Origin: Asterias amurensis | Taxonomy: Eukaryota > Echinodermata > Asteroidea > Forcipulatida > Asteriidae | Reading direction: 5' to 3' | Assembly (NCBI RefSeq): GCF_032118995.1 | Contig: NC_092655.1 | Coordinates: forward strand, 11,399,917 to 11,463,916 | DNA: 64,000 bases | Part shown: piece by piece, positions 1 to 64,000 of the stretch | How positions within the stretch are numbered: position 1 is the first letter of the stretch | Layout of the letters: the number at the start of each line of letters is the position of its first letter | Made by a program: the position numbers and the translations under genes | The notes under the pieces: generated by a model | What the model saw: only the letters and a program-made list of their open reading frames with translations | What the model was told of the DNA's origin: nothing | Databases searched by the model: none

Positions 1-304
1 ATGCTATTCCTTCAAATATATTTATGAATGGTTATGTTTTTGTTCAATTTGTTTACAAGTGCACTTTGACAAGGATCAATTTGAACCTCGACCAAAGGAC
101 TGAAAGTTTACTTAGGCAGACTGCTGTCCCAACCATCTTCCCTCACTGCAAAGTATCCAAAGTATGAAGAAGTCGCCCCTATACAGATTGCACATGCCCA
201 TCATGACATGCATAACCAAAGAAGGTAGCAATAAGCAACATCAGACCATAGTATTCCTACCCTGCAGCACTACAATGCTCTTCCACTGCAAGTTGTATAT
301 TAAA
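1..304. other. Non-coding flank, nothing recognised
   Basis: AT-rich unique-looking sequence. I see no convincing exon, repeat or RNA gene before the tandem array that starts near position 305. Confidence 0.5.
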
Positions 305-1857
305 GGTACTATGGACACTATTGGTAACTACTCAAAATAGTTGCTATCATAAAAACTTACTTACTTGGTAACGAGCAATGCAGAGCTGTTGATAACGTAA
401 AACATTCTGAGAATCAGCTCCCTGTAAAGTAACATTTCTCGCTTAAAGGCATTGGACACTATTGGTAACTACTCAAAATAGTTGCTATCATAAAAACTTA
501 CTTACTTGGTAACGAGCAATGCAGAGCTGTTGATAACGTAAAACATTGTGAGAATCAGCTGCCTGTAAAGTAATGTTTCTCGCTTAAAGGCATTGGACAC
601 TATTGGTAACTACTCAAAATAGTTGCTATCATAAAAACTTACTTACTTGGTAACGAGCAATGCAGAGCTGTTGATAACGTAAAACATTCTGAGAATCAGC
701 TCCCTGTAAAGTAATGTTTCTCGCTTAAAGGCATTGGACACTATTGGTAACTACTCAAAATAGTTGCAATCATAAAAACTTACTTACTTGGTAACGAGCA
801 ATGCAGAGCTGTTGATAACGTAAAACATTCTGAGAATCAGCTCCCTGTAAAGTAATGTTTCTCGCTTAAAGGCATTGGACACTATTGGTAACTACTCAAA
901 ATAGTTGCTATCATAAAAACTTACTTACTTGGTAACGAGCAATGCAGAGCCGTTGATAACGTAAAACATTCTGAGAATCAGCTCCCTGTAAAGTAATGTT
1001 TCTCGCTTAAAGGCATTGGACACTATTGGTAACTACTCAAAATATTTGCTATCATTAAAACTTACTTCCTTGGAAACGAGCAATGCAGAGCTGTTGATAA
1101 TGTAAAACATTGTGAGAGTCAGCTCCCTGTCAAGTAACATTTCTCGCTTAAAGGCATTGGACACTATTGGTAACTACTCAAAATAGTTGCTATCATTAAA
1201 ACTTACTTACTTGGTAACGAGCAATGCAGAGCTGTTGATAACGTAAAACATTGTGAGAGTCAGCTCCCTGTAAAGTAACATTTCTCGCTTAAAGGCATTG
1301 GACACTATTGGTAACTACTCAAAATAGTTGCTATCATTAAAACTTACTTACTTGGTAACGAGCAATGCAGAGCTGTTGATAACGTAAAACATTCTGAGAA
1401 TCAGCTCCCTGTAAAGTAATGTTTCTCGCTTAAAGGCATTGGACACTATTGGTAACTATCAAAATAGTTGCTATCATAAAAACTTACTTACTTGGTAACG
1501 AGCAATGCAGAGCCGTTGATAACGTAAAACATTCTGAGAATCAGCTCCCTGTAAAGTAATGTTTCTCGCTTAAAGGCATTGGACACTATTGGTAACTACT
1601 CAAAATATTTGCTATCATTAAAACTTACTTCCTTGGAAACGAGCAATGCAGAGCTTTTGATAATGTAAAACATTGTGAGAGTCAGCTCCCTGTAAAGTAA
1701 CATTTCTCGCTTAAAGGCATTGGACACTATTGGTAACTACTCAAAATAGTTGCTATCATTAAAACTTACTTACTTGGTAACGAGCAATGCAGAGCTGTTG
1801 ATAACGTAAAACATTGTGAGAATCAGATCCCTGTAAAGTAACATTTCTTGCTTAATA
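305..1857 (+). repeat. 141-bp tandem array, 11 copies, grown from a MITE end
   Basis: Eleven direct copies of a 141-bp unit. The shared TGGACACTATTGGTAACTA motif recurs every 141 bases (one interval is 140, from a 1-base loss near 1458). Units differ by a few substitutions, and particular variants recur in non-adjacent units, as expected from unequal exchange. Each unit opens with TTAAAGGCATTGGACACT. That matches the terminal inverted repeat of the TTAA-flanked MITE seen whole at 26449-26832. The array is therefore an internal expansion of the MITE's left end. Confidence 0.95.
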
Positions 1858-2036
1858 ATAAAAGACTTCATGTCTGATGAAGCTTTTTATTAGGCATCTT
1901 GAAACCACACAAATATTTTGGGGCAGAAGGGTGTTTTTTTCTGTCATTATTCTCTTGCAAATTAAATGACCAATTGAGTCCAAATTTTCACAGTTTTGTT
2001 ATTTTATGCATCTATTATTATACACCGGGTGAGAAT
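1858..2036 (+). mobile_element. Right-hand part of TTAA-type MITE (family A)
   Basis: Sequence after the tandem array follows the middle and right portion of family A: a reading like GATGACCAATTGAG(T)CC, then TTTTGTTATTTTATGCAT, then a degraded ATACACC box. The right terminal repeat is lost at about 2036, where another interspersed repeat begins. Compare the intact copies at 19161-19512 and 26449-26832. Confidence 0.7.
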
Positions 2037-2037
2037 A

Positions 2038-2150
2038 GACCTTTATCATGGTGCAGCCATCTTGAAATTCTCCCATTGATATCAATGTTACCGAACCGAG
2101 GCTGGAAGAACTAAATAGTCTGGTTCCTATTTGCAAAATGATTATTAGCA
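2038..2150 (+). repeat. Interspersed repeat, copy 1 of 2
   Basis: About 110 bases beginning GACCTTTATCATGGTGCAGCC. A diverged copy lies at 8142-8245 in the same orientation. The shared blocks include GAGGCTGGA and CAAAATGATTATTAGCA. The family is not recognised, and the element's true ends cannot be fixed from two copies. Confidence 0.7.
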
Positions 2151-3339
2151 TTCAATATTATTATTTGATACGAGGAACAAGACCAAAATAGAGGCATCAT
2201 GAGAAAGGTCTAGGCCTACTGGTATTTAAACAAAACACAATTGTATGCCCATAAACATGTTTCAAACTTGTCTGTTGTTATACTCACTGTTTTGTAACTA
2301 AACAAAGCACTTCAGATTGACACACAGTTCTCTCGGTATAGCAGCAATTTCTTGTATTACTACCATGAGAGCAGATGTGAGTGGTTTGATTCCACTGGTG
2401 CTTAGTTCAGGATTTGTGAGTTACAAATTGCATCGTGATAAAAAGAAAAGAAATTGGTGCATGACGACTGAAGAGTTAAGTTTCGTGAGGTGCCTTATGT
2501 TCAACTTTCAAGATCTGTTTTTGTTCTTTTTATTACTATTTTGCAGTTTTGTTTACAAAATAATTGGCTTTTTTTTATTTCCACACGTACCTGAAGCTAC
2601 TGGAAAATTTCAGTATTCAAAAAATAAATTGTTTGGGGGTGGATATGGCAACATCTATTGCTATTACAGCAGCCCAGTATTACATTTGTTTTTTGTTGTT
2701 TTAAAAACGCAGGACAATAAAGAGTGTGGAGGAAACAATTATATTCTAAAGTTTCCAAACTGCTTATCACCACATATATATGGCCTTTTGCAATATCTAA
2801 TGAAATTTCCTTTCAAGAGACTGAAAGATGATGTTCCTTTCAAATATTCTGATAAAGTAAACTTTTTGACTGTTAACTTCTCAGGAAAACAACACAATTA
2901 TTACTTGAGACTTGATTTTAGAGAAGAGGGTGGGCTGAAAATCCTTTGTGACCTCGCTTGAAAACTGCTCAGGTGTTTGTAGTTGGAGCAATAGGTTGTC
3001 ATATTCTTTCAATATTTTCCTTTAACTTCACTTACCAATTGTGCCCAAATTTTTACAAAAAATTGGTATTGTCATGCAAAAGTGACGTTGGGATCAACAA
3101 GTGAGAGCTGGTCTTTTAACATTTAAAGATTAGTATCCTTTAAAAGTAATATTTTAAAGACATCTAGTGTAGTTTTCAAGAAGAGGTGGGTTTATTCTCA
3201 AATTTATAAAGTTTTGAGCAGGACTGTTTTGTAATGTTTAATGAAGTAAAAAACACAATACTGAAATGATTTTATCCTGTACATGATGTCAAAGTTCAAC
3301 TTTAATTATTGATACTGTAATTTTGTAACAAGATCTTAC
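2151..3339. other. Intergenic, AT-rich, no supported gene
   Basis: Contains one long open frame (2317-2961, 214 codons, TTG-initiated) with a Phe/Leu-rich hydrophobic stretch. It shows no recognisable domain or splice signals, and I do not call it a gene. Nothing else stands out. Confidence 0.4.
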
Positions 3340-3430
3340 TCGTGTTATTTTATGCACAGCCTATGTTGAGATACACCAAGTGAGGAGACTGGTCTTTGAC
3401 AACTGCCAATAGTGTCCAGTGTCATCAAAT
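3340..3430 (+). mobile_element. Family A MITE, right-end fragment
   Basis: Carries the ATGTTGAGATACACCAAGTG and GGTCTTTGAC boxes and ends in AATAGTGTCCAGTGTCATCA, a degraded right terminal repeat of family A. The left part is not evident nearby. Confidence 0.7.
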
Positions 3431-4010
3431 TAACCCAGCATCTTGAAATCCTTGCTCTATGATCTCAACAAGTTGGTTGGCACTTCCAAAGCTCCAATAG
3501 ATTGGGGTTTTTTTGTACGCAAAGTTTATTTTTTTGAAAAAAGGTGACCATTTCACTTTAATGGTGATTTAAAATTAACGGAGAATTTACCATTAAAGCA
3601 TAGAGATTTGACATGGTTTGGCTGTCATGTTGACCATAATATTATTGTTCATGTAAACAATGTTGCCTGAGTTAGTGCCCTCCTATGGTTAGATTAACCT
3701 CCGTCCATTGCGAGTTGGTGCGCAGGATAGCATCTGTGGGGGCATTTTTAATGGCTGATGCAGAGGAATACCGCAATCTCAATAAAGTCTAGCTTCAGTC
3801 TGAATTTGCCATGCAGTTAGACTTGACTCAAGTCCCAATCCGGTGCCATCACCAGAAAAACTAGTGTTTTGTGATGCTCAGCATTCCCTTATACTGTTCC
3901 GTATGTTTCTCGTGACCACAATTTGAAATTCCAAAATACCTACATTTGAACAGCTGGCAATACTGTTATACGGCTTGTGTGCTAGTTGGGGCAATAGGCC
4001 TATGCTTTAA

Positions 4011-4300
4011 AGGGACTGGACTTCTTTGGTAATATTGTCAAAGACCAGGCTTCTCACTTTGTGTATCTGAGGAGGAAGAAGCATAAAATAACAAACCTGT
4101 GAAAATTTGAACTCAATTGGTCATAGAAGTTTCAAGAGAAGAAGAAACACCCTTGTCACACAATTTGTGTGCTTTTAGGTACTTTGAGACCTCACCTGAG
4201 GTCTCAGATTTAATTCAAATACTTACGCGAGTAATTACTTCGTTCTCAAAAACTTTGCACTTCAGTGGGAGCCGTTCATTTTATACTAACAAACTCTCGT
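4011..4300 (-). mobile_element. Family A MITE, inverted, truncated
   Basis: Begins at a TTAA (4007-4010) with AGGGACTGGAC, the terminal repeat. It then runs through the family A landmarks in reverse order: ACCAGGCTTCTCACTTTGTG, the hexamer-rich ACACCCTTGTCACACAA block, and the GAGACCTCACCTGAGGTCTC central palindrome. The far terminal repeat is missing. Confidence 0.75.
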
Positions 4301-4329
4301 GCTCGTTTCGAGTAAGTTCTTAGGCAAAC

Positions 4330-5180
4330 AATTATTTTTTGATATCATATTAACCATGGAGCAATAATAGTCTATCTCCTATTATTATTCATTTTAATCA
4401 ATATACTTTTATATCCACATGCACAGTATCATTTTGTCTAATTTAGATCCCTTAGGCCCTATGCGTGTAAGTAACTAGCTCCTTTCTTTTATTTCAAACT
4501 TTAAAATAAGCAGTGCCACAATAGTCCGGGTTGGTGGGGGGGCAGAATCTCCTAGGGGATTATTCACCCTGTCGAAGAATAGTCTCTGTGTAAAGTTAGT
4601 CTTTCTTATGTTTTAAATCACACACTTATATTGTCTGTGTCTTGCATCAAAGTTTGATGTGAAGAACCATAGAGCAAGGGAAGGACAAAACTATGACAAA
4701 ACTAAGTCCATTAAAAATAATGCTCAACTGGCTGTCCCAAATTCCTACAGCAGAGGGCGCTCGTCACACGTGCCTGGATGGATGGATTCACACACGCCGG
4801 CCACTACACATGATCCACGCTGCACACCACATGGCTGCAGGTTGGAATGTCAGATTGACTTTACGACGAATAATGAAACCGGTTATTCACGTCTATTGAA
4901 GTGTACATGTATTGAAACCGTTTATTCACGTGGAACGATAAACATGTGTCTTCTTGACGAATGGAAGAGCAAGGACATGCTCGGACCGCACGCAAGGGTT
5001 GGCATTGTGCTTCGGTTTGGTGGCGGCCGTTACGAACTCATTACTTAGGTACTCTTCCACGAACACTGTCCTAAACTTCATGATGGTTTCTGCTGTGTAC
5101 AGTGTAGTGTAACTACCATAGGGTATAGCCATGCTGTCTCTACTCTCTCTGTCGTCGTTACCGGCCTGAATTCAGAACTA
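4330..5180. other. Intergenic, no supported gene
   Basis: Overlapping short open frames on both strands around 4660-5130 have no recognisable domain. A short repeated phrase (GAAACCG-TTATTCACGT) occurs twice at about 4876 and 4914. Nothing else is supported. Confidence 0.35.
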
Positions 5181-5410
5181 ACAAACTGTAGTTGATTGAA
5201 GCCGTGTAGCTAGAAAAAAGCAACGGCCTTCATCCAGCAGCACCAGCGCAGCAGCACAGACAGCAGGGATGCAGAGCTTCGTCCGAAAGTCTACGGGAAA
5301 CTTTTGGAGGAACACCGCGAGGCCGATACCATGAGGTCTGGCAACGTGTCATGGCCTCTGCGCCCCACAGCAAGCGACCGGCTGTGGGAGCAAGGAAGGA
5401 GAGGAATGAG

Positions 5411-5514
5411 GTGAAGTGGTCGAATCATCTTTGAATTCTACAAGCAAGAAGACTGAGCTGTTCCACCACGCTATCTCATTCTTATTCAGAGGTGAACTTG
5501 CACCCATTAACATG
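5411..5514 (+). CDS. Candidate exon of an unrecognised gene (exon a)
   Basis: An open stretch ending in a strong donor (CATG followed by GTAAGC, donor at 5515). It reads V-E-S-S-L-N-S-T-S-K-K-T-E-L-F-H-H and then AISFLFRGELAPINM. It ends at a codon boundary. The next candidate exon (6914-6960) also starts in phase 0 and continues as VTGEHLEIDVTGEWLG, so the joined frame is open across the junction. The upstream boundary is uncertain: AG at 5409-5410 is a possible acceptor. Sequence at 5240-5410 is more GC-rich and open in another frame, so an indel or a further exon may lie there. I do not recognise the protein. Confidence 0.4.
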
Positions 5515-5594
5515 GTAAGCAAACTCTCATGTATTGTATTCAACTTCATTATTTTGACCCAAACAACAAAATTTCACCAAGTTTTTTGGCGGGT

Positions 5595-5595
<1 letters not shown>

Positions 5596-5631
<36 letters not shown>

Positions 5632-5650
5632 TTTTTTTTTTGGGGGGGGG
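5596..5650. repeat. (TTTA)n microsatellite followed by poly-T and poly-G
   Basis: About eleven TTTA units run directly into a T-run and a 10-base G-run. It lies in the presumed intron between the two candidate exons at 5411-5514 and 6914-6960. Confidence 0.95.
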
Positions 5651-6053
5651 GTATGTCCTTGAGTAATTTTGTGCAGTATTACTATCTTGTGTTTTTATTT
5701 TGTATCTTATTTCCTGGTCTTTACTCCTGTTGTTGGGTATGTATTTTTGATATCTTCTTGCTGTATTTTTATCCGAATAAATTCAATCTTGAAAGCAGTC
5801 AATATTTTAATTCGTAAGCATTATGCCATTGAAATTATGATGAGACAGCAGGAGGCACTTCATATAGGCATGCAGCAGTGGTAGAAAATTCGAGCAATAT
5901 CATATTGTTGGATTTCCTTGTACCATAAGGTTTATTGCGAATAGCAAAATATCAAGAGAGGGCACTGTTGAACCCACACAAAGGTATAGGCGTTGCGTGC
6001 GCGAGTCGTAGAAACTGCATAGAAACCGCCCCATATTCCTTCCCATGGAAAAG

Positions 6054-6171
6054 TTTCCGTATGGCGCCACCACTTTTTCATTCGATATGAAATAATATAG
6101 TATCTAATTTACCTCAATGAGATATCCCTTTTTGTAAAAATGCGTGAAAAAGTGGTGGCGCCATACGGAAA
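6054..6171. mobile_element. Small fold-back MITE with 27-bp inverted ends
   Basis: Left arm 6054-6080 (TTTCCGTATGGCGCCACCAC and onward) is perfectly complementary to right arm 6145-6171. They flank a 64-base AT-rich spacer. No target duplication is obvious. The element is 118 bp long, too short to code. Confidence 0.85.
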
Positions 6172-6336
6172 GTTATCCTTTCCCACAATGCATTGCGTTT
6201 CTGAAAAGCGATAAACCTTATCAAATAGGGCTCTAGTTTATTCATCTCTGAAGCTTGTCTGGTAATTCGCATTGTGTAAATCAAAAAATGCTTGCCCACA
6301 AAGAAATGTGCTGCTGAACAAAAGATCATCAAGAAC

Positions 6337-6402
6337 TAGTTGCGATAGCCTACCCTCCTCCCAATGGCTACCGTCAGGAGGAGGGTTACATTATCGCAAC
6401 TA
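6337..6402. repeat. 66-bp imperfect hairpin
   Basis: TAGTTGCGATA at 6337-6347 pairs with TATCGCAACTA at 6392-6402. An inner TACCCTCCTCC pairs with GGAGGAGGGTTA. It could be a minimal MITE or a structured non-coding element. No flanking gene suggests a function. Confidence 0.75.
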
Positions 6403-6913
6403 ATCAAGAAATGAACTGTTGACCCATGACTTAAAAAATAGGTTTTCACTTTCCTGTAGCTCTAGTCACCTCCTCCAAGGTTGTTTATTGAAGTCATTCA
6501 TCCGTAACTTTCTTGGATTTCATAACATTATTGTAATTGGCTTGGTCTCTTCAATTCATTGCATCCGATTTTGTTGCGGATGAAGTTTTATGTTATTAGT
6601 TAGTCTGTAAAGGATGTGGGTGCCTTTTGTAACACGAAACATCTTGTCCACAGGTTTACATCGTATGAAGGTAACAAGTAGAAAGCGTACCTTAAAATAT
6701 TACTTGCTGAGGTTCTGTAGTCTTTGAGAAATGAGTAAAACAATGTCATGAAATTACGTTTTATGCTAAAATAATAATCATCTCCTGAGAAGAAAATTAT
6801 TTTTGTGACATATTAATGACTGAAGTTAACAATTTATAACTGAAGTTATTTCTTTTTAAAATGTGTTTTAAGAGACTAATAATGTGTACACATTTTGATC
6901 ATTCCTGTTGCAG

Positions 6914-6960
6914 GTCACTGGAGAACACTTAGAGATTGATGTTACCGGAGAGTGGCTCGG
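6914..6960 (+). CDS. Candidate exon of the same unrecognised gene (exon b)
   Basis: A 47-base open stretch flanked by a CAG acceptor after a pyrimidine-rich tract and a perfect GTAAGT donor at 6961. It encodes VTGEHLEIDVTGEWLG and leaves phase 2. It is in phase with exon a. Pairing of two strong splice signals with a matching phase is the main support. The next exon downstream was not found. The protein is unrecognised. Confidence 0.4.
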
Positions 6961-7266
6961 GTAAGTTGCCTTGTTCCTTTGTTGCAGTACATGTATCAAC
7001 TAACTAAAAGAAGTCTGGATTTTCTGAGGTATGTTAAAAAAACTCTCTCTGACCCCCTCTCTGTGCTGCAAAAAAAAATTCAGGCTCTGAAGGAAAGAGT
7101 CACTTGCATCCCTGCATACATGTTCTTTGTACTTGGACTTAATCTTGGACTTTTTGAAGGTTTTTGTATCATTAATCCCCCTCTTCAAGAAGGGCCTCTT
7201 GTCATGGTTGACCAAACAAGGTTATTTCTGAGGCCTTAGGTGCACTGACAAGATCTCCCTCTTGTA

Positions 7267-7452
7267 TTAGTTGAACTTATTTGATGGCGCACTAGTTAAG
7301 ATCGAACAAGCGAAACAGGTCAACTCTTGCAGATAGCAGCTTTGATGGTATCGAGCTTCTATTGCTACCATTAGAACAATCTTTGTCCTGGATGTTTTAG
7401 TAGCAAACGTTCGTCTTGTCTGATTTTTGCTGCCTTCACTAGTTGCCCACAT
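7267..7452 (-). pseudogene. Fragment of a transposable-element-associated reading frame
   Basis: The minus-strand frame contains MVAIEARYHQSCYLQ and CFAC. This resembles a Cys/His motif (…AIDAxYHxxCL…) that I know from uncharacterised, multicopy, transposon-associated proteins of cnidarians and echinoderms. Only about 60 codons are open, with stops on both sides, so this is a remnant at best. The family function is unknown. Confidence 0.35.
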
Positions 7453-7706
7453 TGTACGAGTCGCTCAATCTTTCTCTGACTTTTTCAGCTTTCGTAATCC
7501 AAATAATCAAAAAAATATGGCCATTACCACCGGCTGGATGCATGGTCTATCTCCGAGAATCAAGTCCATCTTCTCTTGTAACGGCACTTCTATTCGGCCA
7601 GCACCACTCCTCATATTCGTGGCCCTGGCCTTCTTGTACGTGTAGCTTCCCTTCATGTTTTTGATTTTGTTGCGTACTTCTTTCACATTCCTGACATAGC
7701 CAACTT

Positions 7707-7725
7707 CCCCCCCCCCCCCCCCCCC
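7707..7725. repeat. Poly-C tract (19 C)
   Basis: An uninterrupted run of 19 C followed by GA and a T-run. It is a likely site of length polymorphism or sequencing error. Confidence 0.95.
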
Positions 7726-8141
7726 GATTTTTTTTTAATTGTCCCAAACACTGCTGTTTTACGACTGTTACGGACAGTGCCTTCAAACTTGCTCAGAATC
7801 TCCTCACTTGACCAAATATCAAGCAAATTGACCGAGAAAACATTTACCATCCATATGAATAAAAGCAAGAAAAAGTTTTGACTTGCAAGTATTTACTAAA
7901 ATTATCTATGTTTAGTGAAAAGTACGCTACAGCGTTTGGAAACGTTCCGCATGGGATTAATGCTTTTTGTCCCAAAGGGATATACTACTGAAATACTGAA
8001 GAGACTCTAATGCACAGTGTTTCACTACAGAAACAATTGATTAACATAGCTAACAATTTGTTTATCTTTATGCTGAGGATATGTTAAAAAAAATCATAAT
8101 AATTTTTGAAACAAGTTAATGCATTTCAATAGCATTCTCTA

Positions 8142-8245
8142 TAGACCTCTATCATGGTGCAGCCAATATCGATATCATTGTAACTAACCCGAGGCTGGAG
8201 GAACAAAGAAGTCTGGTTCATATTTGCAAAATGATTATTAGCAAT
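8142..8245 (+). repeat. Interspersed repeat, copy 2 of 2
   Basis: Second copy of the repeat at 2038-2150, with the same order of boxes: ACCTCTATCATGGTGCAGCC, then GAGGCTGGAGGAAC, then TGCAAAATGATTATTAGCA. It lacks the TTGAAATTCTCC block present in copy 1. Confidence 0.7.
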
Positions 8246-8880
8246 CTTTATCAATGGGGCTTAGCGCATGCTCGGACATTTTGAAGAAATTGTAAAAGCA
8301 ATTTACTTTTGAGTAAAGGCATCCATATCAAACTTATAATGCAAACATACTGTAATCAATGTCGTAATACGTTAGAGCTTGAAGTACAGTTTCAATGCTG
8401 TTTAGCATGGGGTTCTTATTTAGTGTACTAAAACGACTACCGAAGCACACTAGACAAGTTCAGGTAGATTCAGTATTTGATGATTTTATTGACGACTCAC
8501 TCTCATAACACAGTGACAACTTGTACCAAATTTAAAATACACACACTATTTCAATTCACAATTCACGATGATCAAATCATGTTACTGATTATTCTGCTGA
8601 TCATTCTTGAAAAAAAAAATACAGCTAGGCTGAAACGAATCGGGCTGAAACAAGCCATGTGCCAATATATCATTTTCTAATATGTTTTGAGTTTTTGTTT
8701 CAACCCTAGTTAGATTCCTACTCATACCTATCAGTATCAATTATTATTAATACAAAATTTTTAACATCGGTAATTTAATTAACGTTTATGTATGCGCTTT
8801 ATTATACATATACAGGGGGGGGGGGAGAAGAAAAAACAGACTTGAAAGCCAATAATTATTTACAGTATTTTTAATATAGG

Positions 8881-9680
8881 GTTTCTAGGTCAATTTCGGA
8901 AAAAGAGTCAGCCAATTTAATTTTCAAAGCTGTCCGGTTTTTCAAAGTTGACAGCCCAAAAATGAAATTGTGTGACTAAACACACTTCAAAAAAACTCCT
9001 GCGAATTTGAATGCAGCTTCGATGAATTGTTGAATTGAATGAAAAGTTTGTTAAATGGAATGACGTAAAAGTGGATTTGACTAGTCTTATAAAGACTTAT
9101 TTCGTGTGAAATAGCAAAGGCTGGTGGTTAAATTGGCTGCTCATTTTCAGAAATTGACCGAGAAACATATATTTACTGAACCTGTACGAAGCCTTTATTT
9201 TTCGGACTTCTCAGATCTCTTGAGACTCCTACACCCTTCGTCAATGGCGACTCTGCACTCCTTTTGCCAGAATGTATAGGATTTCTAGGTCAATTTCGGA
9301 AAAAGAGTCAGCCAATTTAATTTTCAAAGCTGTCCGGTTTTTCAAAGTTGACAGCCCAAAAATGAAATTGTGTGACTAAACACACTTCAAAAAAACTCCT
9401 GCGAATTTGAATGCAGCTTCGATGAATTGTTGAATTGAATGAAAAGTTTGTTAAATGGAATGACGTAAAAGTGGATTTGACTAGTCTTATAAAGACTTAT
9501 TTCGTGTGAAATAGCAAAGGCTGGTGGTTAAATTGGCTGCTCATTTTCAGAAATTGACCGAGAAACATATATTTACTGAACCTGTACGAAGCCTTTATTT
9601 TTCGGACTTCTCAGATCTCTTGAGACTCCTACACCCTTCGTCAATGGCGACTCTGCACTCCTTTTGCCAGAATGTATAGG
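8881..9680. repeat. Exact 400-bp tandem duplication
   Basis: Positions 8881-9280 and 9281-9680 are the same 400-base sequence side by side. I saw only the first base differ (G at 8881, A at 9281). Both copies end CCAGAATGTATAGG. The right copy holds the 3' end of the BEN-like reading frame, so that tail is duplicated as well. This is either a very recent duplication or an assembly duplication. Confidence 0.95.
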
Positions 9681-10031
9681 AGACCGAGCAGACGCCTTGG
9701 ATGTTAACCGCCTGACGGTTTCTAGGCGGTTGGGGTCAAGTTGCTTCTTGCCTCGTACACCACGACAGTTAGACTCCCCCATCTCCCTCTCTGAAAAGAG
9801 AAGCCTTACAAGTGCCAAAGCAAAGTTTGGCTCGGAGCACGATCCTGCCTTCAATTGCATCACCTTTTGTGGAGTAAGATCAGGCAGGGTCGAGCTGGGA
9901 GATGAGGTTGTTGCTTGTGCTGGTGTGCGTTGCGTTGATGGTGCCCTGGTCGGCGGCGGTGTGGGGGATCTTGGTGATGAGGACTGTGGAACGCGAATAA
10001 GGGACGTCAAAGGTAGTGGTGAACTGGTCAC
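9573..10031 (-). CDS. BEN-domain-like exon
   Basis: A 152-codon minus-strand frame. The N-terminal ~55 residues are Ser/Pro/Thr-rich and low complexity. From about residue 65 it reads EPNFALALVRLLFSEREMG, then SNCRGVRGKKQLDPNRLETV. This matches the BEN-domain style (LVxLLFS…; NCxGxxGKKxLDPxRLExI); BEN domains bind DNA or chromatin proteins. The true exon limits are not fixed: the frame has no obvious 5' start context and its last ~36 codons lie in the right copy of the 400-bp duplication. It sits downstream (minus-strand sense) of the coiled-coil frame at 10736-11363 and may belong to the same gene. A transposon-carried gene is an alternative. The domain call is by eye. Confidence 0.5.
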   Translation of the reverse strand: MTSSPLPLTSLIRVPQSSSPRSPTPPPTRAPSTQRTPAQATTSSPSSTLPDLTPQKVMQLKAGSCSEPNFALALVRLLFSEREMGESNCRGVRGKKQLDPNRLETVRRLTSKASARSPIHSGKRSAESPLTKGVGVSRDLRSPKNKGFVQVQ

Positions 10032-10056
10032 AACCGGTGACAGGCCTTTGGATCCA

Positions 10057-10241
10057 AGCTAGTTGATGAGTTTTCCAAAAATATCAGCCGTGTCAAAGGA
10101 TGAACCCGGTGTCTTTGGCACTTCCAACACCTCTTGAACTTGGTCTTCTACTTGATCTTCAGTGGCAGGGTTAAAAAGGAAACGGCTCTTGCACAGGCTC
10201 CTTCTATTTCGCTACCTACTTTGTATACGTAGTATTTAGGC
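10057..10241. repeat. 185-bp direct repeat, copy 1
   Basis: Nearly identical to 11291-11474. Both begin AGCTAGTTGATGAG and end ACGTAGTATTTAGGC. The copies lie 1.23 kb apart and carry the same minus-strand reading frame start (MLEVPKTPGSSFDTAD), so a 5' coding segment has been duplicated. Confidence 0.9.
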
Positions 10242-10735
10242 GGGTTGTGTTTTGAAGGGTTGTGTTCGGGAAGTTTTATTGTGCATAAGGTATTTTACTC
10301 TCATTCTTCGATTGAAAGTGTTTATATCTATCAAAAGAGAACAGCGTGTTGGTTTGGCAGGGGTGGGAACGAAGTTCAAACCTTTACTGATCTGTAGAAA
10401 GTTCATCACTGGAAAGGTTCGTTATGAATTGTTCACTTTGATTAGCCAAATCTGATAACAGAATAAGTTGTCTCTGTTGGGTCAGGGTTGAGCAATGGCA
10501 GGAAAAGCGATTGGCTTTTCTATGGGTTTGTGAGAGTGACTTTCTTTTAAGTTTTATTATGTTTCCGATTAACCATGTTTATTGTGTATTGGGAAGGTAT
10601 ATTTATAGTAAAATATTAAATATATCCGCTAAAATGATAGCAAAATAATTTAATTATAGACACAGTTTAAATGTGTTGGAATCTCTCTTTGGGATATGGG
10701 GTGGTCTTGAAAAGACCGGTTGTTTTAGTTGAAAG

Positions 10736-11363
10736 TCATTGGCTTTCTTCTCGTTTCCTCTTGTTGTTCTTGCCTGGAGCTGGTTTTGGTCTTGAAAAAA
10801 ACCCAAACAGCTTTTTGGCGGTGGTTCGGCTGTCTTCCGTTTTGAAATGTTCGTTTAGCTGGGTGGTTGAGTTTTCTCTAGCCTCTGCCAATCGGTTTTC
10901 AATGTCCAACTGAAATTTCTGGTATTGATCAAGGGTAAGTTTAGTGAAGGCTTGACCCATGTAGTGCTTCAAGGTCTTTCCAGTTTGCTTGAAAACTTTC
11001 CTCGTAAGTGAGTCGTTGGTGAGGGTGCGGTGGTCTTGCCTGCGAAGTGATGTAAGTGGGTGGTGTTTTCAATTTGACAGCTTTTGTCAAAGAAACAATC
11101 TGCTTGTCGATGTGCGCCTTGGCTGTTGTGAGTGATCCCACGTTGGCAGCCAGGGACTTTACGAGTTCTAAGTCCGCTGTAGGCAGTTGTTTCTTTGAGG
11201 AGGTTCTGATTTCGGGAATGTTCGTCCTTTTGTCCAGGTCGGCTTTAATGCGGTAGATCAGTGATCTGTTCCCGTAAGGATGCGATTCTGAGCTAGTTGA
11301 TGAGGTTTCCGAAAAATCAGCCGTGTCAAAGGATGAACCCGGTGTCTTTGGCACTTCCAACAC
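10736..11363 (-). pseudogene. Broken coiled-coil protein frame, unrecognised
   Basis: Two overlapping minus-strand frames join through a one-base shift near 10960. The first (11363 down to about 10960) begins MLEVPKTPGSSFDTADFSET and is Ser/Thr-rich, then helical with heptad-like spacing (LELVKSLAANVGSLTTAKAH). The second (down to 10736) continues helical (LDQYQKFQLDIENRLAEARE) and ends in a basic tail, KNNKRKREES. The combined length is about 205 residues. No family is recognised. The start Met and the next ~15 residues lie in the 185-bp direct repeat. It may be the 5' exon of the BEN-like gene next door. Confidence 0.4.
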
Positions 11364-11474
11364 CTCTTGAACTTGGTCTTCTACTTGGTCTTCAGTGGCA
11401 GGGTTAAAAAGGAAACGGCTCTTGCACAGGCTCCTTCTATTTCACTACCTACTTTGTATACGTAGTATTTAGGC
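11291..11474. repeat. 185-bp direct repeat, copy 2
   Basis: Partner of 10057-10241. This copy is continuous with the longer open frame at 10941-11363, so it is probably the original and the other the derived copy. Confidence 0.85.
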
Positions 11475-11751
11475 AACAAGAAACAAGCTTTTGTTTTTTC
11501 TTATAGAACTAGAGCTTTTGCTTGTTATGAAGATGTAAGCAAAAGCCTAGAAAAAGCAATTGCTACTTTTTATAAATTCGGCTCATTGACTTCACATTTT
11601 CAACCAGCACCCAACATAGAAAATAACAACAACAACAACAAACCAAGAGAAAAAACCAATCAGGAATCGTTTTGTATTTCATTGTTCATTTTCCTGTTTT
11701 TGTTTTCTTGAACCAATAATCATGTATCACCAATGACAGGAATATCCTTAC

Positions 11752-11917
11752 CAAATATTGATTTGTACAGGAGAAGTTCCTGGAAGCTCCTTTTTCCCGT
11801 CTTGCCTTTACCACTGAGGTTGTAGCTCAGTGATAGGCAATGGTCAAGGGTATCCTCCAGCATTTTTCGAACGCCCTCAGTAACAGTACGGCCATTAAAG
11901 GCACCAAGATGATAAAT
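11752..11917 (-). CDS. DUF4806-type exon (internal)
   Basis: Minus-strand exon bounded by a CAG acceptor (complement of 11918-11920) and a GTAAGG donor (complement of 11746-11751). It encodes IYHLGAFNGRTVTEGVRKML, then EDTLDHCLSLSYNLSGKGKT, then GKRSFQELLLYKSIF. This parallels exon 6 of the plus-strand gene at 41083-44152 (FVGIGGSSAKDAVQRIL…STLDHQLTLSYNWAGRG). The donor sits at the equivalent place, after the AF/SF-x-L-L helix. DUF4806 (PF16064 as I recall it) has no known biochemical function. No other exon of this gene is recognised. The exon is the first of a 208-bp tandem series. Confidence 0.6.
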
Positions 11918-12237
11918 CTGCAAAGAATGTAATCAAAGAGCAAACGTGATTGAGATTTACAAATATTGATTTGTACAGGAGAAGTTGCTGAAAGCTCCTT
12001 TTACCTGCTAGCCTTTACCACTGAGGTTGTAGCTCAGTGATAGGCAATGGTCAATGGTCTCCTCCAGCATTTTCCGAACGCCCTCAGTAACAGTACGGCC
12101 ATTAAAGGCACCAAGATGATAATTCTGCAAAGAATGTTATCAAAGAGCAAACGTGATTGAGATTTACAAATATTGATTTGTACAGGAGAAGTTGCTGAAA
12201 GCTCCTTTTACCTGCTTGCCTTTACCACTGAGGTTCG
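11753..12237. repeat. 208-bp tandem repeat (2.3 copies) duplicating an exon
   Basis: AAATATTGATTTGTACAGGA recurs at about 11753, 11961 and 12168. Each unit is the DUF4806-type exon plus about 40 bases of flanking intron. The third unit stops abruptly at 12237. This is tandem exon duplication. Confidence 0.9.
11960..12124 (-). pseudogene. Duplicated DUF4806-type exon, decayed
   Basis: The second unit keeps the acceptor and reads NYHLGAFNGRTVTEGVRKML but acquires an amber stop (complement of 12008-12010) right after the SGKG motif. It has also lost a few bases of the KTGKRS segment. The first unit is intact over the same region. Confidence 0.65.
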
Positions 12238-13105
12238 TCCGCCTATTATTGGGAACATTCTTCATCGCTGTGTTCTCATGTAACAGGTAAATTAATTATA
12301 TATTTTGACTGGCTCAGTACGTTCGGATATCTCGCCTCGAAGATCAAATTTTCATTCAGCATTTAACACTTTGTCTTTACAGTCACACACGCAGTGGTAA
12401 CACAGTACATACATGTTACGCACTGCGACTGCGTGCTGACTGCCAGACTGCACTCACTGCCATGCTGCAGAGTTTGTGATGTCCAACTTCCAATCTGCAG
12501 GACCCAGACCTGGGCCCGATTTAAAGATTTGTATTACCTATTTAGTGCTAACCCAGTAAACAGACACCAAAAAATCACCAGTTTCGACCCGTGACTTTTA
12601 GGTATTTTTTAGGTATGGAGTTTGTTGAACCAGTATTTCACGTTACAAACACGTAATTCTTGTTAGATCTGGAGAATAGCTAATTTTCACGTTCTTTTCA
12701 AACGTTTAAATCACCAAATTATGACGTGAACAAAGTGACGTTCTTCCAGGAGGTGGAAGGAACTAGTGACAATTGCGTTATATTTACGTTTTTTGATCTT
12801 CTGTATTTCACGCGAGTGAAACACGTGATTTGTTGGTATCAACAAAAGGAGATTATTTTGTTCCATACAAACCAACTTTTCTCGTTTCAAAATCACCTCC
12901 TATTAACTGGTGAAGATTACGTTATTTGAACTTACAGCACACTAGGGTATTTCACGAGCGTAAAACACGTGAATGTTCGGTGACGGGAATAGGTTATTAT
13001 CCCGTTCATGAAATACCAGTAACTCTGGTTTTGTAATTACTTAAATGACCGGTGAAATATACGCCTCCTTCACTGCAAATTTACTTAGTAAACTCACCGA
13101 TTTAA

Positions 13106-14430
13106 ATAACGTGATTAATTAGTGTCAAAATGAGGTGATAATTTAGATGATGAAACACCAATAGTTCTCGTCTTACAGAAACTCCAAAATCACTAGTTAA
13201 GATTACGTGATTTTCACCAAATGCGCACTAACACATCATACGGTTGTAAAACACGTGATTCTTTGGTGTCGAAATGAGGTGATAATTGAGTTGATGAAAC
13301 ATCAATAATTCTCGTCTTACAGAAACTACAAAATCACCAGTTAACACTACGTGATTTTCACCAAATGCACACCAACACACCATACGGGTGCAAAACACGT
13401 GATTATTTAGTGTCAAAATGAGGTGATAATTTTGTTGCTGAAACACCAATAACTTGTCTTACAGAAACTACAAAATCACCAGTTAAGATTACGTGATTTT
13501 TACTAAATGCACACCAACACATCTTACGGGTGTAAAACACGTGATTATTTAGTGTCAAAATGAGGTGATAAAGTAGTTGATGAAACACCAATAATTCTCG
13601 TCTATACAGAAACTCCAAAATCACTAGTTAAGATTACGTGATTTTCACCAAATACGCACTAACACATACGGTTGTAAAACACGTGATTATTTAGTGTCAA
13701 AATGACGTGATAATTTAGTTGATGAATCACCAATATTTCTCGTCTTACAGAAACTACAAAATCACCAGTTAAGATTACGGGATTTTCACCAAATGCACAC
13801 CAACGCATCAAACGGGTGCAAAACACATGATTATTTAGTGTCAAAATGAGGTGATAATTTTGTTGCTGAAACACCAATAATTCTCGTCTTACAGAAACTA
13901 CAAAATCACCAGTTAACACTACGTGATTTTCACTAAATGCACACCAACACATCTTAGATATGATTATTTATAGTGTCAAAATGATGTGATAAATAAGTTG
14001 ATAAAACACCAATCATTCTCGTCTTACAGAAACTACAAAATCACTAGTAAATTACGTGATTTTCACTAAATGCACACCAACGCATCATACGGGTGTAAAA
14101 CACGTGATTATTTAGTGTCAAAATGAGGTGATAAACTAGTTCATTCAACACCAAATATTCTTGTCTTACAAAAACTACAAAATCACGTGTTAAGATAACG
14201 TGATTTTCACTAAATACACACCAACACATCATACGGGTAATAAACACTTGGTTATTTAGTGTAAAAATGAAGTGCTGATTTAGTTGATGAAACACCAATA
14301 ATTCTAGGTTAACAAAATCACATGGGTAAGATTATGTGATTTTCACTAAATGCACACCAACTCATCTTACGGATGTAGAAAAAACGTGGTTATTTGGTGT
14401 CAAAATGAGGTGATAATGTACGTAGTCCAC
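13106..14430. repeat. 143-bp tandem array, about 9 copies (left subterminal array)
   Basis: The AAAACACGTGATTATTTAGTG landmark recurs with spacing 142-144 (about 13253, 13397, 13539, 13681, 13825, then degraded copies at about 14102, 14246, 14384). Each unit also contains AGGTGATAA and ACGTGATTTTCAC, so it is full of GTGATT/AATCAC words in both orientations. Looser relatives of the motif extend left to about 12600. Apparent minus-strand proteins here are by-products of the period and are not genes. Confidence 0.92.
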
Positions 14431-15009
14431 CACACTTGAGAAACACCTTTAACAATTAGGACTACAGTCTTCCGATGTTCACGTTCACGTTTATGCAGCT
14501 AAACCTCCCTATAGTGTGCTGTGTACGGTGCCAGGTTCCCTCCCACAACGATCGATCACACACCGGTCGAGATGTCCCCTCTGTATTATGTTGTGTGGAG
14601 CAGACATTCCGCACGCTGTATACCATACATAAGAAGGCTTGGCTAGACTCCAACTCCGAACCGGTGTTCATGAGCCGGGTGAATTGCTGTACACAGCGTG
14701 GCATGCGTCCACGGATTTATGTGCTATATACAGCCTTGGATTTAGGCTACTTGCATCGACAACTTTTGCCGATAGAGGATGCGGGGCAAAGTTCATTAGA
14801 TTTTTTTGTCTCAATCGGATCTTTGTTCGGCTCTGTAATGCATTTCTGTGAACTTCACTTCCTGTTTTCCAATGTTTTTCACTATTTGAAAATTGTGTGC
14901 ATTATTTCCTTCGCCGTCCTCAAATTATGTGGGCTAGTGAAAAACTTCCATATAGGGCCTACAAATTTAATTGGCCAAATTTTTCAACAATTAAAAGTTG
15001 TTGAATTTT

Positions 15010-17050
15010 GACATTTAATTGGTCCTTTGCTTGTAAAATGTTAACGCAACAAAAGAATCTTTTTTGTTTGAGATGTCGCGTCAACTATCTGAACTCAGTA
15101 TGAAAAGCTTACTTCCATAATCAAAATTTAAAACACTGTTCAATTTTTTTTTTTTGAATTTTGACATACCAGTAGCTGTGGTCAACTGAAACTAAAGTAC
15201 AAATGCGTAGGCTTTTTGCTGGTAAAAATGTTTAACGCAACAAACATATCGTCCCACATTTTTATTGAGATGTCGTGTCAACTATCTGAACTCAGTATGA
15301 AAAGCATATTAAAGATTTCATTAACAAAATTTTAAAAAGTTATCTCAAAAATTGTTGAATTGTTCAATTCTGGAAACTGTACAAATTGAAGCTTTTTGCT
15401 TGTAAAATGTAAACGCAACAAAAGAATCGTCCCAAATTTGGTTTGAGATGTCGCGTCAACTATCTGAACTTAGTCTGAAAAGCTAAATGCCATAAACAAA
15501 ATTGAAAAAGAGTTATCTTAAAAATTTTTGAATTTTGACATTTTTGGTCAATTCTGGAAATTCTATAGCTTTTTGCTTGTAAAATGTAAACGCAACAAAA
15601 GAATCGTCCAAAATTTTGTTTGATATGTCGCATCAACTATCTGAACTCAGTCTGAAAAGCTAATTGCCATTAACAAAATTGAAAAAGAGTTATCTCAAAA
15701 ATTGTTGAATTTTGACATTTTTTGGTCAAATCTGGCAACTTTTACAAATGTACAGCCTTTTGCTTGTAAAATGTTATCGCAACAAAATAATCGTCCCTAA
15801 TTTTGTTTGAGATGTCGCGTCAACTATCTAAACTCAGTCTGAAAGTATATTTCCAGAAACAAGATAGAAAAAAAGTTATCTCAGAAATTGTTGAATTTTG
15901 ACATTAATTCAATTGGTCGAAACTGTAAGTACAAGTTGTAGCTTTTTGCTTGTAAAATGTAAACGCAACAAAAGAATCGTCCCAAATTTGGTTTGAGATG
16001 TCGCGTCAACTATCTGAACTTAGTCTGAAAAGCTAAATGCCATAAACAAAATTGAAAAAGAGTTATCTTAAAAAATTTTGAATTTTGACATTTTTGGTCA
16101 ATTCTGGAAATTCTATAGCTTTTTGCTTGTAAAATGTAAACGCAACAAAAGAATTGCCAAAATTTTGTTTGATATGTCGCGTCAACTATCTGAACTCAGT
16201 CTGAAAAGCTAATTGCCATTAACAAAATTGAAAAAGAGTTATCTCAAAAATTGTTGAATTTTGACATTTTTGGTCAACTCTGGAAACTCTAAACACAAAT
16301 GTACAGCCTGTTGCTTGTAAAATGTTATTGCAACAAAAGAATCGTCCCTAATTTTGTTTGAGATGTCGCGTCAACTATCTAAACTCAGTCTGAAAAGTAT
16401 ATTTCCAGAAACAAGATTGAAAAAAGTTATCTCAAAAATTGTTGAATTTTGACATTAATTTAATTGGTCGACTACTACTGTAGTACAAATTGTAGCTTTT
16501 TGCTTGTAAAATGTAAACGCAACAAAAGAATCGTCCCAAATTTGGTTTGAGATGTCGCATCAACTATCTGAACTCAGTCTAAAAAGCTAGTTGGCTTTTA
16601 CAAAATAGAAAAAGAGTTACCTCAAAAATTGTTGAATTTTGACATTTGGTCAATTCTAGAAACTCCTTTTGCTTGTAAAAGGTTAACGCAACAACAGAAT
16701 AGTCCCAAATTTTGTTTGAGATGTCGCGTCAACTATCTGCACTAAGTCTGAAAAGCATATTGCCATTAACAAAATTGAAAAAAAGAGATCTCAAAAAGTT
16801 GTTGAATTTTGACATTTTTATCAATTCTGGAAACTTGACAAGTTTAAAATGTGTAGCCTTTTGCTTGTAAAATGTAAAAGCAACAAAAGAATCATCCCAA
16901 TTTTGTTTGAGATGTCGCGTCAACAATCTTAACTCAGTCTGAAAGCATTATTTCCATAAACAAAATTGAAAAAAAGGTTATCTCAAATAGTGTTTAGTTT
17001 GATATTTTTGGGCAAAAATTCACCTGTTAGGCCTACAATTTGCCATAAAC
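15010..17050. repeat. ~180-bp satellite, about 12 copies, with a 550-bp higher-order unit
   Basis: The phrase GCTTTTTGCTTGTAAAATGT, then AACGCAACAAAAGAATCG, then GAGATGTCGCGTCAACTATC recurs at about 15041, 15231, 15411, 15588, 15775, 15961, 16138, 16324, 16515, 16683 and 16875. Three successive units (from about 15411) repeat almost exactly as a trimer 550 bases later (from about 15961). The next unit at 16515 starts the same cycle. That is a genuine higher-order repeat. Confidence 0.92.
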
Positions 17051-18480
17051 AAAAAGAGTAAAAAAATACATCCATCTTCCCAAATTAATGTTGAATGTCC
17101 ATTCATTAACAATGTATACTTCTAAAAACCCTTAAAAAGTATAAAACTTCTAACATTCATACATTCTTGTGAATAATTGTATCACTTGTTTTTTTCTCTT
17201 CCTTAATACTTTATTCTCAAGTGATTAAGGGGGGGGGGGGTCGATGCCTGCCGTTTTGCGCCCTCTCGTGAATGCACAATGGGGTGTGATCGTTTGTTTG
17301 TTTCTGCCCGTATACTTCATGTTTAAAGGTCGTTCAAGGATTAATACACTTGTGCTCCAGCACCTACTACACGTTCCATTGTTTTAGCTCACGCGCAGTG
17401 CGCGCGGGGTTCGATGACCTTTCACCTCACCGACCAACCGTCAACAGGTATGTTCACTAATTCAAACTCTCTCACTCTGAAATCTAAGATTTTTATTAAT
17501 CTATCTTTATTTATTGCTTTAAAATGTACTCAAAGTAGCAGCAATTGTCTCCTGATTACTCTGGGTGTATTTTTGGTAAATACCATTTCAATACAAAGAG
17601 GGATCTGACGGATACAAATATATTTGTCTTCAAATTTTCGTACACTATGAACATGCACGTACCGTCGTCCTATTAAAATAACGGTCCATCTGTGTGTATG
17701 GATGGGCACTGGGCAGCTGGCATTAATGTGTGGCTGTTGCGAGATAAACATTACTAATAGTGCATAAAATCCATTCATCGTCTTATTGTTACTTTCTCAG
17801 TCTAGAGTAATAGTTTTACTAGATAGATGGACAATGGCCGTGGGTCAACATGTTCAAGGACTCAGTCTAGGTCACTCAACTCAAGGACTCAATCCAAGTC
17901 AATTAAATTATTGAATTAATTTTAATCATTCATTGGATGGTTGTGTTTTTCATGCTCTGTTTTGGATTTAGCTGGGTGCATTGTTAATTAATGATTATTC
18001 ATTATTGATTTTGACCAGGTAGTTTGTTTATTGTTTAGCCATGGAGGAATATTATTATTCCTCCACTAGCCAGTGGTAGCTTGGCATTAAAGAGGAATAA
18101 AGGGGCCCTGTAGTGTATGTCCACTACTGCCATGACTCACTGTATAGTTTTTTTGCCTTCTTGTCCAGTAAGTTTAGTGTGATGCTCTTCCGTGACAATG
18201 GCAAAGTCAGGCCTGGAATGGAAAAGCCGGTCATTGAAGTGTGATGCCAAGACATCATTGCAGAGCCTCGTCATGCTATACGATCTATTTCTACCTCCAC
18301 CATGATACGATCATTATCAGTAAGTAAACACTGTTAATTACGGTTATTAATTCTAGGCCTGCGCTAAACGTCCCTCTGTTGCCTTGTCAAACTCCAATGA
18401 TTTTTGCAGGACAAAAGTTGGGCAATCAAAATGAATCAGTGACAAAATGTCAAATTACTGAGTCAGTTCACCACACGTAA
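17051..18480. other. Interior of 9.4-kb element, no supported gene
   Basis: A GC-richer patch at 17255-17450 ends in a plausible donor (CAACAG then GTATGT), and another possible donor lies at about 18320. Neither is attached to a recognisable coding sequence. A 10-base G-run lies at about 17230. Confidence 0.35.
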
Positions 18481-18489
18481 TTCAAAACG

Positions 18490-18574
18490 ATGACTAGCTG
18501 TGACAAAATAATGGCAAAATTCATAATTATATTGTTTTCCATCGTCAGTTTTGGCCTTTTTATTACTATCGTTG
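18490..18574 (+). CDS. Candidate first exon encoding a signal anchor
   Basis: ATG in the context AAAACGATGA opens 28 codons, MTSCDKIMAKFIIILFSIVS and then FGLFITIV. They end at a consensus GTGAGT donor with phase 1. The hydrophobic stretch from about residue 9 to 28 would be an N-terminal membrane anchor. AADAC-type hydrolases start with such an anchor, and the hydrolase terminal exon lies 6.6 kb downstream on the same strand. However, no intervening exons were found and the exon sits inside the 9.4-kb transposon. It may belong to that gene, to a captured fragment, or to nothing. Confidence 0.25.
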
Positions 18575-19160
18575 GTGAGTGTGGTGTTCATTGTTGTTTC
18601 TTTAGAATGGCACAAAAACCATATTTAGCTTATTTCTGAAATCTGTAGACTATACAATAATTATTGTTTAATCCAGTCAGAATGTGTTTTCCATCAAATC
18701 CAGGAATAGGCCTTCTCCCCCCAGCTATGGAAAACCTTGATTAGATAAGGCACATCAAATTTTCTCAAAAACTTTTCGCATGAGTATTTCCAGTTAGCAC
18801 CGACCCACTGAGAATTTAAGTCCATTCAACGCGGCAAAAGGATGACATTTGTCACTGCGTTGTTCAACTACCGTAGCTTAAATAAAAAGTTTGCACTTTT
18901 GTCGTATTTAATCCAATAAAAATGAGATAAATTTACATGCATAGTTTTTTTCCCCCATATTTCAAGTGGCAAGAGAACTTCCCATACAACTGGCGAAGAC
19001 GAAAGCTGCAAAGCTTCAGCCAGTGACTTTGAGCGTACTAGAACAACAGGAGACAAGTGAAGAAAAGGACTAAGAGTACTTCGACTTGAGTAATCTTATG
19101 ACACCAGTTTGTATTATAACAGACATCTCTTGCAAAGATGTTGTCCGTTTGATCATCTAA

Positions 19161-19512
19161 AGTGACCTGACACTGTTGGTAATTACTCAAAATGATTGTT
19201 TGCATAAAAACTTACTTGGTAACGAGTGATGGAGAGCTTTTGATTTATAAAACATTGTTAGAAACGGCTCAAAACAGCTCAATCTGCAGTTACATATTAT
19301 AAAAAAGAGTGTAACTTATCACTCTAAATTAATTATGCATGTGAAAGCACACGAAGTAATGCACTTAGGGTGTTATTTCTTTGCTTATTCTCTGGAAAAT
19401 TTGATGACCAATTAAGCCCAAATGGTCACATTATTTGTTATTGTATGCATATTTTGGGATACACCACGTAAGATAACTGGTCTGTGACAATTACCAAACG
19501 TGTCGAGTGCCT
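19161..19512 (+). mobile_element. Family A MITE, near complete
   Basis: Starts after CTAA (degraded TTAA) with AGTGACCTGACACTGTTGGT and ends GTGTCGAGTGCCT followed by TTAA (19513-19516). The internal boxes are in family order: TTACTTGGTAACGAGTGATGG, ATTTGATGACCAATTAAGCC, ATTTTGGGATACACCACG. It is nested inside the 9.4-kb element. Confidence 0.85.
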
Positions 19513-19654
19513 TTAATGTTTATACTTCCCACAAAAACCTCGCCCTTGCAGTAAGCTAATTAACGCAAAGAGGCTTGGTATGAAAATAATCCTCCTTCTG
19601 CTCAACAAAAAAGGGGGTCAAACCAGCAACAAACAATTTGCATACTATTTTGCC

Positions 19655-19730
19655 TTGTAACCTATTTCTGCTAACCTTTGCTAAGAAAGAATTTGTGTGT
19701 GCTCAAAGGCTTCATGCAAACTGGGCCCGA
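19655..19730 (+). mobile_element. GGGCCC-type MITE (family D), right-end fragment
   Basis: Shows the TTTCTGCTAACCTTTGCTAAG box followed by AACTGGGCCCGA. This is the degraded end of the MITE whose fuller copy is at 46376-46556. Confidence 0.5.
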
Positions 19731-20186
19731 ACTTCTACTTAATTATCATAAGCACATTATTACCAATGTTGAGTGGTTTGGTAACACTAGCGTTTACTAT
19801 TAAATTAGGATTCAAAACTTTGCATGGTGGAGACACGACGTACAAAGGTTTGTGGTAACACTATGTAATCATAATCTCTAAATTATTTGGGGTGGTTCTG
19901 AAAACCATTAAATTTCTAGTTGTCCAAGAACATAATTATTTTGTAAAACAAAGTACAGGTTAAAACCTAAACATTTTTTTTTTTAAACAAGCTAATCATG
20001 GTCGGTATGACTTGGTCATTCCGTATACAATCAATCAATGTAGGTACTGGTCACCTCAAATTTCTAGTACTCGTCATAAAGGTCAACCCAAACTCCAAGT
20101 CATTTCAGAATGATGGCCTGTCCAAGTTCTGGTTATACTTGAGTGCACAAGATTCGTGTCATTTTATGTGTGGTTATTGATAAAAA

Positions 20187-20362
20187 AAAAACAGATCTGA
20201 AATTTGGTATTCCACCAGTGATGACCAAGTCATATGGTGAATGCAGCTTTGCTCACACTGCCTCAACTTTGTGGAACGAACTCCCAGAACAACTAAAAAA
20301 CATTTAATGTATTGTTAAATTTAAGATTGCTCTAAAGATGCACTTATTTTACATTTAATTTA
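20187..20362 (+). mobile_element. CR1/L2-like retrotransposon 3' fragment
   Basis: Translation gives KFGIPPVMTKSYGECSFAHT and ASTLWNELPEQLKN, then after a stop IVKFKIALKMHLF. This is the typical C-terminus of CR1/L2-type ORF2 (…WNxLPxxLRx…FKxxLKTHLF). Only the last ~55 codons are left, with one stop. Confidence 0.65.
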
Positions 20363-21190
20363 TCCATTTCGTTTGTTACCCAGTACATGTTTTCTTTGTA
20401 TTCTCTCTACAGGTTATTTTTCAAAACAAAATAAATCATATTCTGCTGATAAAATTAGATTCAATTTGCAGACCCTGATTAATATTGTTTTGACTCCATA
20501 TTGGGGAGTTATCCTTTAGCAACAATGAATTTACCGATAGTAAGAGAATGTTTATTGCACTTTTAAGAGAATGTTTTGCAAGGTTTAAAACTTGGTTGAG
20601 ACAAACAAATTATCGGGATTTTTTTGCTTTTTTTTGGTTTAAGTCTAAGACGATTTTTGGAGAGTCACAGAAATGGAAAAATATTTGCATGGCTACAATC
20701 ATGTAGTTTTAATTAAGTTTGTTGTTGCTAAATGATAATGTGACAATCGGAATTCGATAAAAAGTATTGAATTGCACATTTGTTTACAACAATGGATGAA
20801 TTAGTAACATGAGAGACCTTTCAGTTGGATTTTTTGTTTGTTTAGGGTAAGTCACTATAACAGTTTTTTTGGAAACAAATAAGCTATTGAAAAGTCGGTT
20901 AGGAAGTTGCCGTTCTCTCTGGTAATATTTGTCTTCGTTTAAAATCTTGGATGTTGATGTTATTATCCCTGCAGATTCTCACGGGTGTACTTTTTTTGTT
21001 TCAACATTTAACTCATTTAAGTATTTGAAATTCTAGAAATAAATTTTATTTTTGAGATTTAATAGTTTTGCATCTCGTTACAAGTTATGTGTTAACTTTT
21101 TGTGAGCAATTTAAGTGTGAAACAAATTAAAACTTTATGTTAAGTTGATATGGAAGTTATTACTGTGTGTTTTGAATGTACTCTATATTT
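20363..21190. other. Interior of 9.4-kb element, no supported gene
   Basis: AT-rich sequence with homopolymer T runs. I see no exon, RNA or repeat structure before the right subterminal array. Confidence 0.4.
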
Positions 21191-21203
21191 TTTGTAACAG
21201 GTC

Positions 21204-21987
21204 AAGAACGTGAATTATTCGGTATGCAAAAAGGGGTTTCTAGTACCGGTTAAGAACGTGATTATTGGGTATGCAAAAAAAGGGTTTCTACAACGGGTTA
21301 AGAACGTGATTATTAGGTGTGCAAAAAAGGGGTGTCGACAACCAGTTAATAACGTGATTATTGGGTGTCCAAAAAGGGGTTTCAACAACGGGTTAAGAAC
21401 GTGATTATTAGGTGTCCAAAAAGGGGTTTCAACAACGGGTTAAGAACGTGATTATTAGGTGTGCAAAAAGGGAGTTCGTATGACGGGATAATCACGTCAC
21501 TTTTGGGTATTCAAAAAGGGGTTCCTACAACCAGTTAATAACGTGATTATTAGGTATGCACAAAGGAGTTCATATTACGGGATCATCACGTTATTATTAA
21601 GTATGAAAATACGATATTTTCAAACAGAACAAGACCGTGATTATCAGGTGTCCAAAACACGTCGATAAACTACTGGCAAATAACGTGATTATATAAGGAA
21701 ATTTCCGGTGTATCTTCAACGAGATTTTCCCGTGTTGCAAAAACACGTGTTTGTATAGCGGGTATTTTACGTGATTTTCCAGATCGGATTGTACGTGTTT
21801 TAGGATCGGACTGGTAACGTAATTATGAAAGTGAAAATCAAGTGACATTCACGTGCAGGGTAAACGTGAATGTTACGGACAAACGCATTAACGCCTATCA
21901 CGTGGGTTTTACGTGTTTCAAACACGTAATTCACACCAAACCAATTCTTGAAATTCGCGTGTCTCTCACGCTCTTTTGTTTACTGGG
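21204..21987. repeat. Right subterminal array, 47-48-bp units then dispersed motif
   Basis: AAGAACGTGATTATT recurs at about 21204, 21252, 21300, 21348, 21395 and 21442 (spacing 47-48). It is followed to 21960 by irregular words such as CACGTG, AACGTGATTAT and TTTACGTGTTTCAAACACG. These are the same ACGTGATT words that fill the left array at 12600-14430, so both ends of the 9.4-kb element carry one motif family. Confidence 0.88.
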
Positions 21988-21989
21988 AA

Positions 21990-24030
21990 GCCTAAAATAA
22001 GTAGAATTCCCCACTGCTCAAGACTCACAAGCATGAGTCATGCTGAATTGTTGTACGAGAGAAATTGTGGTAATTGGTTTTTTTGATGAGTGTTCATTTT
22101 TGAAAGCATGCGACGCGAGCGTTCGTCAGGCTATAAAGGCTTAGGAAACACCTAAAGGTAGCGCAAGTGTCCCCAATTTGCCTAGGCGTCGGGTTCTGCG
22201 GTTGAACTCCACAATCTAAGAAATCAGACTGGACTTAACTTCTAGGTTTGATAATTAACTAATAAAAGAGGAGTCATAATAAGTAGAAACAACTGTCCAA
22301 ATGTTATGTTATGGTGTCACAACGAGTCAAGGCTCCATTTATTATAAGATCATTACAAATACAGGTATAGTCATCGGTGGTGACCAGAGGCCAAGTACTA
22401 CTCTGTATGGTTTTACATGGAGAATCACACTCAATTACACAGATTAATCCCTTTTATAGAAAACTAGCGGGATGCTGCGCTTCGCGCGGCACCCCGCTAG
22501 ATGATGAAAATCCTTTACACAAATATAATGTGGGTGAAGGTGTTATCGCCTCTCTCAATATTTATGTATGGCGTCATAATTATAACCCAAAATGAAGCTT
22601 TTTTGCACGTCCGCCACTACTTGCAGTGGGTGCGCCCACCTCGTTTTGGGTTAGGCGACGTACCTTATGCGTACTTCTAGAAACTATAAGGCTCCCCCGT
22701 GAGCCTTATTGGGGTTTAATATTTTGGGCCTCCTTAACGCTACACGTTTTTCAAATAAGCTTTGATAGGTGAAACTGACAGTTAGCCAACAATAACTTAA
22801 GTTTCTTTTGTACTACAATACCAAAACTTTCCCCACACACTCAATATACATTCATATGCTTGCATTTCCTTTTTAAGACATCGTGAAAAAAAGAGCGTAG
22901 GCCTCTTTTTAGTTTATTCTCATCTGAATTGGTCTTGTAAACTTTCTGGTCAATAGGCTGTAGTTACGGGAGCACTTAACGTGAACGTCAAAAAAGTGTT
23001 TTGTTTATTGTCACTTTGGGCCTATTGCATCTCGCGAAATTTTAACGACAAACGACACAATTTCTGACCGCGTTCATGTTCACGCTGCTCTAGGAACAAA
23101 CCTCCATACATCCCATATCGTACAAACTAAATAAAAACGATAAATTCGTCCTCACTCCTTAATTTTCTCTAACTTATTTCACTTTCAGAAAGCATGTCAA
23201 GTTATTTTTAGGGTTTGTTACGTCCAGTTTGGGTCAATAGACAAACTCCTAAAAATGTACCCTATTCAGCCGCATGAGGTCTCTTTTGTTAATATTATCT
23301 CCAGTAAATGGATATGGCAAAAAGTACATTCTGAGACCTGACCGACACACTGCTCTATAATCAATTTTGTGAATGGACTTATTCAAAAGGAAACTTAATG
23401 TCGTTTTGCTTAACAACTTTGACCAAATGCAAATTCTTTTTACAGCTTCAAAACAGCATTTGACGTACGTGTACATGTATAAGTTTCACAAACTTCAGTG
23501 ATGTAAACTCTGAAACTGCAACACTATTCCTCCATGAACAGACCGTTTTCTAAAACGGTATTCATGTACTCATTTGAGTTTACTGGCAAAAGATAGTGTC
23601 CATAGTTTAAAAACAGCAAGATACGTTTTGCATCAATAGTGCAATTTCTGTATGGAGATTTTTTTAAGTCCGAGGTCGCCACCCACTTTCAACATAAAGT
23701 GGTCCCACCCGACCTCCTTCACCAAGCAACAGGTGGCCCGTCTCAAAACCAGACAACACACCACTCACAATACACTGACCAGAATGTAAGTAGAGGTCAG
23801 GCTCTTTGTGTAAGGCCCCCCCTCAACCCCAAAATGTTATTAATTGTAAAGTTCTCTTAGACACCTTCCAACCTATGGCCGGCCCTACCCAATATATCCA
23901 CATTATAAAGGTTCCGTTTGGTCCCATCCTTGTCCATCAGAATAATTCTCATGTCGTTTGGGAGTGAATGCTTTTTTATAAATATCCTCCATTTAATCTT
24001 TTCAACAAATGAGTCACCTGTCAGAAGGAT
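21990..24030. other. Intergenic, no supported gene
   Basis: Contains two small hairpins (see 22464-22500, and AAGGCTC/GAGCCTT at about 22690-22712). A possible exon-like stretch near 23672-23788 ends at a GTAAGT, but its translation is not recognised. Nothing else is supported. Confidence 0.35.
22464..22500. repeat. 37-bp GC-rich hairpin
   Basis: CTAGCGGG-TGC-GCGC pairs with GCGCGGCACCCCGCTAG around a short loop. This GC-rich palindrome stands out in AT-rich surroundings and resembles a widespread repeat-associated stem. No function is inferred. Confidence 0.7.
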
Positions 24031-24370
24031 TTCTAGGAAGTCTGATAACAACGTCGACCAGTGGTTGACACATGGTCGCCTGCGAAACATCAATCTACGG
24101 TACTTCATCCATTCAATGCAAATTCGTGAGATTGGTTTCGGTTTTGTCCTGGCACCCAGCCTCTTCGCGGCAATGAATGAACCAATCCGGAGAACCATGC
24201 TTAGTACAACACGAAAGTAACCTGACCAAAAAGGGCGGATCGAATGGCGGGTGGGCGGGCAAGGGGCAATGAGTGAACCAATCCGGAGCACCATCTGTGA
24301 AACACTGTCCAATGAGTCGCCAATGAAGTCTGGTAACAACATCCACCAGTGGTTGACGCACGGTCGCCGC
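24031..24370. repeat. Imperfect local duplication (~288-bp offset)
   Basis: GGAAGTCTGATAACAACGTC…CCAGTGGTTGACACATGGTC (from 24035) recurs about 288 bases later as GAAGTCTGGTAACAACATCC…CCAGTGGTTGACGCACGGTC. A second phrase, GAACCAATCCGGAG, is repeated at about 24178 and 24272. A 161-codon minus-strand open frame (23857-24342) spans this block but shows no recognisable domain, and I do not call it a gene. Confidence 0.7.
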
Positions 24371-25149
24371 CCAAACTTCCTCCAATCACATGACTTGTAA
24401 GTGCGAGTTTGGGTCCGGGTTTTGCAGACTTGCTACCCGACGTCTGAAACCACAAAAACGTATTGAATTCCACACACACAACCGTGTTGGATTCCACAAG
24501 GATGCCATACCACTGGACCTTCTAATTTTCAATCCAAGATGGCGCAGCTTACGCTTTTAATAGTATAGATATACCCCATTGCCCATGTACAAATGCATTT
24601 CATAAAGGTGGTGTAATAGTTTAGTAACTTTCCATACTGTGACAACCCGAAATATGACCATGCTATGACATACCCATTAAATCTAAGTCCCCAGTTTACA
24701 AGTGGTGGTGCAATAAGTCTACAAGTGATGGCGCAATTAATTAACATGATACCCTTCCCTGGATGTGAAGTTAAGCTTCTATATTAACATATACCTGAGG
24801 GTGTTTATCACCTCAGTAAACCCAGCACAAACAGTACTAATTGACAAGTATTAGGAACCATGATTATTGGTGACAAATTGCTATTGATTTATTTCCATTA
24901 GTGTTTGTCTAGTTGGTTTACTGTGGCAATGTTTTTACCTGTGATGCGGTCTGTGTATAGCTGTATGTCAACATGCCATGAATCTCACTCACAACAAAAT
25001 CTTCCTTCATTTCCTCAATGAATTCAACTTTCTAAACTTTCAAAATTGCTGCCAATTTGCTTAATGTCCTACCCCAGGCAGGTCTAATGTAAAACAACAA
25101 ATGGTCATTAAAAGTATTCTTGTATCTATTGTGTTCATCTGTTTTCTAG
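24371..25149. other. Upstream of hydrolase exon, no further exon found
   Basis: I searched by eye for the HGGGW-encoding exon expected upstream of the hydrolase terminal exon and found none. The sequence is AT-rich without recognised repeats. Confidence 0.4.
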
Positions 25150-25933
25150 TTATTGTCTGGCAACCAAGCGTAAATTTCCAGCAGCCCATGAGGACAGCAT
25201 GAGGGCGCTAAGATACTTTCTAATTCATGCTTCGGAGTTCGGTGTTGACCCAGCTTGCATAGGGGTCGCAGGGGACAGCGCAGGAGGTCATCTTGCTGCA
25301 GCAGTTGCTCAAGAGGCATCAGATGACCCGAGCCTTCCTCGTCTTAAGATTCAGGTTCTACTCTACCCATTACTGCAACTACTTGATTTACAGATGCCGT
25401 CCTATCAGAAATACGTGTATGACTTTGGCCTGACTGGAGGCGTTCTCACAGAGCCGACATTTGGAATTATGCGTTGTGTCTACCTCCTTGGGAGGATTGA
25501 TGAAGACTTCATGACAGCATGTCGAGTGAACAACCACACATCCCTTGCCTTCAAGAAGGACAACCCAACGTACTACAACCATGAGCTTGTACCTGCTGGC
25601 CTGAGGAAGCATGTGTCTTATAAAGGGCCGGTGATGGAGGATGGAAATGACGAGATGTGGGCCAAGTACAAACACTTGTTCCAAGACCCCCGTGTGTCGC
25701 CGCTTATGCGTAAGAATCTCTCTAGTCTCCCTCCAGCCTACATTGTCAGTTGTCAGTATGATAGTCTCAGAGATGATGCTATTATGTATGCAGCTAGACT
25801 AGAAGCGGCTGGAATAGAGACTAAGCTGGTCAATTGTTACAATGGTTGGCATGGAATGTTTAATGCTCCAGATTTTGAGGTTGGCAGGCGAGCAATCAAA
25901 TATTTGGTCCAACATTTGAAGAGGAACTTGTAG
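25150..25933 (+). CDS. Arylacetamide deacetylase/NCEH1-like hydrolase, terminal exon
   Basis: Terminal exon of an α/β-hydrolase of the hormone-sensitive-lipase family, which hydrolyses esters or amides of lipophilic substrates, usually at the ER membrane. The acceptor is TTTTCTAG (AG at 25148-25149). The frame starts YCLATKRKFPAAHEDSM, matching the family's YRLAP…FP…ED strand. Counting from the internal Met at 25199, the nucleophile lies in GDSAGGH (Ser27), the acid in YDSLRDD (Asp188) and the histidine in GWHGMF (His218). All three triad residues are therefore present. The frame ends LVQHLKRNL-stop. The oxyanion-hole HGGGW motif and the N-terminal anchor must lie on upstream exons, which are not recognisable here. 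A 9.4-kb transposon ends 3.2 kb upstream. The gene may be intact with distant exons or may be a 3' remnant. Confidence 0.88.
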
Positions 25934-26448
25934 TTCCGGTTCCCTAAGCTGGTTCTACACTACCGCAAAGCTCTAACACTTTTTTAATAATGGTAGTAGG
26001 GGCTTGTGAAAACTGTTCCACAAAATTCAGCCTCGGGGCCAAATACCTTAAAGGAACGTTACAGAATTGGTTTTTGCTAACAAACAGTTGCTGGCAGTGT
26101 AAGCTTTTTGTGTAATCCAGACATAAACTGACAAACCTGTAGAAATTTGAGATTGATCGGCCATCTGGGTCACTAGAAAATTATGAAAATCGATTACACA
26201 TGACATCTTGCATGACATCGATTAAAAAAGAAATGAATAAAATACTCACTTGGTGAATAAACTCCAGCAGGAAATTAGTTTTATTTATTTCTCATCAAAT
26301 ATGACATTTCAGACAGAATTATTTCAAGGGGTGTTTTCTACATCATCATCTATAAACCGTGTAAGTTTTATGGCAACCTGTGATATTATACATTTGTTTT
26401 CTTACCAATTCTGTATTCTGTAATGTTAGGTATGAGATAATTCTTTAA
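25934..26448 (+). other. Probable 3' UTR and flank of the hydrolase gene
   Basis: Non-coding sequence following the hydrolase stop. The first canonical AATAAA is at 26236-26241, about 300 bases downstream. No repeat is recognised until the MITE at 26449. Confidence 0.45.
26236..26241 (+). promoter_or_regulatory. Candidate polyadenylation signal AATAAA
   Basis: First AATAAA downstream of the hydrolase stop codon on the coding strand, giving a plausible 3' UTR of roughly 320 bases. The assignment is by position only. Confidence 0.4.
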
Positions 26449-26832
26449 AGGCAGTGGACACTATTGGTAATTACTCAGAATAATTATTGGCATAAAACCT
26501 TACTTGGTGACGAGTAATAGGGAGAGGTTGATGGTATTTGTTAAAGATTGTGAGAAACGGCTCCCTCTGAAGTGCCATAATTTTCGAGAAAGAAGTAATT
26601 TTCCACAAATTTGATTTAGAGACCTCAGATTTAGAACTTGAGGTCTCGAAATCAACCATCTAAACGCACACAACTTCGTGTGACAATGGTGTTTTTTCTT
26701 TCATTATTATCTCGCAAGTTCGATGACCGATTGAGCTAAAATTATCACAAGTTTATTATTTTATGCATATGTTGAGATACACCAACTGTGAAGACTATAG
26801 TCTTTGACAATTACCAATAGTGTCCACTGTCT
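26449..26832 (+). mobile_element. Family A MITE, full-length reference copy
   Basis: A 384-bp element with ~25-bp terminal inverted repeats (AGGCAGTGGACACTATTGGT and its inverse AAGACAGTGGACACTATTGG). It is flanked by TTAA on the left (26445-26448) and TCAA, a degraded TTAA, on the right. A central palindrome surrounds GACCTCAGATTTAGAACTTG. TTAA target plus AGG termini suggests a Kolobok- or piggyBac-like source enzyme. It has no coding capacity. Confidence 0.9.
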
Positions 26833-26929
26833 TCAATAGCAAGAAAGAACAGGTTCAAGAAATACATTGTTTTCTTTAATTTAAATAATGCAGTTGTCAT
26901 AACTGATGCAAAAGACTATAATTCAGGGC

Positions 26930-27000
26930 CCAATTTCATACAGCTGCTTTAAGCACAAAATATAGCGGACAGCAAAATTATGCTATCCAGAAAAAGGGTT
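26930..27000 (+). mobile_element. Family D MITE, left-end fragment
   Basis: Begins GGGCCCAATTTCATACAGCT, then GCTTTAAGCACAAAATATAG and AAAGGGTTACCC. This is the left end of the family whose fuller copy lies at 46376-46556. Confidence 0.6.
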
Positions 27001-27120
27001 ACCCACACAACTACACATATTTATACTTTCTTGCCTCGTTCTTTTTATACATTGTATAATGCACAAAACTATTTTAATATTTTTGCATTCACAGGTAAAG
27101 GGTATCAATTTTAATTTAGT

Positions 27121-28960
27121 ATTTCAATAAGTAATAAAGAAACCAAAGGTACTTTATATAATGAAACATTTATTATAAAAGAAATTATAAATATTTTAAA
27201 AGAAAATTTAAACATTATTATAAAAAGTTATAATTTTTTTTTTTTAAATGTACACATTATTTGTGCAGTAATTTCACATTTCACAATCAATGGAGGTTTG
27301 GTAATTTACCAAGTATTTAAGGGCAAGTAAAAAAAATACCAGTTGATCGTCCTGGTTTCTCCAAAAAGTGGAGGATGAAGGCCTTTTTATTTTTTATTTT
27401 TTATTTTTTATTTCTTTCAAAGGTGGCTGCAAAGCATTTTAAATCAAACTAGCCACCAATTCTTCAGTTTAAAGTCACCACTTACTTAATGTAGTTACAA
27501 GTTCTTAAAAGATTATTAAGTTAATCTAGAAATACACAGAAAAATGTGTCTTTTTGACAAAAAATGTACAATAAAAGATAGTAAAAAAAAAAAGATGCGG
27601 CCTCCAAATAGGATGAGGGAGGGAAAGATCAACTGGTATTTTTTTTTTGGCCTAACAATGAATTATTTGAAATCATGTAGGCAATTTAAGGATTTTTGAG
27701 AAAAATAATCATTATGTTTCAAACTTAACTTCCATTATGAAAATGTTTCATTATGACAATAATTTTATGTTAAAAACTGTCACATTAAACTCCACCATTC
27801 AGGAATTTAGTTTTAATCAAAGAAATAATGGACCCTTTAGGGCGTGTCTGCAGCTTCCTTATTTATTCCAACGCTTGCCAGCTGGCCAGTTCAACCATCT
27901 TAGATATAAATACAAATGATTCTGTGTGCCTTTCCCAACAATCTTTTACATGAAACTGACTTACTACATGCCCAGCTATTGTCTTTACAGCGAGTCAAAA
28001 AGAAGTTGACTGGTATTGTGATGTTTTTCAAAACATACAAATGACACTCAAAAGTTCAGTAAACCATATTATTTAACCAGCTCTCTCCTGCTTAGTAGAA
28101 GAAGAAAAAAATAATGAAAGAAATTGATCCTTCCTAAGAGGAGTATTCGTAATGTCTATTTTAATAAACATGATAATTAAAGGATACTTATTTTGCAAGC
28201 TGTCCACAAAATACACTTAAAAAAACTCAGTGAATGACTTTTTTATACCCCTGGCTACTTACTCAGATTCAGTCAAACATTAACATTCGATGGACAGCTA
28301 CAACTGAGTGCTTTGAAGTAAACAGGCATAACTTCTTTGTTTCATTCCTTTTTTTTTTTTTTCTTTTTTTTTTTAGATAATTCTAGAAGCAGGAATGAAT
28401 TAATGCTTGTTCGCTTCACTGGGGTTTTGAGTGTCTGTTAATGTTTTGTTTGCAATCATAATCGTGGTCAACTTTATTTTGATACACCCTGTATGGCTAA
28501 CTTTTCGCTTTAATATGTGAACAACCACATTAGCCATACATCACATTTGGGCATGCTGGAGAGACCTACGAACATAATTATCAGGGGGTCAGATCTTTAA
28601 GTAAGTAGGTTTTGGACTGGGGATACATGTGTATGTGCTATTTGCCCATGACATGAGATGATTGCAAATACTTTTCCGCCCCTACAAATCAAAATCTCTG
28701 AGACCTGACCCTCCCCCCTGTCCACACCAAAGTGGTGTTTCATTAACAAAATAATTTCAAAATTTATGTGATTATTGAAATACACGCATTAGGGCAAATG
28801 GTCTCTGCCCGCCCATCTCTCTCATAATTAATGACAGAAAATGTTGAGTTTAGCCAATAAGCCTCAGTATGTGACACTCTTTTCACACTAAATCCTGCTG
28901 ACCCTTTTCCCAACAGTATACCAAGACAAAAACCATCTCGAGTGACATGTTTCAAACACA
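27121..28960. other. AT-rich intergenic stretch, no gene
   Basis: Very AT-rich. Simple runs include (TTTTTATT)n at about 27387-27412 and a T-run at about 28350-28376. Two short phrases near 28483 and 28528 repeat TAGCCATACA/TATGGCTAAC in inverse order. I see no exon. Confidence 0.45.
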
Positions 28961-28980
28961 TAAGTGGTCCTTGCATCGGC

Positions 28981-29065
28981 GCGATCCGCTTACATAGCGC
29001 CCTCAAGTGGCTTATTTAGTTTTATAAAAACATGGCGGCGCCCATGTGACTTAACAATTTTTGTC
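28981..29065 (+). promoter_or_regulatory. MIPEP promoter/5' UTR with YY1-like ATGGCGGC box and uORF
   Basis: Upstream of the MIPEP start lies AACATGGCGGC at 29030-29040. It fits the YY1 consensus AANATGGCGGC typical of TATA-less promoters of nuclear mitochondrial genes. A TTTATAAAA lies just before it. The same ATG opens a five-codon upstream reading frame (29032-29049, M-A-A-P-M then TGA) that ends 16 bases before the MIPEP ATG. Regulatory roles are inferred. Confidence 0.5.
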
Positions 29066-29144
29066 ATGCTGAGAGTGAGATGTGTGGCCGTTGTTAGTTT
29101 TCTTGCGTTTGAAAGTCATTATTGTCAGTATTTTACGGGTAAAG
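29066..29144 (+). CDS. MIPEP: MIPEP exon 1 (candidate)
   Basis: ATG at 29066 gives MLRVRCVAVVSFLAFESHYC and then QYFTGK, Arg-containing and hydrophobic, compatible with a mitochondrial presequence. The donor AAAGGTAAGT is strong. The same frame is also open upstream to an ATG at 28964. One inconsistency: this donor leaves phase 1, whereas the exon 2 acceptor at 29950 needs phase 2 to keep the MIPEP frame. A later acceptor (AG at 29981-29982) would match phase 1, so either that one is used or the first exon differs. The identity rests on position and the downstream exons, because presequences are not conserved. Confidence 0.5.
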
Positions 29145-29329
29145 GTAAGTTGCGTTTGCCAAGAATACCGCATCAGACTGTTATTACTATTCAGTGTTTG
29201 ATCCAAAGTAAATAAAATCTCAAAATAAATGACTGATACTGTGATAATAGTAAATAACATAAATATGGATGGTGATGAGCGACGTCTCGTCAGTTGGTTT
29301 AATTTGACTTTGACTTGAGCAAGGGGGAA

Positions 29330-29500
29330 GTTGACACTATTGTTAATAACTCAAAATTATAATCATCATATAACCTTTCTTGATTAGGCCTACGACTTAT
29401 ATGGGGAGAGATTGATAGTTTAAAACATCGAGAAAGAAGTAATTTTCCACGAACTTGATTTTAAGACCTCAGTCCCTCGGATCAGATTTAGATTTAGAAT
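29330..29500 (+). mobile_element. Family A MITE fragment in MIPEP intron 1
   Basis: GTTGACACTATTGTTAATAA, then TGGGGAGAGATTGATAG, then GAGAAAGAAGTAATTTTCCA and GACCTCAG. These boxes follow the left half of family A. The right half is absent. Confidence 0.7.
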
Positions 29501-29950
29501 TTTGGGGTTGCACATAAACCAGGCAGTATTTGCAAAAAAAGTTCTATGATCTTGAAATGGATTGCAAGGCCAATCTTGTAATACCCACGGCATATTTTTT
29601 GATATAAAAACTACTAAAATGAATGGCTTTAAATGTTAAAATTTTAAATCAAGTTGAAATTTCAAGAAAAGCAAGGATGATATTTTTATTAAGCCTTTGT
29701 TTTAGGGGAAAAAACCAAATGCCAAAATCAACACCCGAAACACACGCACATTAAAACTTTTTTATTATTTTAAATTTGAGTAACTTGGCATATTCTTTTG
29801 TTTATGAATTGAAATTTGTGTTTGTTCCCCTTTATATGTGTGCTGCTTGGCATCATTGGCAGTTACCAAAAGCATGATACTTTTAAATATTATCTATGTA
29901 CATCACAAAGGGTTTAAAATAAATGCAATTTTTGTATACTTTATTTTCAG

Positions 29951-30152
29951 GAGTAGGCCTAAGTCATCATGTCTGCATGTAGGCTGTGTCTGCAGCGACA
30001 GCCGTTTATCAAGCAATGGCCTCTGTCGATCAAGACTCACTCTCAGGTCAAAGGTCAAGGGTCAGAACCGAGGAGTGACCACCTGGTCCCCACTGGCAGC
30101 AGCTTTTAATGCGAAGCTGAAGAGTCTACCAAATACAAGTGGGAGGAATGTG
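29951..30152 (+). CDS. MIPEP: MIPEP exon 2
   Basis: Bounded by TTATTTTCAG and a GTGAGT donor at 30153. In the MIPEP frame (codons from 29952) it ends RGVTTWSPLAAAFNAKLKSL and PNTSGRNV. This is the position of the conserved (S)TSWSPVGAAFN segment just after the presequence in vertebrate MIPEP. It leaves phase 0 into exon 3. The upstream part of the exon is Arg/Ser-rich, as expected of a presequence (S-R-P-K-S-S-C-L-H-V-G). Confidence 0.85.
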
Positions 30153-30689
30153 GTGAGTAGACATCATACTGCCCTCAACCTTTCCTCAAGTTCCTTCATC
30201 GATATTGATTATGAAAAATCACTTTAACCATAAAGTGACTTCATTCTGAATCCAACCTTTATATTAGATCTAGGGATCTTCCTCGTAGGGCCTGGGTCCA
30301 ACTCAATCTCCTTAAATCTAGTTGGGGCTGAACACCTTGCTCCTCCATAGTATTGGAGCTACCAGCTGAAATTGTGACAGTGTGGCAGACCACAAACCAA
30401 ACAAGTCATTCATACACCCCGACTTCAAACCACCAAAAGGTGACCACCAGGGACTGGTAGACCTCGACAAGGACTCCATAAAGTGGCTTGAAGCCACTAA
30501 CTACCAATTTAAATTACATTCAATGTTCACCTTGGTCCAGAGGTCAAATGAAAGAAGAAGAAGGTTTTGGTTTGAGGTAGCCTGCAGTGATTGTCACTCT
30601 TGGTCACGTCCCTTAGGCATTTAAAGAGATTTGATGGACCATTTAACAGTTTTAAATTGTGTTTTACCCAATACTAATGTGTGATTAAG

Positions 30690-30778
30690 CACTGTATACG
30701 GAATTTCCTACTCCTTAGCCAGTAATCTTCGCTTACACCATTACGGTAAGCAGATAGAGCCATGAAATTGGGCCCAGC
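30690..30778 (+). mobile_element. Family D MITE, right-end fragment in MIPEP intron 2
   Basis: Ends GAGCCATGAAATTGGGCCCA, the inverse of the family D left terminus, preceded by a degraded TTCGCTTACACCATTACGGTAA section. Confidence 0.6.
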
Positions 30779-30885
30779 TCTGCTATTTTAATTATTAATT
30801 TGTCTCAAAAATTCAGCAGGATCTCACTGAGAATGTTAAGAAATCAGAATGTATTTTGAACTAAATTCTGTTTGATTTCCATCAG

Positions 30886-31059
30886 GGTCTCTTTGAGATG
30901 GATGATCTGAGGAGCCCAGAGGGATTTGCTAAAGCTCAGAGAGCTTCTATCAAAGAGGCGGAAGAGCTGTTCAATGAAGCGATACAGTCTCCCACCAGCG
31001 CTGACATTGTTGTGATCTTGGACAAACTGTCCGACTCACTTTGCAGGATTGCAGATCTT
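30886..31059 (+). CDS. MIPEP: MIPEP exon 3
   Basis: A 174-base phase 0-0 exon between CATCAG and GTAAGT. It reads GLFEMDDLRSPEGFAKAQRA, then SIKEAEELFNEAIQSPTSAD, then IVVILDKLSDSLCRIADL. This matches the N-terminal helical region of mitochondrial intermediate peptidase, whose vertebrate counterparts contain GLFGVPELSAPEGF…DELSDSLCRVADL. MIPEP is an M3-family zinc metallopeptidase of the mitochondrial matrix. It removes an N-terminal octapeptide after MPP cleavage. The HEXXH active site lies on later exons, not found in the window. Confidence 0.95.
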
Positions 31060-31284
31060 GTAAGTACTATCAGACGTAATCATCAAAATCAATAGGCTGT
31101 TTGAGATGATGGGATTTACTCAACGAAACCCAATTTTTAAAGGATCATTTAGGCCGATTTTGCTAGCAGACATTTTTGTAGGGGTCGGTTTTGTAGAGAG
31201 CGACTTTTCTAGGAGTAAGATATCTGGTTGCCACATCAAAACCCATGATCGTGCAGATGTTATGGCCACACAAAAGACACCACA

Positions 31285-31380
31285 CAAAATGGTCATGTGG
31301 CATGGGTGGCTTGTGCTTAAAGTGCTCTCCTCTCACCACTGTGACCCTGGTTAGATTCCCACCAGGGACCTTGGCAAAGC
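31285..31380 (+). mobile_element. tRNA-derived SINE fragment in MIPEP intron 3
   Basis: GGCATGGGTGGCTTGTGCTT, then about 30 bases on GACCCTGGTTAGATTCCCAC. The spacing and sequence resemble tRNA A and B boxes (B box GGTTAGATTCC). It is related to the better-preserved copy on the minus strand at 31961-32290. Confidence 0.55.
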
Positions 31381-31620
31381 TCCCACAAGGGAGTGTATGC
31401 CAAGCTGGCAACAGCCAATTTCTCTCACACAAACATTGGTTTAATCGCTATGATTATAATTTGCACAAATCAATTATTTGTGATTCAGTAACTAGACAAC
31501 AACACTTGTTCCAGTCATTATGAAATCAGCAGTTTACTTGTACATATTCAAATCCACAACCTTGTGATTGTCAGTCCTCAAACTAGTAACCATTTTACCA
31601 AGTTTTCTGATTTTTTTCAG

Positions 31621-31709
31621 TCAGATTTCATCCGAGTAGCTCACCCAAACCACGAGTTTGCTAGAGCCGCAGAGGAAGCAAGTCTTCAGATCAGTGCAAT
31701 GGTGGAAAG
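31621..31709 (+). CDS. MIPEP: MIPEP exon 4
   Basis: Between a T-rich tract ending CAG and the donor GTAGGT. It reads SDFIRVAHPNHEFARAAEEA and then SLQISAMVE plus a split codon (phase 2). Vertebrate MIPEP has the parallel …[20 protein letters not shown]…MVEKLN. No exon 5 (expected to start with an LNTN-like sequence) is recognised in the remaining 32 kb. The gene therefore continues beyond the window, is interrupted by the repeat-rich region, or is truncated. Confidence 0.95.
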
Positions 31710-31960
31710 GTAGGTATGCTGATCATTAAAAACTCACTTGGTTAGTAGTACATCAGCTTTCAATAGTCTAAATCAATATGAGAATCATTTCACTTCGATG
31801 TAGTGTGGTTGTGGAAACACTTTTTATCCTCCAAAATTTGAATTTTAGAAACGTTACTGTCCAAAACGTTTTTCTGATTGTGTATTCCAATTGACTGAGC
31901 AGACTGTTTACTCGCTTTGTGATGAGCCAGGATTGCTGGCACATGTCTATGAACAACCAT

Positions 31961-32290
31961 TAAATAATAATAATAATAATTTGGGGGGCTAATCATCCTT
32001 ACTCGCTGCTAAGAGCTGAATTGCGAAGGACGCGGCTACAAGGTGTTCGAGAAGCAGGCATGTAAGGGCACCTTTGGCTGCAAGCCACATCAACCCATTA
32101 TGACCACAGAGCACAGCCAAGATCAAAAGTGTTTGATTTTTCCCGAGGGAGGAAAACTGGATGGTCTGGAAAACCCTTGTGGCACAGCAGAGAACCAACG
32201 CACAACTCAACTCACACATGGCCCTGGCCGGAATCGAACCGGGGTCACCTTGGTGAGAGACGAGCGCTTTACGCACAAGCCAACCATGCT
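31961..32290 (-). mobile_element. tRNA-derived SINE with (ATT)n tail
   Basis: Read on the minus strand the head is GGTTGGCTTGTGCGTAAAGC…GACCCCGGTTCGATTCCGGC, giving clear A-box and B-box spacing with an exact GGTTCGATTCC B box. A ~230-bp body follows, ending in an ATT-repeat tail (plus-strand (TAA)n at 31961-31980). The antisense 131-codon frame across it is not a gene. Confidence 0.8.
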
Positions 32291-32496
32291 ACTCACAAAT
32301 GAACTACAAATTATGTACATGTACTTCCTATTGAGTCACAACACAAGTCCCGCCCAGTGCTCCATACGCTCTGGAATGGCAGTTCAGGGCTTCCAGGTCA
32401 TCTTGGACGCATGGCTCTGGCAGGAATGGGCAGACTAGCAGGTGTTCCATTGTCTGTACCTGAAAATAAAGAGATCCATTTGATCCATTTGTTGGG

Positions 32497-32592
32497 TGTC
32501 ATGGCCGAGTGGGTAAGAGTATCGAATTCAAGTTCTGGTGGTTAGGTCATCGAATTGTGGGTTTGAATCCTGGTCGTGGCACTTGTGTCCTT
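32497..32592 (+). mobile_element. tRNA-Leu-headed SINE, 5' fragment
   Basis: GTCATGGCCGAGTGGGTAAG, then AATTCAAGTTCTGGTGG, then TGGGTTTGAATCCTGGTC. The long variable arm and CAA anticodon-like loop resemble tRNA-Leu. A CACTTGTGTCC body follows, as in the echinoderm SINE type I recall. It is cut off at about 32592 by the minisatellite. It could also be read as a tRNA-Leu pseudogene. Confidence 0.7.
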
Positions 32593-33760
32593 GCTGCATT
32601 GGGCCCGGCAGACAACCCTACTCCCCCGGGTTTTACGCATCAGAGGAATCGCCTGAAACCAAGTTGAAATGACCAATAACAATATTCTCAATACCAGTAG
32701 CAATCACCAGACGAAAGTTTTGCTGCATTGGGCCCGGCAGACACCTTCCCTCCCCCGGGTTAACATCAGAGAAACCACCTGAAACCAAGTTGAAATGACC
32801 AATATTTACACTATTCTTAATACAAGTATCATAACACGCCAGACAAAAAATTGGTGCATTGGGCACGCCAGACACCCCCTACCCCTTGGTTTAAGAATAT
32901 TGTTATTGGTAATTTCACTTGGTATTAGGTCGTTCCTTCGAAGTTTAACCCCGGGGTTGGGGAGGTGTCTGCCGGGCCCAATGAAGAAACATATGTCTGG
33001 CGGTTGATACTTCCCTTTGTATTAAGAATATTGTTATTGGTTATTTCAACTTGGTTTTAGGTGGTTCCTCTAAAACCCAGGGGAGTGGGGTTGTCTGCCG
33101 GGCCCAATGCAGCAAAACTTTCGTCTGGCAGTTGATACTTGTATTAAGAATATTGTTATTGGTCATTTCAACTTGGTTTCAAGTGGTTTCTTTGACGTTT
33201 AACCCGGGGGGGGGGGGGGGGGGGGGTATTTGTCTGCCGGGCCTAATGCAGCAAAACTTTTGTCTGGCAGTTGATACTAAGAATATTGTTATTGGTCATT
33301 TCAACTTGGTTTCAGGTGGTTCCTTTGATGTTTAACCCAGGGGGAGGGGAGTTGTCTGCCGGGCCCAATGCAGCAAAACTTTCGTCTGGCAATTGATACT
33401 TGTATTAAGAATATTGTATGGTCACATTTCAACGTGGTTTCAGTTGGTTCCTCTGATGTTTAACCCGGGGGAAGGGAGGTGTCTGCCGGGCCCAATGCAG
33501 CAAAACTTTCGTCTGGTGATTGATACTGTTCAAAGAATAGTGTTATTGGTCATTACTTGGTTTCAGGTGGTTCCTTTGATGTTTAACCCGGGGAAGGGAG
33601 GTGTCTGCCGCGCAAAACATTTGTCCGGCGTCTGACATTGTCTCGTGTTAAGAATAGTGCATTAGGCCTATTGGTAATTTCAACTTGGTTTTAGGTCGTT
33701 CCTCCGATGTTTAACCCCGGGGGTGGGGGTGTCTGGTAGGCCCAATGCAGCCAAACTATG
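32588..33760. repeat. ~115-bp minisatellite in two opposed arms
   Basis: Left arm (32588-32887): two to three units read TGCATTGGGCCCGGCAGAC…CCCCCGGGTT…CAAGTTGAAATGACCAATA. Right arm (32888-33760): about seven units read the exact opposite way (TATTGTTATTGGTCATTTCA…GGTTTCAGGTGG…TAACCCGGGG…TGTCTGCCGGGCCCAATGCA). The switch is at about 32888. G-runs vary in length, with up to about 20 G at 33208. Confidence 0.92.
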
Positions 33761-33833
33761 AATCAAGGGTCACAACTTAAATAGTATACACCTTTCAGCC
33801 GCACAGCTGGTGTCGTTATTAAATTACGGGCTT

Positions 33834-34376
33834 AACGTTTGAAAGAATACCACCACGACGTGCGGTGTCGGCCGGGGGCGGAGCTCCAAAAGGGGGAGAT
33901 TTTAGCATATTTTAAGAGGCTGTATCTCAGAAACGACATGGAGTATGGATTTAATTTTTGGTTTGTGTTCATTTTAGCCATAGTGGAACAATTAGACAAA
34001 GTTTCATGTAAATCTGAGGTAATTTGACAACTGGTTAATTTCAACCCATAGGTTTGTACACTAAATATTTGGGGGAGGGGGTGTCTGGAAAGGCCCAATG
34101 CAGCAGAAAATTTGTCTGGCGGTTGATTTTGTTTACTTAGTATCAAGGTAAAGCCCATTTCCACTTGGTTTCATGTGGTACCTAGAATCTTTGATTCAGC
34201 CCATTATTTTGCCTCTTTGTTGGGGGTCCATGCGCCACATGCAGCGGGGGGTCCCCGGCAGACATCCATATCTGATTATGTCAGGTTATCCACTAAACGT
34301 TCCTGTAGTCAAATATTGGTACCTCGTTCCTTTAACCAAAGTGCTCTGGGCTGCGGGTCTATAACCGTTTGTTATA
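33834..34376 (+). repeat. 540-bp dispersed duplicate, copy 1
   Basis: Collinear with 50526-51069. Shared landmarks are GAATACCACCACGACG, TTTTAGCCATAGTGGAACA, TTTGGGGGAGGGGGTGTCTG, GGGGGTCCCCGGCAGACATC and CTTTAACCAAAGTGCTCTGG. It ends in or next to a family B MITE in both places. The G-rich part resembles the minisatellite unit, so the element may have seeded it. Confidence 0.9.
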
Positions 34377-35630
34377 AAATGCATATGTTTAGAAAGATAT
34401 TTTAAAAGTAGAATATAATGACCCACTCAAGTATCACTCGAAATTGCGTGGTTTTCCTTTTACGTCGTCGATCAAAACGTCGGCCATCCGTAGCGACATA
34501 CGTTATCGGCCCTCATATGTTTTTGGTCCCCAACTTTGATTCCCGTTTATCGCGAAATTGTGCAAGCTGCACCGGTGAGAATAAAGTTTCCTGTCGTTGG
34601 TTATGCTCAAACATTTATATAATGATTGATTTTCGGTGCAAATCACTATTGCATTATTATGCCAACATTCAAATGAGTCAAAGAAACATCATCCAACCTC
34701 AAAAGTTCAAAACAAAATTACTATCTGCTAGATTGAGTTTCATTCTGCTTTAGTCACTAGATGGATCACGTGAGGTGGTTACTATTTGTGATACTATGGT
34801 GTGCAAATGTGGGGAAAATATTAAAATATTTTAAGTGAAAATGACAACAATTTTTTTTCGCTTTACTCATGCATGCTGTAATAAATTCCTATAAGCGTAA
34901 TAAATATTTAATCTACCTTAAAGATAAAATATCATAGATTGGTTTTTTATCTCCTGAGACCAAAAATTACTGGTCTGAAATGGGGGGGAAACGGATTGTT
35001 ATGAAGTGTGAGTGCATCAAGGGGGTGGGGTGTTTTACTTTTCATGCCTTATGATATCTCTGGATTCTAAAAAAGTAGCCATTATGCCTTAGGACAAAAA
35101 TGTAATTAAATTTGTTAAGTAATAATTGAATAATATTTTTGATTTATTTTGCACGCCATACTAGCTTCTGAATATTCAACAAAATACCAACCAATGAAAG
35201 GTGTGAAAACATATGACGTTGCTCCAATGTCAGGCATGCATAAGCACTGTTAATGGCGGACTGTCTCTCGCAACGTAAAACCAAAAGTTTAAAAATTTCA
35301 ACACACCATGAAGTGAAAGTGTTTTGTTAAAAAATTGGATAGATAATTTGAAAAAAAATATTTAGTTTTTGATTGTGAACAGTTTTTTTTGTTATCCTAC
35401 TGAAAACACATGACACCAGGATATGGGAGTCAAATTGTTGACTCCCATAAATGGCCGACCGTGTTAGTTCGCAAAGTAAAGAAAAACCACGCAATTTCGA
35501 GACAAATTTGCGTGGATCATTGTATTCTACTTTTAAATTATCTTTCTAACCATATGCATTTTATAACAAACAGTTACTATAACGCTTTTCAAAGACCAAC
35601 CCGACCGATCCAAGGCAACGTGTTCATTCA
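34364..35630 (+). mobile_element. Family B MITE split by inserted element C
   Basis: The left arm of the palindromic family B (34364-34486: TTTGTTATAAAATGCATATG … GAAATTGCGTGGTTTTCC) and its right arm (35424-35630: GGGAGTCAAATTGTTGACTC … GATCCAAGGCAACGTGTTC) are separated by 0.94 kb of element C. The uninterrupted arrangement is seen at 57723-58104. The insertion falls in the GGCCAT/ATGGGAG centre. Confidence 0.75.
34487..35423 (+). mobile_element. Element C, copy 1 (937 bp, unclassified)
   Basis: Begins CCGTAGCGACATACGTTATC and ends CATGACACCAGGAT. Related copies are 36246-36397 plus 46989-47148 (split), 47149-47520 (inverted right end), 53000-53400 (right part) and 55738-57015. No coding sequence is seen. 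The ends are not clear inverted repeats, so the class is unknown. Confidence 0.65.
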
Positions 35631-35639
35631 AACGAACGC

Positions 35640-35869
35640 TAGACTTGTGGACAAATCGTTAAATCGGCCCCACGCGCTGAGATAGTGGTCTCGCGAGATC
35701 ACTGCTCTCGCGCGAACTGATGGCTCCCCGATTTCGACTTCTCATTAATGAGGAGTCGAAATCGGGGAGGAGTCGAAATTGGGAGCCATCAGTTCGCGCG
35801 AGAGCAGTGATCTCGCGAGACCACTATCTCAGCGCGTGGGGCCGATTTAACGACTTGAACACAAGTATA
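35640..35869. mobile_element. 230-bp fold-back element with perfect 9-bp target duplication (MULE-like)
   Basis: Starts TAGACTTGTGGACAAATCG and ends with the imperfect inverse. The arms are about 95 bp and nearly complementary (CCCACGCGCTGAGATAGTGG … CCACTATCTCAGCGCGTGGG). AACGAACGC flanks both sides (35631-35639 and 35870-35878). A 9-bp duplication with long inverted arms is typical of Mutator-like elements. Relatives are 60145-61085 (full) and 51545-51665 (right half). Confidence 0.85.
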
Positions 35870-36245
35870 AACGAACGCACCCTCACGAGCTTTGAAGAAT
35901 GACGTCAGACGTTCAGGCTAACCATTACTTCACTCGGCCCCAGCGGCCAGTCTAAAGGCACTGGGGACGAGCGAAATTATGTTAATGGTCTGTTAAATGC
36001 ATAGAGTTACACAGTGTGTGTAGCGGGCGCCCTTCATATAATCAACAGTCTATCCTCCTGTCGAGTGTAAAATACAGAGGAGAGATTTGAGGGGAGAGAG
36101 GGACGACGTATGGGTTCATAAAACCATGATTCCAGAAAGATGTCAGGTCAGAGACACGGGTAAAGCTGGTAGGTGACATGTTGTTATAATTAGTTTTACC
36201 GGTGACAAAATTTGGTGCAATCTAGTCTGTGCCCCTACTCCTAAA

Positions 36246-36397
36246 GTCCTAGAACTATCGTAGCGTCATACATACGTTATCGACCCTCATATGTTTTCGG
36301 TCCCCAACTTTGATTCCCGGTTACCACAAGATTGTGCAAGCTGCACCGGTGAAAGAAGCTATGCAGTTTACTCACGGTCTGTATATTCATCAGGCTT
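36246..36397 (+). mobile_element. Element C, copy 2, left half (interrupted)
   Basis: TATCGTAGCGTCATACATAC … GCAAGCTGCACCGG … GTATATTCATCAGGCTT matches the start of the element C copies at 34487 and 55738. It stops exactly where the 10.6-kb transposon starts and resumes at 46989 on the far side. Confidence 0.85.
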
Positions 36398-36612
36398 CCC
36401 AGCAAACATAACAGCATTGGCCCAATGCTGGCTTGGTTCCGGTCCATACCGTTTGTATTGTATAGCGGCTGCCGGTATAATACGGCCAGCAAAGCGCCAA
36501 TGCTGGCTTTGTATTGGCAGCCGGTATATTGCCAATGCTGACGCGCTGATATCGGGCTGTAATGGGCTGATTTTGCGCCGGGTTAACCATTGCTCTATGG
36601 TTTAACTGCCAG
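36398..36612. repeat. Left subterminal array of the 10.6-kb transposon
   Basis: Irregular tandem words GCATTGGCCCAATGCTGGC, GCGCCAATGCTGGC, ATTGGCAGCCGGTAT and TTGCCAATGCTG in direct and inverted orientation. These are the same words as in the right array. Confidence 0.85.
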
Positions 36613-37312
36613 GCAATGCTAAAAAAAAAAATGCTGACTCACCGACACCGGGCCGTAATGGGCTGATTCTGTGCCGTGTTGTGCACAGAATGACGTACGC
36701 ACGCGGGTTGGTGTTGGTGCATTTTTCTTGTAATTTGAAATCGCATAATCGTGTCGCACCAAGACTAGTGTCGTTGCATCACAAACGCGCGTGCTAAGGA
36801 GTGATAAGGATACGCGGAGTTTAAAATTTGAAGTCAATCGTCATTTTCACTCATGCTTTTTACCGTTCATTTTGAAATGACAATACGTATTTTTAAGCAC
36901 ACTTCTCTAGCACGGAAGTTCCTTTAATACCTTCTGTGTATTACATTTATGATAAGTAGAGTACACTCGTATTTTTTATAAGTAGTAGTTCATAAGGGAT
37001 CGTTCACCGATAATATCAAACAAAAACTCCTTGATTTTCTGGTCACCTGCATATTAATTATTACAAGCAACGTGAACATTTATTGTACTGAATAAGACGT
37101 TAAGATGTGCACGGCGGATTAATATATATCAACAATTATCTTCATCTTCACTACTATAGTATTATTCATAAGGGATCGTTCACCAATACCGAACGCCTTG
37201 TTTAATAAACACAAAACTCCTTTATTTTCTGGTCAGCTGCATATGAACGTTTAACAAGTAAGACTTGTATTTGAATTTATGTAAACCTGTAAGTGTAACC
37301 ATAATTTGCAAA

Positions 37313-39319
37313 ATGTCTTCTTACTGGACAAAGCAAAGAAAAGTAAAACACCTTGTAAATCAACGCTTGCAAGAAATGGATGAACATGGTGCCTCTTGCA
37401 GTTCTGACAACACTAACAGTGAGCAGGTCTGTGCTGCCCCAGATGAAGATATTAATTCAGATATAATTGTCTTAAATGAAACCAGAAGTCAAGATGGTAG
37501 CGTAACGGCAATTAGTTCTGCGACAGAGTCTGATCTTTCTGGATAATGCCTCTGGGCTCTCTGATAATGAAATTGGTAATAAAAGTTTTGACTCGGAAAC
37601 TTCACAACACATCACAACTCACTCTTCACTAGGGGAACTGTTATCCATTCTTGGCAGCTTTCATCCTTCTCTCCCAAAGGACCCACGTACACTCTTGGCA
37701 ACTAACAAGGTGATGACATCTGAGGTAAAGCCCATAGGTGGCGGTTTGTATTACCATTTTGGTATTGCACATGGCATTCTGTCAAGGTCATCTCATCTAC
37801 ATCTACATCAGCTTGATCGTAACATCCGACTTCAAATAAACATCGATGGTCTTCCTTTATTTAGAGGAAGCAGTGCCCAGTTTTGGCCTATTCTAGGAGC
37901 AGTTTGTGAATCGTCATGCAGGTGTGATCCCTTATTATTGGTCTGTATTCAGGAAACTCGAAGCCAAACTGTCCCGAAGAATTTCTCAAAGATTTTGTTG
38001 ATGAAATGAAAGAGCTAGGAGAGAACGGACTTCAACATGAAGAAAAATTGTACAGTGTTTTTATTTCAGCCATAATTTGTGATGCCCCTGCACGTACTTA
38101 TATTAAACAGGTCAAATCCCATTCAGGGTACAGTGCATGCGACAAATGCACAGTTTCTGGAAATTATGACGGCAAAATAACCTTTCCCGTTCTTAATGCA
38201 CCACTCAGGACAGATGGCTCTTTCAACTTGAGGCTGGATGAAAACCACCACATTGGACAAAACCCTCTAAGGCGACTAGATGTTGGCATGATTTCTCAGA
38301 TCCCATTAGATTACATGCATTTGGTCTGTCTAGGAGCAATGAAGCGGCTTCTGGCACTTTGGATTAAGGGTCCTTTGAAATGTCGTCTCGGGCGTCGTAC
38401 ATGGTTGAAAATATCAGACTCTCTTCTCTCCCTCGGTGCGTCCATAACCCAGAGAATTTGCAAGACGGCCAAGGGCTCTTTCAGACGTTGACAAATGGAA
38501 GGCAACTGAATTTCGCTTGTTCCTATTATATACTGGACCAGTTGTATTGAAGGGTGATATTCCTGAACCTATGTACAACAACTTCATGCTCTTTTCCACT
38601 GCGATTCATATCCTAGCTAATCCATTCATATGTAATGCTTTGTGTGATTATGCGAAAGTCCTTCTTGTAAATTTTGTGCAGCATCTTTCAAGCTTGTACG
38701 GGAAAGACCAACTTGTGTACAATGTTCACTGCTTAATCCATCTCCCCGACGATGTGAAGCTGCATGGACCTCTTGATATGTTTCAAGCTTTCCTTTTGAG
38801 AATTTTATGCAGGTTTTGAAGTCAGGAAGCCTAACTTTGCTCTCAAGCAAGTTGTCTTAAGGATGTCAGAGAGGTCGGCCATGCTTTCCAAAGAATGTAG
38901 ATGTTTTGTCAAGCCAGACGATTTAAATCTGCGGATAGAACATACTAAGGGTCCCCTTCCGTCGGGACACTTGTATATATACCATGTACCCAATTCCGAG
39001 ATGCTGTCTTCAGCGAATGTGCTGTAGTTCAAAGGAAGGTGATAATTGTGTCAAGCTTGGACATGATGTTGTTGTAATTAAAAACATATTTCAAAGTAGG
39101 ACAGGGGTCTTCATTATGTACAGAAAATTCGAATCATCAGAACCATTCTTCCTCTATCCGGTGGATTCCCTGCAGTGTGATATACACAAAGTAGATAGAC
39201 TTGGTGACAATGTTCATATTGCAAGAATTCAGTCCGTGAAATGCAAGTACATGCTGCTTCCACACCATAATCAACATATAGCAATTCCAGTTCTACACAC
39301 TATGAACAGTTTTGTGTAG
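37313..39319 (+). pseudogene. tnp2-like (CACTA/Transposase_21-type) transposase, frameshifted
   Basis: Intronless ~660-codon gene broken by at least four frameshifts (near 37540, 37935, 38455 and 38800, with more disruption to 39000). It starts MSSYWTKQRKVKHLVNQRLQ. The conserved order is: LQINIDGLPLFRGSSAQFWP (candidate catalytic Asp); then YSACDKCTVSG (zinc-finger-like CxxC); then IPLDYMHLVCLGAMKRLLAL; then, after a shift, WKATEFRLFLLYTGPV; then YNVHCLIHLPDDVKLHGPLD. The LDYMH…L and VHLxxxVKLxGPL blocks parallel the NLDVMHIEKN and VHLxxEVxLCGPV blocks of plant CACTA tnp2. Animal genomes carry many uncharacterised proteins of this type. It is inactive as read. Confidence 0.8.
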
Positions 39320-39374
39320 GGAGATTTTGGATGTAGTGTCACACTCAATCTATTTTATAGCACTATCCTCATTA

Positions 39375-40440
39375 CGCTAGTTGGTGCCTTCAATACACAT
39401 GCCCCATTAAAGTCTAAGATGGTCACCGCTAGGCCCCGTGACCTTGGTTTAGTCAAGAAATCAACTCTGCCTTGAGGATGAGGAGACGTGCAGAAAAAAG
39501 AAGTGGCGACGAACAAACATGGTCTCTGATCTTTCTGAATATAAGCTTACGAATGATTTACTGATGAGGATGAATTCCCAACATGTAATTATTCTGCTTG
39601 TCCTTTTAGACCTGAGTGCAGCGTTCGATACTGTTGATCATGAAATTTTATTGAAACGTCTTCAGTCTAAATGTGGAGTCACTGGCAAGGCCCTTGATTA
39701 GTTTTCATCCTATTTATAGAAGTCAACGTGTATCCTCTCAAGGTACCTTATCAGAGAAGTTTAACATCAAATGTGGTGTTCCTCAGGGATCTTGCTTAGG
39801 ACCATTTTTATTTATTGTCTATGCCTCTAAATTGTTTGACATCGTTGAGCATCATCTGCCTGATGTTCATTGCTATGCCGATGACACTTTTGTCAAGCTG
39901 CTGTGACTATTATCGAAGATTGCATTAGGGACATCAGGCGATGGATGTTACATGACCGAATTTTAATTATTGATGCTAAAAGTGAATTTTTGATCATCGG
40001 AGAAAAAAAATAATATTTTCGATATAATGATAGGTGAAGACTGTTTTTCCTACAACATGTGTTCTTAAACTTGGGGTCTTGGTTCGATTCTGAACTTACA
40101 ATGAACACCCACATAAATAAACGCATTAGTCAATTCCTTACACAAGACTCTCTTTTAAAACTAATTCATGCATTTGCGACCAATCGTCTTGATTTTTGTA
40201 ATAGCCTTGTGTATGGTCTGCCAAAGTCACAATTAGCTAAACTACAAAGGGTTCAAAACGCAGCTGCCAGAATTGTTACCAACACACACTGATCTGAACA
40301 CATCGTCACCTAACACTCGTCAATTACATTGGCTACCTGTTTCTACAGGATTCATTTAAAGATCCTGTTGTTGTTATTCAAAGCTCTTCATGGTCTTTCT
40401 CCAAAGTACTTACAGGATCTTGTTTCCATCCGATAATTTT
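39375..40440 (+). pseudogene. CR1/L2-like reverse-transcriptase fragment, internally deleted
   Basis: The order is conserved but broken by frameshifts and a deletion. It has a linker (FNTHAPLKSKMVTARPRD; RRRAEK-rich), then LLDLSAAFDTVDHEILLKRL, then CGVPQGSCLGPFLFIVY, the catalytic CYADD, then RLDFCNSLVYGLPKSQLAKL and RQLHWLPVS-like. It lies between the transposase and the DUF4806 gene of the large transposon, so it is a nested later insertion. The palm follows the linker too closely, so several hundred bases of fingers are missing. Confidence 0.85.
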
Positions 40441-41082
40441 GTATGTCGGGGGCCCAATATAAATTTTAAATATTATTTGTTATCCGGGGTGTCGGAATAT
40501 GGAAGCGTCGGAGCATAAGGTTGGGGCAAACATGTCGATCTGTTCATTATTATTTAGTTAAGTTATTCATTGAGGTTTAAAGGTGCCTGTCCCCGGGAAA
40601 GGTCGAGACTTCACTGATGTCGACAGGAGTTATCTCATGTTGGCGGGACTCGCACCTGTAACCGTCTATGTGCAATTCACTAAATCGACATTATTTACTG
40701 AATTTGTGACCATTTTTGAATATAGTTCGAGCATTAGAATTAATAAGGAAAGTGTTAAATTATTATAGTAGTTAATTTGATTATTTATTTATTTTAAGAT
40801 ATATACGGGTTGTCGGGATACAACGGCTGTTCTACATTATGGTCCTGTGTATAAATGTGGGGGAAACCTACTTGAGAGTCAGAGTAAAAAGAATTGATAA
40901 CAAAATCAATCATAACACTATCATTACATTAACAATATTAATAACAATACCTGTCCTTAATGGTAAGCTTGATGGTTGAAAAACAGTAACTTTCGTGCTA
41001 AGGTGTGCTCACAAAGCTCTAAACAGGTAAATCATTGCATGTGCTTCAACAAATGCATGCACGCCTATCTCTTAGTTTTAAA
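40441..41082. other. Spacer upstream of DUF4806 gene
   Basis: AT-rich. No recognised promoter element. A 61-codon open frame at 40583-40768 is unsupported. This interval would hold the promoter of the DUF4806 gene. Confidence 0.4.
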
Positions 41083-44000
41083 ATGTATGCGGTTGTCGTG
41101 TTCACTGAAACGAACGAAGTGGAGCTGGTCCCTACAAATTGGCTCAGCCGATCAAAGGATACAGTGATGTGGCCACCTTTCAGGTCGTCGGCAGCCCTCA
41201 CCAAGGCAACCAGGGAACATCTTAGGCCTGAAGTAGACACATGGCTGTTGTTTAAAATCCGACTGCTGTGTACAACCCGTAAGTATTAAACATACCACAA
41301 ATTAATGATCAGTATGAAAATTAAAATACATTTTACTTTATAAAACATACAATAGAATCATGTTAACTTGATCTTCGGTCAACAATTCCAGTTGCTTCAC
41401 AAACATACATTTCAACAGAAATGAAAAGAAAGTATATTTCCACGGTACATTAATTAAATAATGAATTAATTAATTTCTTTTACAGAAAGCTACGAGGTTG
41501 GTCGGCAAAAGGTCAGGATGGCTGAGGACACATCAGATGTGCAAACAGCTCAAGAGGAGATTCAACCATCCAAGCGAAAGTAAGTATGAGCAGTATGTGT
41601 AAAAGTTGAATAATAACGGACTTTCATTTAATATAATGTTTACATTGCAACACTTTACAAACATTCATTCTGCCCGATACACTACTCCCAGTAGATGTTC
41701 TCAGGATGTTCTCAGGAGCTGATTTAAAAAAAAAAGGTGATTATTTTTACTTGAAGGCGCAGAAGGCCAACAAGCTGGACCTCCAGTGATGAGAGCGATG
41801 GGGACGAAGTAGTAAGGCAACCCAAAAGGGCAACACGAGAGGCACCACCGCTGCAAGATGCGCCTTCAATTCCATTGCATGTTGGCAGCAAACTGCTCAT
41901 GTCCAGACAAGGTTTGTCTTTCTCATCAAACTATTTATGACAAAATAAATGAACAGTCACTAGTCTTTAAAAGAATTTGGGTAGTTGTATAACACATTGG
42001 AATTATGCGTTAACTCAGTTGGTAGAACGTTAATCCGGGGAGCGTTAGTTGAAATTCCGCCCTGGTTTTGTTTTCTTCTCAACCCAAAGTTGACGGTGTT
42101 TGGCAACGTTTACACATGCAAGCCTCGATTGACCACTAGGCCTACATGAAACTATTTCCCCATTGAACATGCATTTCAGGTCCATTCACAACCCCCAAGT
42201 TCGCATCGTGTAGCACACTTTACCTGTCAAAGCTGTTTAGCTGTTTCTTGTTCTTAATAAAACGACGACGAGCTACAATTAATTCCTAACAAAAGTATTG
42301 TATATTTTTCACAGGGGAAAATAGGCCCGTCACTCCAAGAGAAGTGCCAAACGCAGGTGAGTTAAAAATATTTCCTTTCCTAGAAATGAGGTAAACGTTT
42401 TTGAAATGTTTGATGGTTGATGAATTGATAATGTATAACAATGTACGACCAGAGTTTATAAAGTGTAGTCTGGTTTGAGATAGACCTACCAAAGACATGA
42501 GCTAACTTCTCTCTCTCTCTCTCTAGTCGACCGGGGTCGGAATCATGCTAAGTTTTGCCCATCCCTGTCGATCTCTCATTAAGTTGGGAAGATCAGCTGG
42601 AAGCACCCCGATGTCCCTGGCAACTACATCTGTATAACTGAGCCTTTGTTTTCCCCTGTCTCTCCTTCCATGTTTCCATGTTTCTCCTTCCATGAGCTAA
42701 CTTGAACAACCAATAAAGCAAATGTCACCAACGTTGACATTCATTTCATTGAATGAAACGTGTTATTAATAATGTCAAAAATGAATAGCTTTACTATGGC
42801 TAGTTTGGACTTCACCTTGTATAGGTTTAAACAGTGTTCAACTTTGAACAAGTCAGTACCATTTTAACACTAGGTCTTTAGTACTGCTATGCCAATAATA
42901 AATATAATTTTCAAAGTCTCATGTAGTTTAGTATAACAAAATGGCATTATTTGTAATTAGTTTGCATTGTTGTATATAGGAACTATGATGACCTTGCTAA
43001 AAGCCATTAGTGAGGTGCAGGTTGCTGTACAATCAATCCAACAGGAACTGAAATCATAACGTAGGATCTTTGAAAAACGGTATTGCGTCTCAACTTGCCA
43101 AAGGAGAGGCGGAACCCCTGCCTGGAGATGTCAACTTACCCCTTACTACCAATGAAGACGTTCAAGCATTAGAGCTCGTATTAAAGAGCAAAAAGGCACG
43201 CGATGCATTGGTTAGTTTAATTATACTCGAAATATCATAGGCAGAAGTAGCGATCTAGTCACAAGAGTGGTATTTTTAATATAAAAATGTTGTATACATT
43301 TTCTTTTCTTTATAGACCAACTACTTTGTTGGCATTGGAGGTAGTTCAGCCAAAGATGCTGTACAACGAATACTGTCTAGCACGCTTGATCACCAGCTAA
43401 CACTGTCCTACAACTGGGCTGGACGAGGGGTTGGAAGGGCCAAAGTATGGCCACCAAGAAAGCCTTTGGCGTCTTGACACTAGCATCAGTGATCACACGT
43501 AAGATTACTATTCTTTCAATTATTGGAAAAAAAAACATAAAATTGATAAACTTTTAATTTAATTATGCTGTCTCTCCCTCTCTCTCTCTTTCTTGGAGAG
43601 TAGTATCTGTTTTCTGTGTTTTGGTTTGGTTTTTGGTTTTACTGCGCCTTGAACACCCAGCAGGGTGGATATGTGCGCATTACAAGTCGTATGATTATTA
43701 TATTATTACTAGTCTATCCTCCTCAAATTATACTTCGCTGGTAAATTTTACTTCCACCACAACCGGTCTTTGTCTTTCCAAACTTTCTGTTATCACAACA
43801 ACACAAAACGTCCACGGGTATATTAAAATTAAGATTCATTACAAAAGATAGTGATGTAGTAAGAGCAAAACTACATGGAATTTCATGCACACCAAGGCAA
43901 GTTTTCTGTACATTTGTTTTAGGACATATCTTTTAGTCAACAGAAGTGTTTTAATTTGCCCATTATTATCCTCTACTCCTTTTAGGAGCAATACAAAAAC

Positions 44001-44152
44001 TACCAAATCAATCCGTTTCGGCAAAAGAGGTCGAGAAGGAGATGATGGCGTGGCTGAAGAATGCTGGAGACAGAAATGGGGGTGGAAAGAAGAGGGAGCA
44101 GGCGAAACAAGGAGAGGAGGAGGAGAGTGACCTCCAATCAATTGAAGGATAA
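41083..44152 (+). pseudogene. Seven-exon DUF4806-family gene, two frameshifts
   Basis: Exons: 41083-41278, 41486-41579, 41757-41911, 42315-42356, 42980-43210, 43316-43498, 43986-44152. All have consensus splice sites and matching phases. Exon 1 gives MYAVVVFTETNEVELVPTNW and VMWPPFRSS, the N-terminal module of this family. Exons 2-3 join to PSKRKRRRPTSW, a strong nuclear-localisation-type basic cluster, then an acidic stretch. Exons 5-6 carry DUF4806: LPLTTNEDVQALELVLKSKK, NYFVGIGGSSAKDAVQRIL and LDHQLTLSYNWAGRG. Exon 7 is Lys/Glu-rich, ending SDLQSIEG. Two one-base shifts break the frame: near 43057 (TAA inside exon 5) and near 43447 (exon 6). Frames resume perfectly afterwards. The disruptions are either recent inactivation or sequence errors. 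The predicted length is about 355 residues. The biochemical function of DUF4806 is unknown; nuclear location is inferred. Confidence 0.8.
42007..42065 (+). mobile_element. Degraded tRNA-derived SINE head in intron 3
   Basis: GCGTTAACTCAGTTGGTAGA (A-box-like) is followed by GCGTTAGTTGAAATTCCGCC (B-box-like) with near-tRNA spacing. It could be the head of a SINE or a tRNA pseudogene. Confidence 0.5.
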
Positions 44153-46375
44153 CCTTCTATGTTTCGGAGCGCGATTATTGCACCCCCCATTCCAAGTTTT
44201 CTGACTCGTTGTATAGTCCATGTAATCATCTCCTTTAAAAGAGGTTGGCTCTCAAAACCAAAGTATGCTTATAAAGACATTCAACAAATTAGCATGGTAT
44301 CGTACTTTTGGGCCCAATTTCTGCATGTACAAATGTTATGCTATTAAAATTTGGAACGTAAAGTATTAGTACAGTAGGTCTAATTTTGTTGGTGTTTAGA
44401 ATTCGTTTTATAAATACAGACCAAAAAGACTGTTCACCAAATCTATTTTAAAAATTTTGTTTCTTCCAAAACCTATTGATAAAATAATTGATCAGCTCCT
44501 GGACAATTTTTTGCACCATGACAAGTCTCTGATTGAGGCGTCTGTCTTGAAGTGAAGGTAGCTGGATTTCTTTCAGCATAGCAGTGGCAGGGCTGCGCGT
44601 CTCTGAGGCCTCGATTTTTCTGAATATTCGTAATAGTATAATGGGGGTCCTACACTGAGCAGCAGTATTCGACGTGGGGGCGAACTAGACTCGTGTAGGC
44701 TTGTGGACTGTTGAAAGTAGTTGGTTCGCACATAATCTTCTAGTTCGAAAACCATGTTGGCAGCTGTTGAGAGCCTTGTGTGATCCAGGTGACACAAGAT
44801 GCGACTGAAATGATAAAAAGTACTGGAGAGGAGTTGATAGTATAAAGCATTGTGAGAAACGGCTCCCTCTGATCTGCAGTGACTTGGGAGCAGAGTCGCG
44901 TCAGTCCATTGCACATGCTAAAATAAGCTGAGATCGTTAATTTTGCAAAAATGCAATTTTTTTTAAATTTTGGTTACCTGCATGGTGGGATTTGAAACGT
45001 TGCATGATGGAAATACGGTATGGAAAGGTTTGCTCCAGAGTTAAAACCAACGTTTCTTTTCAGAACCACTCAACTCATTATATAGTCAATACATGGTGTA
45101 AACCTTTTCCACATTATTGTCTGTGCTTAGCAAGTTGTTATGCTCACAGATTTTTGAAATTGGCTTATTTCACAAAGAGCTTCGATTGATCTTTTAAAAT
45201 GCAAACCAATTGTACTTGCTAAGCAAAGTGTGACGTCATAATGCGAATTACTATGGTAATACTGACAACAATGAATATGTTACTTTGTGAAATTAATTAC
45301 AGCCAACAACTCTTCAAAGGAGAATATTAACAATTAGGTATGCATAAGTTATTGTTATACAATTTGGTCCATTCTAGAGGACACCTTCTTCTGCGTTCTA
45401 CACATTTCATAATGGCTTCTCTCGTGAAAAAATGAACCTCTATTTTGGAAACGGCGGCGCTGTTTTAATGCACTTCATGCTATTAAGTTAGGAAAGACAA
45501 TAACTTTCAAGTTGAGAACTATTTACTTAAGTTTGTAATGAATCTACAGGGTACCTTGTTTATTTAAGGATAGTTCTATATGACCAATTCCAACCCTTGC
45601 GGTTTGTTGAACCGGCCGAACGGTGCCACCCTTATTTTGGTATTTTTCGGCTAAATTTAAGAAAGATTTAATTGCTAACAAACATGCTGTGAAGGGTTAG
45701 GAAATTAGGGAAGTTTAAGAGCAATTACGTTCCAATTTTATCATAATTTCACAAAACCACCAAGGGGTCTGTTAAGGATTTGCAAATCATGTCATTGTAA
45801 AGCATTAATGTTTGTTATTTACTTTTAAAGTTTATAATGTTGCGGACTGTTAAAACAAATTTGTGTTGAGGATTGTTCACAAGTAATGTATTGCGGATTG
45901 TTAAAACAAAGTGTTGAGGATTGTGTACAAATGTACTGCATTGTTTAAAAAATGTTTTGAGGATTGTTAGAAACAAAATGTTGCGGATCGTTAAAGGAAT
46001 TCCTGTAGATTTTTCTGATCAAGTTTATGTTTATGTGGTTTTAAAATGTACCATTTTCATCGTATTTCAGCATATTGCAACAAATGACAGTTGACCCAAA
46101 TAAGTTAGGCGACTAAGTGGCACCATGCAGCAGGCCTAGCCTATATACGTGTGGTTTCGGCTTGGTGAATGAAACTTGGAAATGGGTTTATGTCAAACAT
46201 AGTTAATTACTCTTTTCAGGTTTTCACAAGCAAGGCTCAATCATATAGAGCTGTTTGAAAAATGTTCTACTAGGCATACAGCATTTAATAAATGGCACAT
46301 GTTACTTGGTATGGTAACCTCATTCTGGTAAGCATTATTTTGTTGTGTTTAGCCACTTTGCGCATGCTGCGCAGG
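44153..46375. other. Right interior of the large transposon, no supported gene
   Basis: Contains a short family A fragment at about 44816-44880 (GAGAAACGGCTCCCTCTGA). A repeat at about 44985-45125 shows GTTGCATGATGGAAATACGG with an inverse-like AAACCTTTTCCACATTA. It resembles 19795-19870. A minus-strand frame at 44573-44914 has no recognised domain. Short iterations of TTGCGGATTGTTAAAACAAA lie at about 45840-46000. Confidence 0.4.
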
Positions 46376-46556
46376 ACCCAATTACATAGAGCTGCTTATA
46401 AAGCATAAAAATGTGTACTTAAGCACAGCAATATTGGGCATTCGCGATTGAGGTTACCAGCAAAAATGGCATGTCACGTGTACAATTTGTGTTTCCTGCT
46501 CATTTCTGCTAAGCAGGGACTTGTACGCAAACTGTTCTGCTTAAGCAGCTCTATTA
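46376..46556 (+). mobile_element. Family D MITE, fullest copy
   Basis: From GACCCAATTACATAGAGCTG, then GCTTATAAAGCATAAAAATG, then GAGGTTACCAGCAAAAATGG, then GCTCATTTCTGCTAAGCAGG, to CTTAAGCAGCTCTATTATTT. It is an imperfect palindrome about 180 bp long, nested in the large transposon. The outermost GGGCCCAATTTCAT end is degraded here and is better seen at 26930 and 30778. Confidence 0.65.
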
Positions 46557-46742
46557 TTTAGCAAGGTCATTAGCTCAACCCATCCTTTATAAATGGAGTA
46601 TAGTAATATTTAATAATTAATAGCATTTTTTATCTGAATAAAAAATGAAAAACAAATTACGCACAAAAACCAAGAATTGTAGCACATTTTACATTATTTG
46701 TGTACTGTGTAATTAATATTATTTACGATTTTTTTTTAGGCA

Positions 46743-46986
46743 ACCATAGGGTCAATATTGGGGCAAACATTAACATTGGGTCAATACCCGGGCCAACATT
46801 AAGCCAATATCGGGCCAACATCGGGCCAACATAAGGCCAACGTCGGGCCAGCATCGGCTACCAGCATTGGGCCAATAACGCGGCAATGAGCAAAACGGTA
46901 CTGGCCCAATGCCGGCAGCCAGCATTGGGTCATAATGGCAGCCAGCATTGGCCCAGTATTGGACCAATGCTGTTATGTTTGTTGGG
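46743..46986. repeat. Right subterminal array of the 10.6-kb transposon
   Basis: At least a dozen words of the type GGGCCAACATCGGGCCAAC, GCCAGCATTGGGCC and ACATTAAGCCAATATC are spaced about 14-20 bases apart. They run up to the terminal inverted repeat. They are the inverse-related counterpart of 36398-36612. Confidence 0.88.
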
Positions 46987-46988
46987 TT

Positions 46989-47148
46989 AATCATGCTGAG
47001 AATAAAGTTTCCTGTCGTTGGTTATGCTCAAACATTTATAAAATGATTGATTTTTGGTACTAATCACTAGTGCATTAATAATATTATGCCAACATTCAAA
47101 TGAGTCAAAGAAACATAATCCAACCTCGAAAGTTCAAAACAAAATTAT
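46989..47148 (+). mobile_element. Element C, copy 2, continuation after the large insertion
   Basis: AATCATGCTGAGAATAAAGT … GTTGGTTATGCTCAAACATT … TTCAAAACAAAATTA continues element C from 36397. It then stops at the junction with an inverted copy of the element's own right end. Confidence 0.85.
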
Positions 47149-47520
47149 CCTGGTGTCATGTGTTTTCAGTAGGATAACAGGAAAATTGTTCACAATCAAA
47201 AACTAAATATTTTTTTTTTCAAATCATCTATCCAATTTTCACTTTTAACTTAAATTAACTTAAATTTTTAAAGTTTTGGTTTTACGTTGCGAGAGACAGT
47301 CCGCCATTAACAGTGCCTATGCATGCACGACATTGGAGCAACGTCATATGTTTTCACACCTTTCATTGGTTGGTATTTTGTTTAATATTCAGAAGCTAGT
47401 ATGGCGTGCAAAGTAAATCAAAAATATTATTCAATTACTACTTAACAAATTTAATTACATTTTTGTCCTAAGGCATTATGGCTACTTTATTAGAATCCAG
47501 AGACGATAGCCTCATATACT
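47149..47520 (-). mobile_element. Inverted right end of element C
   Basis: Reverse complement of 35040-35423: ATCCTGGTGTCATGTGTTTT at the start (the element's right terminus), then the TTTTACGTTGCGAGAGACAG and GAAGCTAGTATGGCGTGCAA landmarks. Copy 2 therefore has its right end inverted and its middle (equivalent to 34724-35040) missing. Confidence 0.85.
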
Positions 47521-50149
47521 TTGTCATAGTTCTACTAAAGTATCGTAGGTCCTTTTTTCGAGGTGTCCCTAAAATCGTGGCAAATCTTTTACCATTTTGT
47601 GCACGATGTAAACAGTCCCTAGATTAAAAATTGTGTGGTTTTATTTGCCAAGCAAAGAGTTTCCTCTCCCTTGACCAAAACTTAGAAACACGTAAGGCTC
47701 CACTGGTCATTTGCACTATTTCTTTGAATTGGGAAAAAAATAATGATGCGATATATCAACCGATGCCCTAATTATCTTCATTTGTTTATATTTAGTATGC
47801 AAACATTAATTAAAACTTGATTGTTGATGGACATTGATATTTTCACACCACACACTGATCTTCAATGACTTCAACTGTTCCCATTTGTTTTGAGTTTTTC
47901 CTGTTTTCAAGGCAAACGAGAAATAATGGTTTCCCGGTGAAGCCATACGTAAAAGAAATATCTGCAGTGACTGCAAGTGTTCTGTGAGACTCTGTATATG
48001 ACTCTATAGCCAGCAGTTGTCTTCATTTTATTCACAATTTTTTTTATTTGTTATGACATTTTAAAAATTACCATGGTAAAGTGCAAAAAATAAAAAAATA
48101 AAAATAAGTGTGAATAATTATTGGCTTTTAAATATGATTTTTATTTACTTTTAATTTAAAAAAAATTCCCCTAAATATTTATAATAAAGCGTAAAAATAA
48201 AAACTGATAATTGAAACACCAAGCTGATGTTTAAATTTTAATATTTATAATAATATTGATACGAGGATTAAAAAAGAAATCTCAAAAAATATTAGAAAAT
48301 AATATAAGGCACATGGCTTCTTTAAGCCTCTGTATTATTTTCCCAGAATGCTCAGCAGAATGTTCAGTCACATGATTTGATCATCGTGAATTGTCATGTG
48401 TTTGTGCACGGAAAGTGTGGTTTTACATTGCCCTCATTGTAATGATTTTGCTGCCAATATTTTTAATAATTGCCTCCATTAAGTATTGTGTGTGGCTTGG
48501 TTTTATAAGAATTTTAAAAGTTTTAAATGTGCATTGCACAACACAACAAAGTGAATACTTTTCTCATGAACAACATTTTATAACATTTTTGTTTCTCCAG
48601 GTTATGCTGAGGATTTAAAGTAATACTTGTGGTTGTGCTGCTCATTGCACTTTCCTTCACATTAGCGCTTAACAGTTAGTTACATCCAATGGATTCTGAG
48701 TAAGTTATTTGGTGCTGTATTAACTTTTAAGAGCTCCCTTACAGTGATAGCAGCTATGCTTTGTATAGCATTTAAGCATAAATATAAAATAAATATCAGG
48801 CAATGTTCTGGATCCCCAGTTCTGTTTTTAACTGCAGGGCATTCTCGACTTATTTTGTTAGCTTCTCCTGTAAAGCACTTAATACGAGGCCCGCAGAATG
48901 CTTTTTATTGGTTTTGATGTACTGCTGCGCAATCTGGATTAATCTAAAGGGTTTTATCATTGAGGCCTATGCATACATTTTTGTTATTTTATTTTGAAGT
49001 AAAAAAAATCATTACCGTTTTTTGTTATTTTGCGTTGGCGTATTGGCTGCAATTTTGCTGTAAAGTTGATACAGTGTGGTAATCACACCTTCTCATATTT
49101 TGATATTTTTAAGTTCAAATGAAACGTCACTTGTCGTTACTCAAACAATAAATTTAAAAATGGTAAAAAGAAACAAACTGGTCACCAGGCCTTTGCCCAA
49201 ACCATGGCGAGAGGTGTGTATCGCCAACATAGAACTAAAAGTCACTAATTACACAGTGTTATTCTTCGTTTGCCTTTCATCGAAGAGTACTGGTATTCAT
49301 GCTCAGAACTGTCCGTTATTCTGTGGATTATTGTAGCTAAGCAAAGTCACCCAATGTTAGGATTGATTTTAAAGCGGTTGGGTAAAATGAGGAGAGTGGG
49401 GATAAAGGGAAAGATGGGGTAAATACATGTTAGCGGCAGGTCACTGTTGTGAATAAAGAAGGAGTTGATTGGTACAGAAAGTTGATCCTTATGCTGCCTT
49501 CATGGTCATACTGTGGATTGTTGCTTGGCTGATTTGGGCAGTATGACTTTATAAGGATTTATAATTTTTAACAATGTTTGAGATTGCGGAGTGGATTCTC
49601 TGGTCAAAAGATTACACATTGATACATCAAAGGACACATAGAGCCTAATTTTGGCGAGATAAAAAAAAAGAAAAAAAAGAGAGATTCCTGATTTCAAAAT
49701 TCATTGAACCATGGGTCGTTAAACGCATGAGAGATATAAACCTATGAGGTTACGGGAGACGATAGCCGGATGAAACCGAAATATTTCTAGGAGTACCTTT
49801 TTCGCTGGCCATTTTTGTGCTGTAGTAAATTTCTCTGTAGTGCATCTGACCAGGAGGTAGACATTTCTACCTCCATGATCTGACTTTGTGTTTACGGAGG
49901 TATTGGTCTGCGTTCAGACCACCACGTATTTAACAGAACTTTGTCACATCCTGCACTCTCTGTAACCGCAAAACCACAACAAACATTTACCGCCAATACG
50001 ATCGCGCGCGCGTTTCCACGCATTTTTCATGTTATAGTCCACATAGGGCCTACTGATAATGAATAAAAGTTTTCCGTTTTACGGCAGCATTTTATGCAGC
50101 CTTAAACGATTTATATATAAGGCCTATAAGAATATTACTTATCTCTGAT
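47521..50149. other. AT-rich intergenic region, no supported gene
   Basis: Long AT-rich stretch (extremely so at about 48040-48310). Open frames here (e.g. 48391-48618, 49076-49336) are short, hydrophobic or featureless and lack splice support. A CGCGCGCG cluster lies at about 50004. Confidence 0.45.
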
Positions 50150-50221
50150 TTCATATGGGGGGGGGGGGCAAGAGGGGGGGGGGCGCCGGCCCCCCCTGCC
50201 CCCCCTCTGGTTACGCCACTG
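50150..50221 (-). mobile_element. End of a TE with CAGTGGCGTAACC terminus and GC-rich runs
   Basis: Read on the minus strand it is CAGTGGCGTAACCAGAGGGG, followed by alternating G- and C-runs. The CAGTGGCGTAAC end is a terminus I associate with DNA transposons of many invertebrates. Only this end is present; the family B MITE begins right after it. Confidence 0.4.
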
Positions 50222-50516
50222 GTTGTAAAAGTAGAATACAATGATCCACTCAAACATGCCTCAAAATTGCGTGGTTTTCCTTTTACCTCGTCGCCTAACA
50301 TGTCGGCCATTTATGGGGGTCAAAATTTTGACTCCCATAAATGGCCGACCGTGTTAGTTCGCACAGTAGAAGGAAAACCACGCAAATTCGAGGCAAACTT
50401 GTGTGGATCATTGTATTCTACTTTTAAAACATCTTTCCAACCATATGCATTATATAAAAACCGCTTACAAACGCTTTTGTTTTGACCAACTCGTCCGATC
50501 CAAGGCAACGTGTTCC
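50222..50516 (+). mobile_element. Family B palindromic MITE, left end truncated
   Basis: GTAAAAGTAGAATACAATGA … the near-perfect centre GGTCAAAATTTTGACTCCCA with its mirror GGCCATTTATGG/CCATAAATGGCC … CGATCCAAGGCAACGTGTTC. It is the same order as 57723-58104 but lacks the first ~80 bases. Confidence 0.85.
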
Positions 50517-50525
50517 TTTAACAAT

Positions 50526-51069
50526 TTGAAAAGAATACCACCACGACGCGCGGTAGTTCGGGGGTGGAGTGCCTAAAGGGGGAGATTTCAGCATATTTTA
50601 AGAGGCTGTACCTCTGAAACGATATGGAGTATGGATTTAATTTTTGGTTTGTGTTCATTTTAGCCATAGTGGAACAGTTAGACAAAGTTTCATGTAAATC
50701 TGAGGTAATTTGACAACTGGTTAATTTCAACCCATAGGTTTGTACACTAAATATTTGGGGGAGGGGGTGTCTGGCAGGCCTAATGCAGCAGAAAATTTGT
50801 CTGGCGGTTGATATTTTTTACTAAGCATGATGTTAATGACCATTTCCACTTGATTTCATGTGGTATACCTAGAATGTTTGATTCAGCCCATTATTTTGCC
50901 TCTTTGTTGGGGGTCCACGTGCTACACACAGCGGGGGGTCCCCGGCAGACATCCATATCTGACTATGTCAGGTTATCCACTAAATGTTCCTTTACTCAAA
51001 TATTGGTACCTCGTTCCTTTAACCAAAGTGCTCTGGGCTGCCGCTCTATTACTAACGCTTTTCAAAGAC
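50526..51069 (+). repeat. 540-bp dispersed duplicate, copy 2
   Basis: Partner of 33834-34376 in the same orientation, with scattered substitutions and small indels. In both places family B sequence adjoins, suggesting the two repeats were moved or duplicated together. Confidence 0.9.
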
Positions 51070-51109
51070 ATACTCGAACGATCCAAGGCAATGTTCCTTT
51101 AATAGCTTC

Positions 51110-51540
51110 CCTGGGTCATGGAGGATGCCTGGGTCGATCACGGTGTGTCGCGTTTTTTTACATGACGAACGTGTGCAGATAATTACCCACGTTTGTCCTG
51201 GGAAATAAAAAACGCCATACACCGGGGTAGACCCAGGGGAGCTAAACGAACGCACCCATATAACGCAAAAAAATGCAAAACCGGCGAGTAGTTTGACCTC
51301 TGACCTCGGTCATTTCACACAGAGGGTGCATTCGACTAGATTCCCTTGGTCGACCCCGATGTGGCGTATTTTTTTTCCAGGTGGAGCGTGGGTTAACATT
51401 TGCACACGTTCGTACTGGAACACAAAATAGGCGACTTTTCTGGGACGAACGTGGGGTAATTGTGTGCCCACGTACGTTCGTCCAGGCAAAAATAAAATAC
51501 GCCACATCATAAAAATATGATAAAATCAGTAATGCTACAT
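51110..51540. repeat. CGTTCGT-rich palindromic repeat block
   Basis: Several inverse-related phrases: GACGAACGTG at 51163 and 51453, CACGTTCGT-type words at about 51405 and 51470, TGGCGTATTTTTTTTCCAGG with AAAATAAAATACGCCACATC, and GGGGTAGACCCAGGGGAGCT. The phrase AGCTAAACGAACGCACCC recurs at 55719-55737 and, reversed, at 59600-59625. It is probably several overlapping fold-back fragments. Confidence 0.55.
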
Positions 51541-51544
51541 GAAC

Positions 51545-51665
51545 GCTTTGTTAATGAGGAGTCGAAATCGGGGAGCCATCAGTTCGCGCGAGAGCAGTGA
51601 TTAGTCCTAGCAGTGATCTCACGAGAGCACTATCTTAGCACGTGGGCCGATTTAACGACTTGTCC
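51545..51665 (+). mobile_element. MULE-like fold-back, right half only
   Basis: CTTTGTTAATGAGGAGTCGA … GAGCCATCAGTTCGCGCGAG … GATTTAACGACTTGTCCACA matches the right half of the element at 35640-35869. It carries an extra TTAGTCCTAGCAGTGAT tandem slip. Confidence 0.75.
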
Positions 51666-51673
51666 ACAAGTCT

Positions 51674-52337
51674 ACAAATCGACCCGCGGCGTTGATGAAA
51701 TCTTAAACTGTACGCACAGCAGTGAATTTTCAAAAATCTGAAATAAATATAATGGAGGTATAAACAATTATGATAAAATCAGTAATGCTACATGAATGCT
51801 TTGTTTAGGTACTGACAGTCTTTGATTGGCTTCGTTTGAACAATAACGTGTTGATAAACCATTTTACAAATCGACCCGTGGCGTTGATGAAATCGTAAAC
51901 TATACGCAAAGCAGTGTTGTACACATGCACAGTTTGCAGCAAAGGGACTCTTACGGTCTTTAATTTTCAAAATCTGAAATAAATATAACGGAGCTTTATA
52001 AAATTATGATAAAATCAGTAATGCTACATGATTGCTTTGTTTAGGTAAAATAGTCTTTGATTGGTCTAATTTGAATGATACCGTATTGATAAACCGTTTT
52101 ACAAATCGACCCGTGGCGTTGATGAAATCATAAACTGTACGCACAGCAGTGTTATACACACGCACATTATGCTGCAAAGGGACTCGTGGTGAGTAATTTT
52201 CAAAAATAAGAAATAAATCTAATGGAGCATTATAAAAAATATGATAAAATCAGTAATGCTACATGAATGCTTTGTTTAGGTAATGACAGTCTTCGAATTG
52301 GCTTCGTTTGAACAATAAATGTGTTGATAAACTGTTT
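51674..52337 (+). repeat. ~190-235-bp tandem repeat, left block
   Basis: ACAAATCGACCCGTGGCGTT recurs at about 51674, 51866 and 52101. Each is followed by GTTGATGAAATC, then TGATAAAATCAGTAATGCTA and CATGAATGCTTTGTTTAGG. The array is interrupted at 52338 and resumes at 55199-55450 with two more copies. Confidence 0.88.
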
Positions 52338-52369
52338 ACTATGAGGGGCCGTTTATGACTTAATGAGCA

Positions 52370-52600
52370 AACCCATATATATAAGAGCAAAGTTATATAT
52401 AATAAGAGCAAACCCATATATATAAGAGCAAAACCATATATATAGGAGCAAAACTATATATAAAGGAGCAAAACCATATATATATAGGAGCAAACCCAAA
52501 TATATAGGAGCAAACCAGCAAAACCATATATATAAGAGCAAAACCATATATGTAAGAGCAAAACCATATATATATAGGAGCAAACAATTTATATACAAGA
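52370..52600. repeat. AT-rich subterminal array, GGAGCAAAACCATATATATA units
   Basis: About ten ~20-bp units. The mirror array at 54945-55185 has the same word in inverse form (TATATATATGGTTTTGCTCC). Apparent Tyr/Phe-rich proteins on the minus strand here, and on the plus strand of the mirror, are translations of this repeat and are not genes. Confidence 0.93.
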
Positions 52601-53027
52601 CCACCGAAAATATATATAAAGATCAACGGCAAATATATAATCGATGCACAAATAAATATAAAGGATCAAAAACTCAAATATAAAAGACAAACACAAATAT
52701 ATTTAACATCGCCCTATATATTGGACGTAGTTTCATATATATAAGACATGTGCACCCATATATATAAGACATAAAGTCTCATACAAAGGACGTCAACAGC
52801 TGACCAAGGTTAAAATCGGGAACGAAAATCACCGAGCCGTAAATTCAGCCTTTGTCTGGCACTTGGTAATCATTGCGCACGTTTCGCTGGGAATGTGAAA
52901 GGGAGAGGGGGACCGACACGTCGCGACGGCGTGACTTTAATTGTAATTAATTTGTTTAATATAATTGAATGAGATTTTTGATTGATTTTGCACGATATAC
53001 TAGCTTCTGAATATTCAATAAAATACC

Positions 53028-53182
53028 TGTTGATCCTGGCCATCACATTAGGGTTGTTTTTATAATTTCCTGTGCCCTTACTGTTTTTCTTGCTTTACTT
53101 TTGTACACGAACATTATCTATTTGACATACTGTCTGCTTGTATTTGTAATTGTTTAATGGCCAAATAAAGAATAAGAATAAG
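53028..53182 (+). mobile_element. Short retroelement tail inserted in element C sequence
   Basis: Element C reads AAATACCAACCAATGAAAG at 35184 and 47370 (inverse). Here ~155 bases are inserted between AAATACC and AACCAATGAAAG. The insert starts TGTTGATCCTGG and ends with an AATAAAGAATAAGAATAAG tail, typical of a 3' end of a CR1/L2-type retrotransposon. Confidence 0.7.
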
Positions 53183-53726
53183 AACCAATGAAAGTACTGA
53201 AAACATATGACGTCGCCCCAATGTCGTCCATACATTAGCAAAGTAAATGGCGGACTATCTCTCGTCTTCTTTCTTTAAAGTGCTGCATCAGAAAATTTGA
53301 AGATTACCTCACAGCGTAAAACCAAAACTTTTAATATTTCGAACACACGATGTAAAAAGGTTGGAAAGTTGATTTATAGTTTTTGATTGTGAACAATTTT
53401 CCTGTTATCCTAATTTGTTTTTACACTATAGTATCATGGAGATAGTATTGAAGAGAGGAATCGCTGTCGGTGTACGTGCAGCATACACACTGATCAGATC
53501 GGATCGGCTCCCCCATTTCCAGCTAGCCCGGCCCGGGTGCTAGCTATAGCGTCGGTCGTCAGTCACGCCGTCGCGTCCCCCTCTCCCTTTCCCATTCCCA
53601 GCGAAACGTGCGCAATGATTACCAAGTGTCAGACAAAGGCTGAATTTACGGCTCGATGATTTTCGTTCCGATTTTAACCTTTGACGGCTGTTGGCGTCCT
53701 TTGTATGAGACTTTATGTCTTATATA

Positions 53727-54747
53727 GAGGGTGTCTCAAAAAAAAGGTAATCCTACTTTAAAGGGTTTTTATGGCCAGACTATTATGTTTACCAGCAGAA
53801 AGCATGGCATCATCTTAAAGCTGAAACCTTGTGCTTTCCAATGATACATTTGGTTACATTCAAGGGTCATGCATCAGCGAGCACCATTGTCTTGAATTTG
53901 TGGTGCATAAATGCAGTTGGTTCACTTTTGAACCCATGTCATTTTGGCCTTCAGACAGAGTGTAAACCTCGGGTTGTCACAAATGGTTCAGCTAATAACA
54001 GCAGAGTGGTCAAGAAAAGGTATGAAACCAGAAGTTTGCTGGGATCTCTCTCACACCGCTCAAGAAGCCACTCACAGAAAGTATGTCTTCTTGCAAAATC
54101 AGGAAGCAGAAGTTCATGACGGATGTGAAGATGTGGAACAGATGGAAGTGAAGGTCCAGATGAGTGATCCGATTAAAAGTGGTGCGGTTCAGTCCAACAC
54201 CATTCCGTCTTGCACTTGTCTCCCGTGGGTGGTCAATCAGTTGCTGTCATAGGATAGCGATGTTTTCCTGAGATCTCGCTGTCCTTGGCCTTCCTAAACC
54301 TCCTTTGTTGCGATTGAGGCTGGTTCCTGATGTGCTTCACACTTTCTCACATTGGCCCAGATTGTTTCTTTGCTGGTGGTTATCGATCTGGGAATGCTTC
54401 TCCAAATGCATCCTGTGTAGCCTGCAAAAAGTTCTGGTTTCATACCATTTCTTGACCACAAATATTCTCTGTTCTGCCGTTAGCTGAACCATTGTGACAA
54501 CCTGAGGTTTACACACTGTCTGAAGGCCAGAATGACAAGGGTTTAAAAGTGAACCAACTGCATTTTTGCACCACATTTTCAAGACAATGGTGCTCGCTGA
54601 TGCATGACCCTGGAATGTAACCAAATGTATCATTGGAAAGCACAAAGTTTCAGCTTTAGGATGATGCCATACTTTTTGCTGGTAAACATAATAGTCTGGC
54701 CATAAAAACCCTTTAGAGTAGGATTACCTTTTTTTTGAGACACCCTG
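53727..54747 (-). mobile_element. Mariner-like deletion derivative with long inverted ends
   Basis: A 1,021-bp element ending GAGGGTGTCTC / GAGACACCCTG, flanked by TA (53725-53726, 54748-54749). The mirror arm of the surrounding fold-back (about 52760, CCCATATATATAAGACATAA) supplies the exact empty site with a single TA. The minus-strand transposase start is MVQLTAEQRIFVVKKWYETR (from 54492), followed after shifts by NRNKGGLGRPRTARSQENIA and SARRNGVGLNRTTFNRI. These are helix-turn-helix and linker-type sequences of mariner-like transposases. The catalytic domain is absent. The left ~350 bases are an inverted copy of the right end that includes the transposase start codon region (53970-54080), so the element is a 5'-end inverted duplication. 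Confidence 0.88.
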
Positions 54748-55198
54748 TATATGGGTGCACATGTCTTATATATATGAAACTACGTCCAATATAGAGGGCG
54801 CTGTTAAATATACTTGTGTTTGTCATTTATATTTGAGGTTTTTGGTCTTTTATATATATTTGCCGTTGATCCTCTACATATTTTCGGTGGTCTCCTATAT
54901 ATTTGTTTTGATCATTATATATTTATTATTTTGATCTTAAATATATTGGTTTGCTCTTATATATGGTTTTGCTCCTATATATATGGTTTTGCTCCTATAT
55001 ATATGGTTTTGCTTCTATATATATGGTTTGCTCTTATATATATGGTTTTGCTCTTATATATATGGTTTTGCTCCTATATATATGGTTTTGCTTTTATATA
55101 TATGGTTTTGCTCTTATATATATGGTTTTGCTCTTATATAATGGTTTTGCTCCTATATATATGGGTTTGCTCATTCAGTCATAAACGGCCCTCATAGT

Positions 55199-55450
55199 TT
55201 TACAAATCGACCCGTGGCGTTGATGAAATCGTAAACTATACGGACAGCAGTGTTGTACACACGCACAGTATGCTGCAAAGGGACTTGTGGTCTTAAATTT
55301 TCAAAAATCTGAAAAATATATAATGGAGCTTTATAAAAATACGATAAAATCAGTAATGCTACATGAATTGGCTTAATTTGAAGGATACCGTATTGATAAA
55401 CCGTTTTACAAATCGACCACTTTAGTTGATGAAGAGTTCGTACTCTGTGG
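55199..55450 (+). repeat. Tandem repeat, right block (continuation of 51674-52337)
   Basis: ACAAATCGACCCGTGGCGTT at about 55201 and a diverged ACAAATCGACCACTTTAGTT at about 55408. The same array resumes after the fold-back insertion. Confidence 0.85.
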
Positions 55451-55737
55451 TTACGCATTGCTTTGTTGTAAATACAACAATCTTGAAATAAACTTTAAAA
55501 ATCAGCAATAAAACATGACCCCTTTGTATATTAATGGTAGTGAATAAAAATAAATAAAATAAATGTCTGACCTAAAGAACGAAAGTCCAAAACATCGGTG
55601 TATCTACCATACAAAAATACACAAACAATTCTTATTGAGAAAAAGCTCAAGGAATGATAGCGAGTCACTCCTGGCGTTTGGAAACTAACATCTACCACAA
55701 CGGGGTCGACCCAGGGAAGCTAAACGAACGCACCCAA

Positions 55738-57015
55738 CTATCGTAGCGTCAAACGATATCGACCCTCATAATTATGTTTTCGAACCCTCAACTTTGATTA
55801 CCGTTTACCGCGAGATTGTGCAAGCTGCACCGATTGCAAAAGCTATGCAGTTTACTCACGATCTGTATTTTTATCAGGCTTAGACGTTGGTTATGCTCAA
55901 ATATTTATGAAATTATTGATTTTTGGTACAAATCACTAGTGCATTATTATGCCAACATTCAAAATGAGTCATAGAAACATCATCCAACCTCGAAAGTTCA
56001 AAACAAAATTACTATCTGCAAGATTGAGTTTCATTTTGTTTTATACGGTGGCTCACATCCGCCAATTCCTAGAGAACTCTTGTTTTATTTTACGGCGATA
56101 TATCGCCATACTATTGCGTTATATCGCCGTACTAGTGCGTTACATCGCCGTATTATTGCGTTATATCGCCGTATTTTATTGCGTTATATCGCTGTATTTT
56201 ATTGCGTTATATCGCCGTATTTTATTGCGTTATATCGCCGTACTATTGCGTTATAGCGCCGTCCTATTGCGTTATATCGCCGTACTATTGTGTTACATCG
56301 CCGTACTAGTGCGTTATATCGCCGTATGTTTTTGCGTTATATCGCCGTACTATTTATTGCGTTAAAATCGCCGTTTTTTATTGTGATATCAGCATTCTAC
56401 AGGGCAAAGACACAAGGCACGACGTCCGAGGTCCAAGTTTTTTTTCAGGTGAGTTGAGACCTTGTTTTAATTACTTATTTCAGTCTAATTAGGGCACATT
56501 AATTGTGAATTATACTTGTTTATTGCTGATTCGAGCAGTCCCAACATTAACACAGTACGGCGATATAACGCAATAAAATACGGCGATATAACGCTAGAAA
56601 ATACGGCGATATAACGCACTAGTACGGCGATATAACGCAATAGTATGGCGATATATCGTCGTAATATAAAACAAGAGTTCTCTAGGAATTGGCGGATATG
56701 AGCCACCGTAGTTTTAGTCACTAGATGGATCACGTGAGGTGGTTACTATTTGGGATTCTATGGTGTGCCAATATGAGGAAAAAAATTAAATATTTTAAGT
56801 GAAAATGACAAAAAAATTTTTTGGATTAACTGCATACTGTTATAAATTCCGATAAGCGTAAAAAATATTACGTCTATATTAAAGAGAATATATCATAGAT
56901 TGGTTTATTATCTCCTGAAACAAAACATTACTGGTCTAAAATGGGGGAAAACGGATTGTTATGAAGTGTGTGTGTTTTAAGGGAGGTGGGGTGTTTTACT
57001 ACAATGCCTTATGAT
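55738..57015 (+). mobile_element. Element C, copy 3, carrying a fold-back insertion
   Basis: CTATCGTAGCGTCAAACG at the start, then GCAAGCTGCACCG, GTTGGTTATGCTCAAAT and AAGATTGAGTTTCATTTTGT. A 667-bp insertion follows, then AGTCACTAGATGGATCACGT and GGGGTGTTTTACTACAATGC. It is cut at 57015 where TGTAACGTCGACTTAAGC begins; TGTAAC could be an LTR boundary. The right third of element C is missing. Confidence 0.85.
56044..56710. mobile_element. Fold-back element built from TATCGCCGTA minisatellite
   Basis: Ends TACGGTGGCTCACATCC and GGATATGAGCCACCGTA. GTTTTA flanks both sides (56038-56043, 56711-56716). The empty site exists at 34747-34752 in element C copy 1 (GCTTTA). The left arm has about 15 units of TTGCGTTATATCGCCGTACT (19-21 bp); the right arm has five units in inverse orientation. 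No coding sequence. Superfamily undetermined. Confidence 0.85.
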
Positions 57016-57722
57016 ATTGTAACGTCGACTTAAGCGGTCTAAAAGTCTTCGCTGCAGCTAAACAATAATAATAGCTGACACAATAAAGAAAATAACGGGT
57101 GTTAAGCAATATGTCTCCGTTACTGATAATGCTTTATTCTGTTTCCTTATTCTCTCTTGTCGATTAACTCCTTTTAATGATTCTCTTTAATTCCTTCTCT
57201 TTATTTAACCATAATCAAGCCCTGTGTGCGCAATTACTGACCTGTTCTCTCAATTCGTCTTTCCTCAAAGCCGCTAAATCACAACTGAAAACGCAGCCTA
57301 AAAATACCCACTGCTAGCTACGGCCTGTGGTCAGCACATGCTGTCCATGTGATCCCCAAGCGGGGATCACGCGTTGTGCACACACAGTTGATGTGTACAA
57401 TTTTACTATCAAATTAGATAAACTGTTTGTTTTTCTCTTCAAAACTTTGGCAAAAACTCTTAACTTTAGACAAAACACAAATTTATACACTTGAAAGCGA
57501 GGCTCTTTGGTTTCTCAAAAACAACATTAGTCAAACATTCCAAAAAGAAAGTTTTAAAACACTTTTCTTTATTAAACACAAAACAAAATGCAATGGATTT
57601 CAGGTGTCTTTCCCTGATCTTTTCTCTGTCCAATAATCTTTGGCACTTTTGAAACAAGTTTTCAGACAACAACTTCAAAACTTTTCTTTAAAAATAAACA
57701 CTTAGAAAAAGGAACAGTTTAA
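57016..57722. other. Possible LTR remnant, otherwise unrecognised
   Basis: Begins TGTAACGTCGACTTAAGCGG at the exact breakpoint of element C, as an LTR or other insertion would. Contains an inverted GATCCCC/GGGGATC pair at about 57351-57368. No coding sequence is recognised. It may be the 3' LTR of the minus-strand element whose gag remnant is at 59330-59622, but no second LTR was found. Confidence 0.3.
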
Positions 57723-58104
57723 AGGAACACGTTGCCTTGGATTGGTCGAGTTGGCCTTTGAAAAGCGTTCTGTAACCGTTTGTTATAAAATCGGTATGGT
57801 TAGAAAGATGTTGTAAAAGTAGAATACAATGATCTACACAAATATGCCTCGAAATTGCGTGGTTTTTGTTTTACCTCGTCGAAAAACACGGTCGGCCATT
57901 TATGGGAGTCAAAAATTTGACTCCCATAAATGGCCGACCGTGTTAGTTCGCGACGTAAAATGAAACCGGTGCAATTTTTAGTGATACTTGTGTGGATCAT
58001 TGTATTCTACTTTTAAACATCTTTCTAACCATATACATTTCATAACAAACGGTTTCAAACGCTTTTCGTAGACCAACTCGTCCGATCCAAGGCAACGTGT
58101 TCCT
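57723..58104. mobile_element. Family B palindromic MITE, full-length, TTAA duplication
   Basis: A 382-bp near-perfect palindrome with ends AGGAACACGTTGCCTTGGAT and its inverse. TTAA is on both sides (57719-57722, 58105-58108). The centre is GGGAGTCAAAAATTTGACTC. It has no coding capacity. TTAA target and AGG termini are shared with family A, suggesting a common type of source transposase. Confidence 0.93.
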
Positions 58105-59329
58105 TTAAGACTATTTGTAACTAAACTTTAACTAACGCGACACGACACGGCGATAAGTTCGTTGATTGTCCGTCTCGATGAGAAGGCTGGCGATCATCAG
58201 TCATCCGCTCCTCCGGCTCCATTAGGATTCTTCAGACAATTGAGGGACTGGTAGGGGATATCGTTGCTGTATGGGGCCCAAGGGGTTGTGAGGCAGGGAC
58301 AGTAGTTGCAGGGGGGTCTCACGGGGAAGGGGCACGGTCAGTTGCTGCAATATGGGTCTTAGACCGGAGAATGGCAGCTGTTGTATGGGGCTGTTCGGGG
58401 GGAGGCTCAGAACGTCAATGTCTCCAGCAGGTGTTCTCGGTACTTCACCTGTCTCGTTGGTTGACGGGGACCGGTCCTTGTGGACATGCTATCAGTGTCT
58501 GTCTAAATCATGCTTCCTATGCCTATAAGAAGCTTCTTCGGCCCTCTGCACAGTAGAACGGTTTCACTCCCGGCCCTGCCATCGGCCACGTTGGTCCATA
58601 CTCAAACACTTCTGTCTAGACTTGAACGTAGAGTCATCCCACACTTTAAGTTCCGGGCCAATTGCATATAATTATGGTGCTAAATGTGGCTGCTGTTGTC
58701 CTACTGGATCATCCCTTGGATTCAAGAAGCGTAGGGGTGGTTCATCAAAACTGGTGCTAACTACTAGTGGCGCAACCATGACATGGCTCTTTCTAACCAA
58801 TGTTTCAGCAGCCTCAAGTAACCAACTACAAAACCGTCATACCACCATGCTCAAGACTTTCCACAGCAACCTTCTTGGTCCAGGGAGGAATTCTGACTGT
58901 TTCTGGAACAGTCATCCGGCAGCTCTGCTGTCAATCCACTGCCTCTCTCAGAGGCAGAAACAATCCCTCCTATTCCAAGCATCTATGTGACGACTATCAC
59001 ACCATCCTCGCTGCAAGTCTAATCCCAGCAGCACCTAACTTCTAAATGAAACCACAACACCCCGGTGCAGCACACTTTGATAGTCGTTCGTCTCGCTCGT
59101 AGTGTTTGGCATTGATTGCCCCTCCCAGTTATCTGGGGAACGTTAACACTGCAGGCAAGGCATTCACGACATGGCATCGGCATTTTCGTGCTTGCGTCAG
59201 AGTCAGTGCTCTATTTTACGCATACATCCATTTGCAATCCGTCTACAGCAGCAACATTTCCAACTTGTAAATCAATAATGCAATAGGCCCGTCTTTCCCC
59301 CGCTGTTCCTTGGCCCTCATGTACAGCAT
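58105..59329. other. GC-richer block, probably interior of a degraded LTR element
   Basis: Base composition rises compared with neighbours. Plus-strand open frames (58371-58556, 58622-58990, 58800-59045) have no recognisable domain. The gag-like remnant on the minus strand immediately to the right makes a decayed pol region plausible, but I could not identify protease or RT motifs. Confidence 0.3.
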
Positions 59330-59622
59330 CTACTGGTCATGGCCCATTCGGCCACGACTCTTCTCTGGCATGTCAGGATAGACTTGGTACATCAGTCTTC
59401 TTATGTCCTCTGCTGCTGACTCAACTTCAAGGCTCTCTGCTTGCGTCTGCTGGCGATGGTCTATCAATTTGACCCTGTTAAAGTCCTTCCCGCCTGAAGG
59501 ATCCAAGCGACATTCCAAGGCCTTGATAAGTTGCCCGTAGTCTTTTCCTTCGGCTTGCAGACTATCCAAGGTTAGTTGTGCTGACCCCAGTCTAGTATAA
59601 TGGGTGCATTTGTTTAGCTTCC
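59330..59622 (-). pseudogene. LTR-retrotransposon gag remnant (Ty3/gypsy-like)
   Basis: The minus-strand frame reads RLGSAQLTLDSLQAEGKDYG, then QLIKALECRLDPSG, then ESLEVESAAEDIRRLMYQVY and PDMPEKSRGRMGHDQ. This is the helical retrotransposon Gag signature (GxAxxxLxxL…Y..L..AL..RF…ESLxxxxxDIxRLxxxAYP). It ends in a stop where the family normally continues FLxAL. The upstream part of the open frame (to 59710) is unrelated repeat sequence. Degraded; no intact gag. Confidence 0.65.
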
Positions 59623-60135
59623 CTGGGTCGACCTTGGTCTGCCCCGGTACGTTCAAATAGCTTTGACGGGGCTTGTGGAGTGGGTCACTTGGGGGTGACC
59701 CGAGGTGCATGCCGTCACCAGGAGAGGGCGAGTGTGATCTTTCGTTTAGCTCTTGTCAGGGGCTCACCCGAGTGAGCACCGTGGGGTAGACCCGGTGTGG
59801 CGACCTCCGGGTGACGTCAGTGGAGATTTCGGCACGCAGTAATCACGGTCTCAGATCTCTGGCGTGCCAAGCTCTCCGGGATGACGTAGCATGCTGTTGT
59901 TGCGGGTGTGAGTCCCCGTCCCCCCTACCGCCATAAATAAATCTTCGAGACCTGTTTTGTTGTCAAACGAGTGCTCTTCCGAGGGGCAACCCCAAACCCT
60001 TTTCTGGCTTTCAGAAGAACCTTCTTTGTAATTCCCACTCCTCAAATACTTTAATATAAACGTGATTACTTTTTTCACAATACTGTCGCATACGCTCCAC
60101 TCGTTCACCACACGATATGGGCGCCGCCATGACAG
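59623..60135. other. Repeat fragments, no supported gene
   Basis: GGGTGCATTTGTTTAGCTTC with CCTGGGTCGACC at 59600-59635 is the inverse of the block at 51225-51250 and 55705-55737. A second TTCGTTTAGCTCTTGTC occurs at about 59733. No coding sequence is supported. Confidence 0.45.
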
Positions 60136-60144
60136 CTACGAGAG

Positions 60145-61085
60145 TAGACTTGTGGACAAGTCGTTTATGGTCCCACGCGGTGAGATAGTCGAGTTGCAGC
60201 GAACTGCTTGTATAGTCTTGGTTCGAAGACCATTGGTGTTGCGCGGTCACACACAACCAACGTTCCGATCTATGCACGGCATAAACTGTACACGCTTGTG
60301 ATGACCGAACGCTAGCGGGCGCTCTGTTTCTCTGATTTTCGGATCTCTCTCACCATAGTCTTGGTTCGAAGACCATTGGTGTTGCGCGGTCACCACAGAG
60401 TTATATATAAGAACTAGAGGGCGCACGAGTGATGCTTCGTGCACAAACGCCACGGGACCGCAAGATGACAAGCGCGTCATTCTGCACGTGCCTTGAATAT
60501 GAAATACACGTTTGAGGTTTTTTTTATTGAACGCTCATCACGGGATGCTGTTTGTTCCACTTACAAAATGGCCACACAAACACACGCTGTGAGATGCCAG
60601 TTTTGTCAACTTAGAAAGTGGCGGCCTGCGCGCATGCCGGAGCGCGTATATAGGCCAGTGCGCCCTCTAGTTCTTATATATAACTCTATGGCGGTCACAC
60701 AAAACCAACGTTCCGATCTATGCACGGCAAAAGCTGTACACGCTTGTAATGACCGAACGCTAGCGGGCGCTCTGTTTCTCTGATTTTCGGATCTCTCTCA
60801 CCATGATCTCATCATAATCAGAGAAACAAAGTGCCCGCTAGCGTTCGGTCATTACAAGCGTGTACAGTTTTTGCCGTGCATAGATCGGAACGTTGGTTGT
60901 GTGTGACCGCCCAACACCAATGGTCTTGGAACCAAGACTACGAACTGCTGGTTGCGCGACTACTATGAGCTGCCTGGAGTCGGGCAGCGCAGTAGTTGCG
61001 CAACCAGCAGTTCGCGCGCGGAGTGCACCGCTGCAACTCGACTATCTCACCGCGTGGGACAATAAACGACTTGTCCCTAAGTCTA
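60145..61085. mobile_element. 941-bp MULE-like fold-back element with 9-bp target duplication
   Basis: Ends TAGACTTGTGGACAAGTCG and, inverted, TAGACTTAGGGACAAGTCG. CTACGAGAG (60136-60144) and CTACGAGAA (61086-61094) form an 8-of-9 target duplication. The terminus is shared with 35640-35869. Inside, a ~110-bp module (CCAACGTTCCGATCTATGCA … CGAACGCTAGCGGGCGCTCT) appears twice in direct orientation (about 60250, 60705) and once inverted (about 60825-60905). A hAT-like MITE interrupts one copy. Confidence 0.85.
60394..60690. mobile_element. 297-bp hAT-like MITE with perfect 8-bp target duplication
   Basis: Terminal inverted repeats of 33 bp with one mismatch: CACAGAGTTATATATAAGAA on the left and, inverted, CATAGAGTTATATATAAGAA on the right. 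GCGGTCAC is on both sides (60386-60393 and 60691-60698). The uninterrupted sequence GCGGTCACACACAACCAACG at about 60236 is the empty site. Eight-base duplication and CA…TG ends fit the hAT superfamily. No coding capacity. Confidence 0.9.
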
Positions 61086-61198
61086 CTACGAGAATGACTC
61101 GGCACGTAATACTACCGTATCTGGTAATCTGGAGCTCTGAGACCGCAGGAGCTTCGAGACCGCCACACCGGGGAAGCTAAACGAACGCAATCAATTAT

Positions 61199-63990
61199 CA
61201 AAGGAAAAAAAGGGTTGGAATTTGCTAGTTCCAGTGATTAAGCGAGCTGCGTAGTTCTGGATACGTTGTAGCCTGGCAATCTGACAACCTGTAGCTCCGT
61301 AGAGAATGGCATTACAGTAGTCGATGTTTGAGACAACCAGAGACTGGATAACAGTGCGACATGAAGATGTGGTCAGGTATTTCCTTATGTACTTTATTCG
61401 ACGGAGGTGAAAGTTGCACTTCTTGCAAACGGCTGATACCTGAGCACTCATGGATAGATGGCGATCGAATGTTACGCCAAGGTTTCTGCACGATGGAGAT
61501 GGATGTACTATTGTTTCGCCAATGACGATGTTGGTTGAGCCGAACTTGCGTAGTTGGTGTGGGGACATTATTTGAAGAAACTATGTTTGCGTGTCGCTCA
61601 GTTTGAGAAGGTTTGTGGTCATCCAGTTACGAATTGCACTCGTGCACGAAGAGAGGTGATGCTTAGCTCGTTCAAGATCACCGTCGAGGTTTGGATTGTA
61701 GAAGATGTATAGCTGGATGTCATCAGCATATTTATGGTAGTGTATTTTATAGGATGTGATGACGGCTTCTAGTGGCGCAGTGTATACATTGAACAGTATG
61801 GGGCCAAGCACTGACCCTTGTGGAACACCAAATCTTAGAGGGAATTCATCAGATGTGAAGGAGCCGATGTTGATGCGCTGGGAGCGATGAGATAGGTATG
61901 ATGCGAACCATGCTTTGGTTTTGCCTACAACACCAAACTGCCTTTCAAGGACACACATAAGGCGATCTTGGTCGATAGTGTCGAAAGCGGCGGACAGGTC
62001 TAACAGCACAAGAAGGCACGCTTTGTTGACACTCAGAGCAGTTGATATGTCATGATGAACCTTCAGTAGAGTGCTTTCTGTGCTGTGGTGTTTCTTATAG
62101 GCCGACTGAAGATCTTCATTGAGGTTATTGATGTTGAAGTGTTCAATGAGCCTCTTGTTTGCTAGTCTTTCAAGGAGCTTTCCAATGAAGAGCAAGTTGG
62201 AAACTGGACGATAATTCGAAAGATGTTCCTTATCGAGGTTAGGTTTCTTGAGGATTGGGGTGATGACTGCCTTCTTAAGATTCGTTGGGAAAGTCCCGGT
62301 GATGGATGACGTATTAACCAGACTGAGGAGGATTGGAAGGTGAGCTTCAACAGATTGCTTCAAGTAGTCTGTTGGAATAGTGTCAAGCGAACACGACTTT
62401 GATGGACTATCTTTGATGATTTTCAATAGCTCAATGGGATTTGATGGTCGAAGTTCTGCTAACTGTGATGAGCAATTGCGATATGGTATTGGTGTCGTTT
62501 TCTCCTGCGGTAGATGAAGAGCTTGGTCTTCCAAATCATTGCGAATGGTTGCAACTTTGTCAGCAAAGTAATTTGAGAAGCGATTGCAGAGTGATGTAGC
62601 ATCTGGAGTGGTAGATGGGAGAGCAATTTCACTTCCACCAAGAAGCTTATTCACAGTTCTGAAGATTATCTTCTGGTTGGAGGTGCTCAGAATATCATGA
62701 TAGTAGCTGCATTTAGCCTTAGCGATTAGGTCGTTAACAGAAGAGCGACAGTTTATGTAAAGTTGTCGGTCACATTCTAGACCATTTTTGCGCCAGATCG
62801 ATTCCAGATGTCTTCTTTGATGCCTCATCTCGTGGATATCTGGAGTATACCAAGGATGGTGCTTCCTTTGAGTGTTCTTGCGAGTAATCAGAGGAGCATG
62901 TTGATTGACGGTGTGAATAGCAGCCTGATTGTAGTTATGAAGAATGCTGTTGGGGCAGCTTTCAGAGGAAGTAGTACTGAGGTTGGCAGTCAGGTCCAAG
63001 GCGAAGCACTGCTTGTCGATGGATTCAAAGGATGGAGTGTGATCTGTCTTATCGATGGAGAGGGCAAATAGCACACTGAAGTGATCAGACATGGAACTTT
63101 GGGTGACATCGAGATTGATCCAGTTTTGGAAGTCGTCGTCACGGACAACTACCAGGTCAAGGGTGTGATTCTTTATATGTGTCGGGCCATTGACAATCTG
63201 GATGAAATTGGTCACCGTCAAGATCGAGCTCCTGTAGGCGTTGCACATTTGAAGAGTTGACATTTTCAACATGGATATTGAAGTCTCCAGTGATAACAAG
63301 TCTTCCTGAGTAGAGTGCCAAGCCAGTGATAAAATCCTCAAACTCATCAAAGAATTGTGTGATAGATGAAGAGGGAGGGCGATATATCATGACAATCCGA
63401 AGATGGTCGGCAGTGGTTGTACATACATCAGTGTGTTCGAATGAATCAAATGAGAGAGCTGGGATAGAGGGCTTTATGTTCAATGATGACTTGAACACAA
63501 CCCCAGTTCCACCGACCCCTCTTGTGTTCTCGGCAGGTCCCAAGATATGAATAACCGATTGGAGTGAGTTCATCAATGACTGGTGAGTCTCCATCCTGTA
63601 GCCAAGTTTCAGTGAGGAGGGCAACATCAAGACTGTTGTCAAGAATGTACTCAGATATGATGAGAGCTTTGTTACAAACAGAGCGGCAGTTCAATAGTAA
63701 GAAGTTGGTGACCGGCTTACAATGATCAGGTATAGGATTGATTTTGATCAAGTTGTTTTGACATACTCCTGCTTGGTGTACAGCAGTATTCCTGGCTTTA
63801 TGTTTCTGTTTGCCACCTCGGCATCCTCGGCGGGTAGCACGTATTTTATTTATACCAAGATGGCGTATGTTCTTCATTACCATGGGGTTAAAGTAGTCAT
63901 TTTCTGCAGAATTGTACGAATCCCTGATGCTAAGCAATTGACGGATGCTGTATTGATACATATTACCTGCAAGCAAGTTGTTCTGAGGTA
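61199..63990 (-). mobile_element. CR1/L2-like non-LTR retrotransposon (endonuclease + RT), 3' end lost
   Basis: Minus-strand ORF2 with an APE-type endonuclease followed by reverse transcriptase. Order from 63976: basic lead (RRGCRGGKQKHKARN), NFLLLNCRSVCNK, TETWLQDGD, RPPSSS, GDFNIH, HTLDLVVV, SDHFSV. Then RT in the long frame 61581-63350: LLDLSAAFDTIDQDRL, FGVPQGSVLGPILFNVY and catalytic KYADDIQLY. Then the thumb (NLGVTFDRHLSMS; NIDYCNAILYG). Two single-base frameshifts (near 63535 and 63215) and one amber stop (61581-61583), with the frame continuing unchanged after it, make it inactive. The 3' end stops at about 61199, before the usual HWLPV motif and 3' UTR. The 5' end runs off the window. 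The element is 1.2 kb longer than what remains of the RT fragment at 39375. Confidence 0.92.
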
Positions 63991-64000
63991 GGGAGGATGT

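Follow-up and report, generated by a model that had tools for sequence, protein, structure and literature searches.

A single DNA transposon insertion occupies positions 36398 to 46986 of the Asterias amurensis stretch analysed here (64,000 nt, hereafter the window), and within it lie a decayed transposase and an intron-containing DUF4806 gene. Our favoured reading, which we hold to be probable, is that this animal DNA transposon has two genes of its own, one for a CMC-type (EnSpm-like) transposase and, as an integral second one, the DUF4806 gene, whose protein binds the ends for transposition.

Element boundaries and subterminal repeats

The inverted ends of the element are 34 nt long and 91% complementary, and its termini read CCCA..TGGG. 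The sequence CCCARCAAACATAACAGC occurs exactly at 36398-36415 on the forward strand and at 46969-46986 on the reverse strand; with up to three mismatches allowed, it was matched 3 times in the window vs 0.18 expected. The features that define the insertion are as follows:

36396-36397, no strand: left copy of the TT target-site duplication (the paralogous empty site has a single TT)
36398-36431, forward: left terminal inverted repeat, found by end matching; it begins CCCAGCAAACATAACAGC and extends into the first subterminal motif pair
36398-36700, forward: left end, with four exact CCAATGCTG motifs in ordered orientation and a GC content of 51% vs 38% in the element interior
46745-46986, reverse: right end, a subterminal array of four exact CCAATGCTG motifs and 11-bp tandem units
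46953-46986, reverse: right terminal inverted repeat, found by end matching
46987-46988, no strand: right copy of the TT duplication, from the empty-site comparison
55736-56011, forward: paralogous empty target site, a host-repeat copy without the insertion, found by repeat comparison within the window

Since the host-repeat copy at 55736-56011 reads through the junction with a single TT, both ends belong to one insertion; this copy is without 24 nt, in a gap that begins 3 nt beyond the junction, and a third host-repeat copy (34489-34720) is without the junction itself. The empty site contains no CC or GG that could be attributed to the target. The sequence-only reading had described one pair of matched termini flanked by TT on either side, which the inverted ends and the empty paralogous site bear out, and the objection it had raised against itself, that the ends come from two separate insertions, is contradicted by the single-TT copy. 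It is likewise very improbable that two unrelated insertions or an assembly join mimic one element: although nested repeats and segmental duplications abound here, a copy at C7, elsewhere in the genome, is collinear with the window element end to end (97.4%), and the gene model described below takes in both the left end and the DUF4806 exons. The C7 flanks match those of the window at ~98% over kilobases, and C7 was therefore rejected as an independent insertion and regarded as a segmental duplicate; C16, which holds the right part only, was also rejected as a new insertion, being another segmental duplicate of the same one.

Dense subterminal repeats had been claimed for both ends, and the counts agree: each end holds four copies of CCAATGCTG/CAGCATTGG (within 303 bp on the left and 250 bp on the right) and the remaining 63,447 bp hold none, against a mean of 0.02 in 1,000 shuffles per end. 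The order of the motifs is identical when counted from either terminus, i.e., the arrays are mirrored. The ~240-bp right-end array is also present at C6 (two copies) and C17, where the surroundings differ on both sides. It is all that the C6 and C17 insertions have in common, and in the stretches examined these loci hold one end only and neither gene.

The transposase and the class of the element

Between the left array and the DUF4806 gene lie the following features:

37313-39319, forward: decayed CMC-type DDE transposase, in pieces in several frames, with the catalytic and C2C/H(3)H residues still legible
39453-40292, forward, limits approximate: nested truncated LINE reverse-transcriptase fragment (PF00078)

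The LINE fragment was recognised by PF00078 (9.3e-08 on 39655-39903) and by a tblastx match to a reverse transcriptase at 61.2-62.0 kb. The pieces of the transposase fell below every Pfam cut-off (DUF4218 scored 14.2 bits, cut-off 27), and the class was therefore taken from homologues. Those from Holothuria, Patella, Penaeus and fish, among the 120 matches listed, are 37-53% identical over 78-100% of the query. Residues D207, D286, C305/C308, H501/H505 and E525 are invariant in 30/30 aligned homologues and are legible in the window pieces too. The CMC(T) clade (EnSpm/Mirage/Chapaev/Transib) is described as having a DDD/E transposase with C(2)C and H(3-4)H between the second D and the last E, terminal inverted repeats and a 2-5 bp target duplication, with termini of 5'-CA..TG-3' "in most cases", which is no strict criterion (PMC12730594). 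The transposase carries all of these residues, and the 34-nt ends and the TT duplication agree with the description; the CCCA..TGGG termini depart from 5'-CA..TG-3'. Judged by its conserved residues and homologues, the transposase is of the CMC type (EnSpm/Mirage/Chapaev).

A strict CACTA element has CACTA/TAGTG termini and a 3-bp duplication (PMC4158355). Considering that the termini here are CCCA..TGGG and the duplication is 2 bp, we filed the element by its transposase class and not as CACTA; thus, of the frameshifted CACTA-type transposase proposed earlier, the broken transposase and its EnSpm-like class stand, while the name CACTA is not strictly right. Animal EnSpm/CMC elements share the invariant DDE, CxxC and HxxxH with the element here, and a 2-bp duplication is also reported for one of them, the tunicate CACTA element ENS1_Cis (PMC6004678). 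However, the published accounts consulted, as far as they were available, mention no DUF4806 partner for such elements, and in the open-access passages and abstracts searched we found no transposon described as containing a DUF4806 gene. Fused transposase-DUF4806 proteins were sought as well, and a fused DUF4806 domain was present in 0/20 of the transposase homologues examined for it (P0001 and 19 others with a length of at least 724 residues, from at least 120).

The DUF4806 gene and its layout

Downstream of the transposase and in the same orientation, as had been read from the sequence, the window copy retains seven exons of the DUF4806 gene with GT-AG introns:

36850-36851, forward: deletion point, at which a 54-nt stretch of the C7 duplicate (exon 1 and its splice donor) is absent from the window copy
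41076-41278, forward: exon 2 of the full gene (P0121) and the first one remaining, acceptor CTCTTAG before TTTTAAAATG; conserved N-terminal module with WPP
41486-41579, forward: exon (GT-AG, P0121)
41757-41911, forward: exon; a basic KRKRRR stretch spans the junction before it
42315-42356, forward: exon
42980-43210, forward: exon with one frame break, in which the DUF4806 domain begins
43316-43498, forward: exon with the remainder of the domain and one frame break
43986-44152, forward: final exon with the stop

The full read-through protein, with X at the two breaks, matched PF16064 at 28.1 bits, above the curated cut-off of 25, and its C-terminal part at 30.3 bits. Domestication at the window locus was rejected, both genes being broken.

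Comparison with C7 showed that the window copy has lost the first exon; neither this loss nor the nested LINE fragment had been noted in the sequence-only reading. P0121, an annotated protein of A. amurensis, is identical to the C7 copy in the three exons compared (65/65, 31/31 and 51/51 residues), and its exon 1 agrees at 13/13 residues. In the C7 duplicate this exon 1 sits 421 bp inside the left terminus; in the gene model, which ends before the DUF4806 domain, intron 1 is 4,272 nt long and holds the transposase, and exon 1 splices across it to the DUF4806 exons. In maize En/Spm, the tnpD frame lies within intron 1 of tnpA, and TNPA binds subterminal repeats (PMC2613891). At C7, per the P0121 model, the second gene likewise has its start at the left end and the transposase in its first intron. 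The element further resembles maize En/Spm in the clade to which its DDE transposase belongs, in its long arrays of subterminal repeats and in its second, multi-exon gene. It differs in its termini (CCCA..TGGG, not CACTA), in its 2-bp rather than 3-bp target duplication and in its second protein, which here is DUF4806 (BEN-type); among plants, too, the second proteins differ, TNPA and TNP1 being dissimilar (PMC2613891).

The pair of genes recurs at C10 in the same order and on the same strand, within unrelated flanks and in pieces 70-84% identical to the window element. Between the two copies, dN/dS was 0.51 for the transposase (bootstrap 0.40-0.65, 477 codons) and 0.32 for the DUF4806 gene (bootstrap 0.21-0.49, 204 codons). 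At C10 the core DUF4806 exons are deleted or unreadable, exon 1 was not found, and an end search at the locus returned no recognisable inverted ends. The protein search gave linkage of the two genes at 3/4 loci, or 2/3 when the segmental duplicate is excluded, locus counts that are lower bounds. At C8:11.20-11.21 Mb, DUF4806 stretches have no such transposase within the 20 kb examined, which counts against the favoured reading.

Capture of genes is common among transposons. The DUF4806 gene could be a captured host gene carried as cargo, the transposase recognising the ends alone and the pairing having no function in transposition. The C8 locus is in keeping with this, as is the absence, among the loci examined, of another full-length insertion that is independent and has both ends. 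However, simple downstream capture would not produce a gene model that opens at the left end and has the transposase between its first and second exons; at C10, gene order is preserved and both genes have dN/dS values well under 1. We regard cargo as unlikely.

Several wider searches were negative. A genome-wide PF16064 scan gave 0 matches, as it did in 14 control genomes, and of 3,261 candidates in a homologue search with the DUF4806 protein alone, none reached E<=1. No relatives were returned from viral or GTDB contigs; a pattern scan of these contigs gave 3 exact pattern matches, none with the end motif. The PDB sequence searches returned no useful match, and the Rfam scan no match.

Probable DNA binding by the DUF4806 protein and a proposed mechanism

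DUF4806 has been described as a subtype of the BEN DNA-binding domain (PMC11075544, citing Pan et al. 2023), and the Drosophila BEN protein Insensitive binds the palindromic CCAATTGG as a dimer and multimerises (PMC6317261). The 9-mer CCAATGCTG includes a CCAAT half-site, and some half-sites form inverted pairs. These pairs are ATTGG-CCAAT, the opposite arrangement to that of CCAATTGG; the exact palindrome occurs in neither end, and CCAAT-N0-6-ATTGG occurs 0 times in both. The window DUF4806 protein had no BEN match by sequence (profile and PDB sequence searches), and structure predictions of P0121 and P0122 (mean pLDDT 42 and 46) were too poor for fold comparison. Because the half-sites are opposite to the known BEN site, our confidence in the favoured reading is slightly reduced; on present analysis it is still most likely that the DUF4806 protein binds the element ends as the partner of the transposase.

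Published accounts also assign BEN proteins roles at chromatin boundaries and in repression (PMC6317261, PMC11732705). The DUF4806 protein might act not in end synapsis but in the protection or regulation of the element, for instance through chromatin, boundary or anti-silencing activity, and the missing BEN site and reversed half-sites would suit such a role. Nevertheless, the densely repeated private motif at either end offers the natural binding substrate, and the array alone is common to the C6 and C17 insertions. We consider this account quite unlikely.

Under the favoured reading, that of a transposase partner, transcription would begin close to the left end. An mRNA that retains intron 1, or that uses a second start, would encode the transposase; with the intron removed, the same left-end exon would be joined to the DUF4806 exons, so that alternative splicing may act as a switch between the two products. 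The DUF4806 (BEN-type) protein, probably dimeric, would bind the CCAAT-containing sites that recur in mirrored order in both subterminal arrays, and may bring the ends together or open them; repression of the left-end promoter may be a further function. The transposase would then cut at CCCA..TGGG and insert the element with a 2-bp duplication. The sequence-only reading had cast the DUF4806 protein as the animal counterpart of TNPA. The presence of both genes in one element, the recurrence at C10, the left-end exon 1, the private end motif and the report of a BEN subtype speak for this; binding of the repeats and a need for the protein in transposition are the parts that we infer.

DUF4806 proteins occur in many animals and are expanded in some lineages, and we found no established function for them in the literature. 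In one cnidarian table, DUF4806 genes number 69 and 54 in two Hydra species vs 0-6 in five other cnidarians, and DUF4218 is present where DUF4806 is 0 or 1, which counts against the favoured reading (PMC7642931). This locus offers a likely and testable role for one DUF4806 protein, and it suggests that animals, too, have the tnpA/tnpD layout known from maize En/Spm, though with a second protein unrelated to the plant one, whether by common ancestry or by two origins. More tentatively, animals may possess an En/Spm-like system of their own, in which a single promoter at the left end gives, through alternative splicing, both a CMC transposase and an end-binding protein of the BEN type (DUF4806); the DUF4806 proteins that animals carry in many copies could then descend from such proteins or remain such proteins still, and the same might hold for some BEN chromatin factors.

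Insertion site and ends of the element

The sequence-only reading had taken the ends at 36398 and 46986 to belong to one transposon, and comparison with the host repeat that holds the insertion bore this out. Two further copies of that repeat lie inside the window. One of them (55736-56011), which lacks 24 nt beginning 3 nt beyond the junction, carries the uninterrupted empty site ATCAGGCTTA, whereas the filled site reads ATCAGGCTT, then the element, then TTA; the element is therefore a single insertion with a TT duplication. The third repeat copy lacks the junction itself. The 18-nt termini of the element match each other exactly, and its terminal arms (34 nt) match at 91%. Other features of the window are as follows.

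39453-40292, truncated piece of a LINE reverse transcriptase lying nested between the transposase and the DUF4806 gene; related to a larger reverse transcriptase at 61.2-63.4 kb (minus strand)
312-1855, long tandem array, unit 141 nt
13109-14417, long tandem array, unit about 144 nt
15390-17015, long tandem array, unit about 177 nt
25112-25933, coding sequence for an alpha/beta hydrolase (Abhydrolase_3, 4.7e-38) that appears to be an ordinary host gene

The transposase and the DUF4806 gene

When a read-through of the window transposase (X at frame breaks) was used as query, 3,588 of 7,962 scored proteins had E ≤ 1, and the top one was 53% identical over 99%; named matches came from Holothuria, Patella, Penaeus and fish. 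Two D, an E, a CxxC and an HxxxH, given as the CMC signature in an excerpt of PMC12730594, were invariant across 30 homologues aligned out of the 120 listed. All of these residues are still legible in the window gene, which is split over several frames, confirming the frameshifted transposase read from the sequence. No piece of it reached a Pfam cut-off. Among 20 homologues scanned, DUF4218 (E ≤ 0.01) was found in 11, Transposase_21 in one and the DUF4806 domain in none.

The intron-containing DUF4806 gene was likewise upheld: seven exons with GT-AG introns are visible in the window copy, in pieces divided by two frame breaks, and PF16064 scores 28.1 bits on the protein, above its cut-off of 25. 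When this protein and two typed seeds were used to start a profile search, two of 7,992 scored proteins reached E ≤ 0.01, a catfish DUF4806 protein and the A. amurensis gene model P0121. The latter, labelled isoform X2 and ending ahead of the DUF4806 domain, is identical to the N-terminal half at 174/179 residues and gapless over the first four introns of the window copy; its record probably comes from another assembly than the one searched. The first 13 residues of P0121 are missing in the window and are encoded exactly at C7:7,890,063 (minus strand; C7 is another contig), 421 bp inside the left terminus of the element copy there. A GT donor follows this exon 1, and the acceptor lies immediately ahead of the DUF4806 start. 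Intron 1 of the C7 copy thus delimited is 4,272 nt long and contains the transposase, also broken in this copy; the next three exons are identical to P0121 (65/65, 31/31 and 51/51). Exon 1 falls in a 54-nt stretch missing from the window copy, and a search at the copy on contig C10 did not find it. In maize, according to a portion of PMC2613891, the first intron of tnpA, at the 5' end of the element, holds the tnpD frame; the C7 copy, with its transposase within intron 1 of the second gene, would have a similar layout.

Copies in the genome and probable constraint on both genes

We searched 491,506,623 bases in 23 contigs, the window being C8:11,399,917-11,463,916. The DUF4806 protein gave at least 19 matches at no fewer than four loci (the window, C7, C10 and C8:11.21 Mb), and the end pattern, with up to two mismatches, gave seven (window 2, C6 2, C7 1, C16 1, C17 1) against none for a reversed control. 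The whole element is present at C7 (97.4% match). Since the similarity to C7 continues into the flanks (98.0% over 5.6 kb on the left, 98.3% over 2.5 kb on the right) and the right flank is also common to C16, the C7 and C16 copies are segmental duplicates of one insertion, and C7 as an independent insertion is ruled out. The duplications pair window 30845-50423 with C7:7876001-7896000 and window 46987-53723 with C16:6753577-6760000, each at ~98% identity; on all three contigs they continue to the edges of the sequence retrieved, and these extents are minima. A weak transposase-like match (C16:6739539-6739967; 2 of 120 homologues, 26-27% identity) lies ~11 kb away from the copy of the element's right part on C16.

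The C10 flanks are unrelated to those of the window copy except for dispersed repeats, and C10 carries both the transposase and exons of the DUF4806 gene, with order and strand preserved, in pieces that, above 100 nt, are 70-84% identical to the window copy. It has no nested LINE and no recognisable ends; the LINE fragment lies inside the C7 alignment and is without a match at C10. Core DUF4806 exons at C10 are lost or unreadable (417 bases versus 2,087 in the window copy; no codon alignable), and the genome search for residues 207-354 gave there only a 40% match with eight stops.

Between window and C10, dN/dS (Nei-Gojobori, bootstrap ranges) was 0.51 (0.40-0.65) for the transposase, with 477 of 644 window codons aligned, and 0.32 (0.21-0.49) for the DUF4806 gene, with 204 of 345; as neither unaligned codons nor stops nor the lost core exons enter the calculation, both values are biased to conserved parts. 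Based on these values, both genes were probably under constraint while the two lineages separated. Against C7 the numbers are small: 0.16 (0.04-0.46; 14 changes) for the transposase and 0.60 (0.18-2.51; 12 changes) for the DUF4806 gene. The transposase (37313-39319) differs from its C7 counterpart by nine synonymous versus five nonsynonymous changes, again small numbers, though both are broken.

Contigs C6 and C17 share with the element only a ~240-bp right-end array, at whose inner border homology ends sharply, and the sequence differs on both sides:

C6:6618058 and C6:6634988, single right ends, 16.9 kb apart inside a duplicated 2.75-kb stretch
C17:9738571, single right end

The stretches fetched contained no partner end, and neither transposase nor DUF4806 was found in 40 kb (C6) and 25 kb (C17). 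A short dispersed repeat inside the element (44811-44872) has several copies in them. At C8:11.20-11.21 Mb, DUF4806 stretches (11205213-11205365 and 11209674-11210469) could be host genes or relics; none of the 120 transposase homologues matched in 20 kb there.

Subterminal motifs and the proposed role of the DUF4806 protein

The dense subterminal repeats noted at both ends are real: the 9-mer CCAATGCTG/CAGCATTGG occurs four times in the left 303 bp, four times in the right 250 bp and nowhere in the remaining 63,447 bp of the window, against an average of 0.02 in shuffled ends (1,000 per end). Counted inward from each terminus, exact motif 1 is opposite in orientation to motifs 2-4. The right end also has 11-bp tandem units. 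An excerpt of PMC11075544, citing Pan et al. 2023, classes DUF4806 as a subtype of BEN. The left end holds one ATTGG-CCAAT inverted pair and the right end two; there is one more elsewhere. Neither the exact BEN palindrome CCAATTGG nor a CCAAT-ATTGG arrangement is present in either end; the likeness to the known BEN site is therefore limited to the CCAAT half-site.

The sequence-only reading had proposed the DUF4806 protein as the animal counterpart in role of plant TNPA, which binds subterminal repeats. Although binding of the element ends by the DUF4806 protein is putative, the gene layout, the joint recurrence of the two genes and the constraint on them strongly support the functional analogy with En/Spm.
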